This document shows, piece after piece, positions 1 to 64,000 of a DNA stretch of 64,000 bases. The stretch spans positions 1 to 64,000 of the forward strand of contig JAJDVT010000104.1 of the NCBI GenBank assembly GCA_022826005.1. Reading direction: 5' to 3'. Under the pieces are notes generated by a model, which saw only the letters and a program-made list of their open reading frames with translations, was not told the DNA's origin and did not search any database. The stretch is from Gemmatimonadota bacterium. Its GTDB lineage: Bacteria; Gemmatimonadota; Gemmatimonadetes; Longimicrobiales; Gaopeijiaceae. Position numbers and translations under genes: made by a program. Positions within the stretch are counted from its first letter, which is position 1, and every line of letters starts with the position of its first letter.

Positions 1-1
1 C

Positions 2-1888
2 CTCTGGACCCGGGACTCGACCGTGGTGTCCTTGCTCGCGGAGGCCGGGGCGGACGTGAACGCCCGAAACGGCTTGGGTCAGACGCCACTGCACGTCGCT
101 CGCGCGACATACAGTGCTGCAACCGTACGCAAGCTTCTGGAGCTCGGTGCGGATCCGCAGGCGCGCGACAATGCCGCGCGGATCGCCGATCCCGATTGCT
201 ACTGGGATACAGAGTACAGGAGTGCATACGCGTGGGATTTCCTGGCCGAGGCGCCGGCAGAAAGTGTCCGGGGATGTCTGGAGAGTGGTGTGTCGGTGGA
301 CGAGGTTGGAGGACAGGGGGTGACCCTTCTGTCAAGGTTACTTTCCACGGCCAGGTGCTGTAACGACTTCCGGAATGTGCTTCCGCTACTTGTCGCTGCG
401 GGCGCAAATGTGACCGAGAGGGATGACGCGGGCAGGGCGCCTCTTCATCCTGGCTTTGGAAGGAGGTATGGATTCGCTGCCCGTAGGTTCTCTGCAGACG
501 TGATGTCGGCATTGCTTGACGCGGGAGCCGATCCAAACGCTCGCGACCCGCAGGATTGGACGCCTCTGCACTTCGCCCCTGCCCCGAGCGTGCCTCTCCT
601 GGTATCCGCCGGGGCGGACATCAACGCACGTAACACAGGTGGTCAGACACCGCTGCACATCGCTCTTTCGCGTGGTGATCTCGCGAAAGTCCGCAGCCTG
701 TTGCAACTCGGGGCCGATACGGCGGCCGTCGACGGTGCGGGCAATTCCGCCAACCCAGTCGCCTGCGAGCGCTGGGGGTCCGTGCCCTTTTTCTCGCTCG
801 CCGACGTGGAGCGCGTGGCGGCGTGCATGCCCCCGGACGTGGACGTTCCCCCGGATGTGGACGAGCCTTACGGTTTCTGGGGCCTCAGCCTCGCCGACCG
901 TACACTTCCCGCAGCCGCGGCCTCGGCACGCGACACCGCGGTGATCAGACTCCTTCTGGACGCAGGGGCGGACCTGCAGCCACGCCCTGGCCTGGGCGGA
1001 GATACACCGCTTCACCTTGCCGCCCGGAGCGGTACTGCCGAGGTGGTGAGAATGCTCATCGGAGCGGGAGTCGATCCAAATGTGCGGAACACCCGGCTCG
1101 CCAGGTATCACGCCACCAGCCTCACCCCCCTTCACTTCGCAGCAGCCTCAAACCCGGACCCCGATGTCGTCTCAACCCTGATCGAGATGGGTGCCGAACT
1201 CAACGCCCGTGACCACGAAGGCAAGTTCCCACTGCACCACGCGGCGATGAATGCGAATCCAGCCGTGGCCGGGGCGCTGCTGGAAGCCGGAGCCGACGTG
1301 AACGCACCCCCGGGCTGGTTCACACCGCTGCATCAGGCCGCCCTCAGCAACTCGAATCCCGCTGTGCTCACTTTCCTGATCGCGGCCGGTGCCGACGTAA
1401 ACGCGAGGGATGGCCTGGGGTTTACTCCACTGCACAAGGCCGCACGGTACAACCCTCATCCGGAGATCATTACCACGCTCATCGAGGCCGGGGCCGAGGT
1501 GAACGCCCGAGACCCGGACGGGTACGTTCCCGAGGGACGCAGCCCGAACGACCGTACTCCCCTGTTCGAGGCGGTGTTCCGCCCAAGCCTGTGGTCGCAC
1601 TACGTCGGACCCTGGCCGACGAGAGGCAACGCCCCGGTCATCGAAGCTCTGTTGCGCGCCGGCGCCGATCTCGAGCAAGCCGATCGAGCCGGCCGGACCC
1701 CCTTGCATGCGGCCGCGCAGACCCATCCCGCAGTCTTCCCACTGCTCCTGCGCCTGGGTGCGGATCCGAATGTCCGCGACGCGAACGGCAAGACACCAAT
1801 GGACTACGCGTTGGAGAACCGATCGCTGGAGGGGCTGCCCGAGGTCCGGCGGATCCGCGAGTCGTGGCGGAAGCCTCCCGGACCCTGA
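2..1888 (+). CDS. Giant ankyrin-repeat protein, 5' end outside window (array copy 1)
   Basis: The reading frame is open from base 2, so this is the C-terminal part of a larger gene; the GTG at 23 is only an internal valine. About 17 ankyrin repeats (TPLHxAA... LLxAGADVNAR) are visible. It keeps the third and fourth cysteine modules of the family: a long third module starting DPDCYWD and ending RGCLESG, followed by an extra CC pair (RCCNDF), and a fourth module CERWG...AAC with 19 residues between the cysteines. The tail is the class B form (LEGLPEVRR), most like copy 6 at 15948-19415, with which it also shares the extra CC pair. Export cannot be seen here because the N-terminus is missing, but every complete paralogue has a signal sequence. 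Function is unknown; ankyrin domains bind proteins. Confidence 0.9.
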   Translation, partial: LWTRDSTVVSLLAEAGADVNARNGLGQTPLHVARATYSAATVRKLLELGADPQARDNAARIADPDCYWDTEYRSAYAWDFLAEAPAESVRGCLESGVSVDEVGGQGVTLLSRLLSTARCCNDFRNVLPLLVAAGANVTERDDAGRAPLHPGFGRRYGFAARRFSADVMSALLDAGADPNARDPQDWTPLHFAPAPSVPLLVSAGADINARNTGGQTPLHIALSRGDLAKVRSLLQLGADTAAVDGAGNSANPVACERWGSVPFFSLADVERVAACMPPDVDVPPDVDEPYGFWGLSLADRTLPAAAASARDTAVIRLLLDAGADLQPRPGLGGDTPLHLAARSGTAEVVRMLIGAGVDPNVRNTRLARYHATSLTPLHFAAASNPDPDVVSTLIEMGAELNARDHEGKFPLHHAAMNANPAVAGALLEAGADVNAPPGWFTPLHQAALSNSNPAVLTFLIAAGADVNARDGLGFTPLHKAARYNPHPEIITTLIEAGAEVNARDPDGYVPEGRSPNDRTPLFEAVFRPSLWSHYVGPWPTRGNAPVIEALLRAGADLEQADRAGRTPLHAAAQTHPAVFPLLLRLGADPNVRDANGKTPMDYALENRSLEGLPEVRRIRESWRKPPGP

Positions 1889-1903
1889 CCCGGCACCGCC
1901 GGG
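1889..1903 (+). terminator. Short GC hairpin directly after copy 1 stop
   Basis: CCCGGC-ACC-GCCGGG forms a perfect 6-bp stem with a 3-nt loop right after the TGA. No T-run follows, so it is at best a weak terminator or a pause/RNA-stability hairpin separating copy 1 from the transcription unit that starts at copy 2. Confidence 0.35.
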
Positions 1904-1913
1904 TATCACATGG

Positions 1914-1919
1914 TATAAT
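1914..1919 (+). promoter_or_regulatory. Consensus -10 box upstream of array copy 2
   Basis: A perfect TATAAT lies in an otherwise GC-rich gap 54 bp before the copy 2 start. No good -35 is seen at 16-18 bp. This gap also lacks the junction element found between all later copies, and copy 2 has a strong GGAGGA at 1964-1969, so transcription of copies 2-6 probably begins here. Confidence 0.4.
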
Positions 1920-1972
1920 GGGATGACCCGGAACTAATCGCCCCAGGGCACCAGAGGTATTTCGGAGGAACC

Positions 1973-4900
1973 ATGAGAGAGTTCGCTCTGGCGGGTCGTC
2001 GGCCAGTTGTTGCGGGCGTCCGCCCGGCCCCCCTCGTCGCCCTGGTTCTCCTGCTGTGCCAGGGCTGCGCCGGTGCCCCCACCGCCGACCCGGCGGACGC
2101 GCGCGCCACCACCCCAGCCCCCACCCTCACCCACCCCACCTGCGACCACTGGGGCTCGATCGACTTCTTCCGCGATGCCACCCCGCAGCTGGTGCGCGAG
2201 TGCCTCCAGGCGAGCGCAGACCCCAACGGCCCCCCGGGCGTGTACCCGCTGCCTCCCCTCTTCGTCGCTGCCGGGTGGTCGCCGCATCCGGCCGTCATCT
2301 CGGCACTGGTCGATGCCGGAGCGGACGTGGTCGCCCGCGAATGGGGCGACCTTACCCCTCTGCACGAGGCGGCGAGCCAGAACACGAACGCCGGGGTCAC
2401 GGCCGCCCTCCTGGAGGTGGGGGTGGCCCCGAACGCGCGGGATCGGGACGGCATTACCCCGCTCCACCTGGCGGCGAAGGACAACAGCAACCCGGATGTC
2501 GTCACCTTACTGATCGAGGCTGGCGCCGACCCCAACATCCGCGATCCATACGGCAACACGCCCCTTCACCTGGCCTGGGCCCACATCTTCGCCGATCGCC
2601 GCCCGGTCATGCGCGAACTCCTGCGTCTCGGCGCCGACCCACTCGCACGCAACGATGCGGGAGAGATCGCCGAACCGACCCACTGCGACAACTGGAACAC
2701 GGGCTACTTCGCCTATTCGGCGCTCCCTGCGGACTACGCGCGCTGCCTGGACGCGGGTGCGGACCCGAACGCGCGCGTCGGCGAGGGGCAGACGTTGCTC
2801 CACCGGGCTTTGGAGAACCGAAACCCGGAGGTCACCGCCCTGTTGCTGGACGCTGGCGCGGACCCCAATGCACCGGGGCTTGGGGGTCCCCCCCTCATGC
2901 AGCCGATCTGGCTTAACACTCGGCGCTACATGAATCCCGACCCCGAGATTACAAGTGAACTGGTCCGCCTGCTTCTGGCTGCGGGCGCGGACCCCAACGG
3001 TGATAGCTCCGGAAACACGCCGTTGTACAGCGCCGCCAGCCAGGGGGCTGCAGAACTGGTTGGCTTGTTGCTGGAGGCCGGTGCGAATCCGAACCCGCCG
3101 ACCCGGCGCTGGGAGACATCGCCGCTCGCCGCTGCCACCCGATCCGGCCACACCGAAGTCATCCGGCTCCTGGAAGCCGCCGGAGCCGAAGCCGACACCC
3201 GGACCGGGGACGAATCGATACGTGAGCGTCCAGCCCCGGCAGGGGAAACACTCCCCGACGACCCCGACTACCCCTGTGGTGACACGGAATTCCTTGAGTT
3301 CGCCCCGCCCGAGAGCCTGCACGCGTGCCTGGAAGCCGGCGCCCGGTTCGACGAACCCGTCTCCAGGCTTCACTTGACCCCACTCTCATTCCTGGCCAGA
3401 GAGGGTCGTGCAGCCGTTCCCGAGAAGATCGCCGTCCTCCTGGCTGCGGGCGCGGATCCCAACACGGTCGATGACCAGGGGCGGACGACGCTGCATCTGC
3501 TCGTCGGGCGGGGGTCGGAGGACGACGCCATCGGGCGGATCGCCGTCCCGGCTTTGATTGACGCGGGTGCCGACGTGAACGCGCGCGACGACCAGGGCCG
3601 AACCCCCTTGCACGACGCGGTGGAGGCGGCCGTTCGGGGTGGGAGGACACCCGCACAGGACGCCAGCCATGTGATCCAGCTGCTGCTGCGGGCCGGCGCG
3701 GATGCGAATGCGCGCACGCATCTCGGCGAGAGTCCAATGCACATGGCAGCTCCGGCTTCGTGGCGCCCCGGAACGTGGGTGAGCCCTCGCGACGCGAAGG
3801 TGGTTGACCCCGTAATCTCCGCCCTGCTGTAGGCTGGCGCGGAGATCAGTGCCAGGACCAACAACGGGCGGACGCCCCTGCATGTGGTCGTCCAGGGAAA
3901 CCAGCCCGCTGCCGTACTTGCGCTCCTCGAAGCAGGCGCGGATCCGGCGCTTCGCGACGACGCCGGGAACCTTGCCGATCCGACCATCTGCGAGCACTGG
4001 GGCAAGGCGGTGTTCTTCGCGACTGCCGACGCAGATGACATCGCCCGTTGCCTGGAGGCCGGGGCGGACCCGATTGCACCCGTGGAAGCTTACCCCCAGC
4101 ACAGGGCTTCGCTTCTCCATTTCGTTTCCGTCCACGCCCGCGATCCAGCAGTGATCACCGCCCTCGTGGAAGCGGGCGCCGACGTGAACGCACGCGACGT
4201 TTGGGGATACACGCCCCTGCATTCTGCCGCTGAGAATGCCATGCCCGCCGCCGTGCAGGCACTGGTCCAGGCCGGCGCCGACGTCAACGCGCCGTTGAGA
4301 TCGTTCGGCCGCGGTCTGGACTCCCGGGGAGGACGGACCCCGCTGCACATTGCAGCGTCCAATCCCAACCCGGAGGTCGCCGCCGCGCTGATCGAAGCCG
4401 GCGCAGATGTCACCGCGCGGTCTGGGATTTGGACCGGCACCCCCCTGCACCTCGCTGCACGGAACCCGAATCCGGCGGTGGCGGCGCTGTTGCTGGACGC
4501 CGGTGCCAACGTGAACGCACGGGAGTTCGCAAGGACCTATTTGCCGTACGGGCTGACCGTGAGCAGCGTGGACGAGACCACCCGCCGGCTGGGTGGAATC
4601 ACCCCGCTGCATTGGGCGGCGTGGCTGAATCCGAACCCGGAGGTCCTCGCCCTGCTCCTGGACGCCGGAGCGGATCCCGCAGCCCTGGCATGGAGGACCG
4701 AGGACCACCACTATGCGGAACGGCGGAGCGACAACCCACACTACCAATGGTCGGGGAATGTCACTCCCCTCTACGACGCAGCCCGGTTCAGCGCCGATCC
4801 AGCAGCCGTGGAGACTCTCGTCGCAGCGGGCGCCAACGTGAATGGTCGCGGAGCGCAGTTGACCTTTCATCCCCGGCAGCAGACCACCTCTCCCGACCCG

Positions 4901-5188
4901 CACCTGTCGCCTCTCTATCTGGCGGTTCGGGGGGACGGACATCCCGCCACAATCGAGGCCCTGGTGCGCGCGGGTGCCGACCTGGAGCTGACCGATTCGG
5001 ATGGGCGGACCGTGCTCCACGTGGCAGCGATCGGCTACCCCGCCGTCTTCCCCCTTCTCCTGCGCCTGGGTGCCGACCCGGATGTCCTGGACGCCGAAGG
5101 CGAGACACCCATGGACTACGCGAGGGAGAATTACATGCTCCAGCCCTGGGAGCGAGTCAGAATGTCAACTCCGCTTGGCAGAAGGTAA
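1973..5188 (+). pseudogene. Exported ankyrin-repeat protein interrupted by an in-frame amber codon (array copy 2)
   Basis: One continuous frame of 1071 sense codons is broken only by TAG at 3830-3832, inside an ankyrin repeat reading ISALL-stop-AGAEISAR, where paralogues have LLEAGAE; a single G-to-T change (GAG to TAG) explains it. The start ATG at 1973 follows GGAGGA. The N-terminus is a signal sequence with a possible lipobox (LLCQGC, then AGAPTADPA, also seen in copy 3). Four cysteine modules are present: CDHWG, CDNWN and PCGDTEF before the stop and CEHWG after it. The tail is class A (LQPWERVRMSTPLGRR). The 619-aa upstream product would still be exported; the downstream part could restart at the GTG at 3884 but would have no signal peptide. 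A base-calling error is possible. Both halves look free of other damage, so the lesion is recent or false. Confidence 0.85.
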
Positions 5189-5200
5189 AGAGAAGATGAC
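5156..5200 (+). repeat. Array junction element, copy 1
   Basis: A 45-bp element with core AATGTCAACTCCGCTTGG, running from the last codons of copy 2 through its TAA into the start of copy 3. It supplies the upstream C-terminus (RMSTPLGRR), a GAAGG ribosome-binding site and the next ATG, with 7 nt between stop and start, so it couples translation of neighbouring copies. Confidence 0.9.
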
Positions 5201-8200
5201 ACTACCTCAGCAGACACAGACGTATCGGATCCGGTCGCTCGCCATCGCGACCACGCTGCTGGCCTCGCCCCTCGTCGCGGCTTGTGCGGGCGCGCCCACA
5301 GCCGATCCGGCGGGTAGGCGCGGCAACGCGTCACTCCTGCCCGCCCAACCCCTCTGTGACGACTGGGGCACCGACACCTTCTTCGAATCAGCGTCACCGC
5401 AGGATGTCCAGGTCTGCCTCGAAGCGGGCGCGGATCCGGACGGCCCCCGCGACATGTACTGGGGGCCTCCATTTCATACCGCGGCGCGCGTCACCCAACA
5501 CCCGGAGGTCATCGCATTGCTGGTCGGTGCCGGGGCGGATGTCGATGTCCGCAACTGGAGGGGGATGACTCCACTGCATTCGGCTGCGGAAGGCAATTCC
5601 CACGCCGGAGTCCTGGCCGCGCTGCTCGAAGCCGGCGCCGACCCCAACGCTCGGGACCGCGACGGGATCACGCCGCTGCACATGGCCGCCACCAACTCCG
5701 ACAATGAGCAGATCGTCACTGCCCTGGTGCAGGCCGGCGCCGATATCAACGCGCGCGGGCCACTCGGCTTGACGCCCCTGCACATGGCCTGGTCCGACCT
5801 GAGGCCCGATAACCGCGCTGCGGCAATCCGGGAGCTGTTGCGCCTGGGAGCGGACCGCCTCGCCCTCAACGATGGCGGCCAGATCGCCGACCCCACCCAC
5901 TGCAACTACTGGGACACCGACACCTTCGCCCATGCCGCCGTCCCTGCGGACTTCACGCGCTGCCTGGAGCAGGGCGCGGATGTGAACGCCCGCGGCGATC
6001 GGGACAATACCGTTCTCCATCGCGCGACGGGCAACGAGGATGCGTCCGTCATCGGGGTACTGCTGGACGCGGGTGCCGAGCTGGAAACGCGCAACTCCAA
6101 TGGACTGACGCCGCTGCAATCGGCCATCAGCAACAGCAACCCGGCCGCTGTAGCCGCCCTGCTGCAGGCCGGGGCGGACATCAACGCGGATGCCGGCAGC
6201 TTCTACGGCACGCCCCTGACCCACGCGGCTTTCCAGATCAGGGGATACACCAGCCCGCGCAACGCAGCCACGATCGCCATCATCGACCAGTTGCTGGAAG
6301 CCGGCGCGGACGTGAACGCCGTAGACGAGCGGGGCGACACGCCCTTTCTGAAGGTCCTCCGCAGTGGCGGCACCGGCACTATGGCCGACTCCACGGCGGC
6401 CCTGGCTTTGAAGCTGCTCGAGGCTGGCACGGATCCGGATGCCCCGGGCGCCCGGCTGACGACGCCGCTGCATGCGGCGGCAGGATCCGGCGCTCCGTTG
6501 CTGGTCGACGCCCTGCTGGACGCCGGGGCTGATCCCGACGCCCGAAATGAAGACGGCAACTCCCCCCTGCACCGTGCCGCGCGGACCGGCAGTCCCGAGA
6601 TGGTTGCGCAGCTGGTCGACGCCGGGGCGGACGTGAACGGACGCAACACGGACGGCCAGTCCCCTCTTCACCTGGCGGTTCTGGGGGGTGAGCGTCTCTT
6701 CAACGCGGCCATGGAGGCCCAACTGCTCGAGTACTTCGAACTGACGCTCCCGCAGGAAGAGACACCACCGTGGCAGCTCCGGGCGGCGGCACTCCTGGAA
6801 CTCGGCGCCGACCCGAACTCGCAGGACGCGGAAGGCAACACGCCCCTGCACCTGGCAACGGGAGCATTGGACACGGTCCTGGCGTCCCTGCTGGTCGACG
6901 CCGGAGCCGACGTCAACGCCCGCAACGAGAGTGACGAGACGCCGCTAATGGTGGCCCGCAACCACGCCAACGAACCCGTCGTCCGCAAGCTGCTCGATCT
7001 GGGTGCCGACCCCGGTGTCCTGGCGGCGACCGGGGGGACTGAGGGCCTTCTCTGCGACCTGACCGACCGCATGTTGGTGCAGCGCGCTCCGGTTGAAAGC
7101 CTGACTGCCTGCCTGGTGGCCGGCTTTTCCTCCGACCTTCCCGATTGGGGTGGCCAGACGCCCCTTTTGACGCTCGTGGGTTCCGGCCCCGATCCCACCA
7201 TCCTCGACAAGATCGAACTCTTGCTGGCCGCGGGGGCGGACGCCAACGCGCGCACTCGTTCAGGCCACACTGCGCTGCATCACGCCGCCGGTGGAAGAGG
7301 GGAATCGTACAGCCCGGGGTGGGACGGGCCGGCGGGCCTCGCCGCCGCGACCGCGTTACTGGAGGCCGGGGCGGACGTGAACGCCCGGGATTCCCGGGGG
7401 GAGACGCCGCTGCACGGTGCGGCGCGCTGGCAGAGCCGCGACACGATCTCCATGGAGTCCCTGCTGCTGGCGGCCGGTGCGGATGTGAATGCGCGAGCGA
7501 ATGATGGCGCGACTCCGCTGCACCTGGCGGCTGCGCTTGACCACGTGCCGGCCGTATCCGTCCTCCTTGAGGCCGGCGCGGAGATCGATGCCCGGACCAG
7601 CACCGGTCTCACCCCTTTGCGTCTGGCCATGCAGAATACCCGGCGCGCCGCGGTCGCCAGGTTGCTGGAAGCCGGAGCCGATCCCGACGCGCGGGACCTG
7701 GAGGGGAGACCCTACGATCCGATCAGCTGCGAGCGATGGGGCACCCCGCCCTTCTTCGCATTCGCAACCGTTGATATCGTGACCGCCTGCCTGGACTCCG
7801 GGGCGGACCCTCGGGTAGTGCGCCAGCCGCGCCCATCGGCGTCCACCGGTGGAAGGCTGGTCGCGCCCGTCCGTACCGGTACTCCGCTGCATGTAGCCGC
7901 CGCCCACGCGCGGGATCCCGCGGTGATCACCACCCTGGTGAGGGCCGGGGCCGATGTGAACGCCCGCGACAACTCGGATTCTACGCCCCTCCACGCGGCT
8001 GTGGAGACCGGGACTGCCGGCGTGGTGCGCGCGCTGCTGGAGGCCGGTGCCGAGGTTGATGCACGGCCCCGCCGATACGTCTGGTTTTTCGGACCTGGGC
8101 AGACCCCGCTCCACAACGCCGCGTCCAATCCGGACCCGGAGGTCGCCGCGGCGCTTCTGGATGCGGGTGCCGATGTCGGCAGCCAGGGCCCAGGCGGAGT

Positions 8201-8849
8201 TTCTCCCCTGCACAGCGCCGCAACACGCGGGAATGCAGCGGTGGCCGCCCTTCTGCTGGACGCGGGTTCCGACGTCAACGCCCGTTCATCCACCGGCCTG
8301 ACGCCACTCCACCACGCCGCCGGGTCACGAAGCTCCGACCTGATCGAAATGCTGCTGGAGGCGGGAGCCGACGTGCATGCGCGCGGATGGTACGGCGTTT
8401 CCCACAGTGTGCAGGGAAACGTGACGCCCCTGCACGTGGCGGCCTACAGGAACCCGAACCCGGAGATCGTGACGATGCTCGTCGCCGCGGGGGCGGACCC
8501 GAACGGCGAGGTGCCGCGCGCGGGTCGTTTTCCCAACCAGCGCACCACCTCCTTCCCGGGGAAACCCCATTCACCCCTCCATCTCGCGGCAGGCAGCAAC
8601 ACCCCTGCCGTGATCGAGGCGCTCCTTCGCGCCGGGGCCGACCTGGAGCTGACCGACTCGGACGGCCGAACCGTCCTGCACCATGCGGCGGTCGTCTTTC
8701 CCGCCGCCTTCCCACTCCTCCTGCGCCTGGGCGCCGACCCGCAGGTGCGTGACGCCGCAGGCAAGACACCCATGGACTACGCGAGAGAGAACCCCGCGCT
8801 ACACCCCTGGGAGCGGGTCAGAATGTCAACTCCGCTTGGCAGAAGGTAA
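5196..8849 (+). CDS. Giant ankyrin-repeat lipoprotein (array copy 3)
   Basis: 1217 aa from the ATG at 5196, chosen because it follows the junction-element ribosome site and gives a proper signal peptide; the frame is open further upstream but only as a shadow of copy 2. The signal ends in a good lipobox (LVAAC, then AGAPTADPAG), so the mature protein is predicted to be a lipid-anchored exported protein. About 32 ankyrin repeats follow in four blocks. Each block starts with a cysteine module: CDDWG, CNYWD, CDLTD and CERWG, with 19, 19, 18 and 19 residues before the partner Cys. Apart from the lipobox Cys these eight are the only cysteines I see, which supports pairing as disulfides. The tail is class A. 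Copies 2 and 3 share the post-lipobox sequence. Function is unknown; a binding or adhesion role at the cell surface is inference. Confidence 0.92.
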   Translation: MTLPQQTQTYRIRSLAIATTLLASPLVAACAGAPTADPAGRRGNASLLPAQPLCDDWGTDTFFESASPQDVQVCLEAGADPDGPRDMYWGPPFHTAARVTQHPEVIALLVGAGADVDVRNWRGMTPLHSAAEGNSHAGVLAALLEAGADPNARDRDGITPLHMAATNSDNEQIVTALVQAGADINARGPLGLTPLHMAWSDLRPDNRAAAIRELLRLGADRLALNDGGQIADPTHCNYWDTDTFAHAAVPADFTRCLEQGADVNARGDRDNTVLHRATGNEDASVIGVLLDAGAELETRNSNGLTPLQSAISNSNPAAVAALLQAGADINADAGSFYGTPLTHAAFQIRGYTSPRNAATIAIIDQLLEAGADVNAVDERGDTPFLKVLRSGGTGTMADSTAALALKLLEAGTDPDAPGARLTTPLHAAAGSGAPLLVDALLDAGADPDARNEDGNSPLHRAARTGSPEMVAQLVDAGADVNGRNTDGQSPLHLAVLGGERLFNAAMEAQLLEYFELTLPQEETPPWQLRAAALLELGADPNSQDAEGNTPLHLATGALDTVLASLLVDAGADVNARNESDETPLMVARNHANEPVVRKLLDLGADPGVLAATGGTEGLLCDLTDRMLVQRAPVESLTACLVAGFSSDLPDWGGQTPLLTLVGSGPDPTILDKIELLLAAGADANARTRSGHTALHHAAGGRGESYSPGWDGPAGLAAATALLEAGADVNARDSRGETPLHGAARWQSRDTISMESLLLAAGADVNARANDGATPLHLAAALDHVPAVSVLLEAGAEIDARTSTGLTPLRLAMQNTRRAAVARLLEAGADPDARDLEGRPYDPISCERWGTPPFFAFATVDIVTACLDSGADPRVVRQPRPSASTGGRLVAPVRTGTPLHVAAAHARDPAVITTLVRAGADVNARDNSDSTPLHAAVETGTAGVVRALLEAGAEVDARPRRYVWFFGPGQTPLHNAASNPDPEVAAALLDAGADVGSQGPGGVSPLHSAATRGNAAVAALLLDAGSDVNARSSTGLTPLHHAAGSRSSDLIEMLLEAGADVHARGWYGVSHSVQGNVTPLHVAAYRNPNPEIVTMLVAAGADPNGEVPRAGRFPNQRTTSFPGKPHSPLHLAAGSNTPAVIEALLRAGADLELTDSDGRTVLHHAAVVFPAAFPLLLRLGADPQVRDAAGKTPMDYARENPALHPWERVRMSTPLGRR

Positions 8850-8861
8850 GGAGAACATGAC
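8817..8861 (+). repeat. Array junction element, copy 2
   Basis: A 45-bp element joining copies 3 and 4. It differs from the other junctions by only a few bases near the start codon (AAGGAGAACATG instead of AAAGAGAAGATG). As elsewhere it holds the stop of the upstream gene and the ribosome site and ATG of the next. Confidence 0.9.
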
Positions 8862-11800
8862 AACCCGAAGACAGCCGAGCGCCGTCGCCATCGCATCCAC
8901 CCTCCTGGCCCCCCTCCTCTTCGCGACCCCGTCCACCGCCCAGCTCTTCCCCGACCCCCCTCCACCCCCCTGCGACGAATGGGGCACCGGATACTTCTTC
9001 CGGTCCGCCACCCCCGAGCGCGTGCGCGAATGCCTCGAAGCCGGCGCCGATCCCGTCGCCCCGAACCCGGACGGGGTCACGCCGCTGCACCTGGCGGCGC
9101 TGCAGAACCGCAACCCCGAAATCGTCACCATCCTGGTTGAAGCCGGCGCCGACCCCAACGCCCGGGGCCCCTCCGGCCTGACGCCTCTGCACATGAGCTG
9201 GAGCCAGTCGGGATCGACTCGTGCCGCGGCGGTGGCCCGCGAGCTGTTGCGGCTGGGGGCCGATCCCCTCGCGCGTGACGAGCGCGGCTGGGTCGCCGAC
9301 CCCACCCACTGCGACCACTGGAACACCGGGTCCTTCTCCCGCATCGCAGTCCGGGCGGACTTTGCCCGCTGCCTGGAGGAGGGCGCGGACGTGTTCGCTC
9401 GCGACGCCAACTTCCCATATGCGAACGACGGGGGCTACACCGTCCTCCATCACGCGACGGCGAACGGGGACGCTTCCATAATCGCGCTGCTCGTGGACGC
9501 CGGGGCCGACCTGGAAGCCCGCAACGACAGATGGGGCTTCACGCCACTCCACACCGCCATCGGCAACCGCAACGTCGCCGCCGTGACCGCCCTGCTGGAC
9601 GCCGGTGCAGACATCGAAGCGGATGCCGGCGGCATCTGGGGCACGCCCCTGAGCCGCGCGGCCATGCAGATCAGCGGGATCAGCAACAACCGCAATGCGG
9701 CCACGATGACGATCATCGACGCGCTGCTGGCCGCGGGCGCCGACGTGAACGCCGTTGGCGAGGATGGGCGCACGCCGCTTCTGAATGTTCTCCAGGACGG
9801 CCGCATAGGGCTCTACTCCACGAACGAGCGTCTGCGTGGCACCGAAGCCACCGCCGATTCCGTGGTCGATCTGGCCGTGAAGCTGCTGGAGGCCGGCGCG
9901 GATCCCGACGCGCCGGGAGGGTGGGGACAGACGCCGTTGCACGAGGCCGCGGAATACCGGACTCCGGCACTGGTCCAGGCCCTGCTGGATGCCGGGGCCG
10001 ACCCGAATGCCACGGACCGATACGGCAGCTCCGCCCTGCACGTGGCCGCCCGCGCCGGCAGTCCCGAGATCATAGCGCTATTGGTGGCTGCCGGTGCGGA
10101 AGTGAACGGGCGAACTGACGTTGGAACATCCCCGATTCACGTTGCGGTCTCGTCGGTTCCCTACTACCTGACCGGGGACAGCTCACAGGTGCGGACAGGC
10201 TCCTGGAGGCTCCGGGCAGCCGCTCTCCTGGAGGCGGGAGCGGATCCCAACCTCCCGGATGCGGAGGGTGACACGCCCCTGCACTTCGCCGCGCAGGAGG
10301 TCGACACGGCCCTGGTGTCCCTCCTGGCCACCGCCGGAGCCGACCTGAACGCCCGCAACGACAGGGGCGAGACGCCGCTCCTGACTGCACGCTACCACGC
10401 CAATGCGCCGGTCGCGCGCAAGCTTCTCGATCTTGGGGCCGACCCCAGTGTGCTGGAGGGCACCGGGGGGATCGACGGTCCACTCTGCGACCTCACCGAC
10501 TACTCCTTCCTGCTCCGCTCCCCGGCCGAGAGCCTGGGGGACTGTCTGGAAGCCGGCTTCCCCGTGGACAGGACTGACGCCGCTGGCCGGACGCCTCTAT
10601 GGCGCCTCGCGGGATTCACATCCTGGAGCTTTGACGACCCCGAAAAGGTGGCGCTCTTCCTCGCGGCCGGCGCGGATCCCAACGCGCGCACGAACTCGGG
10701 TTCGGGGCGCACGCCGCTACATCTGGTCGCCGAAGGGGACAGGGACTATTATGGTCACCGGAAATGGGTCGGCGAACCGGGCCGCGCCGCCGCCACCGCG
10801 CTGCTTGACGCAGGTGCGGATGTCAACGCCCGCGACACCCTGGGCCAGACGCCGCTGCATGAAGCCGTCGGTCAGGAGGACGACTCCGCGACGTTCCTGG
10901 TAACCCTGCTGATCGAGGCAGGCGCCGACGCGAACGCCCGTGCTGACGACGGTCAGACCCCGCTCCACCTCGCCGCTTCGCGTGACCTTGTGCCCGTCAT
11001 GTCCGCCCTGCTCGAAGCCGGCGCCGAAGTGGACGCCCGCACGAATGACGGCCTGACCCCGCTGCACCTTGCTCTACGGAGAGGCCAGAGCGCCGCCGCA
11101 ACGACCCTGTTGGAAGCCGGAGCCGATCCTGACGCGCGCGACGCGGAGGGAAACCTCGTCGATCCGACCGACTGCGAGCACTGGGGCGCCGAAGCCTTCT
11201 TCGTGTTCGCCACTGCCGACATCGTCGAGAACTGCCTCGATGCGGGTGCGGACCCGAATGCCCTGCCCGAGTGGGCGGATTCCCCGGATACCCGCCCATT
11301 TGCCATCTTTGAACCCCGAACGCCCCTGCACGCGGCCGCCGCACATGCGCTGGATCCCGCCGTCATCGCCGCCATGGTGCGGGCAGGGGCCGATGTGAAC
11401 GCCCGCGGCGACTGGGACAAGACGCCACTCCATGAAGGCGCCGAGAACGGCACGCCGGAGGTGGTGCGGGCGCTCCTGGAGGCTGGTGCCGACGTCAACG
11501 CGCGACCCAGGGAATTCGACCCTTCTTCAGGCGTCGCGAACACCCCGCTGCACTTCGCTGGCCGCAATCCCGACCCGGAGGTTGCCGCGGCGCTGCTCGA
11601 GGCGGGCGCGGACGTCAACGCCCGGGGACAGGACCGCACAACCCCGCTGCACTACGCCGCGAGCAACCGAAATCCGGCGGTGGCGGAGCTCCTGCTGGAA
11701 GCCGGCGCCGAAGTAAACGCCGGAGGGTCCGAGGGCATCACGCCGCTCCACAACGCAGCCGCGCGGAACTCGAACCCGGATGTGCTCGCCGTCCTGTTGG

Positions 11801-12300
11801 AGGCCGGTGCCGACGTGCATGCGCGGGGAGCGTACGGCTTTATCCACGCCCCGGCCGGACAGGTGACGCCCCTGCACACCGCCGCCTACTGGAACCCCAA
11901 CCCGGAGATCGTCACGATGCTCATCGGTGTCGGAGCCGACCCCGATGGCGGGGAAGTGACCGCGCGCCCCCCCGCAGGGCCGGACACCTTCATTCGGCTG
12001 GGCGACGCCCGGGCGCAGTCTCCCATCTTCCTCGCGGCGTCGATCAATCCGAACCCCGCCGTGCTCGAGGCACTCGTGCGCGCCGGAGCGGATCTCGAGC
12101 GAACCGACCCGTCGGGACAGACGGTGCTGCACGACGCGGCGAATCACATACCGCGCGCCTTCCCGCTCCTCCTCCGCCTGGGCGCCGACCCGGAAGCGCG
12201 CGACGCGGAGGGCAGGACGCCCATGGATTACGCGAGGGAGAATCCGGCGCTGCAGCCGTGGGAGCGCGTCAGAATGTCAACTCCGCTTGGCAGAAGGTAA
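8857..12300 (+). CDS. Giant secreted ankyrin-repeat protein (array copy 4)
   Basis: 1147 aa from ATG 8857, 7 nt after the copy 3 stop. A Sec signal ends at ATPSTAQ (signal peptidase I type, no lipobox), followed by a short Pro-rich linker. About 30 ankyrin repeats are split into four blocks led by cysteine modules CDEWG, CDHWN, CDLTD and CEHWG, with 19, 19, 18 and 19 intervening residues. These eight are the only cysteines I find in the protein. Each block ends with a degenerate repeat of the type LLRLGADPLARD...DPTxC that leads into the next module. The class A tail TPMDYAREN...WERVRM looks like a C-terminal capping helix. Unlike copies 2, 3 and 6 it should be released as a soluble periplasmic or extracellular protein. 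No enzymatic domain is seen. Confidence 0.92.
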   Translation: MTTRRQPSAVAIASTLLAPLLFATPSTAQLFPDPPPPPCDEWGTGYFFRSATPERVRECLEAGADPVAPNPDGVTPLHLAALQNRNPEIVTILVEAGADPNARGPSGLTPLHMSWSQSGSTRAAAVARELLRLGADPLARDERGWVADPTHCDHWNTGSFSRIAVRADFARCLEEGADVFARDANFPYANDGGYTVLHHATANGDASIIALLVDAGADLEARNDRWGFTPLHTAIGNRNVAAVTALLDAGADIEADAGGIWGTPLSRAAMQISGISNNRNAATMTIIDALLAAGADVNAVGEDGRTPLLNVLQDGRIGLYSTNERLRGTEATADSVVDLAVKLLEAGADPDAPGGWGQTPLHEAAEYRTPALVQALLDAGADPNATDRYGSSALHVAARAGSPEIIALLVAAGAEVNGRTDVGTSPIHVAVSSVPYYLTGDSSQVRTGSWRLRAAALLEAGADPNLPDAEGDTPLHFAAQEVDTALVSLLATAGADLNARNDRGETPLLTARYHANAPVARKLLDLGADPSVLEGTGGIDGPLCDLTDYSFLLRSPAESLGDCLEAGFPVDRTDAAGRTPLWRLAGFTSWSFDDPEKVALFLAAGADPNARTNSGSGRTPLHLVAEGDRDYYGHRKWVGEPGRAAATALLDAGADVNARDTLGQTPLHEAVGQEDDSATFLVTLLIEAGADANARADDGQTPLHLAASRDLVPVMSALLEAGAEVDARTNDGLTPLHLALRRGQSAAATTLLEAGADPDARDAEGNLVDPTDCEHWGAEAFFVFATADIVENCLDAGADPNALPEWADSPDTRPFAIFEPRTPLHAAAAHALDPAVIAAMVRAGADVNARGDWDKTPLHEGAENGTPEVVRALLEAGADVNARPREFDPSSGVANTPLHFAGRNPDPEVAAALLEAGADVNARGQDRTTPLHYAASNRNPAVAELLLEAGAEVNAGGSEGITPLHNAAARNSNPDVLAVLLEAGADVHARGAYGFIHAPAGQVTPLHTAAYWNPNPEIVTMLIGVGADPDGGEVTARPPAGPDTFIRLGDARAQSPIFLAASINPNPAVLEALVRAGADLERTDPSGQTVLHDAANHIPRAFPLLLRLGADPEARDAEGRTPMDYARENPALQPWERVRMSTPLGRR

Positions 12301-12312
12301 AGAGAAGATGAC
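12268..12312 (+). repeat. Array junction element, copy 3
   Basis: A 45-bp element joining copies 4 and 5, identical in its core to the element at 5156-5200. It contains the copy 4 TAA and the copy 5 ATG. Confidence 0.9.
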
Positions 12313-15300
12313 CAATAGAGAGCCTCTGAAGCCGTTCGCCGTCGCAACCACGCTGCTGCCCCTTTTGCTCCTCCCCACCCCGGCGGCCGCCCAGGACCCC
12401 CCCGCCCCCACACCACCGCAGCTCACCTGCGCCGACTGGGGCAACTACCGCTTCTTCGAAATGGCCCCGCCCGACACGATTACGGCGTGCCTGGCGGCGG
12501 GGGCGGACCCGGGAATCCCCGTGGACAGCTATCGCGGGACGCCCCTCCACCACGCGGCGCGCGCCGCTCCGGACCCGATCCTCATCAACGTTCTGATCGC
12601 GGGCGGGGCGAACGTCAACGCCCGGGACCTGAGGGGCCGCACCCCCCTGCACGAGGCCGCACGCGCGAACCTCAATCCCGGTGTCATCGCGGCTCTCCTG
12701 GGTGGTGGCGCCGACGTGAATGCGCCCGACCAGCGCGGCACCACCCCTCTCCATGATGCCGCCCGCGTGAACCTCAATCCCCGCGCAACCCCGAACCCCG
12801 ACGTAATCCGGGCACTCCTGGAGGCGGGCGCCGACGTTGCCGCCCGTGACGATCGCGACAGGACGCCCCTGCACGCCACCTGGTTGAATCCCCCCGCCGA
12901 ATACGCCTGGCGCGATCCATGGATCAACACCGAGGCGGTCAGTCAACTACTCGCCGCAGGCGCCGATCCGCTCGCGCTCAATCAAAGGGGCGAGGCCGCG
13001 GGTCCGGGCGTCTGCCACAACTGGTACCTGGCCGTGTTCGCCCGGGTCGCCTCCCCAGCCGACTACGCCGGGTGCGCGGAAGCACGCACCGATCCGGACG
13101 CACGCGACGAGAACGGCTACACCGTCCTGCACCACGCGACAGTCATCGAGGATACTTCCGTTGTCGCTCTGCTACTTGATGCAGGAGCGGACCCGAGTGC
13201 GCGGAGCTACGACGACCACACGGCGCTACACTTCGCGTTGCGCCACCGCAACAGCGCCGTCGCGGCCATCCTTGTGCGGGCAGGCGCCGATGTGAACGCC
13301 GCCGAGAACGACGAGATCACCCCCCTTCACCTGGCGGTCTACGACTCGGCCGTGACGACCCTCCTCCTGGAAGCAGGCGCCGACGTCCACGCGGAAGCCG
13401 ACGGCACCGCGCTCCATCGCGCCGAGACGGCCGGCGTCGTCGACGCTCTGTTGGCCGCAGGCGCGGATATCAATGCCGTCGGGCAATTTGGGACCCCTCT
13501 CATGACCTCGATCCGGTCCAACATTTCATTCGGGCCGAACCGACGGGACTCTCTCTCCCAGGTCGCTGTTCGGCTCCTGGAACGGGGCGCGGACCTCAAT
13601 GCACGCAGCAGGATTGGCCTGACCGCGCTGCACGAAGCCGCATTCGCGGGACCGGAGTCGATCCGCGCACTTCTGGATGCGGGCGCGGATCCGTCGGTTG
13701 GAGACATGGACGGCGAGACGCTGCTCCATCGTGTGGCCGGATACTCCTCCGTGGGCCCGACCGTGATTCCGCTACTGCTGGACGCGGGGATGGACGTCAA
13801 CCTTCCCTCCAACAACGGGGAGACGCCGCTGCATCTGGCGGCGGGAGCGGTGAGGAACCTCGCCACAGTGACCATGCTCCTGGAGGCTGGCGCCGATCCC
13901 GGACGGCGCACGGACGCAGGCGATACCCCGCTCCATTCCGCAGTGGCGGGCCTGCGCCCGGACACCGGCACGGTTGCCGCGCTCGTGGCCGCCGGGGCGG
14001 ACATCGATGCGCGCAACGAGAGGGGCAGGACACCGGCGCAGATTGCGTGGACAGCTGGCCACTCCCAGGTGGTCGACCAGCTCATGGCGCTGGGCGCGTC
14101 CAGCGTCGCGCAGGACGAAGGAGGGGATGCGGCCGACCTGGGCTGCGACTGGAGTGACCTCAATTCACTTCGGAACCTTCCGGTCGAGAGTGCCCGGGGC
14201 TGCGTGGAAGCGGGCACGCCGCTGGATGCCCACGCCGACTATGGCGACACTCCGCTCATGGACCTGGCCGGGAGCAACAGGCACGGCGCACGAACCCTGG
14301 GAATCCTCGCAGTGTTTCTCGAGGCCGGCGTGGACGTCAACCAGCGAGACGACTCCGGACGAAGAACTCCACTTCACGATGTCGCCATCTCTCTTGGCGG
14401 CGTCGGTGCGGGCACGGCTGCCTTCGCCAGGGCGCTGCTGGACGCCGGCGCCGATGTCAACGCCAGCGACGACACGGGCTGGACGCCTCTCCACTCCGCG
14501 GTCAGCTCGCGCAGGGCGGGGCTTGGAGACAGTCTGGTTGCCGTGCTGGTGGATGCCGGGGCGGACGTCGACGCGCGCACGGAGACCGGCGTGACCCCCT
14601 TGCACCTGGCGCTGAACTACCCGGATGTCGTGACCGCGCTGATCGAGGCGGGGGCGGATCCGGCCGCGGTGGACGACTCGGGACACATCGCGGACCCGGT
14701 CAGCTGCCAAAACTTCGTTACTCACAGTTTCTTCGCGCTGGCAACGCCCGAACTGGTAACACGCTGCGCCGACGAGGGAGCCAGCCTGAATGCCGCGATG
14801 TTCCGTCAATCGCCGGTTTTTTTCGATCTGTTTGGCGACCGCCCACTCCACACCGCCGCCGAGTCGGCTTCGGATCCTGCCACCATCACGGCGCTTCTCG
14901 ACGCAGGCGCGGCGCTGCACGCGCGTGACGGACGTGACCACACTCCTCTTCACCACGCCGCACAGCACGGCACACCGGCAAACGTGCGCGCCCTGCTTGA
15001 AGCCGGCGCCCAGGTGGACATGCGCGCTAGCGGGTTCAACGTCGACTGGGGATGGGACTGGACCCCGCTCCACCTGGCGGCTCAAAACCCGGACGCGGAT
15101 GTCGGCCGGGTGCTCCTGGAGGCAGGTGCGGACGTCAGCGCGCGGGCCTACTACGGCCAGACGCCCCTGCACCTGGCGGCCGGCAACGAAAACGCCGAAG
15201 TCGCCGCCCTTCTGCTGGAAGCCGGCGGGGACGTGAACGCACGTGAGTGGATGGGGAGGACGCCCCTTCACGTGGCGGCCGCCGGAAACGAGAATCCCGC

Positions 15301-15865
15301 CGTGATCGAACTCCTGATCGAAGCCGGGGCGGACCTCCAGGCGGTGGGGAACCACGCCGAGGAGTACAGGCGAATCTACTCGCCGCTTGACGGCGCCACG
15401 CCGTTGCATGAAGCCGCGGCGTCCAACAGCAACCCTGCGGTGGTGACCGCGCTTGTCCGGGCCGGCGCGGAGATGGACACGGGGCGGCCACCGGACGTAG
15501 CCCCGGTGCCGATCGAACACGCCGGCACGATTCTGACAGAGATGGCGATTCGCAACATCGCGGACCCGGGGCAGTCCTCGCCCCTGCATCTTGCGGCGCT
15601 CCGCAACCCGAATCCCGCGATAATCGAGGCGCTGGTAGCCCTGGGGGCGGACATCGAGCTCCCGGGCAGAGATGGCAGTACGGCCCTCCACATGGCCGCG
15701 CGCAGCAATCCCTCCGCGTTCCTGGCGCTCCTGGCCCTCGGCGCCGACGACGCGGCCGTGAACGACGAGGGCCTCACACCGTGGGACTACGCAAAGGACA
15801 ACAAGGCACTGCACGGGCTGCCGGAGGTCCGGCGGCTGCGGAGGGAGGACCAGGAGGAAAGATGA
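12308..15865 (+). CDS. Giant secreted ankyrin-repeat protein (array copy 5)
   Basis: 1185 aa from ATG 12308. The signal peptide ends PTPAAAQ (signal peptidase I type) and is followed by a Pro-rich linker. Four cysteine modules lead the four ankyrin blocks: CADWG, CHNWY, CDWSD and CQNF, with 19, 19, 18 and 19 residues to the partner Cys; no other cysteines are seen. The Trp of the C-x-x-W motif is replaced by Phe in the fourth module. This copy has the class B tail (LHGLPEVRRLRREDQEER) although its neighbours 2-4 have class A, and a fossil of a class A tail survives just downstream at 15881-15940. Its stop overlaps the ATG of a mini-ORF (ATGA, 15862-15865). Function is unknown; the fold suggests protein binding outside the cytoplasm. 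Confidence 0.92.
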   Translation: MTNREPLKPFAVATTLLPLLLLPTPAAAQDPPAPTPPQLTCADWGNYRFFEMAPPDTITACLAAGADPGIPVDSYRGTPLHHAARAAPDPILINVLIAGGANVNARDLRGRTPLHEAARANLNPGVIAALLGGGADVNAPDQRGTTPLHDAARVNLNPRATPNPDVIRALLEAGADVAARDDRDRTPLHATWLNPPAEYAWRDPWINTEAVSQLLAAGADPLALNQRGEAAGPGVCHNWYLAVFARVASPADYAGCAEARTDPDARDENGYTVLHHATVIEDTSVVALLLDAGADPSARSYDDHTALHFALRHRNSAVAAILVRAGADVNAAENDEITPLHLAVYDSAVTTLLLEAGADVHAEADGTALHRAETAGVVDALLAAGADINAVGQFGTPLMTSIRSNISFGPNRRDSLSQVAVRLLERGADLNARSRIGLTALHEAAFAGPESIRALLDAGADPSVGDMDGETLLHRVAGYSSVGPTVIPLLLDAGMDVNLPSNNGETPLHLAAGAVRNLATVTMLLEAGADPGRRTDAGDTPLHSAVAGLRPDTGTVAALVAAGADIDARNERGRTPAQIAWTAGHSQVVDQLMALGASSVAQDEGGDAADLGCDWSDLNSLRNLPVESARGCVEAGTPLDAHADYGDTPLMDLAGSNRHGARTLGILAVFLEAGVDVNQRDDSGRRTPLHDVAISLGGVGAGTAAFARALLDAGADVNASDDTGWTPLHSAVSSRRAGLGDSLVAVLVDAGADVDARTETGVTPLHLALNYPDVVTALIEAGADPAAVDDSGHIADPVSCQNFVTHSFFALATPELVTRCADEGASLNAAMFRQSPVFFDLFGDRPLHTAAESASDPATITALLDAGAALHARDGRDHTPLHHAAQHGTPANVRALLEAGAQVDMRASGFNVDWGWDWTPLHLAAQNPDADVGRVLLEAGADVSARAYYGQTPLHLAAGNENAEVAALLLEAGGDVNAREWMGRTPLHVAAAGNENPAVIELLIEAGADLQAVGNHAEEYRRIYSPLDGATPLHEAAASNSNPAVVTALVRAGAEMDTGRPPDVAPVPIEHAGTILTEMAIRNIADPGQSSPLHLAALRNPNPAIIEALVALGADIELPGRDGSTALHMAARSNPSAFLALLALGADDAAVNDEGLTPWDYAKDNKALHGLPEVRRLRREDQEER

Positions 15866-15951
15866 AGCCGTTCGCCCGCCCATCCGGCGCTCCAGCCGTG
15901 GGACCTAGTCAGAATGTCAACTCCGCTTGGCAGAAGGTAAAGAGAAGATGA
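15862..15951 (+). other. Bridging mini-ORF between array copies 5 and 6, with fossil class A tail
   Basis: A 29-codon ORF starts with an ATG overlapping the copy 5 stop (ATGA 15862-15865) and ends with a TGA overlapping the copy 6 start (ATGA 15948-15951). Its peptide begins MKPFA and ends NVNSAWQKVKRR. In a different frame the same DNA (15881-15940) still reads HPALQPWDLVRMSTPLGRR and stop, the class A tail. The first bases match the copy 5 signal-peptide start (TGAAGCCGTTCGCC). I read it as a copy collapsed by internal deletion. It could now carry ribosomes across the gap; translation itself is unproven. Confidence 0.45.
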
Positions 15952-15952
15952 C
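15908..15952 (+). repeat. Array junction element, copy 4
   Basis: The 45-bp element is kept without change in its core although the copy 5 gene ended 43 bp upstream, so here it is not coding for the end of an ankyrin protein. Conservation therefore cannot be explained by the RMSTPLGRR peptide alone. Confidence 0.9.
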
Positions 15953-18900
15953 ACATGGCAGTTCGATGACTTCATCCGCCAGCGCTATCACGCCGCTGGT
16001 CGTCCTACTTGCCGCAGCCTGCGTCGGCGGCCCAGCGGCCGGTCCAGCAGCCACGTCCCCCTCCCCAACGAGCGCTCCCGACCCTGCCACGACCACCACC
16101 CCGCCAGATCCACCCCCTCCCCCGGCGTCTTCCACCGCTTCTGCGAGCACCCCACCCACCTGCGACGGCTGGAACGGCCGGGACTTCTTTGCAACTGCTT
16201 CGGCGGACCTCGTCCAGCAGTGTCTCCAGGCGGGGGCGCCCGCCCACGACCGCTCACAGCAGACTCCGGCCATATTCAGGGCGGCGGCCGCGGCTACCGA
16301 TGCCCGCGTCATCCAGCTTCTTGTGGACGCCGGCGCCGATCTCGATGCCGCGCTGGGCTACGGAATCAGGCGCACCGGGTACCGGCACGGCTACACACCC
16401 CTGCACACGGCTGCGGCGCTCAACCCGACCCCTGGCATCATCGACGCGCTCGTGTCGGCCGGGGCCGACCTTGACGCGCGGGACCGGGAGGGCTCGACCC
16501 CCCTTCACACGGCCTGGACGAACCCCAACCCCACCGTCGTCCGCGCCCTGCTCCGGTCCGGCGCCGACCCGCTCGCGCGCGACGAGCGCGGCCGGTCCGC
16601 GGACCCCACCGGCTGCATGAACTGGACCACCGCGACGTTCGCCCGGCTGGCCCTCCCCGACGACTTCCGTCGTTGCCTGGCACTAGGTGAAGACATCCAG
16701 GCCTACGACAGCGACGGCGACACCCCGCTCCACCTGGCCGCGGAGGTCGGGAACGCGGCCGCACTGAGGATCCTGCTGGAGGCCGGGGCGGATCTGACCG
16801 CCCGCAACAACGCGGGCGCCACGCCCCTGCATGTGGCCGCCACCAACGACGGCGCGGAGATCCTGACCATGTTGCTGGAGGCCGGGGCAGACATCAACGC
16901 CGGCGCAGGCAGCTTCGGCACCCCCCTGCTGTCCGCCATCGTAAACCGGAGAGGGTTCCGCAGGGAGCCGATGAGCGAGGCCGCGGTCAACGCCCTCCTG
17001 GAGGCAGGCGCCGACGTCAACGCCGCCGATTCCGCCGGCAATACTCCGCTGCCGGCAAGCATGGACCCCGACCGCCGTGAGGGCTCTCTTGTAGACCTTC
17101 CGTTGCGACTCCTCTCGCTCGGAGCGGATCCCAACCGGCGGGACGGCCAGGGCCGGACCCCGCTGCACGCGGCCGCCGCCGCCGAGGGACCGGAGGTGAT
17201 CCAGGCCTTGCTCGCAGCCGGCGCCGACCCGCAGGCGCGAACCGACGACGGTGCGTCCCCGCTTCATGCCGCAGCCGCGTCGGGAAAGCCCGAGGTCATC
17301 ACGCTGCTGGCCGGAATCGGCCTGGATCCGGACGTGCGGAGCGGGGACGCCATCGTGCCGCTGCACCTTGCAGTCGAGAGGAACAACACCAACCGGAGTC
17401 AATCGGTATGGGTGGGGATCGAAGGGGAGCGGCCTCCCTGGGTCCTGCGTACGCTCGCGCTGCTGGAGGCGGGCGCCGACCCCAACGCCCCAAACGCCGA
17501 AGGCGACACTCCCCTGCACCTGTCCGTGTGGCACGACGACTCTACCCTGGTTGCCGCTTTCGTTCAGGCCGGGGCGGATGTGCACGCCCGGAACGACCAG
17601 GGCGAGACCCCGCTTCACAAGGCCCGCGCGTGGGACAGCCGTCCCGCCGTGCGAGCCCTCCTGCGCCTCGGGGCCGACCCGGATGCCCGCGACAATGCCG
17701 GACTGGACGCCGATCCCATCTGCTGGGGCGCAGGGCCCGTCTACCGGTGGCAGTTTCTCGCCAGGTCGCCGGCCGAGAGCGTGCGCGGGTGTCTGGAGAC
17801 GGGGATTCCGGTCGATTCGCGCGATGCGGAGGGCGCGACGTTTCTCGCTCGGATGGTATCCGCGGCCGGCTGCTGCGCCGACTTCGAGAATGTCCTGGAC
17901 GCATTCGTCGAGGCTGGCGCGGACGTCAATGCGCGCGACAATGCGGGCAGGACCCCTCTTCATCGCGCCCTCGCGGCACCGGGCGACCGGTCGGCGCGGG
18001 CCAGCGTGATATCGGCACTGCTCGACGCGGGAGCCGACCCCAACGCGCGCGACACGCTGGATTCGACGCCGTTGCACACCGCTGCCGCGGAGTGGTCGGA
18101 AGCGAGCGCCCTGGTGTCCCTGCTGGCGGCGGCCGACGCTGACCTCAACGCCCGCAACAGTATTGGAGAGACGCCGCTCCACATCGCTCTGCGCGGTAAC
18201 CTGCTTGGTGACGACCCTGCCTTGGTGCGCACCCTACTGCGGCTCGGTGCCGATCCGATGGCCCGGGACAGTGCGGGGAATACGGCCGATCCGGTCGCCT
18301 GCGAACGCTGGGGCAACCAGAGCTTCTTCGCCCTCGCAGACGCCGCCATCGTGGCCGGCTGCATTGACGGTGGAGCAAGTGTCCAGGTCAGTCCCGACAG
18401 ATTCGGCCTTGTCCTGCCTCCGCTCCAAGCAGCCGGCGCGGCGAGCGACGCCGCGGTCATCTCCGTTCTCCTGGCCGCCCGCGCCGACGTGCGCCAGCGC
18501 GACGAGTTCTATGGATACACACCCCTCCACTTGGCCGCCGAAAGAGGTACGGCGGCGGTTGTACGGGCTCTGTTGCAAGCCGGCGCGAAGGCCGACGCGT
18601 GGGCGACGGGCTTCGCTACCGACTGGGGTTGGAGCTGGACTCCGTTGCACCTGGCCGCCAGATCGAATCCGGACCCCGATGTCGTGACGGCCCTGGTGGA
18701 GGCGGGCGCGGACCTCCATGCACCCGGCGGCGAAAGCCACCGCCGCGGCAATACCCCCCTCCACTACGCGGGCGAGAACCCGAATCCCGCCGTCGCCGCA
18801 GCCCTGCTCGAAGTCGGCGCCGACGTCAACGCCATTTCGCAGGGTGGCCGGACCCCCCTTCACGAGGCCGCCGCCAACGCTTCCAATCCCACTGTGATCG

Positions 18901-19415
18901 AGCTCCTGGTGGAGGCCGGCGCCGACGTGAACGCCCGCGATGCCGCCGGCTACACGCCCCTCCACTCGGCCGCCTGGCACAACCCTCGCCCGGAGATCGC
19001 GACCGCCCTGCTCGCCGCCGGAGCCGACGTGAACGCTCGGCACCCCGACGGTTACGTCCCCTCCGGTCTCCCGGCAGACGATCGCTCGCCGCTGTTCATG
19101 GCGGTATACCGCGGCGGAGTGCTCGTCGGCGGCCAACCCATGCCCACCGGGCGCAGTGTCTCGGTCGTCGAGGTGCTGCTGCGCGCCGGGGCGGACCTCG
19201 AACAGACAGACGGATCAGGCCTCACCCCGCTGCACGCAGCCGCACGCTGGACCCCCGCCGCCTACCCCCTGCTTCTCCGCCTGGGCGCCGACCCGAGCGC
19301 TCGCGACGCCGACGGCAAGACCCCGCTGGACTATGCAGTGGAAAACCGGTCGCTGGAAGGGCTGCCCGAGGTGCTGCGGCTGCGCGAGGCCATGCGGAGG
19401 GACGTGGGACGATGA
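15948..19415 (+). CDS. Giant ankyrin-repeat lipoprotein (array copy 6)
   Basis: 1155 aa from ATG 15948, inside the junction element. The signal ends in a probable lipobox (LLAAAC), followed by a roughly 50-residue low-complexity linker of Pro, Thr, Ser and Ala typical of surface lipoproteins. Four ankyrin blocks begin with modules CDGWN, CMNWT, ICWGAG and CERWG. The first, second and fourth have 19 residues between cysteines; the third has 22 and is followed by an extra CC pair (GCCADF), a feature shared only with copy 1. The class B tail (LEGLPEVLRLREAM) also matches copy 1. So copies 1 and 6 form one lineage flanking the class A copies. Its TGA overlaps the ATG of a second bridging mini-ORF (19412-19415). 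Confidence 0.92.
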   Translation: MTHGSSMTSSASAITPLVVLLAAACVGGPAAGPAATSPSPTSAPDPATTTTPPDPPPPPASSTASASTPPTCDGWNGRDFFATASADLVQQCLQAGAPAHDRSQQTPAIFRAAAAATDARVIQLLVDAGADLDAALGYGIRRTGYRHGYTPLHTAAALNPTPGIIDALVSAGADLDARDREGSTPLHTAWTNPNPTVVRALLRSGADPLARDERGRSADPTGCMNWTTATFARLALPDDFRRCLALGEDIQAYDSDGDTPLHLAAEVGNAAALRILLEAGADLTARNNAGATPLHVAATNDGAEILTMLLEAGADINAGAGSFGTPLLSAIVNRRGFRREPMSEAAVNALLEAGADVNAADSAGNTPLPASMDPDRREGSLVDLPLRLLSLGADPNRRDGQGRTPLHAAAAAEGPEVIQALLAAGADPQARTDDGASPLHAAAASGKPEVITLLAGIGLDPDVRSGDAIVPLHLAVERNNTNRSQSVWVGIEGERPPWVLRTLALLEAGADPNAPNAEGDTPLHLSVWHDDSTLVAAFVQAGADVHARNDQGETPLHKARAWDSRPAVRALLRLGADPDARDNAGLDADPICWGAGPVYRWQFLARSPAESVRGCLETGIPVDSRDAEGATFLARMVSAAGCCADFENVLDAFVEAGADVNARDNAGRTPLHRALAAPGDRSARASVISALLDAGADPNARDTLDSTPLHTAAAEWSEASALVSLLAAADADLNARNSIGETPLHIALRGNLLGDDPALVRTLLRLGADPMARDSAGNTADPVACERWGNQSFFALADAAIVAGCIDGGASVQVSPDRFGLVLPPLQAAGAASDAAVISVLLAARADVRQRDEFYGYTPLHLAAERGTAAVVRALLQAGAKADAWATGFATDWGWSWTPLHLAARSNPDPDVVTALVEAGADLHAPGGESHRRGNTPLHYAGENPNPAVAAALLEVGADVNAISQGGRTPLHEAAANASNPTVIELLVEAGADVNARDAAGYTPLHSAAWHNPRPEIATALLAAGADVNARHPDGYVPSGLPADDRSPLFMAVYRGGVLVGGQPMPTGRSVSVVEVLLRAGADLEQTDGSGLTPLHAAARWTPAAYPLLLRLGADPSARDADGKTPLDYAVENRSLEGLPEVLRLREAMRRDVGR

Positions 19416-19456
19416 CAAATGTCAACTCCGCTTGGCAGAAGGTAACGAGAAGATGA
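19412..19456 (+). other. Bridging mini-ORF after array copy 6
   Basis: A 14-codon ORF (MTNVNSAWQKVTRR) starts at an ATG overlapping the copy 6 stop and stops with a TGA overlapping the next ATG at 19453. Frame, peptide end and double ATGA overlap are the same as in the mini-ORF at 15862-15951, even though the gene that follows is now dead. Confidence 0.45.
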
Positions 19457-19457
19457 C
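19418..19457 (+). repeat. Array junction element, copy 5 (terminal)
   Basis: A 40-bp version of the element (AATGTCAACTCCGCTTGG core, then AAGGTAACGAGAAGATGAC) follows copy 6 and leads into a truncated seventh start. It marks the right end of the array. Confidence 0.88.
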
Positions 19458-19539
19458 ACACGGCAGTCCGCGGACGCCATTCGCCACCGCCGTCAAGGAG
19501 CCCTGGGGAGTCTGCGCCGCAGAAGGGACCCCATTGTAG
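19453..19539 (+). pseudogene. Truncated start of a seventh array copy
   Basis: The ATG in the last junction element opens a 28-codon frame beginning MTHGSPRTPFATAV. The first residues (MTHGS) match the copy 6 start, but the signal peptide is lost after AV and the frame ends at TAG 19537-19539. It is the stub of a further paralogue whose body has been deleted. Confidence 0.7.
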
Positions 19540-19606
19540 CCGGGGGACCATGTAGCCGAGGGGGGGACCATTAGCCCGGGGACCGTTAGCCCTCTCCGGG
19601 GACCGT
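19537..19606 (+). repeat. Four degenerate tandem direct repeats (TAGCC...GGGGACCRT)
   Basis: Units begin at 19537, 19553, 19572 and 19587, 15-20 bp each, all starting TAGCC and ending GGGGACC[AG]T apart from one extra base. The first unit supplies the stop of the truncated copy. No gene covers them; their role is unknown. Confidence 0.7.
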
Positions 19607-19614
19607 CACGGCTA

Positions 19615-19711
19615 TTTTACCGATCGGGAAAAACCGTGCAGTATCCGGGCCACAGTTTTCCCGATCGGGAAAACTCTGCGTGCAAAACGGTGAAAATCTT
19701 CCCGATCGGGA
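19615..19711. promoter_or_regulatory. Cluster of three CCGATCGG palindromes at exact 41-bp spacing
   Basis: Three palindromes share the core CCCGATCGGG (the first has one changed base). The middle one is a perfect 22-bp palindrome at 19654-19675 (AGTTTTCCCGA and its complement). The first spans 19615-19632 with one mismatched pair, and the third is perfect over 19700-19711. Their centres fall at 19623.5, 19664.5 and 19705.5, so both intervals are 41 bp, close to four helical turns; bound dimers would sit on the same DNA face. The cluster lies between two convergent genes, so no promoter is obvious. Binding sites for a regulator, or a remnant of a lost module, are the likely explanations. Confidence 0.7.
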
Positions 19712-19783
19712 CAATTCCTGTGACGCATCGCCAAGAGAGAGCGCTTGGGCTCCGCCAGCATTCGTGTGGGTGACCAACACGCG

Positions 19784-19825
19784 CGGACGCCGCTGACACG
19801 GGGGGGCGCCGACGGAAACGCGCGG
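19784..19825 (+). pseudogene. Ankyrin fossil beyond the array end
   Basis: In one frame 14 codons read RTPLTRGGADGNAR, combining the start (TPL) and end (GADxNAR) signatures of one ankyrin repeat with the middle missing. It suggests the array once reached further right. The segment is short, so chance resemblance cannot be excluded. Confidence 0.4.
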
Positions 19826-19882
19826 TGCTACGTCTTGGGGCCAAGCCGCCGAGCGACTACCCCCGGCGTCGGCAACTTCCCG

Positions 19883-21595
19883 CTAACCGCCGTCCGTCCG
19901 CCTCGGCAACACCAGCGTGATGTCCCCGATCCGCCACGGCTCCCACCTCATGTACAACGGCACCGTGACGATCAGGTGGGCCCGTCCGCGCACCTCCTCG
20001 CCGTCGGGACCGTGCCAGGTCGCCACCACCCACACGTCCCCGATGTTGTTGCGCATGCCGCTGCGCTCGGGGTTGGGGCCGTCGATCGCGGGATGGAAGA
20101 GGCCGCCCTCGTCCAGCGTGCCGATGTACTCGATGTCGTCGTCGTCGAAGACCGCGGCGTACTCCTCGACGCTCCAGGTCACGTCGACGTGGCCGAGCGG
20201 CAGGTCGTCCCCGGTTTCGGGCTCGCCATCGGGCCCGTTGCTGTAGGCGGTCACCTCGAACTGGGCGAATCCCTTGGGGAAGTTCCCGCCGCCGACCCGC
20301 GCCATCCCCGCCTCGGGCGTCACCGCGATCCGGTCGATCGTCTCGTAGACGGTCAATGCGCCCGGAACAGGCTGGCCGGCCAGGAAAACGTCGCGGGCGC
20401 CCGCCGCGGCATCGTCAGCCGCCGCGACTTCCGCCGTAAACCGGTCGGCCTCGCTCGCGACCACGCGCACGACCTCGATCCCCGGCCCAAGGTCCACGTC
20501 ATCCGGCCCCAGCCCTGTGGCCAGGTTCACCCCGTGCACGGTCACGGTCGTAGTCGTCCCAACACGCATCGCCACCGGGTGCAGCCCCGACAGCACCGGG
20601 CCGTTCGCCCGCACCAGCTTCACATCCGGCCCGAACTCGTCGTAGGCGCCCATGAACCAGCGCCCGTTGATCTCGTTCCAGCCGCGCTCGACCATCATGA
20701 CCTCGCGCAGCGCGGTCTCCTCGTCCCCGCCGACGAACGACCGGCCGCGCCACTGGTAGCCGGTGTAGACGATCGACCGCCCGCCCCGCTCCACCCGCTC
20801 CCCGGTTCGCGCGTACTCGTAGTCGAGCTGCGTGACGAAGCTGGACTCGTCCGCACCCTGCGCGATCTCCACCGTCCCGTAGATCGGCCCGAACCCCGGG
20901 TCGTGACCGCTCAGCGCCCAGGTCCCCGCGATCCGGGGAGGCCGCTTCGTCGCCGACCAGGCCGTCCACTCCGGCGTGACCAGCGGAAACTCGCCCGACA
21001 GGTGGCGCACCGCGGCGTCCTTCGGATGGCCGGAACTCCCTCCGAACCGCATGAACCCCTGACCGTCCGAGAGCGGGTAGTAGCCTCTGTGCGTGGCCAT
21101 CAGCAGATCCCACTCCTCCCGGGTCCGACGCTGGGTGATGACCCGTCCCATGGAGTGGCACTGGCTGCAGGTGTCCTCCACATCCTCATCCGGCTCGTAA
21201 CTCCAGTCGATCAGCCGCCGCTCGACCTCGAAGCGCCCCGGCCGAAGCTCCTCCGGCGCAATCCCGTGATTGTCGGACAGGTAGCGGACAATGTCGCGCG
21301 CCACCGCCTCGTCCAACTCCACGTTGTTGAGCGTCACCATGCGCCGGATCGACTGCTGCCACCCCTCGGGCGTCTTCCGCATGTAGGAGATGCGGGTCAT
21401 CATGCTGTCGTCGTCGACCGCGTGGCAGCGCTGGCAGGCGTCGATGACGGTCTCGTTCGTGACGGGGAGGCCCTCGTCGTCCCCGTCGTCGCCGTTCTGC
21501 TGGGCGGCGGCGGGGGAGGGGAGGGTGAGGGAGAGGAGGAGCGCAGCGCACAGCCCCAGCAACGCCTTGGCCAAGGTGGATGCAAGGGGTCTCAT
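19883..21595 (-). CDS. Diheme cytochrome c protein resembling quinohemoprotein amine dehydrogenase alpha subunit
   Basis: 570 aa with a signal peptide ending PAAAQQ. Two c-type heme motifs lie in the N-terminal third: CQRCH (residues 54-58) and CSQCH (143-147). The C-terminal two thirds are beta-rich with Ig-like stretches (GTTTTVTVHGVNL), as in domains II-IV of the QhpA/PeaA alpha subunit, and length fits that family. In the known enzyme the alpha subunit works in the periplasm with the beta subunit and a small cross-linked CTQ-bearing gamma subunit that oxidises primary amines. No gamma, beta or radical-SAM maturase gene lies within several kb, so this is either an orphan subunit, a partner of genes elsewhere, or a relative with a different electron-transfer role. 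It is convergent with the ankyrin array. Confidence 0.75.
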   Translation of the reverse strand: MRPLASTLAKALLGLCAALLLSLTLPSPAAAQQNGDDGDDEGLPVTNETVIDACQRCHAVDDDSMMTRISYMRKTPEGWQQSIRRMVTLNNVELDEAVARDIVRYLSDNHGIAPEELRPGRFEVERRLIDWSYEPDEDVEDTCSQCHSMGRVITQRRTREEWDLLMATHRGYYPLSDGQGFMRFGGSSGHPKDAAVRHLSGEFPLVTPEWTAWSATKRPPRIAGTWALSGHDPGFGPIYGTVEIAQGADESSFVTQLDYEYARTGERVERGGRSIVYTGYQWRGRSFVGGDEETALREVMMVERGWNEINGRWFMGAYDEFGPDVKLVRANGPVLSGLHPVAMRVGTTTTVTVHGVNLATGLGPDDVDLGPGIEVVRVVASEADRFTAEVAAADDAAAGARDVFLAGQPVPGALTVYETIDRIAVTPEAGMARVGGGNFPKGFAQFEVTAYSNGPDGEPETGDDLPLGHVDVTWSVEEYAAVFDDDDIEYIGTLDEGGLFHPAIDGPNPERSGMRNNIGDVWVVATWHGPDGEEVRGRAHLIVTVPLYMRWEPWRIGDITLVLPRRTDGG

Positions 21596-21925
21596 CCGGT
21601 CGATTCCCCCCTTTCGAGGATCGAGATAGTCGCAGTCTGACCTTCAGGTGACGGTTTGATTTAGTCCCTCGGTCGAGGGTGCGCCAGAGCGGGGGTCGCA
21701 GTGGTAAGCGGGCAGGGCTCAGCCGAGTCGCCAATTCACCTGCCCGTGCCCTCGGCCCCTCGCTACCGGGCCTGCGCTCCCTGGATCAGCGCCTTCAACT
21801 CCCTGAATCCCTCGTCCTCCCGGGTTTCCCCACATTCCGCATTCTTGTGTGACATTGATTGTATCAATTTGCAGAGCGCTACGATAATACGGTTTGTGGC
21901 AAACAGCAATGATGATGCATCCTAT
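21596..21925. other. Intergenic region between QhpA-like and halogenase-like genes
   Basis: No convincing gene. It should hold the promoter of the QhpA-like gene. Two small inverted repeats are visible: CCCTCG-GT-CGAGGG near 21668-21681, and ATTGAT-TGT-ATCAAT at 21854-21868 in a locally AT-rich stretch downstream of the halogenase-like gene. Confidence 0.5.
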
Positions 21926-23554
21926 TCACCCACCTCCCGCCGGCAGCAGCACCCCATCCGCAACGAGCAACGCGATTACACTGATGAAGTTGCCCAGGTC
22001 CACCGGGGGCAGATCCTCGCGGGCGGCCCATTCGTGGTACGACTCGTAGAGGGCGCCGGGGTTCGCGCACCCGGGGGCGAGGTGCACGACTCGCAGGAGG
22101 TCGACGTCACGAAAGTAGCGGACGCCGCCGGGGAAGCGCGGGGTGACGAGGGCCGGTGCCATCCGGATCCGGTTGCCGATGACGAGGGGGCACTCGACGG
22201 TCTCGCGGGATCCGATCCGCAGTCGGCCGGAGCCGAGCCGCAGCGCGTGAAAGGCCGCCCGGACTTCCGCGTCGTCGCGGAGTTCCTCGGCGCCCGGACC
22301 GTCGGGTGAATTGGCCTCGGCTCCGTCCTCGGGTCGGTCGGCGAGCCAGCGGGCGCGCTTTTCCCAGAAGGCCTCCGTGTCCCCCGTGCTCGCCGTCTCC
22401 CCCGTGCCCCCCGGCCCGGTCCCCGAGACCTGATTGGCGAGACCTTCCCGCAGCGACCCGTACATCGCGCGCTCCCGTCGGCTGAAGAAGGCCGCCGCGG
22501 TGTCGGCCAGCTCCGGCGTGCGGATCGCCGTGTTGACCGCGACGGCCGCGAGCCACGCCGACGCCAGCGCCTTCTTCACCCCGTAGGACGACATCGGATC
22601 GGCGAAGGAGGCGGCATCGCCCACCATGAGCGCCCGTCCGGGGGCAAACTCCGACGACGTGTACATCGATGCGGTCACCGCCCATGCGTCGCCGGCGGGT
22701 TCGGCGGGGTCGGTGATGGAGGACATGAGGGCGGTGTCGGCGATCTCGGCCTCGAAGGCCGTCGAGAGGTCGCCTGCGCCCTCCATCACAGCCTGAAGGC
22801 GAGGGTCCACCATCACCGCCACATGCCGTTCCTCGTTCGAGGTCGGGACGGACCAGGCCCAGCCGCGATCGAAGCTCTCCACCAGGGCGTGCGCGGGGTC
22901 GACATTGCTCCAGCCGCCCTCCTTCCGGTAGCGGCGCACGACCGCGAGCGTCGGCGCGCCTGCCTCCATCACCCTGTAGCGCCGCGCCACCACCCCCGCC
23001 CGCCCCGTGCAGTCCAGCACCCAACCCGGGACGATCTCCGCGCGCCCCCCGCCATCCAGCGCGATGTCGACCCGCCACCCCTCCCCCCCACCATCCTGCT
23101 CCGGCATCCGCACCACGCCCCCCACGATCTCCGCCCCGGCCTCCGCCGCCGCCTCACGCAGCACGCGGTCGAACCGTGACCGCAGCACATGGAACCCGGT
23201 GGCGCCACCCGCGAAGTCGTCGCGGCGCCCCTCACCGCCCCAAAGCGCCGTATTCCCCCCGTTCGGGTGAAATCCCCCCGCCTCCACCACCCCCAGCAGC
23301 CCCGTCGCGGCCAGGACCTTGCGCGTGCTCGGCGGCAGTGACTCTGCGAGCGACAGCGGAGCGGCCCCGCGCCTGGCACCGGCCCGCGCCCCGGCACCGC
23401 CGCCCACCGCGCGCTCCACGACCACCACCCTGACCCCCCACTGCGCAAGGAGCCGCGCAGCGGCCGCCCCGGCGGGTCCGCCGCCGAGGACGAGCACCTG
23501 GGGGTCCGTCGTCACCTTGCCGCGTCCGTCCTCTGCGGCTGCCTGGTTCGTCAT
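21926..23554 (-). CDS. FAD-dependent halogenase-like oxidoreductase
   Basis: 542 aa from ATG 23554, the first Met before the Rossmann fold; the longer frame upstream runs through a dispersed repeat and is unlikely to be coding. The N-terminus has the FAD-binding GGGPAG motif (residues 24-29). A GWAWSVP segment in the middle matches the WxWxIP signature of flavin-dependent halogenases, with Val for Ile, and VMVGDAASFADP is the second FAD motif. These enzymes use reduced FAD, supplied by a separate reductase, to make HOCl for aromatic chlorination or bromination. The substrate cannot be told from sequence. No flavin reductase, carrier protein or biosynthetic cluster is adjacent. Without the WxWx[IV]P motif one would call it a generic FAD monooxygenase, which remains the alternative. 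Confidence 0.75.
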   Translation of the reverse strand: MTNQAAAEDGRGKVTTDPQVLVLGGGPAGAAAARLLAQWGVRVVVVERAVGGGAGARAGARRGAAPLSLAESLPPSTRKVLAATGLLGVVEAGGFHPNGGNTALWGGEGRRDDFAGGATGFHVLRSRFDRVLREAAAEAGAEIVGGVVRMPEQDGGGEGWRVDIALDGGGRAEIVPGWVLDCTGRAGVVARRYRVMEAGAPTLAVVRRYRKEGGWSNVDPAHALVESFDRGWAWSVPTSNEERHVAVMVDPRLQAVMEGAGDLSTAFEAEIADTALMSSITDPAEPAGDAWAVTASMYTSSEFAPGRALMVGDAASFADPMSSYGVKKALASAWLAAVAVNTAIRTPELADTAAAFFSRRERAMYGSLREGLANQVSGTGPGGTGETASTGDTEAFWEKRARWLADRPEDGAEANSPDGPGAEELRDDAEVRAAFHALRLGSGRLRIGSRETVECPLVIGNRIRMAPALVTPRFPGGVRYFRDVDLLRVVHLAPGCANPGALYESYHEWAAREDLPPVDLGNFISVIALLVADGVLLPAGGG

Positions 23555-23603
23555 CCCGCAATTGCTGCGCGCCAACGCCCTTGCGTCAAGTCCGCATTCG
23601 GGC

Positions 23604-23624
23604 GGCTTTATCCACGGACTGCTA
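23604..23624. repeat. 21-bp dispersed repeat, copy A
   Basis: A 21-bp sequence containing TTTATCCACGGACTGC recurs exactly at 61806-61826, 38 kb away. Both copies sit in short gaps upstream of a gene start but in opposite orientation relative to that gene, so a shared promoter is unlikely. Confidence 0.75.
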
Positions 23625-23692
23625 GAGATGGCTCCGCCGGCGAGGTCCACCGCCGGCCCTCCGCCTCCGCCGATCAGGTGCACGCCAGACCT

Positions 23693-23738
23693 CTTCTTGA
23701 CTCCGAACGAATATCTGACTAGTCTGCTAACTAGTCAG
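23693..23738 (+). promoter_or_regulatory. Promoter and operator of the first Phd/VapC locus
   Basis: CTTCTTGACT (23693-23702) provides a TTGACT -35, with TAGTCT at 23720-23725 as a likely -10 (17-bp spacing). A perfect inverted repeat CTGACTAGT-N6-ACTAGTCAG (23715-23738) overlaps the -10, as expected for an autoregulated antitoxin operon. The same CTTCTTGACT and ACTAGT elements occur at 27211-27236. Confidence 0.7.
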
Positions 23739-23775
23739 GTCAATGGTTGACCCGAAACCCCTGCGGCGAGGCCCC

Positions 23776-24033
23776 ATGCCCAACGTCTGGCAGGTTCAGG
23801 AAGCCAAGGCCCGCTTCAGCGAGATGCTGGATTCGTCGATGGTCGAGGGGCCGCAGATCGTTACCAAGCGCGGCGTCGAAGCGGCCGTCCTCGTCCGGAT
23901 CGACGAGTGGCGCCGACTTCGGAAGCTTGCACGGCGGGACGTCAAGGATCTCCTGCTCGCCGCGGAAGCCCGGACGCAGGCACTGGCGCCGCGGCGCCCG
24001 GAGCGCTCCCGTCGGGAGCCGCCTCCCCTGTAG
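23776..24033 (+). CDS. Phd/YefM-family antitoxin
   Basis: 85 aa from ATG 23776, which follows GAGG; an in-frame ATG at 23743 lies only 5 nt after the operator and has no ribosome site. The N-terminal fold WQVQEAKARFSEMLD...GPQIVTKRGVEAAVLVRIDEW is the classical Phd DNA-binding and dimerisation domain. The C-terminal tail, rich in Arg and Pro, would wrap the toxin. It precedes a VapC-type PIN gene by 39 nt, so the pair forms a type II toxin-antitoxin unit controlled from 23693-23738. Confidence 0.85.
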   Translation: MPNVWQVQEAKARFSEMLDSSMVEGPQIVTKRGVEAAVLVRIDEWRRLRKLARRDVKDLLLAAEARTQALAPRRPERSRREPPPL

Positions 24034-24072
24034 CCCGGCAGCGGCCGCGCCCACCGTCCACGGAGCCCAGCC

Positions 24073-24477
24073 ATGTATCTCCTCGACACCGGCGTCGTAT
24101 CCGAACTCCGGCGGCCGCAGCCGCATCCGTCCCTGGTCCGATGGATCACCGAGGCACCACCCGACCAACTGTTCATGTCGGCCGCCACCCTTGGCGAGAT
24201 CCAGGCCGGGATCCAGAACGTGCGCGACTGGGATCCCCGCAGCGCCATTGAGCTGGAGGTCTGGCTGGAGGCCGTGATCGAATCGGGCGCGGTGTTGCCG
24301 ATGGATGCGGAGTGCTTCAGGGAGTACGCGCGGATCCAGCACCGCCGACCGCGGGGCGTGTCAAGCGTGGCGATGATCGCGGCTGCCGCCCGGGTTCATC
24401 AATTGACGGTCGTTACACGGGATGGTCGGGACTATCGGCGACTTGGGGTCGGCTGTGTGAATCCGTTCAGGCTGTGA
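24073..24477 (+). CDS. VapC-like PIN-domain toxin with a changed acidic residue
   Basis: 134 aa PIN-domain protein (YLLDTGVVSELRR... TLGEIQAGI... VTRDGRDYRRLGV...NPF). PIN RNases cut tRNA or rRNA using three or four acidic residues around Mg2+. Asp5, Glu42 and Asp120 are present, but the third acid, normally the Asp before AMIAA, is Val99 (SSVAMIAA). This could lower or abolish RNase activity, leaving a decayed toxin, or the site may be rebuilt by another residue such as Asp117. It lies downstream of the Phd antitoxin in the same operon. Confidence 0.85.
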   Translation: MYLLDTGVVSELRRPQPHPSLVRWITEAPPDQLFMSAATLGEIQAGIQNVRDWDPRSAIELEVWLEAVIESGAVLPMDAECFREYARIQHRRPRGVSSVAMIAAAARVHQLTVVTRDGRDYRRLGVGCVNPFRL

Positions 24478-24488
24478 GCAATGAGACA

Positions 24489-24833
24489 CTACGTCATCGG
24501 ACTGGCGCGTCTACTGCCCACGGGGCGACATGGGTTGACTCGGACATGCGGCTCCCATTCCCCCGCACCTCCCCGGGGGACGGGCGCGGACGTATGACCG
24601 CTCAGGATGCGCCACCCGTCCGCTTCGTGGACCCAGACCGTCGTCATGGCGCCGCCGTAATTGAACTCGAACCCGCCTTCACCCTGGAGCGTGCTCTCAA
24701 ACAGGGACCGGACGAGCGCGAGACCAGGCGCCAGAGCTTCGATGTCGATGTCGGAGTACTCCGTCGTGATCCGCATGGTCGGGCCGAGCGCCGGCCGGCG
24801 CCGGCGGTCGGCGGAGACGGTTGCGATCGTCAC
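24489..24833 (-). CDS. NTF2/SnoaL-like protein, N-terminally short
   Basis: 114 aa from GTG 24833, which overlaps the stop of the upstream VOC gene (GTGA). The core (ALAPGLALVRSLFESTLQGE...GGAMTTVWVHEADGWRILSGHTS) is the beta-sheet half of a DUF4440/SnoaL-type NTF2 fold. The usual N-terminal helices are missing, so the gene is either a shortened form or a fragment that kept translational coupling. The C-terminal 25 residues are Arg/Pro-rich and may be read-through. Ligand or reaction unknown. It is the last gene of the ArsR-VOC-NTF2 unit. Confidence 0.6.
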   Translation of the reverse strand: MTIATVSADRRRRPALGPTMRITTEYSDIDIEALAPGLALVRSLFESTLQGEGGFEFNYGGAMTTVWVHEADGWRILSGHTSAPVPRGGAGEWEPHVRVNPCRPVGSRRASPMT

Positions 24834-25225
24834 GGTTGAGCCTTCTCCTCCATGATCTGGATCAGGTTGCCGCATGTATCGTCGAAGACTGCGGTAATGA
24901 CGGTCCCCAGGTCGGTTGGCGGCTGCACGAATCGCACGCCTTTCGCCACGAGACGCTCGTGCTCGGCTCCGACATCGTCGACCGCGAAGGAGGTATAGGG
25001 GATCCCGTCCTCCACCAGCGCCTTCCTGAATGGAACAACTGCGGGGTGCCCAGCAGGCTCCAGCACCAACTCCGTCCCCTCCGGAGCCTCCTCGGACACC
25101 ACGGTGATCCACGCGTGCTCTCCCAGCGGGATGTTGTGCTTCAGCCGAAAGCCCAGCGTTTCCGTGTAGAAACGAAGTGCTTTCTCCTGATCGTCTACGC
25201 AGACGCTGGTCCAGTTGATTCTCAT
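24830..25225 (-). CDS. VOC-family (glyoxalase/bleomycin-resistance type) protein
   Basis: 131 aa from ATG 25225, which overlaps the ArsR stop (ATGA). One vicinal-oxygen-chelate fold with paired beta-alpha-beta-beta-beta units: INWTSVCVDDQEKALRFYTETLGF at the start and TVITAVFDDTCGNLIQIME at the end. Members bind metals and act on small molecules or sequester drugs; substrate is not readable here. Tight coupling to an ArsR regulator suggests an inducible stress response, a common pairing of PhnB-like VOC proteins. Confidence 0.8.
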   Translation of the reverse strand: MRINWTSVCVDDQEKALRFYTETLGFRLKHNIPLGEHAWITVVSEEAPEGTELVLEPAGHPAVVPFRKALVEDGIPYTSFAVDDVGAEHERLVAKGVRFVQPPTDLGTVITAVFDDTCGNLIQIMEEKAQP

Positions 25226-25560
25226 TCCTCCATGTCCTCGTCCGTTGAGTGTGAAGTGTCCTCGTGCCGTGAAATGTCCTCGTCCGTCGAGATCGGCCAC
25301 CGCTCGCCGATTGCCTTCAGCGGGGCGCCCGCGAACCAGTGGAGCTTCGACCTCCCCTCGCGCTTCGTGCGAATGAGCCCGGCGGCTTCCAGGACGTCCA
25401 GGTGTTGCGAGATCGCCTGCCGCGAGGAGCTGATGCCGTGTTTCATGATCAGGCGCGCACAGAGTTCGAAGAGCGATTGACCCGACCGATCCACGAGCTC
25501 ATCCAGGATGGCCCGCCGGGTTCGGTCAGCGATCGCGCGATAGATGTCCACATGAAGCAT
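25222..25560 (-). CDS. ArsR-family winged-helix repressor
   Basis: 112 aa from ATG 25560; a TTG at 25569 is possible but lies inside the operator. The HTH reads IYRAIADRTRRAILDELV...SRQAISQHLDVLEAAGLIRTKREGRSKLHW, the typical ArsR recognition helix and wing. No CxC metal motif of the metal-sensing branch is seen, so it probably senses a non-metal signal or acts as a constitutive repressor. The two downstream genes overlap it by 4 bp each, so the three are surely co-translated. Confidence 0.85.
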   Translation of the reverse strand: MLHVDIYRAIADRTRRAILDELVDRSGQSLFELCARLIMKHGISSSRQAISQHLDVLEAAGLIRTKREGRSKLHWFAGAPLKAIGERWPISTDEDISRHEDTSHSTDEDMEE

Positions 25561-25563
25561 GAT

Positions 25564-25583
25564 ATGCAAGCGTGGGCTTGCAT
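25564..25583 (-). promoter_or_regulatory. Likely ArsR operator
   Basis: A perfect inverted repeat ATGCAAGC-GTGG-GCTTGCAT ends 4 bp upstream of the ArsR start codon. Its position and symmetry fit autorepression by the ArsR dimer. Confidence 0.7.
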
Positions 25584-25639
25584 GTCAACTCCTGCGGGTC
25601 ATCCCCGCGGTCATCCACCCCTCGCTCGGCGGCGCGGGG

Positions 25640-26083
25640 CTAACCGCTGCCCGCATCCCCACTCTTCCGTGATCCGAACCAGACGCCGACGGCCCCGATC
25701 AGCGGGTTGAGCCAGTTGAACCAAGCCGGCTGAAGGGCGCCCGCAGTCGCCTCCATCATGGACACGTCGTCGGGGCGCGGTCCTGCCGCGGTCTCCGGCG
25801 CCATCAGGGCATTCACCACTCCGAGCACGATCACCAGGCCGATCAGAATCGTGGCGCCCCTGGCATCGTGCGCCACCCTGGCACAGACTTGCCCGCCGAT
25901 GTACGCGCCCGCGAGCCCAAGTACGAGCTGGACGAGAGCCCAGTTGCCGGGCACGTCCCAGGAACCAGGCTCGAAGGCGCGCGAAGGTCCCACTGTCAGC
26001 CACAGAAGCGAGAAGAGTGCGAAGAGCACCGCAGCCATGGCAATGTAGCCGGCGACGGCGGCGAGGATGTTTCGGAGCATCAT
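25640..26083 (-). CDS. Small four-helix membrane protein, unknown function
   Basis: 147 aa starting MMLRNILAAVAGYIAMAAV. Four hydrophobic segments are visible: about residues 5-30, 48-70, 78-95 and 120-138. The second contains GLAGAYIGGQVCARVA, a small-residue helix. No catalytic motif or named family is recognised. It lies beside the ArsR operator, same strand, 57 bp upstream of it, but probably belongs to a separate unit. Confidence 0.7.
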   Translation of the reverse strand: MMLRNILAAVAGYIAMAAVLFALFSLLWLTVGPSRAFEPGSWDVPGNWALVQLVLGLAGAYIGGQVCARVAHDARGATILIGLVIVLGVVNALMAPETAAGPRPDDVSMMEATAGALQPAWFNWLNPLIGAVGVWFGSRKSGDAGSG

Positions 26084-26224
26084 GTTCCTCCACAGAACGA
26101 GTGGTGTTGTCGGCCCGATTCGCGTGCCCGCCCCTAAGGTAGCTTGAGTCCCCGGGAGATTCCCTATAGCTTATCTGCCCCGCGTCACCGTCGGCGCAAC
26201 GCCGCGGCGGCGAGGGACACGGAC

Positions 26225-26297
26225 GCCCCCATCGTCTAGTGGACTAGGATACCTGGTTCTCAGCCAGGAGACCGGGGTTCGATTCCCCGTGGGGGTA
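26225..26297 (+). tRNA. tRNA-Glu (CTC)
   Basis: 73 nt that fold as a full cloverleaf. The acceptor GCCCCCA pairs with TGGGGGT (one G-U), the anticodon stem CCTGG/CCAGG encloses TTCTCAG with anticodon CTC, and the T arm is CGGGG-TTCGATT-CCCCG. CCA is not encoded. Confidence 0.95.
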
Positions 26298-26335
26298 CTT
26301 GGCAGGCTGGAGCGGCGGTTGCGCCCGCCTGTCAC

Positions 26336-26408
26336 GGTCGCTTAGCTCAGTCGGTAGAGCACTACGCTCACATCGTAGGGGTCGCTGGTTCGAGTCCAGC
26401 AGCGACCA
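26336..26408 (+). tRNA. tRNA-Val (CAC)
   Basis: 73 nt with acceptor GGTCGCT/AGCGACC, anticodon stem CTACG/CGTAG around CTCACAT (anticodon CAC), and T arm CTGG-TTCGAGT-CCAG. CCA is not encoded. It lies 38 bp after tRNA-Glu, probably in one transcript. Confidence 0.95.
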
Positions 26409-26498
26409 TTCTTCAGTCTGCTCGGCGCTATCGCCTTGTTCCACGGGCCGGTCATCGTCCGTGGGGCCGGCTGCCGGACCGTTGCCGACGCCCTTGCA

Positions 26499-27150
26499 TC
26501 ACCTCCGCAGGCAGTCCAGGCAAGCCTTCGCCTGCTCCGTCACCGCCTCCTCCAGCCTGGCAACGATCGGGTGATCCATCCCTTCGGCGCGGGAGTCCGC
26601 GACGATCCGACTGAGGCGATCGGGCGTTTCCGCGGCCACGGATTCGCAGATTCCGAGCACCTCGTCGGCCGGCAGCCCGACCTCCGCGGCGAAGCGCTCC
26701 CAGTGCCTCACCCGGACGTACCCGATCCGCGACTCCCCGCCGATCTTCATCGCCGGCTTAAGTCTGGGCGCGTAGCGGCCGGGATAGGGCAGGGGGTTGG
26801 CCAGGTCGTAGAGCGCAGCAAGCCTGACGGTCCCCCCCGCGCCGATCAGCAGGGAGAAGTTCCGGGCGTGCGCGTCCGTGCCGCCGATCACCCAGTTCAG
26901 CGCGATCGCCCTGGCCCTGACCAACGCGCTCCGGACGGACGAATTGAACCGCCCCCGGGCAGTCCTCACCGGTGGCGGTCAGGAGAGAGAACGCACTGCG
27001 GGCCGACACCTGGAATCTCCGGGCCCAGCGGGCCAGCACGTTCTCGTTGTCGGGCAGAAGTCCCCACAGCCATTGCTCGATTCCGTCGTGTTTGTGGCGC
27101 CGAGCGGCCAGCGGCATCGTGAGGGACAGCGGGTGCCCTCACGGGGTCAG
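26499..27150 (-). pseudogene. Decayed hipA-like serine/threonine kinase gene
   Basis: Two pieces of a HipA protein lie in different frames. The N-terminal piece (27138 down to about 26940) reads GHPLSLTMPLAARRH...QWLWGLLPDNENVLARWARRF...GEDCPGAVQFV, the HipA N-terminal subdomain. The C-terminal piece (about 26955-26499) reads NWVIGGTDAHARNFSLLI and then the C-terminal helices. Between them the kinase N-lobe and hinge, about 190 residues, are gone, and the junction changes frame; the first 40-50 residues are missing too. Intact HipA is about 420 aa and phosphorylates glutamyl-tRNA synthetase in E. coli. No hipB partner is adjacent. The relic sits next to two tRNA genes and a second toxin-antitoxin locus. 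Confidence 0.8.
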
Positions 27151-27210
27151 CACCTGTCACCCCACGGTGCCCCGAGAGGCCCCCGCTGCTCGACCGAGAC
27201 GATCCCACTG

Positions 27211-27286
27211 CTTCTTGACTTGTCATACCAACTAGTTGTAGACTGGTCTAAACATCCGATCCGCCCAACACGTTTCAGCTGAAACG
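27211..27286 (+). promoter_or_regulatory. Promoter and operators of the second Phd/VapC locus
   Basis: CTTCTTGACT (27211-27220) gives a TTGACT -35, and TAGACT (27239-27244) a -10 at 18-bp spacing. The palindrome CAACTAGTTG (27229-27238) sits between them, and a perfect 16-bp palindrome CGTTTCAGCTGAAACG (27271-27286) ends 6 bp before the antitoxin ATG, likely a second site. Confidence 0.7.
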
Positions 27287-27292
27287 CGCTTC

Positions 27293-27538
27293 ATGTCCCA
27301 CATCGGCACGTTCGAGGCCAAGACGCACCTTCCCCGCCTGCTGCGGCGGGTGCAGGCCGGGGAACGGTTCGTCATCACCAGACACAACCGGCCGATCGCC
27401 GAGCTGATCCCCTACCGGGCCGAGGACGCGGCCGGGGTGGAAGCGGCGATTGCGGACCTGCGGGAATTCCAGCGAAGCCACACCCTGGGCGGGCTCTCGG
27501 TTCAGGAGATGATCGAAGCGGGCCGCAGGCGCCGATGA
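27293..27538 (+). CDS. Phd/YefM-family antitoxin
   Basis: 81 aa from ATG 27293. MSHIGTFEAKTHLPRLLRRVQAGERFVITRHNRPIAELIP is the Phd/YefM DNA-binding domain; the C-terminal part (DLREFQRSHTLGGLSVQEMIEAGR) is the toxin-binding tail. Its stop overlaps the toxin start (ATGA 27535-27538), ensuring coupled synthesis. Expected to repress its own promoter through the palindromes at 27229-27286. Confidence 0.9.
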   Translation: MSHIGTFEAKTHLPRLLRRVQAGERFVITRHNRPIAELIPYRAEDAAGVEAAIADLREFQRSHTLGGLSVQEMIEAGRRRR

Positions 27539-27951
27539 CCTTCGTGCTCGATTGCTCGGTGACGATGGCCTGGCTCTTCGCCGACGAGGCCACGCAGGAG
27601 ACCGAGCGGCTGCGCGATTCGCTGATCGGTGGGCGGGCGTTCGTTCCGGCGCTCTGGCCGATCGAGGTGGGCAACGTATTGCGTACGGCGACCCGGCGGG
27701 GGCGGATCGCCAGGGCGGACTGGGCGAGGATCCGCGACAACCTCGAAGCGCTACCGGTCGAGATCGATCCGGTTGCCACCTCCGTCGTCTGGGGAGACGT
27801 CCTCGAACTCGCGCACGACCACCGGCTCTCGGTCCATGACGCCGTGTACCTGGAGCTGGCGGGGCGAATGCGGCTTCCGCTTGCTACCCTGGATCCGGCA
27901 CTGGCGAGCGCGGCGCTCGGGCTTGGGCTGGACGTGCCGACGGTTGGGTGA
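27535..27951 (+). CDS. VapC-like PIN-domain ribonuclease toxin
   Basis: 138 aa PIN protein with all four expected acidic residues: Asp6 (FVLDCSV), Glu44 (PIEVGNVL), Asp102 (VHDAVYLELA) and Asp120 (ATLDPAL). It should be an active Mg-dependent RNase, unlike the altered VapC at 24073-24477. ATGA overlap with the Phd antitoxin makes a textbook type II module. Confidence 0.9.
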   Translation: MTFVLDCSVTMAWLFADEATQETERLRDSLIGGRAFVPALWPIEVGNVLRTATRRGRIARADWARIRDNLEALPVEIDPVATSVVWGDVLELAHDHRLSVHDAVYLELAGRMRLPLATLDPALASAALGLGLDVPTVG

Positions 27952-27966
27952 GCCGGACGGTTCCCC

Positions 27967-28635
27967 CTACAGGCAGACGGGTTTGCGCTCCGCGAGCTCC
28001 ACCCCCTCCTTCGCCGCAATCGCCTCCCACACGAAGGGCGCCTCGCCCGCGAAGGCGAGGCAATCGTACAGCGGCTCCATTCGGGTGGTGGCACCGGTGA
28101 AGGTGTAGGGACCGCTCAACCAGCTCTCTTTCGCCGTCAGGCGCGCGGTCCAGCCGCCCGCGGCCGTGCGGAGGTCGACCAGAATGTGTGCCGGCAAGCC
28201 GTAGTCCGACGGTGCGCCGAATCCGGGGAGATCGTCGACGGAGCCGGCGTATTCCCCGGTCAGCTCCAGATGCCGGTCCTGGGCGGTGACCAGTGCGTCC
28301 AACGCGGCGAGCCGGTCTTTCCGGGTTTGCTCGACCCACTCCTCCGTCAGGGTGTACCAAGCCCCCGACTGCACCTGGATCCCGTAGTTCTCTTCCACCC
28401 AGCGCCAGCACACCATCTCCCACGAATGGACTTGCCGGCCATCGTTCTTGAGCCACTCGGGAAAACCCTCGAGCTCGCCGTCGTGCACTTCGTGGTTGAG
28501 CAGGATGACAAAATCCGGCATGTCCTCTCCCACCGGACCCCTCGGGCGACACTTGGGCCCTTCGGATGGGCGATCGAGGACGCCTGTGGGTGCTACGCCC
28601 ACGAGCAGAAGCAGTGCGGTTGCGAGCTTTGGCAT
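27967..28635 (-). CDS. Exported protein with pilin-like C-terminal region
   Basis: 222 aa from ATG 28635, preceded by GGAGGAGG. The N-terminus (MPKLATALLLLVGVAPTG) is a Sec signal. The middle (EWLKNDGRQVHSWEMVCWRWVEENYG) is not recognised. The C-terminal region (ALDALVTAQDRHLELTGEYAGSVDDLPGFG...GWTARLTAKE) has the pattern of the globular domain of type IV pilins and pseudopilins, in which a helix is followed by YAxSxxxL and a small beta sheet, with C-terminal Cys residues. No prepilin cleavage site is present, so it is a soluble relative at most. Function unknown. Confidence 0.6.
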   Translation of the reverse strand: MPKLATALLLLVGVAPTGVLDRPSEGPKCRPRGPVGEDMPDFVILLNHEVHDGELEGFPEWLKNDGRQVHSWEMVCWRWVEENYGIQVQSGAWYTLTEEWVEQTRKDRLAALDALVTAQDRHLELTGEYAGSVDDLPGFGAPSDYGLPAHILVDLRTAAGGWTARLTAKESWLSGPYTFTGATTRMEPLYDCLAFAGEAPFVWEAIAAKEGVELAERKPVCL

Positions 28636-28744
28636 GGTATTCCTCCTCCGGGATCCGGTCCTGGGGCCTGTGCGGAGCGGGCTGTCGCCTGGTCGACTCC
28701 GTTCTGCTACCACCTACGAAAGATACGGTAGTTCTATTACAGTA

Positions 28745-28855
28745 GCCCCCAGCCCTCGTCGCTGCAAGCACGCTGGAGACGGTCGCGGAGACCGAATAGG
28801 GCGACGCCAGGTACAGATTGCCTCGGCCCGCTCCGCCCGTGGAGTTCCTGCGCAC
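28745..28855 (-). pseudogene. Fossil duplicate of an aconitase C-terminus
   Basis: In one frame the sequence reads RNSTGGAGRGNLYLASPYSV, closely matching RNFPGRSGPGRLYLVSPYSV of the aconitase at 29697-31943. DNA similarity covers about 28789-28852 against 29841-29910 in the same orientation. The rest of this second copy is absent; upstream lies the Xre gene instead. Confidence 0.75.
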
Positions 28856-28932
28856 TCCCCCCTCAGGTAGTCCCCGGCTTGGCTATGACGCACGCCCACC
28901 GTGGCAACGGTCTGCCTTAAGGACTCACCGCC

Positions 28933-29364
28933 TCACTCTTTTAGCCCCTTTCCGTCCGTTCTCAGGCGCGCATAGGTGGCCCGGATTAGCTCCTCCAAGG
29001 CCACTGCTCCTTCGGGATTCAGATGGGGGTCTCGATGGATAATGGAGGAGATCTGGGCGAGTGGGCTTGCTGAGCCAAACTCCTGAACCGCGTCGGCGCG
29101 CATGAAATGATCTGCCGGTATTCCAAGCCAAGCGGTCACGGCTGCAGGGCTGTTGACGTCTGGCTGGCGGCCTTGAGAGAGACGGGTGAGCGTGGATGCG
29201 CTAACGCCTGACTGTGCCGCTACGTCCTTCCAGGCGAGCCGGCGGGAACATCGCTCGGAGTCCATAGCGGCGTGTAGCGCGGCGACGTCGAAACGCCCTG
29301 TTCGGCCTTTTCTGGATTTCACACTTGCAATCCAGGCCCAAGTCTGGATCGGTTTCCGGATCAC
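28933..29364 (-). CDS. Xre-family helix-turn-helix regulator
   Basis: 143 aa as drawn from GTG 29364; a GTG at 29322 (KSRKGRTGRFDVAALHAAMD) is an alternative start and neither has an ideal ribosome site. The HTH is at about residues 42-66: LAWKDVAAQSGVSASTLTRLSQG, the Xre/Cro type. The C-terminal half (EELIRATYARLR) may mediate dimers. It lies between two copies of the aconitase 3' end, so the whole block may be an insertion. No toxin partner is directly adjacent. Confidence 0.75.
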   Translation of the reverse strand: MIRKPIQTWAWIASVKSRKGRTGRFDVAALHAAMDSERCSRRLAWKDVAAQSGVSASTLTRLSQGRQPDVNSPAAVTAWLGIPADHFMRADAVQEFGSASPLAQISSIIHRDPHLNPEGAVALEELIRATYARLRTDGKGLKE

Positions 29365-29611
29365 CTTCCAGTACCCGTACGCCGACGTGTATCCTCATTT
29401 CACGAACGCGAACTTGGCGAGGTCGGACGGACGCAGCCTGCGAGGCGGCTTCGGAACGGCAACGTAACCTGATGGGAATGACCGCCAAGCAGACCATCCT
29501 AGGCGAGACCAATCCGCTGGCGTACCGAGCGACACGGCTGTGTGGGCTATTCTCATCTACGAACTGCCAATCGGTGGCGCCAATTGGCAGGTGAATGTGG
29601 CGACGCGACGG

Positions 29612-29760
29612 TCACCGCCACGAGAACTTGCGAACCTCCTGAGCGGCCTTGATGGATTCCTCCTTCATCCGATCGAACTCCTGCAACGCCTTGTCGCTAA
29701 TCGTCAGGGAGATGCCGATTTTGCTGGCGGGGATGCTTGCCCGCTTCGTGCCGCCGGTGG
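29612..29760 (-). other. Possible remnant C-terminus of a small gene
   Basis: The frame ends with KIGISLTISDKALQEFDRMK then EESIKAAQEVRKFSWR and stop, a protein-like amphipathic stretch of lower GC than its surroundings. No start codon is found before the G-rich segment at 29783-29825, and the aconitase frame runs through the same DNA in another phase. Likely a truncated gene fused against the aconitase end. Confidence 0.35.
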
Positions 29761-31943
29761 CTTCTCGGCCCGCCAGCCGTCGCGCGCCCCACCCCCACCC
29801 CCGGCTCCCACCCCACCACCCTGCCCGCCACCGCCGACGCGGCGACCGAATACGGCGACACCAGGTACAGCCGGCCCGGCCCCGAGCGGCCCGGGAAGTT
29901 GCGGTTCTGGGACGACACCGACACCTGATCCGGCGAGCGCGTGATCCCCGGCCCGGCCGCGATGCACGCACCGCAACCCGGCTCGATGAACTCGGCGCCG
30001 ATCGCGCGGAAGAGATCCAGATACCCCTGCTCGCGCGCGTACTCGCGCACGTCGGTCGAGCCGCACTGGATGTAGCAGTTCACATCCGGGTGGACCCCGC
30101 GCCCCTCGCGCTCCCACGCCTCGCGGAAGACCCGGGCATACATGTCCATGTCCTCCTTCTTGCCCGCGGTGCATGACCCGGCGTAGGCGATCTCGATCGG
30201 CACCGCGTCGGCGAGTTCGTCGATGTAGAGGCCGTTTCCGGGGTCGCCCGGCAGCGCGACCATCGGGCGCAGCCGCGAGGCGTCGATCTCGATGATCTTG
30301 ACGTACTCGGCGCCCGGGTCGCTGTGCACGCCGTCAACCATCGCCTTGGCCCACGCCGGGTCCATGCCCCGCTCCTCGACCAGGAACTCGACGGTGCGGT
30401 CGTCGGCCGCGACCAGGCCGGTGAAGGCACCCACCTCGGCGGCCATGTTGGTCATGGTGGCGCGCTCGTCGACGCTCAGCTGCTCCACGACCGGCCCCGC
30501 ATACTCGATAATCTGCCCGATCGCGTGGCCGTCGCGCACGTAGGGGTGGCGCAGGATCTCGAGCATGAGGTCCTTGGCGGTGCAGTTCGCGGGGAGCGTG
30601 CCGTCCACCACCACCTTGAACGAAGGCGGGATCCGCGCCCGCACGTCCTTCGTGATCCACGAGTTGAAGATCGCCGTGGTGCCCACCCCGAAGGCCAGCG
30701 CCCCGACCGCGCCAGCGTGGGGCGTGTGCGAATCGGTCCCGATAATCAGCATCCCGGGCTCGGCGTAGTCCTCCAGAATCTTCGAGTGGCAGATCGCCTC
30801 GGAGCCCATCACGTGGCCCTGCTGCTCTCCGTAGAGGCGAATCCCCTGCTTCTCCGAGAACTCCCGCTGCTTGACCTCCAGCTCGTTGGCGACCGCCAGC
30901 AGCCCCTGCTCGATGCGCTCCTGGCTCATCACCTTGTGCAGGAAGGTCAGGTGGTCGCGGAAGAAGAGGATCGAGTCCGGGTCGAGGACCTTCGCGTCGG
31001 CGCCCAGCTTCTGCTCGAAGAAGATGGCGGCCATCGGGGTCACGTACTCGTGCGAGAAGCGGATGTCGGCGCGGAAGAAGCCGGCCTCGCCGGGCTCGGC
31101 CCAGTCGGTGCCGATGAGCCCCTCGGCGGCGTCGACGACCCATTTGCTGGCGAAGATCTTCTCGCCGAGCGTCATGGGGCGGGCCGGAGCGGGCCCTCGC
31201 GGGACGACGTCGGCCTGGCCATCACGGGCGGGCGCCGGGCGTTCGGATGCTCCGCCGGGAAGGGCCGCGTGGCCAGCCGCAGCCCGCGGCGCCGGCAGCG
31301 TCACATCCCCCTGCAACCGTGCCATGTTGAACTCGAAGAGCCCGCCGTACTCGATGATCTGCCGGGTGATCTCGTCCGTCCCCGCCGTGAACTCGCTCAG
31401 CGGGATCGGCTCGCCTGACCGGATGCGCTCGATGAGGCCGAAGTCGGTCGTGGTCAGAATCCCCAGATTCTGGCAGTTCTCGTTGTAGATGCGCTCGATG
31501 CTCTCGCTGACGACGATCTTGATCCCGGCCATCAGTTCGGCGTATGGGCTCTGTTCGCGGCTGGAGCCCTTGCCGCGACGCTTGCCGGCCACGGAGCAGA
31601 CGAATCCGCCGGCGCGCACGGTCCCGCGCTCGATCGGCGCCTCCGTACCGCCGTTCCCGCTTGCGACCTCCAGCCCCAGGTACGGGAAGTCACCCAGCGT
31701 CTCGTCGTAGAAGAAGCAGATGTAGGCCGGGGTGATCTCGTCGGTGCTGATCTGGTCGCGAAGTCGTGTCTTCAGGTCTGGCGTCAGCTCCGGATCCAAT
31801 CCCTCGTGGAGCTGGCGCCGGATCAACTCGGCGTCGTCCGCCAGGAAGAGGACGCGGCCGCCGAAGGAGATCTCCGGCGGGCGCTTGGCGACTGGCCGGG
31901 CGGGGGGACCGCCGCTCACCGGCTTCCGGCTTCCGCGGTGCAT
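29697..31943 (-). CDS. Aconitase-superfamily hydratase, swivel domain first
   Basis: 748 aa. Domain order is that of AcnB without its HEAT-like domain: the swivel domain comes first (ISTDEITPAYICFFYDE...GKRRGKGSSREQSPYAE), then the Fe-S catalytic domains (FSHEYVTPMAA, GTDSHTPHAGA, TNMAAEVGAFTG). Cluster cysteines are visible in AGSCTAGKKEDMDMYA and EPGCGACIAAGPG. It should isomerise citrate to isocitrate in the TCA cycle, though related hydratases act on isopropylmalate or homoaconitate. A Gly/Ala/Pro-rich linker joins the two parts. The last about 35 residues after SVAASAVAGRVVGW do not look like the family and run over a G-rich repeat, so the true end was probably lost. Start is uncertain; ATG 31943 lacks a clear ribosome site. 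Confidence 0.8.
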   Translation of the reverse strand: MHRGSRKPVSGGPPARPVAKRPPEISFGGRVLFLADDAELIRRQLHEGLDPELTPDLKTRLRDQISTDEITPAYICFFYDETLGDFPYLGLEVASGNGGTEAPIERGTVRAGGFVCSVAGKRRGKGSSREQSPYAELMAGIKIVVSESIERIYNENCQNLGILTTTDFGLIERIRSGEPIPLSEFTAGTDEITRQIIEYGGLFEFNMARLQGDVTLPAPRAAAGHAALPGGASERPAPARDGQADVVPRGPAPARPMTLGEKIFASKWVVDAAEGLIGTDWAEPGEAGFFRADIRFSHEYVTPMAAIFFEQKLGADAKVLDPDSILFFRDHLTFLHKVMSQERIEQGLLAVANELEVKQREFSEKQGIRLYGEQQGHVMGSEAICHSKILEDYAEPGMLIIGTDSHTPHAGAVGALAFGVGTTAIFNSWITKDVRARIPPSFKVVVDGTLPANCTAKDLMLEILRHPYVRDGHAIGQIIEYAGPVVEQLSVDERATMTNMAAEVGAFTGLVAADDRTVEFLVEERGMDPAWAKAMVDGVHSDPGAEYVKIIEIDASRLRPMVALPGDPGNGLYIDELADAVPIEIAYAGSCTAGKKEDMDMYARVFREAWEREGRGVHPDVNCYIQCGSTDVREYAREQGYLDLFRAIGAEFIEPGCGACIAAGPGITRSPDQVSVSSQNRNFPGRSGPGRLYLVSPYSVAASAVAGRVVGWEPGVGVGRATAGGPRSHRRHEAGKHPRQQNRHLPDD

Positions 31944-31974
31944 CCGCGAAGCGACCAGTGAGCGGCGGCCGCCA

Positions 31975-33369
31975 TCAACTGAAGTCCCTCCCCAGGATCA
32001 CGAACAGGATGATCGCGAGCACCGCGGCCGGTGCGATGAACCGGACGAAGAACCGCCAGGCGCCGTAGTGGAACCACTTGGGCTGCGAGCCGTCCACCAG
32101 CTCGGACTCGGTGTCCTTGCGGGTCATGAACCAGCCGACCGCGATCGTGATCCCCAGGCCGCCGATCGGCAGCATCCAGTTGGAGACGAAGTGGTCGGCG
32201 GTGGAGAACCAGCCTTCCTTGCCCGCGAATACCTCCAGCTCCGAGAAGAACGGGGCGCCGGTGAAGGACAGCGCCGCGAAGATGGTGAAGATGAAGATCG
32301 CCACTCCCGACCCGACCGTGGCCTTGTTGCGCGCGAGGCCGCGTTCATCGATCAGGTAGCTGGTCACGACCTCGAGCAGCGAGATCGTCGACGTCAGCGC
32401 GGCCAGCGCCACCAGCACGTAGAAGAGCGGCCCCAGGACGACGCCGAAGGGCACCTGCGTGTAGAACAGCTCCGGGAGCGCGACGAAGAGCATGCCCACC
32501 GCTCCGACCTCGCCCGCGTCGACCTGTTGCTGCATCCCCGTCACGGAGAAGATCACGGAGAACATGATGATCGTGGCGAAGAGCGCGATGACGGTGTCCA
32601 GCGCCACGATCGCACCCGACGCCTTCACCACCGACTGCTTGCGCGAGATGTACGAGCCGTAGGTGATCATCGCCCCCATCCCCAGCGACAGCGTGAAGAA
32701 CGAGTGGCCTACGGCTTCCAGCACGCTGCTCGGTTCGAGTTCGGCAAAGTTCGGGCGGAAGATGAAGGTGAGCGCTTCCCCGGATCCGCTCATTCCCAGC
32801 GCGCTGACGAGCATCAGGATCAGGATGCCGAACAGGATCGGCAGGAAGATACGGGCAACCCGCTCGATCCCCTTGCTGACCCCGAAGTAGACGACCGCGA
32901 TGGTCGCGGCGCTGAAGGCAAGCGAGAGGCCCAGCTGCAGCGGCGCGCTGCTGACCTGTTCGTTGAAGAGGTCCCCGGCAACCATGCCCTCAGGGAAGCC
33001 GCCGAAGGTCCATCCGACCGTCTTGGCGAAGTAGAAGAGCGACCAGCCCGCGATGACCGTGTAGTAGCTCAGCAGGATGAAGCCCGCGGTCACGCCCCAG
33101 CCGCCGATGACCCCCCAGGCCGGCCCGGCTGCGTCCTTGAGCGCCCCCACCGCGCTCTTCTGGCTCCGGCGCCCGATCAGCAGCTCCGCCATCATGATCG
33201 GCAGACCCACGGCCGCAATGCAGAGCAAGTACACGAGGACGAAGGCTCCTCCGTCGTTCACCCAGGTGATGTAGGGGAACTTCCAGAGGTTGCCCAGGCC
33301 GATCGCGCTGCCGGTGGCGGCCAGCACGAGGCCGGTGTTGGAACTCCAATGGTCGCGGGGTTGGGACAT
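31975..33369 (-). CDS. Sodium:neurotransmitter symporter family transporter
   Basis: 464 aa from ATG 33369. The signature WSSNTGLVLAATGSAIGLGN and LWKFPY forms the start of TM1 with the sodium and substrate-binding unwound segment of LeuT-type transporters. About 11-12 hydrophobic helices follow, including GHSFFTLSLGMGAMITYGSY (TM6), the second half of the binding site. Bacterial members take up amino acids with Na+. Substrate is not evident. It is divergent from the nucleoside ABC operon, sharing a 130-bp promoter gap, and lies upstream of the aconitase on the same strand. Confidence 0.9.
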   Translation of the reverse strand: MSQPRDHWSSNTGLVLAATGSAIGLGNLWKFPYITWVNDGGAFVLVYLLCIAAVGLPIMMAELLIGRRSQKSAVGALKDAAGPAWGVIGGWGVTAGFILLSYYTVIAGWSLFYFAKTVGWTFGGFPEGMVAGDLFNEQVSSAPLQLGLSLAFSAATIAVVYFGVSKGIERVARIFLPILFGILILMLVSALGMSGSGEALTFIFRPNFAELEPSSVLEAVGHSFFTLSLGMGAMITYGSYISRKQSVVKASGAIVALDTVIALFATIIMFSVIFSVTGMQQQVDAGEVGAVGMLFVALPELFYTQVPFGVVLGPLFYVLVALAALTSTISLLEVVTSYLIDERGLARNKATVGSGVAIFIFTIFAALSFTGAPFFSELEVFAGKEGWFSTADHFVSNWMLPIGGLGITIAVGWFMTRKDTESELVDGSQPKWFHYGAWRFFVRFIAPAAVLAIILFVILGRDFS

Positions 33370-33499
33370 GGGGGCTTCCAGTCGGTTGGGAGGTGGGCCT
33401 TCGATCAGCCGTATATTGTACTGTCCGAATCCGAAGGGGCACCAGACCGGTTCTTCCGTCGAGCACCGCCTGCGCCACTCCAAAGCTGCGAGAACTGCC

Positions 33500-34522
33500 A
33501 TGTTCCGTTACCTGCGCTGCCTGCCAATCGTTCCGCTTTTGATCTCCACCGCGTGCGGCGGTGACTCGACCGCCGCCGACGGATCCGCCGTCGCCCTGCT
33601 CACTTCCGGCCCGGTCAGCGACGCGGGGTGGCACGCGGGCGCCTACGAGGGGCTGCAGATGATCGGCGACTCGCTGGGGGTGCATATCTCCCACGAACAG
33701 ACCCGCACACCCGCCGACTTCGACAACGCTTTCATCTCCTACGCGGAGAGCGGATACGGGCTGATCTTCGGGCACGGCTTCGAGTACCAGGACGCGGCCA
33801 GCCGGGCGGGCGAGGCCTACCCGGGCGTCACCTTCGTGGTGTCGTCGGGGTCGCGGCCCTCGGCGAATGTCGTGCCGATCATCTTCGGGTTGCATGAAGC
33901 GTCCTACCTGGCGGGGATGGCGGCGGGCGCGATCACCGAGAGCGGGATCGTGGGGATGGTCGGCGGCGTGGAGATCCCGTCCGCCAAGGGCACCTTCATC
34001 GCCTTCGAAGCCGGTGTGAAGGCGATGCGCGAGGACGCGACGGTGCTCGAGACCTTCATCGGCAGCTGGGACAACGCCTCGGCGGCCAAGGAGGCGGCGG
34101 CGGCGCAGCTGCGCCAGGGCGCGGACGCGCTGATCCACAACGTCGACGCCGCGAGCTTCGGCTTCTTCCAGGCGGTGCGCGAGGCGCGGGAGGGCGGGCG
34201 CACTGCGTGGGCCTTCGGGATGAACCGCGACCAGAACGATGTGGCGCCCGACGTGATCGCGGGGAGCGCGGTGATCAACATCCCGCAGATCTTTCTGCAG
34301 ACGGCGCGGGCATGGCGGGACGGGACGCTGGAGGGCCCCCTGTATACGGGACTCGCAACCGGCGCGGTGGATTTCGTGCCGAACCCGGAGCAGCCGCGGG
34401 TCATCCCGCCGATGGCGCTCGTGCAGATCGAGGAGGCCCGCATGCTGATCATCGAGGAGAAGATCGAGGTGCCGCGGATCGATTTCGTGGAGCCGGCGGC
34501 GGGGGATCCGCCTTCCGCCTGA
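33500..34522 (+). CDS. BMP-family (PnrA-like) nucleoside-binding lipoprotein
   Basis: 340 aa from ATG 33500. The signal ends PLLISTACGG, a plausible lipobox, so it is a lipid-anchored substrate-binding protein. Family features: TSGPVSDAGWHAGAYEGLQM at the start, GHGFEYQDAA in the middle and AWAFGMNRDQNDVAPDVIAGS near the C-terminus. PnrA/BmpA proteins bind purine nucleosides. Directly followed, with 5 nt gap, by its ATPase and two permeases, forming a complete importer operon to 38243. Confidence 0.9.
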   Translation: MFRYLRCLPIVPLLISTACGGDSTAADGSAVALLTSGPVSDAGWHAGAYEGLQMIGDSLGVHISHEQTRTPADFDNAFISYAESGYGLIFGHGFEYQDAASRAGEAYPGVTFVVSSGSRPSANVVPIIFGLHEASYLAGMAAGAITESGIVGMVGGVEIPSAKGTFIAFEAGVKAMREDATVLETFIGSWDNASAAKEAAAAQLRQGADALIHNVDAASFGFFQAVREAREGGRTAWAFGMNRDQNDVAPDVIAGSAVINIPQIFLQTARAWRDGTLEGPLYTGLATGAVDFVPNPEQPRVIPPMALVQIEEARMLIIEEKIEVPRIDFVEPAAGDPPSA

Positions 34523-34527
34523 CCGGC

Positions 34528-36078
34528 ATGGGCAGCGCCGCGAGACTTCAGGGCGCCACGAAGCGGTTCGGGGCGGTATGGGCCCTGGAGGGAGTCGACT
34601 TCGAACTTGCCCCGGGGGAGATTCACGGGCTGCTGGGCGAGAACGGCGCCGGGAAGACCACGCTGGCGCGGGTTGTGGCGGGTCTCCTGACGCCGGAGGC
34701 CGGGCGGGTCGAGATCGGCGGCCGCGAGGTCAGGCTGGGCAGTGCGGCGGAGGCCCGGGCCCTGGGAGTGGCGATGGTGCATCAGCACTTCTCGCTGGTG
34801 CCCCGGTTCACCGGGTTCGAGAATGTGGTGCTGTTCAATGCGGAGGCGTGGACTCCGCACGGGGGTGTCCGCGCGGGCTACCGTGAGCGGATCGAGGCGC
34901 GGGCTGCCGAACTCGGGTTGCCGGTGGAGCTTGATGTGCCGGTGGAGCGCATGGGCGTGGCCGACCGCCAGCGGATCGAGATCCTCAAGGCGCTGATGGG
35001 GGAGACCCGGGTCCTGCTCCTGGACGAGCCCACCGCCGTGCTCGCCCCGCAGGAGGTGGAAGGGCTGTTCGCGGTGCTCCGCCGGGTGGCCGCCGCCGGA
35101 ACGGGGATCGTGCTGGTGGCCCACAAGCTGGACGAGGTGCTGGCCGCAGCCGACCGGGTTACGGTGCTGAGGCGGGGGCGGTGGGTGCTGACGCGGGAGG
35201 CGGCGGCGGTGACGGCGCGCGAGTTGGCGGACGCGATGGTGGGGGCGCGCTCGCCTGGCAGCGGACCCCGGGACGCAGCCGGGGCCGGGCCGCGGTTGGA
35301 GGGGGCCGCCGGGGCCGGTCCATCCGATGATGAGCAGCGGAGGCCCCCGCGCCACACCCCCGAGCCGCCGATCGTGGCCGAGCTCAGGGACGTTGCCGCG
35401 GTGAGCGCGGGAGGGGCGGGGCTGCGGGGCGTGTCGCTGGCGGTGCGCCGGGGCGAGATCCTGGGGATCGCCGGTGTGGGCGGGAACGGGCAGCGGACGC
35501 TGGCCGCGGTGCTCGCCGGGCTTCAGGCCCCGGATGAGGGAAACGCCGCGCTGCCGGACGAGGTGGGGTGGATTCCGCAGGAGCGGGACGGCGAAGGGCT
35601 TGTGAACGGTTTCACAATCGCCGAAAACGTGGCGCTGGCGGTGCATGTGAAGGGGGCCTACCGGAAGGGTGTGTGGTTCGACTGGGCGGCGGTGGAGGAA
35701 GCGGCAGCCGTGCTCGTCGGCCAGATGGATGTGCGTTCGGGGGCGCCCGGGGTGGCCGCCGGGACGCTGTCTGGGGGGAACCAGCAGAAGATGGTCGCCG
35801 GGCGGGAGTTCCTTCGCAGCGGGGAACTGCTCGTCGCCGAATCGCCGACCCGGGGGCTCGACGTCAAGGCGACAGTAGCAGTGCGTGAACGGATCAGGGC
35901 CCTCGCCAGGGAGGGCGGCCGCCGCCCCGGCATCGTGCTGATCTCCGCCGATCTGGACGAGATCCTTGAGCAGTCGGACCGGATCGCGGTGATGGTGCGC
36001 GGGCGGCTGATTCCCGTGCCGCCGGAGGATCACAATCCGGCCGCCATCGGGGAACTGATGCTGGCGGTCCGTGGATAA
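34528..36078 (+). CDS. Nucleoside ABC importer, double-ATPase subunit
   Basis: 516 aa with two ABC cassettes. Cassette 1 has a normal Walker A (GENGAGKTT) and Walker B (VLLLDEPTAVL) but a degenerate signature (MGVADRQRIEI). Cassette 2 has a degenerate Walker A (GVGGNGQRTL, no GK[ST]), a good signature (LSGGNQQKM), and a Walker B lacking the catalytic Glu (LLVAESPTRGLD). This asymmetric arrangement is normal for the YufO/RbsA-type family: one working ATP site is made of the good parts of both halves. The linker between cassettes is unusually long and Gly/Ala/Pro-rich. Followed by a 120-bp gap before the first permease. Confidence 0.92.
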   Translation: MGSAARLQGATKRFGAVWALEGVDFELAPGEIHGLLGENGAGKTTLARVVAGLLTPEAGRVEIGGREVRLGSAAEARALGVAMVHQHFSLVPRFTGFENVVLFNAEAWTPHGGVRAGYRERIEARAAELGLPVELDVPVERMGVADRQRIEILKALMGETRVLLLDEPTAVLAPQEVEGLFAVLRRVAAAGTGIVLVAHKLDEVLAAADRVTVLRRGRWVLTREAAAVTARELADAMVGARSPGSGPRDAAGAGPRLEGAAGAGPSDDEQRRPPRHTPEPPIVAELRDVAAVSAGGAGLRGVSLAVRRGEILGIAGVGGNGQRTLAAVLAGLQAPDEGNAALPDEVGWIPQERDGEGLVNGFTIAENVALAVHVKGAYRKGVWFDWAAVEEAAAVLVGQMDVRSGAPGVAAGTLSGGNQQKMVAGREFLRSGELLVAESPTRGLDVKATVAVRERIRALAREGGRRPGIVLISADLDEILEQSDRIAVMVRGRLIPVPPEDHNPAAIGELMLAVRG

Positions 36079-36198
36079 CCCCCGCGTAATACCGAAGGCG
36101 CCGGGACGCCGGGCTGGCAAGGCACGAGCCGGCAGCAGCAGCGGCGAGCGCGTCCAGGCGGAGGCCCGCGACGGAGCTGGCCCGGGGGAGACCTCCGG

Positions 36199-37311
36199 AT
36201 GAGCAATCCGCCCGGCTTCGCCCGTTTCCGCGCCGACCTCCGCCCCGTACTCGGCGCCGCCACTGCCCTCGTCGCCACCACGGCCATCGCGGCCACCCTC
36301 CTCGCGCTCGGCGGCCATTCGCCCGGCGCCGCCTTCGGAGCCCTCGTGCGGGGCGCCTTCGGATCCTGGCACAACTTCGTCTCGGTCACGCTTGTACAGG
36401 CTACCCCCCTGCTCCTGACCGGCCTCGCGGTCGCGCTCGCCTTCAGGGCGCGCGTCTGGAACATCGGTGCCGAGGGGCAGCTTCACGCCGGGGCGCTCGC
36501 GGGGGTGGCCGTTGCGGTCTCCCTGCCCCTGGGCAGTCCCTTCCTCGTCCTCCCGGCGACCCTCCTTGCCGCCGCCGCGGCCGGGGCGCTGTGGGCTGCC
36601 GTGCCCGCGGCGATGAAGACCCGGATGGGCGTGGGCGAGGTGATTACCACCCTGCTCATGAACTTCGTGGCGCTCTTCCTGGCCCAATTCCTGGTGCAGG
36701 GCCCCTTGCGCGAGTCCCGGGGCGCCCTGCCCCAGACAGATGCGATCCCGGCCGCCGCCCAGCTCCCCGTGCTGATCCCCGGCTCCCGCCTTCATCTGGG
36801 CTTTCTGATCGGCATCCTGATCGCCGTGGCCCTCTGGCTGTACCTGGCCCGCACGCCGGGCGGCTTTCGCATCCGCGCGGTCGGGGCGTCGCCGCGCGCC
36901 GCGGAGGTGAGCGGCCGCTTCCGCACCGGTCCGGTGATCTGGCGGGCGTTCCTCGCGTCCGGCGCGATCGCCGGGCTGGCCGGGTGGATCCAGATCTCCG
37001 GCATCACGCACCGCATGTACGAGAATCTCTCGCCCGGTTGGGGCTATACCGCGATCGCCGTGGCGCTCCTTGCGCGGCTCCACCCGCTGGCCGCCGTGCT
37101 CACTGCGATCGTGTTCGGCGCGCTGAGCGCGGGGGGCGCCGCCATGCAGCGCGAGGCAGGTGTTCCGGATGCCTGGGTCCGCGGAATCGAGGCACTGGTC
37201 ATCCTGGCCGTACTCGCCGTGGACCGGGGGCTGCAGGCGTTTTCCGACAAAACGGCCGCTGGTGCAACCTCGCGACGCGCCGAGACCGGCACTGCCGCAG
37301 GGCGCGTGTAG
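36199..37311 (+). CDS. Nucleoside ABC importer permease 1 (YufP-like)
   Basis: 370 aa, about 9-10 transmembrane helices. Family motifs: GLAVALAFRARVWNIGAEGQ and MGVGEVITTLLMNFVA, then RAVGASPRAAEVSG for the ATPase-coupling loop. It forms the membrane channel with the next gene, 2 nt downstream, for nucleosides delivered by the BMP lipoprotein. Confidence 0.9.
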   Translation: MSNPPGFARFRADLRPVLGAATALVATTAIAATLLALGGHSPGAAFGALVRGAFGSWHNFVSVTLVQATPLLLTGLAVALAFRARVWNIGAEGQLHAGALAGVAVAVSLPLGSPFLVLPATLLAAAAAGALWAAVPAAMKTRMGVGEVITTLLMNFVALFLAQFLVQGPLRESRGALPQTDAIPAAAQLPVLIPGSRLHLGFLIGILIAVALWLYLARTPGGFRIRAVGASPRAAEVSGRFRTGPVIWRAFLASGAIAGLAGWIQISGITHRMYENLSPGWGYTAIAVALLARLHPLAAVLTAIVFGALSAGGAAMQREAGVPDAWVRGIEALVILAVLAVDRGLQAFSDKTAAGATSRRAETGTAAGRV

Positions 37312-37313
37312 CG

Positions 37314-38243
37314 ATGTCCGACCTCGCCGTGCTCTCGTCGTTCCTCATCTCCGCGGTGGGGCTGGCAGTCCCACTGGCGCTCGCGGCTCTCGGCGAGACC
37401 GTCTCGCAGCGCGCCGGAGTGATCAACATCGGGCTCGAGGGCTCGGTGATCTGGGGCGCGCTCGGCGGGGCGCTCGGCTCGCTCGCAGCCGGCGGCTATG
37501 CCGGGCTCCTGGCCGGAGGGCTCGCCGGCGCTGCGGTGGCGCTCGTCTTCGCGGTCTTCGCGGTCAGGCTGAACACCGACCAGATCATCACGGGGACGGC
37601 CGTGACCATCGGCAGCCTCGGCTTCACGGGCGCCCTCTACCAGTCGCGCTTCGGTGTGACCGGGGTCGCGCTGGAGCTGGAAACACTCCCGGCATGGGAC
37701 CTGCCGCTGCTGTCCCGGGTCCCGGTGATCGGGCCGTCGCTCTTCGACCAGGAACTCACTGCGTACATCGTGTACGTCATGGTGCCGCTCCTGGCATGGT
37801 TCCTCTTCCGGACTCGCTGGGGGCTCGCCTTGAGGGCGGCGGGCGAGTCCCCCGAAGCGGCTCATGCGGCGGGCGTACCCGTGGTGCGGACACGCATGCT
37901 GGCCGCGGTTTTTGCAGGGCTGATGGCGGGGCTGGCGGGCGCGCACCTCAGCCTGGTGCATACCGGCACCTTCGCCGAGAACATGTCGGCCGGAAAGGGA
38001 TTCATCGCGATCGCGGTGGTCGTGCTGGGTCGCTGGCGGCCAGCGGGAGTGCTGGCGGCAGCGTTGTTCTTCGGCGGCGCGGAGGCGCTTCAGTTCACGC
38101 TGCAGGCCATCGACGCCGATCTTCCCTACCCGCTCTTCCTGGCGCTCCCCTACGTGCTCAGCCTGGCCGCTTTGGCGGGGTGGTTCGGACGGTCGCGCGC
38201 GCCGGAGGGGCTGGCGCTGCCGTGGCCGCGGAGGGGGCATTGA
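37314..38243 (+). CDS. Nucleoside ABC importer permease 2 (YufQ-like)
   Basis: 309 aa from ATG 37314, 2 nt after the previous stop. Motifs: LGETVSQRAGVINIGLEGSV near the start, LNTDQIITGTAVTIGSLG, and the coupling loop LRAAGESPEAAHAAGV. About 8 helices. Last gene of the importer operon; 114 bp separate it from the next unit, which has its own regulatory repeat. Confidence 0.9.
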   Translation: MSDLAVLSSFLISAVGLAVPLALAALGETVSQRAGVINIGLEGSVIWGALGGALGSLAAGGYAGLLAGGLAGAAVALVFAVFAVRLNTDQIITGTAVTIGSLGFTGALYQSRFGVTGVALELETLPAWDLPLLSRVPVIGPSLFDQELTAYIVYVMVPLLAWFLFRTRWGLALRAAGESPEAAHAAGVPVVRTRMLAAVFAGLMAGLAGAHLSLVHTGTFAENMSAGKGFIAIAVVVLGRWRPAGVLAAALFFGGAEALQFTLQAIDADLPYPLFLALPYVLSLAALAGWFGRSRAPEGLALPWPRRGH

Positions 38244-38290
38244 TGGCGCGCGTTGAAGGGGTGCCCTGCCGTTGAACTGAAGCCGGGTTC

Positions 38291-38347
38291 AGCGCGTACG
38301 CCGTGATCATTATCATTGAACGCGTACGCTGTAATCACGATCACGGA
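38291..38347 (+). promoter_or_regulatory. 28-bp tandem direct repeat upstream of a transporter-like gene
   Basis: Two copies of CGCGTACGCYGTRATCA, followed after two variable bases by ATCA, start at 38293 and 38321, exactly 28 bp apart. The stretch is locally AT-rich and ends about 15 bp before the ATG at 38358. It looks like a paired regulator-binding site over a promoter. ATTATCATT within it recalls Fur-family half sites, but the match is incomplete. Confidence 0.6.
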
Positions 38348-38357
38348 GCAGAGCTCC

Positions 38358-39161
38358 ATGACGCTCGCGAGAACCCTGGCGGTTGCCGGCCTGCCGACAC
38401 TGATCCTGGCCGGGACGGTGCGCGCCCAGCTGCCGCTCGTCGCAGACCGCCCCGACTTCACCGAAGGCCCCGGCACGGTGGGGCTGGGCGCCGCGCAGAT
38501 CGAGTTCGGCTACACCTTCGGACGGGACCGCGGCGGCCCGACTGTGACCACCCACTCTCTCGGCGAGCCGCTGCTGCGCCTGGGGCTGCTCGCGGAGTGG
38601 ATCGAGTTGCGCCTGGGGACGGGCCTGGTCGCCCAACGCACGCGGATCGACGGCGCAGACCTGGACGAGAACGGGTTCGAGGACCTCTACGTGGGCTTCA
38701 AGCTGGCGCTATCGGAGCAGAACGGCGTCATTCCGGCTCTGGGCATCCTTCCGCAGGCGACCCTGCCCACCGGCAGCGATCCGTTTTCCAGCGGCCAGGT
38801 TCTTCCCGGGGTGAACCTGGTGTACAGCTGGGACGTTACGAAGACGTTCTCCCTCTCCGGGGGCACGCAGGTCAATCGGGCGGTCGGCGAATCGGGGGAC
38901 GGGATCGCGGAATGGGCCCAGTCTCTCTCGGGTGGTTTCGGCCTCGGCGACCGGTACGGTCTCTTCGGGGAGTGGTTTGCGGTGCTCCACGACGGGCCGG
39001 GCGGCGTGCAGGCCGAGCACTACGCCAACACCGGGCTGACCTGGCTCGTGACCGACGACGCGCAGTGGGATTTCCGCGTTGGCATCGCATTGAACGACCG
39101 GGCCGAGGACGTGTTCTTCGGAACGGGGTTGTCGCTGCGTCTCCGGCGGCCGCCGGGCTGA
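38358..39161 (+). CDS. Outer-membrane transporter-like protein (MetA-pathway of phenol degradation family)
   Basis: 267 aa from ATG 38358. The signal peptide ends TVRAQ. The mature part opens LPLVADRPDFTEGPGTVG, typical of the PF13557-type beta-barrel family, and continues as alternating strands ending in an aromatic-free tail (GLSLRLRRPPG). Members are predicted outer-membrane channels, often beside metal or aromatic transport genes. Substrate unknown. Probably controlled by the 28-bp repeat just upstream. Confidence 0.7.
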   Translation: MTLARTLAVAGLPTLILAGTVRAQLPLVADRPDFTEGPGTVGLGAAQIEFGYTFGRDRGGPTVTTHSLGEPLLRLGLLAEWIELRLGTGLVAQRTRIDGADLDENGFEDLYVGFKLALSEQNGVIPALGILPQATLPTGSDPFSSGQVLPGVNLVYSWDVTKTFSLSGGTQVNRAVGESGDGIAEWAQSLSGGFGLGDRYGLFGEWFAVLHDGPGGVQAEHYANTGLTWLVTDDAQWDFRVGIALNDRAEDVFFGTGLSLRLRRPPG

Positions 39162-39236
39162 CCGGCCAGAGTCACCTCCCCCGGCTTCAAGCGGCGCGGA
39201 GAGGCTGGGCGAACCGCGCGATTCCCGCGTCTCCCC

Positions 39237-39749
39237 TCAACCCATGCCCGCGCGGGCATGGCGAATCCGCACCCGGACCGAGGCCGATTCCGTCGCTTCG
39301 GCCGCGTCGAAGAGCGTCTCGACCTCGGGGCGCAGCGCCGGGTCGGCGGCCGCCAGCAGGCCAAGTCCGTTGTACGCCCATGCCCGGATGAACGCTCGCC
39401 GCGACCGGATCAGGCGCTTCAGGGCCCGACCGAGGCCTTCGCGCCGGCTGCCCGGTATCTCCAGATAGGGGAGCGTCTGGAGAAGGTGCAGCACAGCGTC
39501 GGGTTCGCGGACACGTGCCAGGAGGTCGATGACGTGCGTGGCCGCGTCCCCGCGCGGCGCCTCCCCTCGTTCCGCCAGGTCCTTGACCACCCACGTCGCG
39601 CCCGTCTGCAGCGCGGCCTCATCGCTCGCCGCCAGCGCGAGGAGCTGCGGTACGGCGCTCTCCGGGGTACTCCGCACCGCCTCGGCGACCGCACGGAAGG
39701 GCGCGACCCGCTTCCCGTCGTAGCTTCTGAGCGTCTCGGCGATGTCCAT
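39237..39749 (-). CDS. HEAT-like helical repeat protein
   Basis: 170 aa with helical pairs (FRAVAEAVRSTPESAVPQLL... ATWVVKDLAERG... AVLHLLQTLPYLE... IRAWAYNGLGLLA), like a short HEAT/PBS-lyase-type array. No signal peptide. Function unknown; divergently transcribed from the PIG-L gene with a 122-bp gap. The palindrome CATGCCCGCGCGGGCATG (39243-39260) covers its last codons and may act as a terminator for the convergent pair. Confidence 0.6.
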   Translation of the reverse strand: MDIAETLRSYDGKRVAPFRAVAEAVRSTPESAVPQLLALAASDEAALQTGATWVVKDLAERGEAPRGDAATHVIDLLARVREPDAVLHLLQTLPYLEIPGSRREGLGRALKRLIRSRRAFIRAWAYNGLGLLAAADPALRPEVETLFDAAEATESASVRVRIRHARAGMG

Positions 39750-39871
39750 CGCGATCTCTCGTTGGCTCGTGGATTTCCGGGACAGGATACTTGCCCGGAG
39801 GTTACCTTCCCGTACCGAACGACGCGAGGGCCGACCCTGTGAAGCCAGGCAGGCGGCGGGAACGACGAAAC

Positions 39872-42781
39872 ATGAGATACGGCAAGATTCTTACCGCGGC
39901 GGCGCTGGCGGCGGTGGCGGCAACACCCGTCATCCCTGCCGGCGCGCAACAGGACCAGGGTGTGGTGGGCGCGGCGCTGCGGATGCGCCAGCTCGACGGC
40001 GTGAAGCGCGTGCTGATGATCGCCGCCCACCCCGACGACGAGGATACCGGCCTCCTCACCGCGCTCGCCCGCGGGATGGGCGCGGAAACAGCCTACCTGT
40101 CGCTCAGCCGGGGCGAAGGCGGGCAGAACCTCATCGGGCCGCGGCTGCACGAGGGGCTCGGCGTCATCCGCACGGGCGAACTCCTCGCCGCGCGCGCCCT
40201 GGACGGCGGAGAGCAGTACTTCACCCGCGCCTTCGACTTCGGCTACTCCAAGAGCGTCGAAGAGGCGCTGGAGCTGTGGCCCCTCGAAGAGGTGCTCCGC
40301 GATGTGGTCTACGTGGTGCGCAAGTTCCGGCCGCATGTGATCGTCTCGGTCTTTTCGGGCACGCCGCGCGACGGGCACGGCCAGCACCAGCTCGCCGGCA
40401 TCGCCGCGCGTGAGGCCTTCGCCGCCGCGGCCGACCCGGACCGCTTCCCCGAACTCGCCGCCCACGGCGTCACCCCCTGGCAGCCCGCCAAGCTGTACCA
40501 CTCCAACCGCTTCATCTCGCGTGGCGCCACGGTCAGCGTCCCGACCGGCACCTTCGACCCTGTGCTCGGGCGCTCGCACTTCCAGCTGGCCATGGAGAGC
40601 CGGAGCCAGCACCGCTCCCAGGACATGGGTTCCGGGCAGTCGATGGGCCCCAGGTCCAGCTCGCTGCGCCTTGAGGCTTCGGTGGTGGATGGGATTGAGG
40701 ACGACGGCATCTTCGCGGGCGTGGACACCACGCTGATCGGACAGCTGGGCACTCCCCTGCCTGCGGGATGGCCGGTGGACACCGAACAGCGGCTTGCCCG
40801 GTACCGCGCTGCGCTGGCGGCCGCCGCGGAAGGGCTTTCGGCCAACCGGCCGGACGGGGCCGTAGCGGGGCTGGCCGAGGCGGCGGGAATTCTGCGCGGG
40901 CTCCTGGACGAGGGTCCCGGCGGCGCGGATCCGGGTGCCGGCGCGACGGGTGGTGCCGAGCCCCGTGACGCCGAGCCGCGTGGTGCTGAGCCGGGCGGCC
41001 CGCTAATGGCCGGGGCGGCCCCGGCCGAGGGCCTGCGTGTCCTTGAGCGCCGGCTCGCGCAAGTGTCCGATGCGATCCTCGCGGCGGCCGGGATCGTCAC
41101 GGATGCGCGTGTGGGCCGCAACACGCTCACCCCCGGCGAGTCGGTCACCGTGGACGTGACCGTATGGAACGGCGGCGCCTTCGACCTGGCAAACGTTGCG
41201 CCGGAGCTCGTCCTTCCCCCCGGCTGGACGGCGACGCCGACGGACGAACCGGCACCCAGCGCGTCGCGGTCGCCGTTCTTCCGCCAGCAGGCACCTCCGA
41301 CCCCGGTCGACGGGACCATCGCCGCCGGCGACATCGGGCGATGGAGCTGGCGCGTGGCGATTCCTCCCGACGCGGCCGCCTCGGTTCCCTATTACCTGCA
41401 TGAGGAGCGTGACGGAGCGCTCCACCGCTGGCCGGCCGACGGGGATCTGTGGGCGCTGCCATTCGATCCTGCGCCGATCGGGGCCCGCGTCGCGATGGAG
41501 TTGGCGGGCGGCGGACCGGGGGCGCTGGTGCTGACCGCGGCCCGCACCGCCGAGTACGTGGGCGTCGACCAGGCGGCCGGCGAGTACCGCGAGCCGGTGC
41601 TGGTCATGCCGGCGCTCAATGTGGAGGTCGACCCGCCGTGGATGGTGTGGCCGTCCGGCGCCGTGGAGACGCGCGAAGTCACGGTCGTGCTGACCAACAC
41701 GTCGACCGCGGCACGCTCCGGTGAGTTGAGCCTGGAGGTTCCGGACGGCTGGGGGGTCGGGCCCGCCGCCGTCCCCTTCGCGTTGGAGCCCGGCGGCGCA
41801 AACGGTTCGTTCACCTTCACGGTGGCGCCCCGCGGTGCCCCGGCGGAGGGCTCACATGCCTTCCGTGCGGTCGCCCGGGAGGCACCGGCGGGGGGCGGAA
41901 CCAGGACGCCCGGGAACGCAGCCGGTGGCGGGGCCGGAGCGCGCCGGGAGACGCCTCGCACCGCCTCCGCAGAACCCCTTGGGGCTGGTGACAGATTACC
42001 GGACAGATTGGCTGACAGATCAGTGGGCGAATTTGTCACGGAGTTCGACATCGTCGACTTTCCCCACATCCGGCGCACGTTGATGGCCAGGGAGGCGGCG
42101 GTGCGCGTCTCCGTGTTTCCCGTCGCAGTGGACACGGATGTGAGTGTCGGCTATGTCATGGGCACCGGGGACGATGGCCCGGCGGCGCTCAGGCAGCTGG
42201 GCGTGACGGTGGAGGAACTCAGCACAAGTCGCGTGCTGACAGGAGATTACGCCGATCTTGACGTGGTCGTGCTGGGGGTGCGCGCCTACGAAGCGCGCCC
42301 CGATCTGGCCGCCGCCAACAAAGCGCTTCTGGACTTCGCACGCGGAGGCGGCACGGTGATCGTGCAGTACAACCGGTACGAGTTCTCCGGGGGCGGCTTC
42401 GCGCCCTATCCGGCCACCATCAACAGGCCCCACGACCGGGTCACCGACGAGACCGCGTCCGTGACACTTCTGTTGCCGGATTCACCGGTCTTCACGCGTC
42501 CGAACCCCGTTGGTCCCGCCGATTTCGAGGGATGGGTGCAGGAACGCGGGCTCTACTTCCTGAACGAATGGGACGAACGCTACACGCCCGTCATGGAGAT
42601 GGCCGACCCGGGCGAGGATCCGAAGCGGGGAGCCCTGTTGGTGGCGCCGGTTGGCGACGGACTCTACGTCTACACCGGCCTCGCCTTCTTCCGCCAGATC
42701 CCGGCGGGGGTTCCCGGCGCATACCGGCTTTTCGCGAATCTGGTGTCGCTGAGGGCGGAGGACTGGAGGAGGGTTCCCTGA
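39872..42781 (+). CDS. Exported PIG-L/LmbE deacetylase with C-terminal amidotransferase-like domain
   Basis: 969 aa from ATG 39872; signal peptide ends IPAGAQQ. The PIG-L domain (about residues 45-260) carries the zinc site AHPDDED (HPDDE at 53-57) and HGQHQ (His169, His172), plus GEGGQN (81-86). Then a Gly/Ala/Glu-Pro low-complexity linker, two NEW3-like Ig domains (SVTVDVTVWNGGAFDLANV; REVTVVLTNTSTAARSGELS) and a C-terminal domain (YADLDVVVLGVRAYEARPDL...FARGGGTVIVQYNR) resembling class I glutamine-amidotransferase-like folds. The zinc domain should remove N-acetyl groups from a GlcNAc-type sugar in the periplasm or outside. The amidotransferase-like part lacks a clear catalytic Cys and is probably structural or binding. 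Confidence 0.85.
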   Translation: MRYGKILTAAALAAVAATPVIPAGAQQDQGVVGAALRMRQLDGVKRVLMIAAHPDDEDTGLLTALARGMGAETAYLSLSRGEGGQNLIGPRLHEGLGVIRTGELLAARALDGGEQYFTRAFDFGYSKSVEEALELWPLEEVLRDVVYVVRKFRPHVIVSVFSGTPRDGHGQHQLAGIAAREAFAAAADPDRFPELAAHGVTPWQPAKLYHSNRFISRGATVSVPTGTFDPVLGRSHFQLAMESRSQHRSQDMGSGQSMGPRSSSLRLEASVVDGIEDDGIFAGVDTTLIGQLGTPLPAGWPVDTEQRLARYRAALAAAAEGLSANRPDGAVAGLAEAAGILRGLLDEGPGGADPGAGATGGAEPRDAEPRGAEPGGPLMAGAAPAEGLRVLERRLAQVSDAILAAAGIVTDARVGRNTLTPGESVTVDVTVWNGGAFDLANVAPELVLPPGWTATPTDEPAPSASRSPFFRQQAPPTPVDGTIAAGDIGRWSWRVAIPPDAAASVPYYLHEERDGALHRWPADGDLWALPFDPAPIGARVAMELAGGGPGALVLTAARTAEYVGVDQAAGEYREPVLVMPALNVEVDPPWMVWPSGAVETREVTVVLTNTSTAARSGELSLEVPDGWGVGPAAVPFALEPGGANGSFTFTVAPRGAPAEGSHAFRAVAREAPAGGGTRTPGNAAGGGAGARRETPRTASAEPLGAGDRLPDRLADRSVGEFVTEFDIVDFPHIRRTLMAREAAVRVSVFPVAVDTDVSVGYVMGTGDDGPAALRQLGVTVEELSTSRVLTGDYADLDVVVLGVRAYEARPDLAAANKALLDFARGGGTVIVQYNRYEFSGGGFAPYPATINRPHDRVTDETASVTLLLPDSPVFTRPNPVGPADFEGWVQERGLYFLNEWDERYTPVMEMADPGEDPKRGALLVAPVGDGLYVYTGLAFFRQIPAGVPGAYRLFANLVSLRAEDWRRVP

Positions 42782-42788
42782 CCGGCGG

Positions 42789-43559
42789 CTACCGCCCCAC
42801 CCTTGTTTCGATCACCAGGACGCCGTTGCCGCCCACGTGGCCGTACTGAAGCGTGGCGTCGGAGCCGCGCAGGAAGCGCATCGCGAAGATCGCATCTGGG
42901 TCCATGTCGAAGATCCACCCGGCCGCCTCGGGGGCGAGAAGAACCCCGTCCACGATGACCGCCGAGCAGGGATTCACCTCCGTCGTCATCAGCGACAGGC
43001 TCTCCTGCGTGAGCCTCAGGCATCCCCTGGCTCCGGGCCTCGAAGGCGGAACGTAGCGGGACCCGGGCAGGTGCCTCACCTGGAGGATGTGGCCCAGGCT
43101 GATGTGCCGCTCCCGCAGCTGTTCCATCTCGATCGGGCCGATGATGCTCTGCCCCAGGGCGGTGGACGCCCTCCACGCAAGTTCGTCTTCGCCGATCACC
43201 TTGATCTTGATCCCGTCCAGCGGCACGGGCCCGGGGGTCAGGTGCAGCCCGAGTATCTCCTCCCCGTTGAGCGGAACCTCCGCGCCCAACGTCTCGTAGC
43301 CGATGCGCATCACCTGAAGCACATAGGTCCCGACCGGGACGCCCTCCAGCCTGAAATACCCCCATTCGTCGCTGATCGCGCTGCGGTCGATCCCAGGGAC
43401 GCCGATGATCGCCACCGCGACGGGCAGTCCGGTGACCCCATCGAGCACCTCGCCCTCCACCGTCACGGTCTTGACCTCGTTCTCCTGGGCGCGGAGTGCG
43501 CCGGGGGAGGCCATGCACATGGTCAGCAGAAGTGCGCGCGTCAGCTTGGTGTTCCGCAT
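42789..43559 (-). CDS. Exported CarboxypepD_reg/TonB-plug-like protein
   Basis: 256 aa from ATG 43559; signal peptide ends GALRAQ. N-terminal part is a carboxypeptidase regulatory-like beta-sandwich (VTVEGEVLDGVTGLPVAVAI...DEWGYFRLEGVPVGTYVLQV). The C-terminal part (CSAVIVDGVLL...DMDPDAIFAMRFLRGSDAT) resembles a TonB-receptor plug (VDGV...I..IEVLRG). There is no beta barrel, so it is a plug-only protein of a kind common in Gemmatimonadota-like genomes. Role unknown; possibly binding in the periplasm. Convergent with the PIG-L gene (7-nt gap). Confidence 0.75.
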   Translation of the reverse strand: MRNTKLTRALLLTMCMASPGALRAQENEVKTVTVEGEVLDGVTGLPVAVAIIGVPGIDRSAISDEWGYFRLEGVPVGTYVLQVMRIGYETLGAEVPLNGEEILGLHLTPGPVPLDGIKIKVIGEDELAWRASTALGQSIIGPIEMEQLRERHISLGHILQVRHLPGSRYVPPSRPGARGCLRLTQESLSLMTTEVNPCSAVIVDGVLLAPEAAGWIFDMDPDAIFAMRFLRGSDATLQYGHVGGNGVLVIETRVGR

Positions 43560-43850
43560 GTCATCATTCCTCCGGCCCAGGTACCGGAAACGCAGTGGCG
43601 ATCTCCGCCAGATTCTGGACGAGCGCGAGTTGGTCGTCAGCATCCCGAGGCCAGCCTGCGATGTTGCCATGCCTTGGCGGGGTCTCATCCAATTCCAGCT
43701 TCAGAATACCGGTGTCGAGATCCTGTAACAAGTGCTACGCCGCAGCAGGCGCTTCGAGAACGCCAGCCGGGTAAGGGGGGGCCGTTCCTACGTCTTGTTG
43801 CCCACTCTGTGGCGGCCGGATTGGCCCATTCTCCAAAGGTAACCCACTCA
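43560..43850. other. Intergenic region upstream of the plug-like gene
   Basis: No gene is supported. It holds the ribosome site of the plug-like gene (GGAGGAATG on the minus strand at about 43560-43572) and the downstream end of the phosphofructokinase gene. No clear terminator or repeat seen. Confidence 0.5.
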
Positions 43851-44930
43851 TCAATCCCCGAAGGAGATCCCCATCGCCCGCGCGGCCCGGACAATGTCGC
43901 CGTCCACGGGGACCCGCTTCAGGGTCTTGATCGCTTCGGCCAGCGGCACGGCGTGCACCAGCGGCGGGTCCACGCCCACCATGCAGCCGAAGCGGCCCTG
44001 TTCGGCCAGTTCCACAGCCGCCGTCCCGAACCTCAGCGAAAGAACCCGGTCGTAGGCGATCGGACGGCCGCCGCGCTGAAGGTGTCCAAGGACCAGGCTG
44101 CGGGTCTCGTGTCCGGTGAGTTCCTCGAGCCGGTCCGCGATCTGCTTCCCGGCGCCTCCGAGCCTGCGTCCGCCGCCCAGCGCCGGCTTGTCCAGGTAGG
44201 ACGCTTCACCCCCCCGGGGCATCGCGCCCTCCGCCACCACAATGATGGCGTACTCGCGCCCCTCGGCCCAACACGCTTCGATGCGTTCAGCGACCCTGGC
44301 CGGATCGTGAGGGATCTCCGGGATGAGGATGGCGTCCGCCGTTGACGCGAACCCGGCGAAGAGGGCGATCCAGCCGGCGTGGCGGCCCATCAGCTCCACC
44401 ACCATCACCCGCTGATGCGCCTCGGCGGTCGAGTGCAGCTTGTCGATCGCGTCGGTGGCGGTCTGCACCGCTGTATGAAAGCCGAAGGTGAAGGCGGTCC
44501 CGGCCAGATCGTTGTCGATCGTCTTGGGCACGCCGATCACATTCAGCCCCCTGGCCGCGAGTTCGGACGCAATTCTGAGCGACCCGTCGCCTCCGACCGC
44601 GATCAGGCAGTCGATCCCCAGCGCCCGCATCCTCTCAATCGCCTCGTCGGAGCGGTCCTCCATCTTCACGCTGCCGTCGGGCTGCTTCACCGGGAAGGAA
44701 AAGGGGCTGCCGCGATTGGTCGTCCCCAGGATCGTCCCGCCGATGTGCGCGATCCCCCTCACGGACCGCTCATTGAGGGAGACGATCCCGCCGGGCCCGA
44801 AGAGTCCGCTGTATCCGCGGCGGATGCCGATGACCTCCCACCCCCGCCGGCGTGCGGACAGCACCGCGGCACGGATGACCGCGTTGAGTCCGGGGGCGTC
44901 GCCGCCGCCCGTGTTGATCGCGATTCGCAT
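43851..44930 (-). CDS. pfkA: 6-phosphofructokinase
   Basis: 359 aa from ATG 44930. RIAINTGGGDAPGLNAVIR is the nucleotide-binding start, GGDGS at 113-117 and PKTIDND at 135-141 form the active site, and MGRHAGWIA and HLQRGG follow. It phosphorylates fructose 6-phosphate in glycolysis. The residue pair differs from E. coli: Gly after GGD (ATP type) is combined with Lys in PKTIDND (common in PPi-type and group III enzymes). This mixture is known in group III ATP-PFKs, so ATP is the likelier donor. Divergent from the Paa cluster by 62 bp. Confidence 0.88.
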   Translation of the reverse strand: MRIAINTGGGDAPGLNAVIRAAVLSARRRGWEVIGIRRGYSGLFGPGGIVSLNERSVRGIAHIGGTILGTTNRGSPFSFPVKQPDGSVKMEDRSDEAIERMRALGIDCLIAVGGDGSLRIASELAARGLNVIGVPKTIDNDLAGTAFTFGFHTAVQTATDAIDKLHSTAEAHQRVMVVELMGRHAGWIALFAGFASTADAILIPEIPHDPARVAERIEACWAEGREYAIIVVAEGAMPRGGEASYLDKPALGGGRRLGGAGKQIADRLEELTGHETRSLVLGHLQRGGRPIAYDRVLSLRFGTAAVELAEQGRFGCMVGVDPPLVHAVPLAEAIKTLKRVPVDGDIVRAARAMGISFGD

Positions 44931-44992
44931 GACTTTCCCATCCCTTCGGGGTATTTTTCGCGTCCCACCCCTTACCCCGGAGGACAACGGAC

Positions 44993-45292
44993 GTGGCAGT
45001 AACCGAGAAGGCGGTGCGCAGCGCGCTCCGGACCGTCAAGGACCCCGAACTCAATCTGGACCTTGTCGTGCTGGGACTGGTATATGATATCGAGGTCGAT
45101 GGGAACGCCGCCAAGGCCACGATCTCCCTCACGACGCCCATGTGCCCGGCGGCCGGCCAGATTCTCGAGGAGGCGAAGGCGGCGGTGGCGAGTGTGGACG
45201 GCGTGGAGGAGGCGGACGTGGAGCTGACCTTCGACCCTCCGTGGACGCCCGACAGGATCAGTCCGCTGATCCGGTCGTCGCTGGGGATCTGA
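44993..45292 (+). CDS. MIP18/DUF59-family protein (SufT/PaaD-like)
   Basis: 99 aa from GTG 44993 with GGAGG 9 nt upstream. Sequence LRTVKDPELNLDLVVLGLVYDIEV...MCPAAGQILEEAK...ELTFDPPWTPDRISP is a single DUF59 domain. Such proteins help assemble Fe-S clusters (SufT) or act in the phenylacetyl-CoA epoxidase set (PaaD). A second DUF59 gene lies at 46494-46862, so the cluster has two. MCP in place of ACPC suggests this one is the SufT-like member. Confidence 0.8.
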   Translation: MAVTEKAVRSALRTVKDPELNLDLVVLGLVYDIEVDGNAAKATISLTTPMCPAAGQILEEAKAAVASVDGVEEADVELTFDPPWTPDRISPLIRSSLGI

Positions 45293-45306
45293 GGGGGCGG
45301 GGGAGC

Positions 45307-46305
45307 ATGGCAGAACGAGCAACGGCCACCAGCGGAGGGGACGCCGAGATGTCAAAGCGGGCCGAAGAATCCCAGCGGGCGGAGCGGAAGCTGAAGGAGA
45401 AGATTCACGGGGGCTACATCCTGGAGTCCCCGGAGGAGATGACGCCGGGGTACCGCAAGGCGATCATCGTGCAGCTCACCGTGCAGGCGGACACCGAACT
45501 GATGAGCGCTCCGGCCTACTGGCTCGCCGCCCGGCACGCGCCTTCGACCAATACCCAGGTCAGCGCCCACGCGATCATCCAGGACGAGTTGGCGCACGCG
45601 AACATCGCCTACCGGCTGCTGGAGGACATGGGCGTGTCGAAGGAGAAACTGGTGTACGGGCGCGAACCGCACGAGTTCAAGCACCCGTACGGATTCGACC
45701 AGCCGCTGGACAACTGGGCCGAGCTGGTGGTGGCCAACGGGTTCTTCGACCGGGCGGGGATCTGCTTGTTGAGTGATGTGCACCGTAACACCTCTTACGG
45801 TCCATTGAAGCGTGCGCTGGTCAAGGTGGACATGGAGGAGACCTTCCACCTGCGCCACGGCGAAGTATGGATGCGGCGGCTGGCGCGGGCCGGCGGCGCG
45901 GCGACCGAGCTGCTTCAGCGGTGCGTGGACTGGATGTTTCCGATGACGATCGAGTGGTTCGGGCTCCCGGACGACCTCAAGCGCCACAGCGGCCAGCTGG
46001 ACTACCAGCTCAAGGGGCTGACGAACGACGAGCTGCGCCAGGTGTGGATGTCCTCGACGGTGCCGCTGTGCGAAAGCCTGGGCCTGTCGGTGCCCGCGCA
46101 CTACGACGAGGAGCGCGAGGAATACGTCCTGGACTACCCGTTCCCCTGCCAGTACGACCCCGATGCGAAGCGCTGGCTCTTCGAGGACGGGGATATCACC
46201 TGGAACGATGTCTTCCAGCGCTGGAAGGGGCGGGGGCCGATGAACGAGATCTACGTGGAGTCGGTGCGGCGGTCCCGCGGCACGGTGAGTTCGTGGCTGA
46301 ATTGA
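45307..46305 (+). CDS. paaA: Phenylacetyl-CoA epoxidase catalytic subunit PaaA-like
   Basis: 332 aa. Ferritin-like helices carry the di-iron ligands in DELAHANIAYRLLED and VDMEETFHLRHGEVW. The C-terminal region (WNDVFQRWKGRGPMNEIYVE) is typical of PaaA. The enzyme, with PaaB, PaaC and the reductase PaaE, forms the 1,2-epoxide of phenylacetyl-CoA using O2. The N-terminus is longer and charged (RAEESQRAERKLKEKIHGG). No paaE, paaK or ring-opening gene is in the window, so the pathway may be completed elsewhere. Confidence 0.85.
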   Translation: MAERATATSGGDAEMSKRAEESQRAERKLKEKIHGGYILESPEEMTPGYRKAIIVQLTVQADTELMSAPAYWLAARHAPSTNTQVSAHAIIQDELAHANIAYRLLEDMGVSKEKLVYGREPHEFKHPYGFDQPLDNWAELVVANGFFDRAGICLLSDVHRNTSYGPLKRALVKVDMEETFHLRHGEVWMRRLARAGGAATELLQRCVDWMFPMTIEWFGLPDDLKRHSGQLDYQLKGLTNDELRQVWMSSTVPLCESLGLSVPAHYDEEREEYVLDYPFPCQYDPDAKRWLFEDGDITWNDVFQRWKGRGPMNEIYVESVRRSRGTVSSWLN

Positions 46306-46493
46306 CGGTCCGGGCGGCTGCGCGCGGAGATGGCGGCGGCCAGGCCGGCCCCGCTCCGGCGGCTGGCGGCGAGGCGCTGGTGGCTGGCGGGTCGGCTCTT
46401 GCGGGTCGCAGCGCGGCACCGGCGGCTCGCGGAGCGGGCCGGATCCGCTCGCGCCGGCCACTCAAGACGCTGCTCGCCGAGGGGCCGGTAGCG

Positions 46494-46862
46494 ATGCCGC
46501 ACGCGTCCGGAGGCCGGGACCGGTGGTCGGAGCCACTGACGGAACTTCCAGGCGACGGCGCCGCCGCCCTGTGCGCCGCCCTGGACGAGGTCCTGGACCC
46601 GGAGCTCCCCATCTCGGTGATGGAGCTGGGGCTGGTCTACGGCGTCGCGTTCGAGCATGGGACCGCCCGGGTGGACCTCACCTTCACCGCGACCGCCTGC
46701 CCCTGCATGGACTTCATCAAGCAGGACGTGTGCGACCGGCTCGCGCAGGAACCGTGGGTGGAATCGGTGGAGATCAACGAGGTGTGGGATCCGCCCTGGA
46801 CGACGGCGCGGATCTCGGAGGCGGGCCGGCGGAAGCTGAAGCGGCTTGGAGTGGGCGTGTGA
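46494..46862 (+). CDS. paaD: PaaD-like DUF59 protein lacking its zinc ribbon
   Basis: 122 aa from ATG 46494; a GTG at 46293 overlapping the paaA stop would add about 67 Gly/Ala/Arg-rich residues of doubtful coding value. The DUF59 domain (LDEVLDPELPISVMELGLVYG...FTATACPCMDFIKQDV...VWDPPWTTARIS) is as in PaaD. Typical PaaD (about 165 aa) ends with a four-Cys zinc ribbon; here the protein stops before it, and that ribbon is a separate gene at 47977. PaaD is required for epoxidase activity, probably in metal-centre assembly. Its stop overlaps the paaB start (GTGA). Confidence 0.82.
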   Translation: MPHASGGRDRWSEPLTELPGDGAAALCAALDEVLDPELPISVMELGLVYGVAFEHGTARVDLTFTATACPCMDFIKQDVCDRLAQEPWVESVEINEVWDPPWTTARISEAGRRKLKRLGVGV

Positions 46863-47134
46863 GCCGGGGCGGCGGCGGCTCCGCCGGGGGCACCGAGGCG
46901 GACAGGCGAGCGCGCACCGGCCTCCACGAGGGCGTCTACGAGGTCTTCGCCCGCAAGCGCCGGGGGGATCCGCTGCGCCACATCGGCTACATCGACGCGC
47001 CCGGCGACGAACTCGCGCGCGTCTACGCCTGGAAGACCTACGACGAAGAGAACTGGTTCGAGATGTGCGTGGTCCCCCGGGGAGCCATCATTCCGGTGAA
47101 CCGCTCGGACGGGCCGTGGGCGCGGAATCGATGA
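46859..47134 (+). CDS. paaB: Phenylacetyl-CoA epoxidase subunit PaaB-like
   Basis: 91 aa from GTG 46859, overlapping paaD by 4 bp. HEGVYEVFARKRRGDPLRHI then GYIDAP...ARVYAWKTYDEENWFEMCVV is the small PaaB fold, which bridges PaaA-PaaC heterodimers in the epoxidase complex. Family proteins are about 95 aa, so this is full length. Confidence 0.85.
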   Translation: MSRGGGGSAGGTEADRRARTGLHEGVYEVFARKRRGDPLRHIGYIDAPGDELARVYAWKTYDEENWFEMCVVPRGAIIPVNRSDGPWARNR

Positions 47135-47147
47135 CGGGGCCGCTGCG

Positions 47148-47972
47148 GTGACCGCGGCCCGCGGAAACTCCCGCCCGGCGACCGGGGATCGCTCGGCGGA
47201 CGCCCCGGGCGTGCCCCCCGCGCCCGGACCGCTCGCGCGCCACATCCTCAGCCTGGCGGACACCAAGCGCCTGCTCGGGATCCGCTACAGCGACTGGCTC
47301 CTTGGCAGCCCCTCGATCGAGACCGGGATCGCCGCGTCTTCGATGGCGCAGGACGAATGGGGGCACGCGCGGCTGCTGTACTCGATGCTGAAGCGGCTCG
47401 GCTTCGATCCCGTCGCCGTGGAGCAGGACCGCCCCGCCGAGCGGTACTACTCCGCCCCCGCGCTGGACGACCCCTTCCCGGACTGGGCCGCCTTCGTCGC
47501 GGCCACCGTCGTCGTCGACGGCGCGCTGGCGGTCGCGCTGGAGAGCTTCTCGCACGGGAACTTCGCGCTGGCCCGCTCGCGCGTCCCCAAGATGCTGGCC
47601 GAGGAGGAGTACCACCGGCAGTTCGGCGCGGCGTGGTTCGCGCGGCTGGCGGGCGCGGGAGGCGAGGGCGCGGCGCACCTGGAGGCGGCGGCCCGGGCGA
47701 TGCTGCCCACGACCCTCGCCTGGCTGCTCCCGGACGACCCCGCGTACGAGGCGGTGGTGGCCGAATGCGACATCTGGGAGGCCGGTCGGGTGAGGGCGCG
47801 CTTCCGGGAACGGGTGGGAGCCGTGCTGGCAGGCGTGGGGGTGCGCCTGGAGGAGATCTCCCCGGCTCGCGCGGGGTGGGACCCGGAACGGCGGCGCGGC
47901 CCGGGGGCTCCCGGGGAAGAGGCGGTCGAGAGGGCGCGCGGGGATCGCAACCGCGCCCTTTTCGTGGAGTAG
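47148..47972 (+). CDS. paaC: Phenylacetyl-CoA epoxidase subunit PaaC-like
   Basis: 274 aa from GTG 47148. LADTKRLLGIRYSDWLLGSP then SIETGIAASSMAQDEWGHAR is the PaaC signature, followed by EEEYHRQFGAAWFARL. PaaC is the structural partner of PaaA, with a ferritin-like fold but no catalytic di-iron centre. Order here is paaA-paaD-paaB-paaC. Confidence 0.88.
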   Translation: MTAARGNSRPATGDRSADAPGVPPAPGPLARHILSLADTKRLLGIRYSDWLLGSPSIETGIAASSMAQDEWGHARLLYSMLKRLGFDPVAVEQDRPAERYYSAPALDDPFPDWAAFVAATVVVDGALAVALESFSHGNFALARSRVPKMLAEEEYHRQFGAAWFARLAGAGGEGAAHLEAAARAMLPTTLAWLLPDDPAYEAVVAECDIWEAGRVRARFRERVGAVLAGVGVRLEEISPARAGWDPERRRGPGAPGEEAVERARGDRNRALFVE

Positions 47973-47976
47973 GCGC

Positions 47977-48249
47977 ATGACTTCATCACGGCACGCGCCC
48001 CCGGCAGGAGAGCATCCGCACCGGCAGGACGAACCCGCACCCGGCTCGCGCGACGCGCCCCCCTGCCCGTTCTGCGGGAGCCCCCGCACGGAGGTCATGT
48101 CCCTCTTCGGCAGCCACGCCTCGCTCACGACCTGCTGGTGCGAAGCATGCCGCAGCCCCTTCGAGTTCCTGCGCTGGCGCGGAGAACCCGAGGACGGCAC
48201 GCCATCCGACCAGGGAGGACAGCCAGACTGCGGCGATCATCTCGGGTAG
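47977..48249 (+). CDS. Stand-alone zinc ribbon corresponding to the PaaD C-terminus
   Basis: 90 aa from ATG 47977, 4 nt after paaC. The core CPFCGSPRTEVMSLFGSHAS and CWCEACRSPFEFLRW reproduces the zinc ribbon that normally ends PaaD (CPxCGS...SxFG...CxxCxxPF). The four Cys ligands are present. With the DUF59-only PaaD upstream, this is a split paaD whose two halves flank paaB and paaC. The N-terminal 28 residues are Pro/Arg-rich and may be disordered. Confidence 0.8.
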   Translation: MTSSRHAPPAGEHPHRQDEPAPGSRDAPPCPFCGSPRTEVMSLFGSHASLTTCWCEACRSPFEFLRWRGEPEDGTPSDQGGQPDCGDHLG

Positions 48250-48369
48250 GGGCCACCGCGTCGCCAGCCGCCCCCGCACCAATGGAACATGGCCCCGGCC
48301 TCGGGGGTTGGATTACCTTGTGTGTCCGCAGTTTCCCCGTTTCGTAACAAAAGCCGGATCGCCCAACCG

Positions 48370-49086
48370 ATGTCCAATACCATCCAGCGCCTCGTTGCCG
48401 CCAGCCTCCTCGGCGGCGCCCTCGTGACCGCGATCGCCTGCGGGACGGGCGAACTTCGCCTTCCGACCGTCCGCCGCCTCGTCATCTACTCCGGCGCCCG
48501 TCTCGCGCCCCCCCAGGAGCGCATGGAGGAGGTCGACGACTGGATCCGGGAGCAGTGGGACAGCATCTCGCGGGATCCCGGCTTCATGATCGTGACCACT
48601 CCCGTGGAGGGTCCGGTCTATCCCTGGGAAGAGTTGTACCTGATACACAACGTGGAACAGGACACGGCCGGCGTCTCCTACCAGGGGCCGCCGGGGGTCA
48701 ACCTCGCGGCCCGCCGCGCATTCGCCATATACGCCCACCTGCACCTGATGGTGAGCCTGGACCGCCTGGACCGCTGGCTTCCGGAAGCCGCGGGCGGCGA
48801 CGAATTCGAAGTGGAGAAAGCGATCCTGAACCGCACGGCCGTCTCCTGGCTCTATCAGCGAGCGGTCTATGACGCGCCGCCCAACGCGATCCTGGACGAA
48901 CTGATGTTCGTAAGCGAGAACGGGTACCTTGACGCGTTCATCCTCATGGCGCGACCCGACGAATTCGTCGAGGCCCGCAGGGAGTGGCGGGCCGGGAATC
49001 CCGATCGGACCGACGCCTACGTCGAGTGGTTCCGGGAGACCTTCGAGCGGGACCCTCCGGGGCTCAGGGGAGCTCCAGGCGGCTGA
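48370..49086 (+). CDS. Putative lipoprotein, unknown function
   Basis: 238 aa from ATG 48370; signal ends LVTAIACGTG with a good lipobox. The mature protein is mixed alpha/beta (EEVDDWIREQWDSIS...YPWEELYLIHNVEQDTAGVS... AFAIYAHLHLMVSLDRLDRWL) with no recognised domain. A substrate-binding or envelope role is possible only by location. Monocistronic, between the Paa cluster and a minus-strand gene. Confidence 0.6.
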   Translation: MSNTIQRLVAASLLGGALVTAIACGTGELRLPTVRRLVIYSGARLAPPQERMEEVDDWIREQWDSISRDPGFMIVTTPVEGPVYPWEELYLIHNVEQDTAGVSYQGPPGVNLAARRAFAIYAHLHLMVSLDRLDRWLPEAAGGDEFEVEKAILNRTAVSWLYQRAVYDAPPNAILDELMFVSENGYLDAFILMARPDEFVEARREWRAGNPDRTDAYVEWFRETFERDPPGLRGAPGG

Positions 49087-49105
49087 GCCGGGCAAACGCG
49101 CCTGC

Positions 49106-49423
49106 TCAGGCGGGCCCGCAGACCTCCCAGCCCACCTCCACCTCGTCCACGCGCTCATCGGTGGCGTGAATGTCTACCCGTCCGGTGCGCGCCAGACGCT
49201 CGTCGCTCACCTTGCCTCCGAACACCGCGAACCCTATTGGCCGGATTCGGACGTCCGCACCGTTGCCGGAAGTGGCGACCAGGGTTCCGCCCTTGAGTTC
49301 TCCCATGGTCAGGGCTTCCCCCCTGCGCAGGCGAAGCCGCAGAATACGTCCCCCGTGGGGGTGATCATGCGCGTCGATGACGGCAAAGGTGGCCTTGTAC
49401 TTGTTCTGGCTCGACACTGTCAT
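49106..49423 (-). CDS. Small conserved-looking protein, unknown function
   Basis: 105 aa from ATG 49423, preceded by GAAGAGG. Predicted beta-rich: YKATFAVIDAHDHPHGGRIL, ALTMGELKGGTLVATSGNG, IRPIGFAVFGGKVSDERLAR, VEVGWEVCGPA. No signal or membrane segment. No family recognised. Confidence 0.6.
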   Translation of the reverse strand: MTVSSQNKYKATFAVIDAHDHPHGGRILRLRLRRGEALTMGELKGGTLVATSGNGADVRIRPIGFAVFGGKVSDERLARTGRVDIHATDERVDEVEVGWEVCGPA

Positions 49424-49548
49424 CCTCTTCAGGCAAGTAAGCGGGGCCCGGGAAGCGGCTCCGGGCCCCTCCGGGCCGGGCGTTCCGGCCGGGCTCCGGG
49501 GCAACCGACGACGAAACACTATGACCAAACGAGCCGGAACGTCAACGG

Positions 49549-51006
49549 ATGACCGACCAGACAATGGGTGAAGCGCCCTTCGGCGCGCTCCTCGAAGACC
49601 CGGAGGAAATGCGCCGTTCGGGATACGAGGTGGTGGACGCAATCGTCGAGAGATGGGCCAATCTGCCCGAGGGGCCGGCCTGGCAGGGAGCCACCCGTGA
49701 CCACCTCCAGCCGCTCCTGCACGGGCCCGCGCCGGAGGAGGGACGCGATTTGGAAGGGCTGTTGAACACCATCATCAGGGATGTGATGCCGTACGCAGGG
49801 CGGATCGACCACCCGCGCTTCCTGGCCTTCATCCCCTCCAGCCCGACGTGGGCTTCGGTGCTGGCCAGCTTCCTGATCGCGGGGTACAACGTCTTCCAGG
49901 GGACCTGGCTGGAGTCGTCGGGTCCCTCCCAGATCGAGGTGACGGTGCTGGACTGGTTCCGCGAGTGGCTCAGGTACCCGGCGGGAGGCAGCGGTGTGCT
50001 CACCAGCGGCGGGTCGGCGGCCAACCTGCTGGCGATCGTCACGGCCCGCGAGACGGCGGGGAATCCGGAGCGCGGGACCCTCTACCTGTCCGGGCAGGCT
50101 CACGGGTCGCTGGAGCGGGCAGCCCGCGTCGCGGGGATTCCTTCGGAGCGGATCCGGCCGGTGGAAGCCGACGAGGTGGGCCGCATCGTCCCCGCCGCGC
50201 TGCGAGCAGCGATCAGCCGCGACCGGGCCGGCGGCCTGGAACCCTTTCTGGTCGTCGGGAACGCAGGCACGACCAACACGGGCGCGATCGACCCGCTGGC
50301 GGAGCTGGCGGACATCGCCCGCGGGGAAGGCCTCTGGTACCATGTGGACGGCGCCTACGGGGGCTTCGCCATCCTCGACCCCGGGGTGCGACCGCTGATG
50401 GCCGGACTTGAGCGCTCCGACAGCGTGACCCTCGATCCGCACAAGTGGTTTTACCAGCCGTATGAAACGGGGTGCCTGATGGTCCGGGATCCGGCACTTC
50501 TCGAGCGCGCCTTCCGCATCGCGCCCGACTACCTGCAGGACGCCGAGTGGGGCCCCCGCCACGTCAACTTCTGTGATCGAGGCGTTCAGCTCACCCGCAT
50601 CTTCCGGGCGCTGCGCGTCTGGCTTTCGGTGCAGCGGTACGGGATGGCCGCCCACCGCGCGGCGATCTCGCGGGCCATCGCGCTGGCGCGGGGTGCCGAG
50701 AGCCGCATCCGGGAACTCCCCGAGCTGGAGCTGCTGGCACCGCAAAGCCTCGGGATCGTCTGTTTCCGCTACCGCGGCGGCGGCGGGGCTCTCGCCGGTG
50801 AAGAGCTGGACGACCTCAACCGGCGCATCCAGGACGAGATCGTGAACTCCGGCTTCGCGATGATGTCGTCGACGCGCTTGCGCGGCCACCTCTCGCTCCG
50901 GTTCTGCGTGCTCAACGTCCGCACGACCGCGGAAGATCTCGCGCGGGTCCTGGACCGTATCGCGGCGGTCGGCCGGCGGCTGGACATCCAGCGAAGCAAG
51001 CTGTAA
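49549..51006 (+). CDS. Group II PLP-dependent amino-acid decarboxylase
   Basis: 485 aa. TSGGSAANLLAI, VVGNAGTTNTGAIDPL, WYHVDGAYGG (Asp268 binding the PLP ring nitrogen) and LDPHKW with the Schiff-base Lys299 are the diagnostic motifs. Members decarboxylate aromatic L-amino acids (Trp, Tyr, Dopa) or glutamate/2,4-diaminobutyrate. The closest pattern (DPHKWFYQPYETGCLMVRD) is of the aromatic type, giving tryptamine, tyramine or phenethylamine. The substrate is not certain. Stands 15 nt before the CPBP gene. Confidence 0.88.
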   Translation: MTDQTMGEAPFGALLEDPEEMRRSGYEVVDAIVERWANLPEGPAWQGATRDHLQPLLHGPAPEEGRDLEGLLNTIIRDVMPYAGRIDHPRFLAFIPSSPTWASVLASFLIAGYNVFQGTWLESSGPSQIEVTVLDWFREWLRYPAGGSGVLTSGGSAANLLAIVTARETAGNPERGTLYLSGQAHGSLERAARVAGIPSERIRPVEADEVGRIVPAALRAAISRDRAGGLEPFLVVGNAGTTNTGAIDPLAELADIARGEGLWYHVDGAYGGFAILDPGVRPLMAGLERSDSVTLDPHKWFYQPYETGCLMVRDPALLERAFRIAPDYLQDAEWGPRHVNFCDRGVQLTRIFRALRVWLSVQRYGMAAHRAAISRAIALARGAESRIRELPELELLAPQSLGIVCFRYRGGGGALAGEELDDLNRRIQDEIVNSGFAMMSSTRLRGHLSLRFCVLNVRTTAEDLARVLDRIAAVGRRLDIQRSKL

Positions 51007-51021
51007 AGAGGACACGACATC

Positions 51022-51873
51022 TTGCCAGGCAAACATTGCACTGTGGCTGGGTGGGCATGGGTGGTTCTGTGCGCCGGGACGGCCGCGGTGTTCGTGTTCT
51101 CCGGGCTGGGCGGCCCCTTTGCGTCGCTGGCCGCGGCGGTATTCCTGGTGGCCCTGCCCGGCGTTGCGCTGGCGCAGCGCCCGGTTCAGGCCCTGGAGCT
51201 GCGGGACCACCGCGCGTTGGCCTACGCCAGTTCGGCGGTCGCGCTGGTGGCGATGGCGCTTTGGGCGTGGTGGGTGTGGCCGGCAGCGGGAGGAGAGCTG
51301 CGGGCCTGGCTTGCGTGGCCGGGAGCGGGGCTCGGGGCGGGCGATTGGTTCGGGTTGCCGGAAGCGGGCCGGAGCCCGGCGGGACGGCTCGGCTGGCGCG
51401 GTTCCGCGGCAGGCCTGATCGGGGCCACGGTCCTGCTCACCGCGGGTGGCCTGACAATCTGCTTCGCCTTTCGCGCACTCGGGCACCGGTACGGATGGGA
51501 AGAAACGGAGGTGGTCAGGGCCATCCTTCCCGTCACTCCCGCCGAGAGGAATCTCTTCACGATCCTGTCGATCGCGGCGGGTGTCTGCGAGGAGATCGTC
51601 TATCGCGGCTTCCTCCCGCTCTTCCTCATGCCCTGGTGCGGCGACCGCTACCTGCTCGCGGCACTACCCGCGACGGCCGTTTTTGGTATTCTTCACGCCT
51701 ACCAGAGCGCCCACGGCATGGTTCGGACGGCGGCGATGGGCCTCATTCTCGCCGCCGGGGTGGCCTGGACCGGGAGTCTGCTGCCCTCGATCCTGGCGCA
51801 CGCGGCGCTCAACCTGCTGATCGGCCTGATGCTTGCCGATTCACTGCTGGGAGGGAAGCAAGGAAAGGGATAG
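51022..51873 (+). CDS. CPBP-family intramembrane protease-like protein
   Basis: 283 aa from TTG 51022. About seven hydrophobic helices. The ABI/CAAX motifs are GVCEEIVYRGFLPLF (EExxxR), GILHAYQS (His) and LAHAALNLLIG (HxxxN). Homologues are membrane metalloproteases or act in prenyl-protein processing and bacteriocin immunity. No substrate is suggested by context. Part of a 49.5-53.1 kb run of same-strand genes. Confidence 0.85.
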   Translation: MPGKHCTVAGWAWVVLCAGTAAVFVFSGLGGPFASLAAAVFLVALPGVALAQRPVQALELRDHRALAYASSAVALVAMALWAWWVWPAAGGELRAWLAWPGAGLGAGDWFGLPEAGRSPAGRLGWRGSAAGLIGATVLLTAGGLTICFAFRALGHRYGWEETEVVRAILPVTPAERNLFTILSIAAGVCEEIVYRGFLPLFLMPWCGDRYLLAALPATAVFGILHAYQSAHGMVRTAAMGLILAAGVAWTGSLLPSILAHAALNLLIGLMLADSLLGGKQGKG

Positions 51874-51882
51874 AGGACCCAA

Positions 51883-52290
51883 ATGGAGATAGATCTCGCG
51901 ATTACCGCCGACGCGGCCACCATCGACGCCTCGGGCAAGCTGAATCTGCTCGGCGTCTTCGACCAGATCAGCGCCGCCCGCTTTCCGGCTCGGCACGGCC
52001 GCCTCTCACTGGTGCTGCGCTTCACGGGCGGCGTCGCCGATGCGGGGACGCATCAGCTCACGATCAAGCTCATGACCCCGTCGGGGAAGGAACTCGTGGC
52101 CATCCGCGGCGACCTCAACGTGTCGCCCGGCCACGGTAGCATCCAGACCGGGATCCGAGTGCCGCACGTGATCAACATGGACGGGCTGGTCTTCCAGGAG
52201 GCCGGCGTGCACACCTTCGAGATCCTCGTCGACGACCGCCACCAGGCGACGCTGCCGCTGACGATCGCGCGGCAGCAGCCGGTGTCGTGA
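51883..52290 (+). CDS. DUF6941-like beta-sheet protein
   Basis: 135 aa, cytoplasmic (no signal). EIDLAITADAATIDASGKLN then LLGVFDQISA...RLSLVLRFTGG...GTHQLTIKLMTPSGKEL...HTFEILVDDR resembles an uncharacterised beta-sandwich family (DUF6941) found as single-domain proteins. Function unknown. Its stop overlaps the MOSC start (GTGA). Confidence 0.65.
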   Translation: MEIDLAITADAATIDASGKLNLLGVFDQISAARFPARHGRLSLVLRFTGGVADAGTHQLTIKLMTPSGKELVAIRGDLNVSPGHGSIQTGIRVPHVINMDGLVFQEAGVHTFEILVDDRHQATLPLTIARQQPVS

Positions 52291-53129
52291 GGGTGGCGGC
52301 GGCCCGTGCGGAACGCCGCACCGTCCTGCGCCTCCGCATCCACCCGGTCAAGGGGGCGCGCGGCCGCGATGTGGACCAGGTCGACTTCGACGAAATGGGA
52401 CCCCGGTTCGACCGCCGCTGGATGGTGGTCGGCGCCGACGGCGTGTTCATCTCCCAGCGCGGCAGGCCCGAACTGGCCACCGTGCGGGCGACGGTTGCCG
52501 GAGGGGAGCTGATCCTGGAGGCGCCGGGGGCCGGCGCGCTGGCCGTGCCGGTCGCGCCGGAGGGGGGAAGGGTGGGGGTGCGGGTGTGGGATTCGGAGCT
52601 GGAGGTCCGCGCGGTGTCGCGCGCCGCCGACGCTTGGTTCACCGCCTTCCTCGGCACCCCCCATCGACTGGTGCACATCGGGAACGACGACGTGCGCCCC
52701 ACCGATCCCGCCTATGCGGAAGGCCACCGCGTCGGATTCGCCGACGGATACCCGACGCTGCTGGTCACCCAGGGTTCGGTTGCGGAACTGGGCAGGCGCG
52801 CCGGCCGCCCGATCCCGGCGGAGCGCTTCCGCCCCAACATCATCGTTTCCGGCGAACGGGCCCACGAGGAAGACCGGTGGCGGCGCTTCACGATCGGCTC
52901 GCTGGCCTTCAGCGGCGTCAAGCTCTGCACGCGCTGCAAGGTCACGACGACCGACCAGGAGTCGGGAGAGCGCGACCCGGACCGCGAGCCGCTCCGCACC
53001 CTCGCGCGCTACCGCCACCTCAAGGACAAGGTCTACTTCGCCGTGAACGTGGTTCATCACGAGACAGGGAAGATTCGGGTGGGCGACCCGGTGGAGGTGC
53101 TCGAACAGGGGTTCATTCCGGGCGCGTGA
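52287..53129 (+). CDS. MOSC-domain protein (YcbX/mARC-like)
   Basis: 280 aa from GTG 52287. N-terminal MOSC beta-barrel (LRIHPVKGARGRDVDQVDFD ... RRWMVVGADGVFISQR) and C-terminal MOSC domain (RFRPNIIVSGERAHEEDRW... VKLCTRCKVTTTDQESGERD). The Cys of CTRC binds molybdenum cofactor in YcbX/mARC enzymes, which reduce N-hydroxylated compounds. The 2Fe-2S domain of YcbX is absent, so it needs another electron carrier. Confidence 0.85.
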   Translation: MRVAAARAERRTVLRLRIHPVKGARGRDVDQVDFDEMGPRFDRRWMVVGADGVFISQRGRPELATVRATVAGGELILEAPGAGALAVPVAPEGGRVGVRVWDSELEVRAVSRAADAWFTAFLGTPHRLVHIGNDDVRPTDPAYAEGHRVGFADGYPTLLVTQGSVAELGRRAGRPIPAERFRPNIIVSGERAHEEDRWRRFTIGSLAFSGVKLCTRCKVTTTDQESGERDPDREPLRTLARYRHLKDKVYFAVNVVHHETGKIRVGDPVEVLEQGFIPGA

Positions 53130-53192
53130 CCGGCGGCTCGCCCAGCACCGGCCTCGGACGGCCCGGTTCCGGCCGGTTTCACGTGTCCATTC

Positions 53193-53220
53193 CCCCTTGG
53201 GGATATATTCTCCCAAGGGG
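53193..53220 (+). promoter_or_regulatory. Perfect inverted repeat around a -10-like box upstream of the topoisomerase gene
   Basis: CCCCTTGGG (53193-53201) and CCCAAGGGG (53212-53220) flank GATATATTCT, with TATATT (53204-53209) at the centre. A protein bound here would block the -10 box; the RNA could also fold as a hairpin. It ends 47 bp before the ATG. Confidence 0.6.
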
Positions 53221-53267
53221 TCCTATCCTGTTCCAGGACCGGCGGGTCGAGTTCACCGGGGGTGCGA

Positions 53268-55762
<2,495 letters not shown>

Positions 55763-55766
<4 letters not shown>

Positions 55767-56914
55767 AGTTCCTCGTCCTCGGCGGGGGCACCCAGGGCAC
55801 CGCCGCCGCCTTCGACCTGCTGAGCGAACCTGCGGTCGCCGAGGTCGTGATCGCGGACCTTGCGAGCGGCTCGCTCCCCTCCTGTATCCGCCCGCACGCC
55901 GGCGAGCGGCTGAGGCTGGTCGAGGCCGACGCGTCGGACGAGCCCGCAGTGGCGAATCTGATGGAGGGGATGACGGGCGTACTCTGCGCGCTCCCCTACT
56001 ACTTCAACCTGCCGATGGCGCGTCTCGCGGTGGAGGCCGGGGTCCATTTCACGGATCTTGGCGGCAATACGGCGATCGTGGAGGGACAGCGGGCCCTGGA
56101 TGCCGAAGCACGGGAGCGCGGGGTATCCGTCCTTCCGGACACGGGGCTGGCACCCGGGATGGTGAACGTCTTCGCCCAGGCAGGCATCGATGCACTGGAC
56201 AGCGTCGACGCGGTCCGGCTCCGGGTCGGCGGCCTGCCGCAGCGGCCCAGGCCCCCGCTCAACTACCAGGTCGTCTATTCCCTGGAGGGCATGCTCGACT
56301 ACTACGTCACCCCCGCGACGATTCTGCGCGGCGGCAGGCCGACCAGCGTGCCCGCCCTCTCGGGGCTGGAGACGGTCGACTTCCCCGAGCCGGTGGGCCG
56401 GTTGGAGGCCTTTTTCACGGGCGGGGGAACCTCCACGCTGCCGCGCCGCCACGAGGGCCGGATCGACACCCTGGAATACAAGACGCTGAGGTACCCCGGC
56501 CACGCGCACATCATGAAGGCAATCCGGGAGCTGGGGCTACTCAGCGACGAGGACATCGTGTACAATGGTGCGCGCGTAAACCCGCGCCGCTTCTTCATCG
56601 AGCGGGTGACGCCGTTGCTGCGCGATGACGGTGGAGGTGACATGGTCGTGGTTCGCGTGGACGTGACGGGCCGGCGAGAGGGCAGGGAGGCCCGCATCCG
56701 CTACGAGGTCCTGGACCTGCAGGACGCCGCGACGGGATTCACGGCCATGGCCAGAACCACCGGCTTCTCGCTGTCGCTGACGGCGCTGCTGCAGGCGCGC
56801 GGCGAGGTGCGCCCCGGCGTCGGCACACCCGACGAAGTGATGCCGCCGGCCCGGTACATCGCGGAGCTGGCAAGGCGGGGAATCCACACGAAGATGGCGG
56901 AGTCGCCCGGCTGA
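55763..56914 (+). CDS. Saccharopine dehydrogenase-family oxidoreductase
   Basis: 383 aa. [20 protein letters not shown] is the NAD(P)-binding start (GxGxxG variant), followed by [20 protein letters not shown] and FTDLGGN and [13 protein letters not shown]. The family includes saccharopine reductases and lysine epsilon-dehydrogenases; the compact C-terminal domain ([19 protein letters not shown]) suits the dehydrogenase type. Substrate unproven. ATGA overlap couples it to the topoisomerase gene, though function does not obviously relate. Confidence 0.85.
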
Positions 56915-56962
56915 CCCGCCGGCCGGTGATTCCCTGAACACGATGAACAGAGACATTCTTCC

Positions 56963-58072
56963 ATGCCATTGTCCTTGATCCACCGACTCCGCGCGGCGGT
57001 CGTCGCCACCCTGGCCTGCACGGCGGGGGCCTGCGCCGCACCCGATGACACCAGCAGCAATGGCGCGAGCCCGGACCCGGCGGGCACGCCGCAGCTGGTC
57101 CATCCGTCCGAGACGCGCTTCGGCGAGATGAGACAGCTGACCTTCGCGGGCGAGAACGCGGAGGCCTATTGGAGCGACGACGGGTCCCGGCTGATCTTCC
57201 AGTCCACCCCGACGCCCGGGGAGGGCTGCGACCAGATCTACACGCTCGACCCCGAGACCGGCGCCACCGAGCTCGTCAGCACCGGCGAAGGTCGCACGAC
57301 CTGCTCGTACTTCTATCCGGGCGGAGACCGCATCCTCTACTCCTCCACCCACCACTTCGACACGGCCTGCCCCGCCGCGCCAGACTTCTCCCAGGGGTAC
57401 GTCTGGGCGGTCTATCCCAGCTTCGACATCTTCGCGGCCGACGCGGACGGCTCCAATCTCCGCCAGCTCACCACCTCGGTCGGCTACGATGCCGAAGCCA
57501 CCTTCTCCCCGACGGGGCATCGGATCATCTTCACCTCCTTGCGCGACGGCGATCTCGACCTGTACTCCATGCTCCCCGACGGCTCCGATGTGCAGCGCGT
57601 CACCAGCCGCCTCGGCTATGATGGCGGCGCCTTCTACAGCCCCGACGGCACGAAGATCGTCTGGCGCGCCCACTACCCCGAGACCGGGGAGGAGCGCGAG
57701 GACTACCTGTCACTCCTGGACGAGGGGCTGATCCGGCCCTCCGCGCTCGACATCTACGTGGCCGACGCGGACGGGTCCAACCCGCGCCAGCTCACAGACA
57801 ACGGCGCGGCCAACTTTGCCCCGTACTGGCACCCCTCCGGCGAGAAGATCATCTTCTCGTCGAACATGCACGACCCCCAGGGCCGGGACTTTGAACTCTA
57901 CCTCATCAACGTGGACGGCTCCGGCCTGGAGCGCGTCACCTGGTCAGAGGGCTTCGACGGCTTCCCCGTCTTCCACCCGGACGGCACGAAGCTGGTCTTC
58001 GGGTCGAACCGCAACATGTCGCACGAGGGCAACACGAATCTGTTCCTGGTGGAGTGGTTGGAGGGGAATTGA
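56963..58072 (+). CDS. TolB-like PD40 beta-propeller lipoprotein
   Basis: 369 aa; signal ends LACTAGACAAP (lipobox AGAC). Several WD40-like PD40 repeats: YWSDDGSRLIFQS, FSPTGHRIIFTSLRDGDLDL, YSPDGTKIVWRA, WHPSGEKIIFSSN, FHPDGTKLVFGSN, each with the ADADGSNxRQLT linker of TolB. It would be a six-bladed propeller at the membrane. Such orphan propellers bind proteins or glycans in the periplasm; no Tol-Pal gene is near. Confidence 0.85.
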   Translation: MPLSLIHRLRAAVVATLACTAGACAAPDDTSSNGASPDPAGTPQLVHPSETRFGEMRQLTFAGENAEAYWSDDGSRLIFQSTPTPGEGCDQIYTLDPETGATELVSTGEGRTTCSYFYPGGDRILYSSTHHFDTACPAAPDFSQGYVWAVYPSFDIFAADADGSNLRQLTTSVGYDAEATFSPTGHRIIFTSLRDGDLDLYSMLPDGSDVQRVTSRLGYDGGAFYSPDGTKIVWRAHYPETGEEREDYLSLLDEGLIRPSALDIYVADADGSNPRQLTDNGAANFAPYWHPSGEKIIFSSNMHDPQGRDFELYLINVDGSGLERVTWSEGFDGFPVFHPDGTKLVFGSNRNMSHEGNTNLFLVEWLEGN

Positions 58073-58109
58073 GGGGCGACGGAACAGTGCGTGTAATGGT
58101 TACATGACT

Positions 58110-58133
58110 AAATGTAATGTCGACATTACATTT
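58110..58133. promoter_or_regulatory. Perfect 24-bp palindrome between convergent genes
   Basis: AAATGTAATGTC is followed immediately by its exact complement GACATTACATTT. GTGTAATGGTTACATGAC at 58090-58107 carries related half sites. It ends at the last base of the NUDIX stop. AT-rich unlike its surroundings. It could be a bidirectional terminator (10-bp stem with TCGA loop) or an orphan operator. Confidence 0.7.
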
Positions 58134-58801
58134 CAGCTCGCCGCCGCCACCTCGAGCAGCCTCGTGAGGATCCGGTAGGTCAGTCCCCAGATCACCCGGC
58201 CCTCCAGGCGGATGCACGGGAATTGTCGCACCACCCCGCCGTAGGTCCACGGGTAGGTCCCCCGGTTGGCGGGGTCCAGGAGCGCTTCCACGGGGAACCA
58301 ATGAACCGACGCCACCTCCCGGCTGGCCACTCGCGCCACGGCCTCGGAATCGACCTGGAACACAAAGGGCCAGATCGAGATGGTGGGAATGCGGACGCCC
58401 AGTGGCCGCATCGCCTCGATTCGGCCGAGGAGCATGCCGCGAGCGACCAGGTCGACTCCCGTCTCCTCCATGGTCTCGCGGACGGCCGCGCCCACCAGCC
58501 CTGCATCCTCCGGATCGAGACGCCCACCCGGGAGCGCCATCTGGCCCGACCACGGATCCCGCCTGGAGCTGGCCCTCCGGATCACCAGCAGGTCGCAGTC
58601 GCCGAGCCGCGGATCCGTTGTTTCGGCCCGGCCCGGCGGACGCAGCACACCGGCCACTGCCGCGTTCTTCCGCCCCGCGTCGGGGAATGCCATCTGCGGC
58701 TCGCCGAACCGGTCCGCAAGCGTCGCCGGCAGGCGCGACAGGCGCAATTCAGCCGCTCGCCGGCTCCCCGGCGACCCCTCCGCGCCACCGCCGGGCTTCA
58801 C
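58133..58801 (-). CDS. NUDIX hydrolase, CoA pyrophosphatase (NudL-like)
   Basis: 222 aa from GTG 58801. The UPF0035-type CoA motif is SSRRDPWSGQMALPGGRLDP, directly followed by the NUDIX box core AAVRETMEETGV. This pairing is typical of NudL, which splits CoA into 4'-phosphopantetheine and 3',5'-ADP. RES IWPFVFQV and VVRQFPCIRLEGRVIWGLTY form the C-terminal half. Convergent with the PD40 gene. Confidence 0.85.
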   Translation of the reverse strand: MKPGGGAEGSPGSRRAAELRLSRLPATLADRFGEPQMAFPDAGRKNAAVAGVLRPPGRAETTDPRLGDCDLLVIRRASSRRDPWSGQMALPGGRLDPEDAGLVGAAVRETMEETGVDLVARGMLLGRIEAMRPLGVRIPTISIWPFVFQVDSEAVARVASREVASVHWFPVEALLDPANRGTYPWTYGGVVRQFPCIRLEGRVIWGLTYRILTRLLEVAAAS

Positions 58802-58844
58802 CGCGCCTCTCGCGGGGTTCCCGCGGGCCTTACCACGGACTCCC

Positions 58845-59537
58845 CTATACCCCGGCGCGATCCGGTCCCCAGATGTGCTTGTGCAACTGGGTCTGGAAGC
58901 GCACGGGAAGCCCGCTGTCGAGAATCCGCGCGGCCAGCTCCTCCAGCCCCCCCATCCCCCACACCGGCGAGATCAGCAGCGCGCCCAGCGTCCCTGCGCG
59001 AACCCGTTCATCCAACCGCCGCTCCCTGATCACGCGCTCCGCCCACTCGCAGTCGTCCAGCCCGGCAACCACGAACTTGACCTCGTCCCGGTGCGTCAGG
59101 TGGTCCAGATTCGACCAGAGGTTGCGCTGCTCCTCCCCGGAGCCCGGGCACTTCAGGTCCATGATCTTGTGCACACGCGGATCCAGCACGCCGACATCGA
59201 GCGCGCCCGACGTCTCGATCAGCACCGTGTAGCCTTCGTCGAGCAGGCGCCGGGCCAGGACCGCGGCCCCCGGCTGGACGAGCGGCTCGCCGCCGGTGAT
59301 CTCGACGAGGCGGCACTCCTTCCCCTCAACCTCCCGCATGACCTCGTCCAGGGTGAGCCTGGTCCCCCCGTGGAAGGCGTACGCGGTGTCGCACCAGACG
59401 CACCGCAGGGGACAGCCGGTGAGCCGCACGAAGGTGCAGGGAAGGCCGGCCCGGGTGGATTCCCCCTGGATGGAATGAAAGATCTCGGTCACGCGGACCG
59501 AAGTGACCTCCGCCGCCCCCGCCCGGGAACTCCTCAC
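58845..59537 (-). CDS. queE: 7-carboxy-7-deazaguanine synthase
   Basis: 230 aa from GTG 59537, overlapping the upstream gene by 4 bp. TEIFHSIQGESTRAGLPCTF starts the radical-SAM fold, and Cys42, Cys46, Cys49 (GCPLRCVWCDT) bind the 4Fe-4S cluster in a normal CxxxCxxC. ITGGEPLVQ and IMDLKCPGSGE follow. QueE makes 7-carboxy-7-deazaguanine, the precursor of queuosine. No queC, queD or queF gene lies adjacent. Confidence 0.9.
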   Translation of the reverse strand: MRSSRAGAAEVTSVRVTEIFHSIQGESTRAGLPCTFVRLTGCPLRCVWCDTAYAFHGGTRLTLDEVMREVEGKECRLVEITGGEPLVQPGAAVLARRLLDEGYTVLIETSGALDVGVLDPRVHKIMDLKCPGSGEEQRNLWSNLDHLTHRDEVKFVVAGLDDCEWAERVIRERRLDERVRAGTLGALLISPVWGMGGLEELAARILDSGLPVRFQTQLHKHIWGPDRAGV

Positions 59538-59956
59538 GCCTGGCCACCTTCCCCGCCACTGCCGCCATCCCCCCCATCCCCACCGCCACCCGCCGCCCTG
59601 GCCACCACGGCCTCGTTGAGCAGGCGCTGGACCTCGCGCAGCGTCACGGCGCCGGCCTGCGCCACCACCGCATCCCGGGAAGCCCCCCTCCACAGCAGCG
59701 GGCTCTCCACGTGGCCGACGATGCCCAGCCCGGTCTCCGCCCACCTCGGGAAGACCAGGTACCCGGCCACCGGCGCCCTCAGGTCCCCCGAACGTTCGGT
59801 CTCGATCGACACGGTGTAGGGCTGCCCGTCACACGCCTCGAAAGCGGGCGGGCGGCTGTGGACCTCCAGATAGCCCCCCAGCGTGCGGTCGTCCTCACCC
59901 TCCCCGGGTCCCGCCGGTGCACTCCCGGTCTCAGTCGACTCTCCCGCCTGGCTCAC
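59534..59956 (-). CDS. Protein of unknown function coupled to queE
   Basis: 140 aa from GTG 59956 after GGAGAGAC. LGGYLEVHSRPPAFEACDGQ then PYTVSIETERSGDLRAPVAG, YLVFPRWAETGLGIVGHVES and LREVQRLLNEAVVARAAGG, ending in a Gly/Asp-rich tail. No recognised domain. Overlap with queE (GTGA) implies co-expression, so a role near deazaguanine metabolism is possible but unproven. Confidence 0.65.
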   Translation of the reverse strand: MSQAGESTETGSAPAGPGEGEDDRTLGGYLEVHSRPPAFEACDGQPYTVSIETERSGDLRAPVAGYLVFPRWAETGLGIVGHVESPLLWRGASRDAVVAQAGAVTLREVQRLLNEAVVARAAGGGGDGGDGGSGGEGGQA

Positions 59957-60056
59957 GTGTCTCTCCACCCTCGTCTGCGGACAACTTCGCTCCCGCCGAA
60001 AGCTATACCGGCGCGCGGGCCGCGGAACACCTGTGGCGCAAAAGAGCATCGATTCG

Positions 60057-60111
60057 CCCGCGGGCCTTCCCGGCACGCCCGCGCGCCTTCCAGCACACCC
60101 GCGCGCCTTCC
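60057..60111. repeat. Three tandem 20-21-bp repeats
   Basis: CCCGCG[GC]GCCTTCC occurs at 60057, 60078 and 60098. It lies in the 320-bp gap between the gene ending at 59956 and the MDR gene. No gene is supported in the gap; the rest holds a probable promoter. Confidence 0.6.
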
Positions 60112-60279
60112 CGGCAAACACCTGCGGCCGCTCCCACACAAGTCCGCTACGTCCCAGGCACCGCCCACGTCCGCCCCCCGTCGCTATCTTCAATCACCCC
60201 TGTATCCACCATCATGGTCGGCCCCGCGTCTTTCCGGCCCCAGCACCCGCCCCCCCAACCCCCCAACAGCGAGCCCCCC

Positions 60280-61302
60280 GTGAGAGCGGCGATCTTCCAT
60301 ACCAACGGCGGCCCCGAAGTCCTCACCGTCGACGAGATGCCCACCCCCCGGCCCGGACCCGGCGAGGTGCGGATCCGCGTCGCGGCTTCCTCCATGAACC
60401 ACCTCGACCTGTGGATGCGGCGCGGACTTCCCTTCGAGATCCCGATGCCGCACATCGGCGGGTCGGACATCGCCGGAACGGTTGACGAACTGGGCCCGGG
60501 GGCCTCGTCCGACTGGCAGGGCAAGCGGGTGCTCGCGGACCCGTCGCTCAACTACGGCTGGTACCGGCTGGCGCGGCTCGCCAACACCCGCTCCGATCCC
60601 CTCGAGATCATCGGCGAGCACACCCAGGGCGGATTCGCCGAGTACGCGGTGGTGCCGGCCGCCAACCTGATGGAGATACCGGAGGGCGTCAGCGACGCGG
60701 TGGCGGCCGCGGGCGCGCTCGTCGGCGTCACGGCGTGGCGCGGGCTGATGGGGCGCGGGGGGCTCAGGCCCGGCGAGCGGGTTCTCGTCACCGGCGCCAG
60801 CGGGGGCGTCTCCACGATGGCAATCCAGTATGCGCGCGCGGCCGGGGCCGAGGTGTTCGCGATCACCTCCACGGAGGACAACGTGCGCCGGGTCCGCCAG
60901 CTCGGCGCCGACCACGTCTTCGACCGCACCGCGTGCGACTGGCCCAAGGAAGTCTACCGGGCGACGGACAAGCATGGTATCGACCTCTGCCTCGACTCGG
61001 TCGGCGAAGCGATCTGGCGCGACCTCGTCCGGGCCCTCGCCGTCGGGGGCCGCCTCGTCACCTTCGGTGCCACCACCGGCGCCACCGGCACGATCGACAT
61101 CCGCCTCCTCTTCTGGCGCCAGCTGTCGATCCTGGGGTCCACGATGGGAACGCCCGCCGAGTTCCGGCAGGCCATGAGCCTCGTCTTCGCCGGCGCCACG
61201 ACCCCTCCGATCCACAGCGTCTTGTCCCTGGACGAGGTCCGCCAGGCCCACGAACTCCTCGAAGCGGGCGGCGTGTTCGGCAAGATCGTGGTGCGTCCGT
61301 GA
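60280..61302 (+). CDS. Zinc-free MDR-family quinone-oxidoreductase-like dehydrogenase
   Basis: 340 aa from GTG 60280 (AAIFHTNGGPEVLTVDEMPT); an ATG at 60214 would add 22 Pro-rich residues. GEVRIRVAASSMNHLDLWMR and HIGGSDIAGTVDELG are the GroES-like start; VLVTGASGGVSTMAIQYARA binds NAD(P)H. No catalytic-zinc Cys-His set is seen, so it fits the quinone reductase/crotonyl-CoA-reductase-like branch. Confidence 0.85.
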   Translation: MRAAIFHTNGGPEVLTVDEMPTPRPGPGEVRIRVAASSMNHLDLWMRRGLPFEIPMPHIGGSDIAGTVDELGPGASSDWQGKRVLADPSLNYGWYRLARLANTRSDPLEIIGEHTQGGFAEYAVVPAANLMEIPEGVSDAVAAAGALVGVTAWRGLMGRGGLRPGERVLVTGASGGVSTMAIQYARAAGAEVFAITSTEDNVRRVRQLGADHVFDRTACDWPKEVYRATDKHGIDLCLDSVGEAIWRDLVRALAVGGRLVTFGATTGATGTIDIRLLFWRQLSILGSTMGTPAEFRQAMSLVFAGATTPPIHSVLSLDEVRQAHELLEAGGVFGKIVVRP

Positions 61303-61372
61303 CCCGGGCGTCGCTTGAGGGGGCGAGCCGCCACCGTCACGCGAACCGTCCCCCGGGAACAGGAGCCGTCCC

Positions 61373-61711
61373 TTGAGAATCCGCGACGCGCAGGAGCGGG
61401 TGGACCGCTGGATCAGCAGGTTCGAGGAGGGCTACTGGCCCCCGCTGGCAATCCTCGCGCGCCTGATGGAGGAGGTGGGCGAGCTGTCGCGCGAGGTCAA
61501 CCACCGCTTCGGTTCGAAGCCCAAGCGGGGCGACGAAGCCCCCGCCGAGCTGGAACTCGAGATCGCCGACATACTCTTCGTGCTGATCTCGCTGGCCAAC
61601 CAGCAGGGGATCGACCTCGAGGCCGCCTTCGATCGCGCGATGGACAAATACGAAGAGCGCGATGCGGGACGCTGGACACCACGGACCACGCCGGCTGGCA
61701 GCGAGCAGTGA
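61373..61711 (+). CDS. MazG-type nucleotide pyrophosphohydrolase
   Basis: 112 aa from TTG 61373, after AGGAG. Four-helix MazG core: LARLMEEVGELSREVNH (EExxE) and LELEIADILFVLISLAN (ExxD), the metal-binding residues that hydrolyse NTPs to NMP and pyrophosphate. Housekeeping by removal of abnormal nucleotides is the usual role. Confidence 0.87.
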   Translation: MRIRDAQERVDRWISRFEEGYWPPLAILARLMEEVGELSREVNHRFGSKPKRGDEAPAELELEIADILFVLISLANQQGIDLEAAFDRAMDKYEERDAGRWTPRTTPAGSEQ

Positions 61712-61805
61712 CGCCGGCGAAGCTGGCCGGGCCTGGTCGACCGCGGCGCACCCCCCTTCGTCGCGCCCTGCCAGCCCGGCGCCTCGCCGCTCCCGGTGCT
61801 CGCGG

Positions 61806-61826
61806 GGCTTTATCCACGGACTGCTA
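61806..61826. repeat. 21-bp dispersed repeat, copy B
   Basis: Exact match to 23604-23624 (core TTTATCCACGGACTGC). It lies 33 bp before the sigma-factor ATG, in the gap after mazG. Confidence 0.75.
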
Positions 61827-61858
61827 ACGCTCCACCCCATTCGCCTGTCATCCTCAAT

Positions 61859-62419
61859 ATGGAGCGTAGCGATACCGACGGGGTGCTGGTCGCCCGGGTT
61901 CGCCGCGGCGACAGCCGTGCCTTCGACCAGCTGGTCCGGCGGCACCTGCGAACGGCCCACGCTGTGGCGAGGTCGAAGCTGGACAACCCCGCCGACGCGG
62001 ACGACGTGGTACAGGATGCATTCATCAAGGCGCTGCAGCGGATCGACAACTGCCGCAACCCGGAGGGGTTCCGGGGCTGGCTGCTCGTCATCGTCCGCAA
62101 CACCGCCCACAACTACAGGGAACGTGAAAGGCTCAGAACGGCGGCGCCGCTCGAGAAGGCGGCCTCGGCGGCTTCAGGGGACGACCCCCTGGCCGATGTC
62201 GCGAACGCGGAACTGCGCTGCCGCCTGAGCGAAGCAATGGAGAACCTCACGGAATTGCAGAGAAAGGTGCTCGTCCTCTATGACCTCGAAGGCTGGAAGC
62301 ACGGCGAAATCGCCCGCGAACTCGGGATTTCCGCGGGGTCTTCGCGAGTGCACCTTCATGTCGCCCGCAGGTCGATGCGGCGACTTCTTGGCGGCCGACT
62401 CGCGCTGGAGAATGTGTGA
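61859..62419 (+). CDS. ECF-type RNA polymerase sigma factor
   Basis: 186 aa from ATG 61859. Region 2: FDQLVRRHLRTAHAVARSKL and DADDVVQDAFIKALQRI; region 4: LTELQRKVLVLYDLEGWKHG and EIARELGISAGSSRVHLHVA. It heads a three-gene unit with a membrane protein and a Spy-like protein, typical of envelope-stress circuits. Confidence 0.9.
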   Translation: MERSDTDGVLVARVRRGDSRAFDQLVRRHLRTAHAVARSKLDNPADADDVVQDAFIKALQRIDNCRNPEGFRGWLLVIVRNTAHNYRERERLRTAAPLEKAASAASGDDPLADVANAELRCRLSEAMENLTELQRKVLVLYDLEGWKHGEIARELGISAGSSRVHLHVARRSMRRLLGGRLALENV

Positions 62420-62422
62420 CAG

Positions 62423-62797
62423 ATGAAGAGACCCCAATCTTCAGGTACGGATGCCGACCCGAAAGTCTTCAATCTCGATCCCGAGGTGCATCCGTCCCGC
62501 TGGGAAGCGCTCGTGGCCGGGATCATGGAGCGCGCCGGGCCGATTCTGGAAGCGCGCCGGCAGCGGACCCTGGCGGGAACGCTGTCGGGGTGGCGGCGGC
62601 CCGTGCTGGCCAGTGCGGCGGGACTCGCGGCGGCCGCGGTCGCGGTGCTGATCCTGCTGCCCGGTGAGGACAGCGCTCGGGTGGAGGTCTCGCTGGCTGA
62701 GGTGGTGATGCCCTGGTCCGTGGCGGCCTGGATCGACGGCGGTGACGCCCCCACGGCCATCGACCTGGTTGACGCCGTCGAGGAGTACGTTCCATGA
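62423..62797 (+). CDS. Single-pass membrane protein, probable anti-sigma factor
   Basis: 124 aa starting 3 nt after the sigma gene. Residues 1-55 are cytoplasmic with a helical stretch (PSRWEALVAGIMERAGPILE), residues 60-80 form a TM helix (LASAAGLAAAAVAVLILL), the rest is outside. No HxxxCxxC zinc motif of zf-HC2 anti-sigmas is seen, so the role comes from position. Overlaps the next gene by 4 bp. Confidence 0.6.
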   Translation: MKRPQSSGTDADPKVFNLDPEVHPSRWEALVAGIMERAGPILEARRQRTLAGTLSGWRRPVLASAAGLAAAAVAVLILLPGEDSARVEVSLAEVVMPWSVAAWIDGGDAPTAIDLVDAVEEYVP

Positions 62798-63288
62798 GCC
62801 GCCGGTTCGCCGCGATCGCCCTGCTTTCCGCCGTGTTCCTGGCCGGTGTGGCCGCGTCCCTGGGCACACTGCGCATCGTCGAACACCGGGCTGATTCCGA
62901 ACGGCCGGCCGTCTTCCGTCCGGACACCCGGGACCGGCGTCCGCCCCGCGCATCGGAAGAGCGCCCGCAGGGGAGGGACGATTCAAGGCGCTGGACGGAC
63001 TTGACGCGTCTGCTCGTATCCGAGCGGCTGGTCAGGGCACTTGATCTGACGGAAGAACAGGTGAGCGGGATCAACCTTGCGCTCGACAGAAACCAGGAGG
63101 ACGCGCAAGCCTTCTGGGCCGATGTTCTGCCGGTGCTCCAGGCCCAGCGCGACTCGCTGGAAGCCGAGATCGGCCGCATCCTCACCCCTGAGCAGCAGGA
63201 GAGGTTCTCGAGGATTCTCAGCATGGACCGGGACCGTGTCCTGCGGAGCCGGGATTCGCGCCGGTCCCGGGATTCCGGACCGCGGTAG
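62794..63288 (+). CDS. Spy/CpxP-like periplasmic protein
   Basis: 164 aa from ATG 62794. N-terminal signal anchor (FAAIALLSAVFLAGVAASLG), then a charged segment and the LTxxQ helical repeats (LDLTEEQVSGINLALDR and ILTPEQQERFSRILSMDRD) of the Spy/CpxP/heavy-metal-sensor family. Homologues chaperone periplasmic proteins or repress stress sensors; here it is likely the sensory or feedback part of the sigma unit. Confidence 0.75.
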   Translation: MSRRFAAIALLSAVFLAGVAASLGTLRIVEHRADSERPAVFRPDTRDRRPPRASEERPQGRDDSRRWTDLTRLLVSERLVRALDLTEEQVSGINLALDRNQEDAQAFWADVLPVLQAQRDSLEAEIGRILTPEQQERFSRILSMDRDRVLRSRDSRRSRDSGPR

Positions 63289-63351
63289 CCGGTCAGAGCG
63301 CAACCCGCACGGCTTGCCTTCAGACGGTTTCAAGCCATCTTTGTGACCGTC

Positions 63352-64000
63352 ATGAAGCGTATTCTCGTCACCGGTGCCGCCGGCCAGATCGGGACCGAAC
63401 TCACCGCAAGCCTTGTCGCCCGCTATGGGCCCGGCAGAGTCCTCGCAACCGACATCCGCGACCCCGCCCTGTGGGGGTCGCACTGCGCGGCCGAGCAGCT
63501 GGACTGCCTCGACATCGACGCGCTGCGGAACACGGTCGCCCGCTTCGGCGCCACCGCGATCCACCACCTTGCCGCGATCCTCTCGGCGACGGCGGAGGCC
63601 GACCCGGTGCGCGCGTACCGCATCAACATGAACGGGCTGGTGAACGTCCTGGAGGTCGCGGCGGAGACCGGGTGCCGCGTCTTCGTGCCGAGTTCGATCG
63701 CGGCGTTCGGGCCGGGGACTCCCCGCGACCCGGCGCCCCAATCCGCCCTGCAGCGCCCCACGACGATGTACGGCGTGACCAAGGTGGCCGGCGAACTTCT
63801 CTGCGACTACTTCCACAGCCGCTTCGGCGTCGACGCGCGCGGCCTGCGCTTCCCCGGGCTCATCTCCTACGCGGCGCCTCCCGGCGGCGGCACCACCGAC
63901 TACGCGATCGAGATCTTCCACGCGGCGCAGCGCGAGGGCCGCTACACCTGCTTTCTGCGCGCCGACACCCGGATGGACATGATGTACATGCCGGACGCGA
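63352..64000 (+). CDS. NAD-dependent L-threonine 3-dehydrogenase, 3' end outside window
   Basis: At least 216 aa; the frame is still open at the right edge. MKRILVTGAAGQIGTELTAS is the extended-SDR Rossmann start; TMYGVTKVAGELLCDYF has the catalytic Tyr and Lys, and GLRFPGLISYAAPPGGGTTD with TCFLRADTRMDMMYMPDA is diagnostic of the short-chain TDH branch that oxidises threonine to 2-amino-3-oxobutyrate. Usually paired with glycine C-acetyltransferase, which may lie beyond the window. Confidence 0.88.
   Translation, partial: MKRILVTGAAGQIGTELTASLVARYGPGRVLATDIRDPALWGSHCAAEQLDCLDIDALRNTVARFGATAIHHLAAILSATAEADPVRAYRINMNGLVNVLEVAAETGCRVFVPSSIAAFGPGTPRDPAPQSALQRPTTMYGVTKVAGELLCDYFHSRFGVDARGLRFPGLISYAAPPGGGTTDYAIEIFHAAQREGRYTCFLRADTRMDMMYMPDA

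What the first reader, a model, noticed from the sequence alone, without database searches (positions are those of the whole stretch)
5196..19415. Disulfide-stapled variant ankyrin repeat, four per protein at fixed spacing
Seen: every full copy has four modules of type C-x-x-W...F...C[LIAV]..G with 19, 19, 18 and 19 residues between cysteines (22 in module 3 of copy 6). In copies 3, 4 and 5 these eight are the only mature-protein cysteines found. The second Cys falls in the helix where normal repeats have LLLEAGAD. Inference: the Cys pair staples the N-terminal loop to helix 2, giving oxidised, stabilised block boundaries suited to life outside the cytoplasm. I know of no named ankyrin subtype like this.
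Basis: partly seen in the sequence, partly recalled or inferred. Interest (0 to 1): 0.85.

Follow-up and report, generated by a model that had tools for sequence, protein, structure and literature searches.

The report
Cysteine-paired cap in exported ankyrin proteins
Large exported ankyrin-repeat proteins of a probable marine-sponge bacterium carry four (relatives: one to six) variant repeats that always hold two cysteines in the same places, most likely a disulfide staple that lets a normally intracellular protein scaffold survive outside the cell.

Summary
Observation confirmed. Copies 3-6 (genes 5196-8849, 8857-12300, 12308-15865, 15948-19415) each carry four modules C-x-x-W...F...A...C[LIV]..G with 19/19/18/19 residues between the cysteines (22 in module 3 of copy 6). 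The module is much wider than the window. With both cysteines masked out of the profile, every real module still had both: 366 non-redundant modules, no single-cysteine case. Spacing varies from 14 to 25, yet the pair is never broken. The types A-D are positional (206/206), so the four-module layout predates the tandem duplications. Relatives carry 5-6 modules; single N-terminal modules right behind a signal peptide occur in Gammaproteobacteria, Entotheonella and a cyanobacterium. Nearly all proteins have an export signal, and the genome has a VKOR/DsbA-like pair. AlphaFold (pLDDT 92) makes the module an ankyrin helix pair with Cys2 in helix 2 and Cys1 just before helix 1; no coordinates were returned, so the Cys-Cys distance is unmeasured. 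No Pfam or PDB entry found covers the Cys1 half. Best reading: a disulfide-stapled ankyrin cap, an ankyrin analogue of Hcp/Sel1 solenoids; new variant of a known kind.

The parts
5196..8849 (+). copy 3: exported ankyrin protein (lipobox VAAC), four Cys-pair modules
5355..5417 (+). copy 3 module A, Cys codon to Cys codon, 19 residues between
5901..5963 (+). copy 3 module B, 19 between
7053..7112 (+). copy 3 module C, 18 between
7728..7790 (+). copy 3 module D, 19 between
8857..12300 (+). copy 4: exported ankyrin protein (AxA signal peptide), four modules; two segments modelled by AlphaFold2
8971..9033 (+). copy 4 module A, 19 between
9310..9372 (+). copy 4 module B, 19 between
10486..10545 (+). 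copy 4 module C, 18 between
11173..11235 (+). copy 4 module D, 19 between
12308..15865 (+). copy 5: exported ankyrin protein (AxA), four modules, eight mature cysteines only
12428..12490 (+). copy 5 module A, 19 between
13013..13075 (+). copy 5 module B, 19 between
14144..14203 (+). copy 5 module C, 18 between
14705..14767 (+). copy 5 module D, 19 between
15948..19415 (+). copy 6: exported ankyrin protein (lipobox AAAC), four modules plus a vicinal CC
16161..16223 (+). copy 6 module A, 19 between
16614..16676 (+). copy 6 module B, 19 between
17721..17792 (+). copy 6 module C, 22 between
18300..18362 (+). copy 6 module D, 19 between
2..1888 (+). copy 1, cut by the contig start; modules C (197-277, 25 between) and D (764-826, 19 between)
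1973..5188 (+). copy 2, same frame throughout but interrupted by TAG at 3830-3832; modules at 2141-2203, 2684-2746, 3275-3328, 3989-4051

Best explanation
The module is a variant ankyrin repeat of exported proteins, held together by an intramodule disulfide. The chain leaves the cytoplasm through a Sec or lipoprotein signal (motif shown by pattern); the cysteines are oxidised outside, probably by the VKOR/DsbA-like pair of the genome (inferred). The bond ties the short helical turn in front of helix 1 (Cys1) to helix 2 (Cys2), locking the first helix pair so that the exposed end of the repeat stack cannot fray (inferred). In single-module relatives it is the N-terminal cap directly behind the signal peptide (shown). 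In this Gemmatimonadota lineage the cap plus its block of repeats was multiplied inside the protein before the genes were duplicated in tandem (inferred from positional types), giving long extracytoplasmic ankyrin scaffolds with four fixed staples. Their likely task is binding partner proteins outside the cell, possibly of the sponge host (inferred).
For: Both Cys present in all 366 non-redundant modules found with Cys-masked profiles, spacing 14-25. All 8 Cys columns invariant or nearly so in 53 full copies of median 45% identity (3 of 53 rows misalign at Cys1 of module C; those rows were chosen on Cys pairs, so the masked test is the unbiased one). Of 55 copies with four modules, 53 have an even number of Cys from module A to the stop. 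Signal peptide or lipobox in 59 of 62 copies by pattern. dN/dS 0.24-0.43 between nearest copies of other genomes, dS 0.8-1.4 between window copies, so the conservation is not recent duplication. AlphaFold2 pLDDT 92: helix 1 starts 5-6 residues after Cys1 and Cys2 is the seventh residue of helix 2 in all four modules; in A, B and D Cys1 opens a short helical turn. VKOR with WCRYC next to a DsbA-like protein with CNHC. Types A-D separate perfectly by position.
Against: No Cys-Cys distance: the tool gives no coordinates. No biochemistry. No module that lost both cysteines together was found, which would have been the strongest sign of pairing. Localisation rests on a simple pattern, not on a dedicated predictor. 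The host role rests on published work with other ankyrin proteins.
Confidence: 0.76

Rival explanations
1. The cysteines form bonds between molecules or between modules, cross-linking the array proteins into a surface layer.
For: Up to six or seven co-encoded copies per array, some predicted lipoproteins; no distance measurement rules it out.
Against: The pair is kept in single-module proteins, at a local spacing tied to one helix pair; Cys2 is at a core position of helix 2.
Confidence: 0.09
2. The pair is a redox switch or a metal site rather than a structural bond.
For: Two invariant Cys plus an often conserved Trp at Cys1+3 (263 of 366).
Against: No conserved His, Asp or further Cys near the pair; no CxxC; the conserved neighbours are F, A, L and G, fitting a core.
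Confidence: 0.06
3. The cysteines are simply inherited and kept as small hydrophobic core residues without a bond.
For: Cys2 replaces a core Leu of the consensus repeat.
Against: 366 of 366 with both and none with one, across several phyla and with 14 to 25 residues between them; ordinary repeats of the same proteins carry hardly any Cys.
Confidence: 0.09

Closest known systems
Ankyrin repeat (PF00023, PF12796) and its N-terminal capping repeats, including DARPin N-caps
   Same: Helix-turn-helix geometry, GAD end, place at the start of a stack; model residues 8-135 superpose on DARPins at 2-3.5 A
   Different: CxxW stretch and bulky FF in helix 1, invariant Cys pair, exported proteins; Pfam does not recognise the module alone
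Helicobacter cysteine-rich proteins HcpB/HcpC and Csep1P (Sel1-like solenoids)
   Same: Exported bacterial helical solenoids whose helix pairs carry invariant cysteines in disulfides (PMC3851747, PMC12904459)
   Different: Sel1/TPR fold, a bond in every repeat; here ankyrin fold and the pair only in one variant repeat among many
Extracellular leucine-rich repeat caps (LRRNT/LRRCT), from general knowledge
   Same: Cysteine-stabilised caps found on the extracellular forms of a repeat family
   Different: Other fold; there more cysteines per cap
Ankyrin proteins of sponge symbionts (Nguyen et al. 2014, cited in PMC8163846)
   Same: Same kind of host-associated bacteria and repeat; some alter amoebal phagocytosis
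   Different: No cysteine module is described for them in the papers searched; they are usually discussed together with secretion-system effectors
Tankyrase ankyrin repeat clusters, from general knowledge
   Same: Several ankyrin blocks joined in one chain
   Different: Cytosolic, no disulfide staple

Membership tests
Ankyrin repeat protein (PF00023/PF12796) | Tandem 33-residue repeats matching the Pfam models over their cut-offs | tested here: met
   Ank_2 499.9 bits, 17 stretches in copy 3
Ankyrin repeat protein (PF00023/PF12796) | The Cys module itself, given alone, matches an ankyrin Pfam model | tested here: not met
   No ankyrin family for four modules given alone; only an insignificant DUF6172 hit
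Ankyrin repeat protein (PF00023/PF12796) | Ankyrin helix-turn-helix fold of the module | tested here: met
   Predicted helix pairs and superposition on DARPins
Helicobacter cysteine-rich / Sel1-like proteins | Sel1-like repeats in the protein | tested here: not met
   No Sel1 family among the Pfam matches of copy 3 up to E 1
Disulfide-bonded exported protein | Export signal | tested here: met
   Hydrophobic signal with AxA or lipobox in 59 of 62 copies, simple pattern
Disulfide-bonded exported protein | Cysteines occur in pairs | tested here: met
   366 modules, no single; even Cys number in 53 of 55 four-module copies
Disulfide-bonded exported protein | S-S bond between Cys1 and Cys2 | not testable with these tools
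   No model coordinates, no biochemistry
Secretion-system-injected ankyrin effector (Dot/Icm AnkX, AnkY and others) | NCBIfam equivalog score over the curated cut-off | tested here: not met
   Best AnkY 254.7 bits against a cut-off of 600, generic repeat matches

The most novel reading that the evidence does not exclude
A dedicated extracytoplasmic ankyrin cap, the ankyrin counterpart of LRRNT or Hcp staples, that has spread between unrelated phyla living in sponges and marks secreted ankyrin proteins which act on the host from outside rather than by injection.
Probability: 0.4. Interest if true: 0.78.

Novelty: new variant of a known kind. Interest (0 to 1): 0.62.

Why it matters
Ankyrin proteins of symbionts are usually pictured as effectors inside host cells. 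A sequence-readable staple that occurs behind export signals separates an extracytoplasmic class from the rest, so that where sponge-symbiont ankyrin proteins act becomes testable. It also gives a natural solution for stabilising ankyrin scaffolds in oxidising surroundings, of use to designers of ankyrin binders.

Tried and rejected
Cys-Cys distance: AlphaFold jobs return no coordinates and none are laid in the Python box, so it was not measured. Single-Cys homologues: apparent 'xC' hits of the first masked search were mostly one-residue offsets of module C, not losses; the two odd high-scoring hits of the second were modules cut by locus ends. A kink at every module: weakened, because the C block superposes on one continuous DARPin stack through the first helix of module D (2.5 A over 219 residues) and the doubtful joints lie in the fingers behind modules B and D. 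Phage origin: no match in the phage records or viral contigs with the single-module form. Genome-contig and viral scans with two broader alignments (A3, A7) failed for lack of conserved stretches. PDB profile search: the best stretches of the 60 rows shown start at column 20 or later, so none shown covers Cys1; this does not exclude an unlisted structure. Literature: no paper found with ankyrin repeat, conserved cysteine, disulfide and bacterial symbiont together; absence in an open-access library is weak. Alignment A2 used in the genome searches held one accidental near-duplicate row; it was left out of the profile used for the counts.

Full report
WHERE IT IS. The window is the start of contig C14 of a 4.85 Mb assembly. 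The prefixes RHO and COS fit the sponges Rhopaloeides odorabile and Coscinoderma matthewsi named in PMC8163846; the sponge origin is therefore inferred, not read from a record. Six ankyrin genes stand head to tail at 2-19415; a second array of seven lies on C3:76-100 kb and further pieces on C121 and C41.

THE OBSERVATION. Listing every Cys of the ankyrin frames confirms four modules per full copy with the stated spacings. In copies 4 and 5 the eight are the only mature cysteines; copies 3 and 6 add a lipobox Cys, and copy 6 a CC pair. The same holds, with small changes of spacing, for the C3 array.

IS IT MORE THAN SHARED ANCESTRY OR CHANCE. A profile with both Cys replaced by X was run over ORFs of the fetched loci. 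The first run gave 211 hits of 40 bits or more, all with both Cys. A second run over all loci with an added masked profile for module C gave 515 hits of 20 bits or more with both; the remaining eight were six ordinary repeats with neither and two modules cut at locus ends. After removing identical modules 366 remain, with spacing 14 (1), 16-18 (58), 19 (274), 20-25 (33); Trp at Cys1+3 in 263, Phe at Cys2-12 in 339, Gly at Cys2+4 in 356. Copies in the window are 46-62% identical with dS 0.8-1.4, and dN/dS against the nearest copies elsewhere is 0.24-0.43, so this is selection and not recent copying.

ARCHITECTURE AND HISTORY. Module identity is positional: 206 of 206 modules of four-module proteins are nearest to their own type. 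The four-module layout therefore existed before the genes were duplicated. In another family of the class single proteins of 1770-1884 aa carry five or six modules, and in another genus of the same family one of 1426 aa carries five, with an A-like first module and a C-like one (18 residues between) before the last. Smaller proteins in this genome (L013, L018) and in others have one module directly behind the signal peptide. The same single form stands in Gammaproteobacteria (L114, L115, L152), Candidatus Entotheonella (L116, L118) and a Prochlorococcaceae cyanobacterium (L117). It is rare in their relatives: 1 of 340 genomes of the cyanobacterial class, 4 of 369 of the gammaproteobacterial class (two of these, L153 and L154, show no module on inspection), 1 of 5 in the Entotheonella phylum; in the window's order 36 of 154 genomes, mostly its own genus and a sister genus. 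This patchiness fits lateral spread among host-associated bacteria, which is an inference.

STRUCTURE. AlphaFold2 on copy 4 with 53 aligned copies gave mean pLDDT 92.4 (modules A, B) and 91.5 (C, D). Each module is an ankyrin helix pair: helix 1 starts 5-6 residues after Cys1 (in A, B and D Cys1 opens a three-residue helical turn), and Cys2 is the seventh residue of helix 2, about level with the start of helix 1. That makes a bond feasible, but the tool returned no coordinates and the distance was not measured. Module A takes the place of a DARPin N-cap (residues 8-135 at 2-3.5 A). The stretch from module C through the first helix of module D follows one continuous DARPin stack (2.5 A over 219 residues). 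FF in helix 1 stands where the consensus repeat has small residues facing the previous repeat (from the alignment; inferred to favour an end-cap role).

EXPORT AND OXIDATION. 59 of 62 copies show a hydrophobic signal with AxA or a lipobox in front of module A by a simple pattern. The genome has a VKOR (WCRYC) next to a membrane-anchored DsbA-like protein (CNHC) at C76:47573-48528.

KNOWN RELATIVES. Four modules given alone hit no ankyrin Pfam family and one given alone no PHROG; PDB profile hits shown cover only the second half. NCBIfam Dot/Icm effector hits are generic, below cut-off. The closest functional analogues are the exported Hcp and Csep1P solenoids with conserved disulfides in their helix hairpins (PMC3851747, PMC12904459). 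Enrichment of ankyrin proteins in sponge Gemmatimonadota is published (0.25% of genes against 0.09% in seawater, PMC8163846); a cysteine subtype was not found in the papers searched.

VERDICT.

Noticed in passing
window 5163-5198, 8824-8859, 12275-12310, 15915-15950, 19420-19455; L017:1741; L052:12501: A near-identical stretch (AATGTCAACTCCGCTTGGCAGAAGGTAA followed by AGAGAAGATGAC) stands at the joint between successive array genes; it looks like the boundary of the duplicated unit, and occurs once more behind copy 6 in front of a very short frame, as if a seventh copy had been lost.
   Followed up: partly
window 3830-3832: Copy 2 is open in one frame from 1919 to 5185 except for one in-frame TAG; short frames in sister genomes suggest that array copies decay now and then (or assembly errors).
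   Followed up: partly
L012:2132-4033 and 7995-10037, L014:2098-4212, L019:1981-3927 (own genome): Another family of ankyrin ORFs ends in a shared tail NN-x-x-C-x-x-C (for example NNHRCVSC) and has no Cys-pair module; function of the tail unknown.
   Followed up: no
window copy 6, 17871-17876; also L011, L052, L054, L060, L061, L067: A vicinal Cys-Cys in the repeat just behind module C in one subset of copies, always both; possibly a vicinal disulfide.
   Followed up: no
G000:C76:47573-48528 (L161): VKOR and a membrane-anchored DsbA-like protein side by side, a likely oxidative folding pair.
   Followed up: partly
window 26225-26408: Two tRNA genes in tandem downstream of the array.
   Followed up: no
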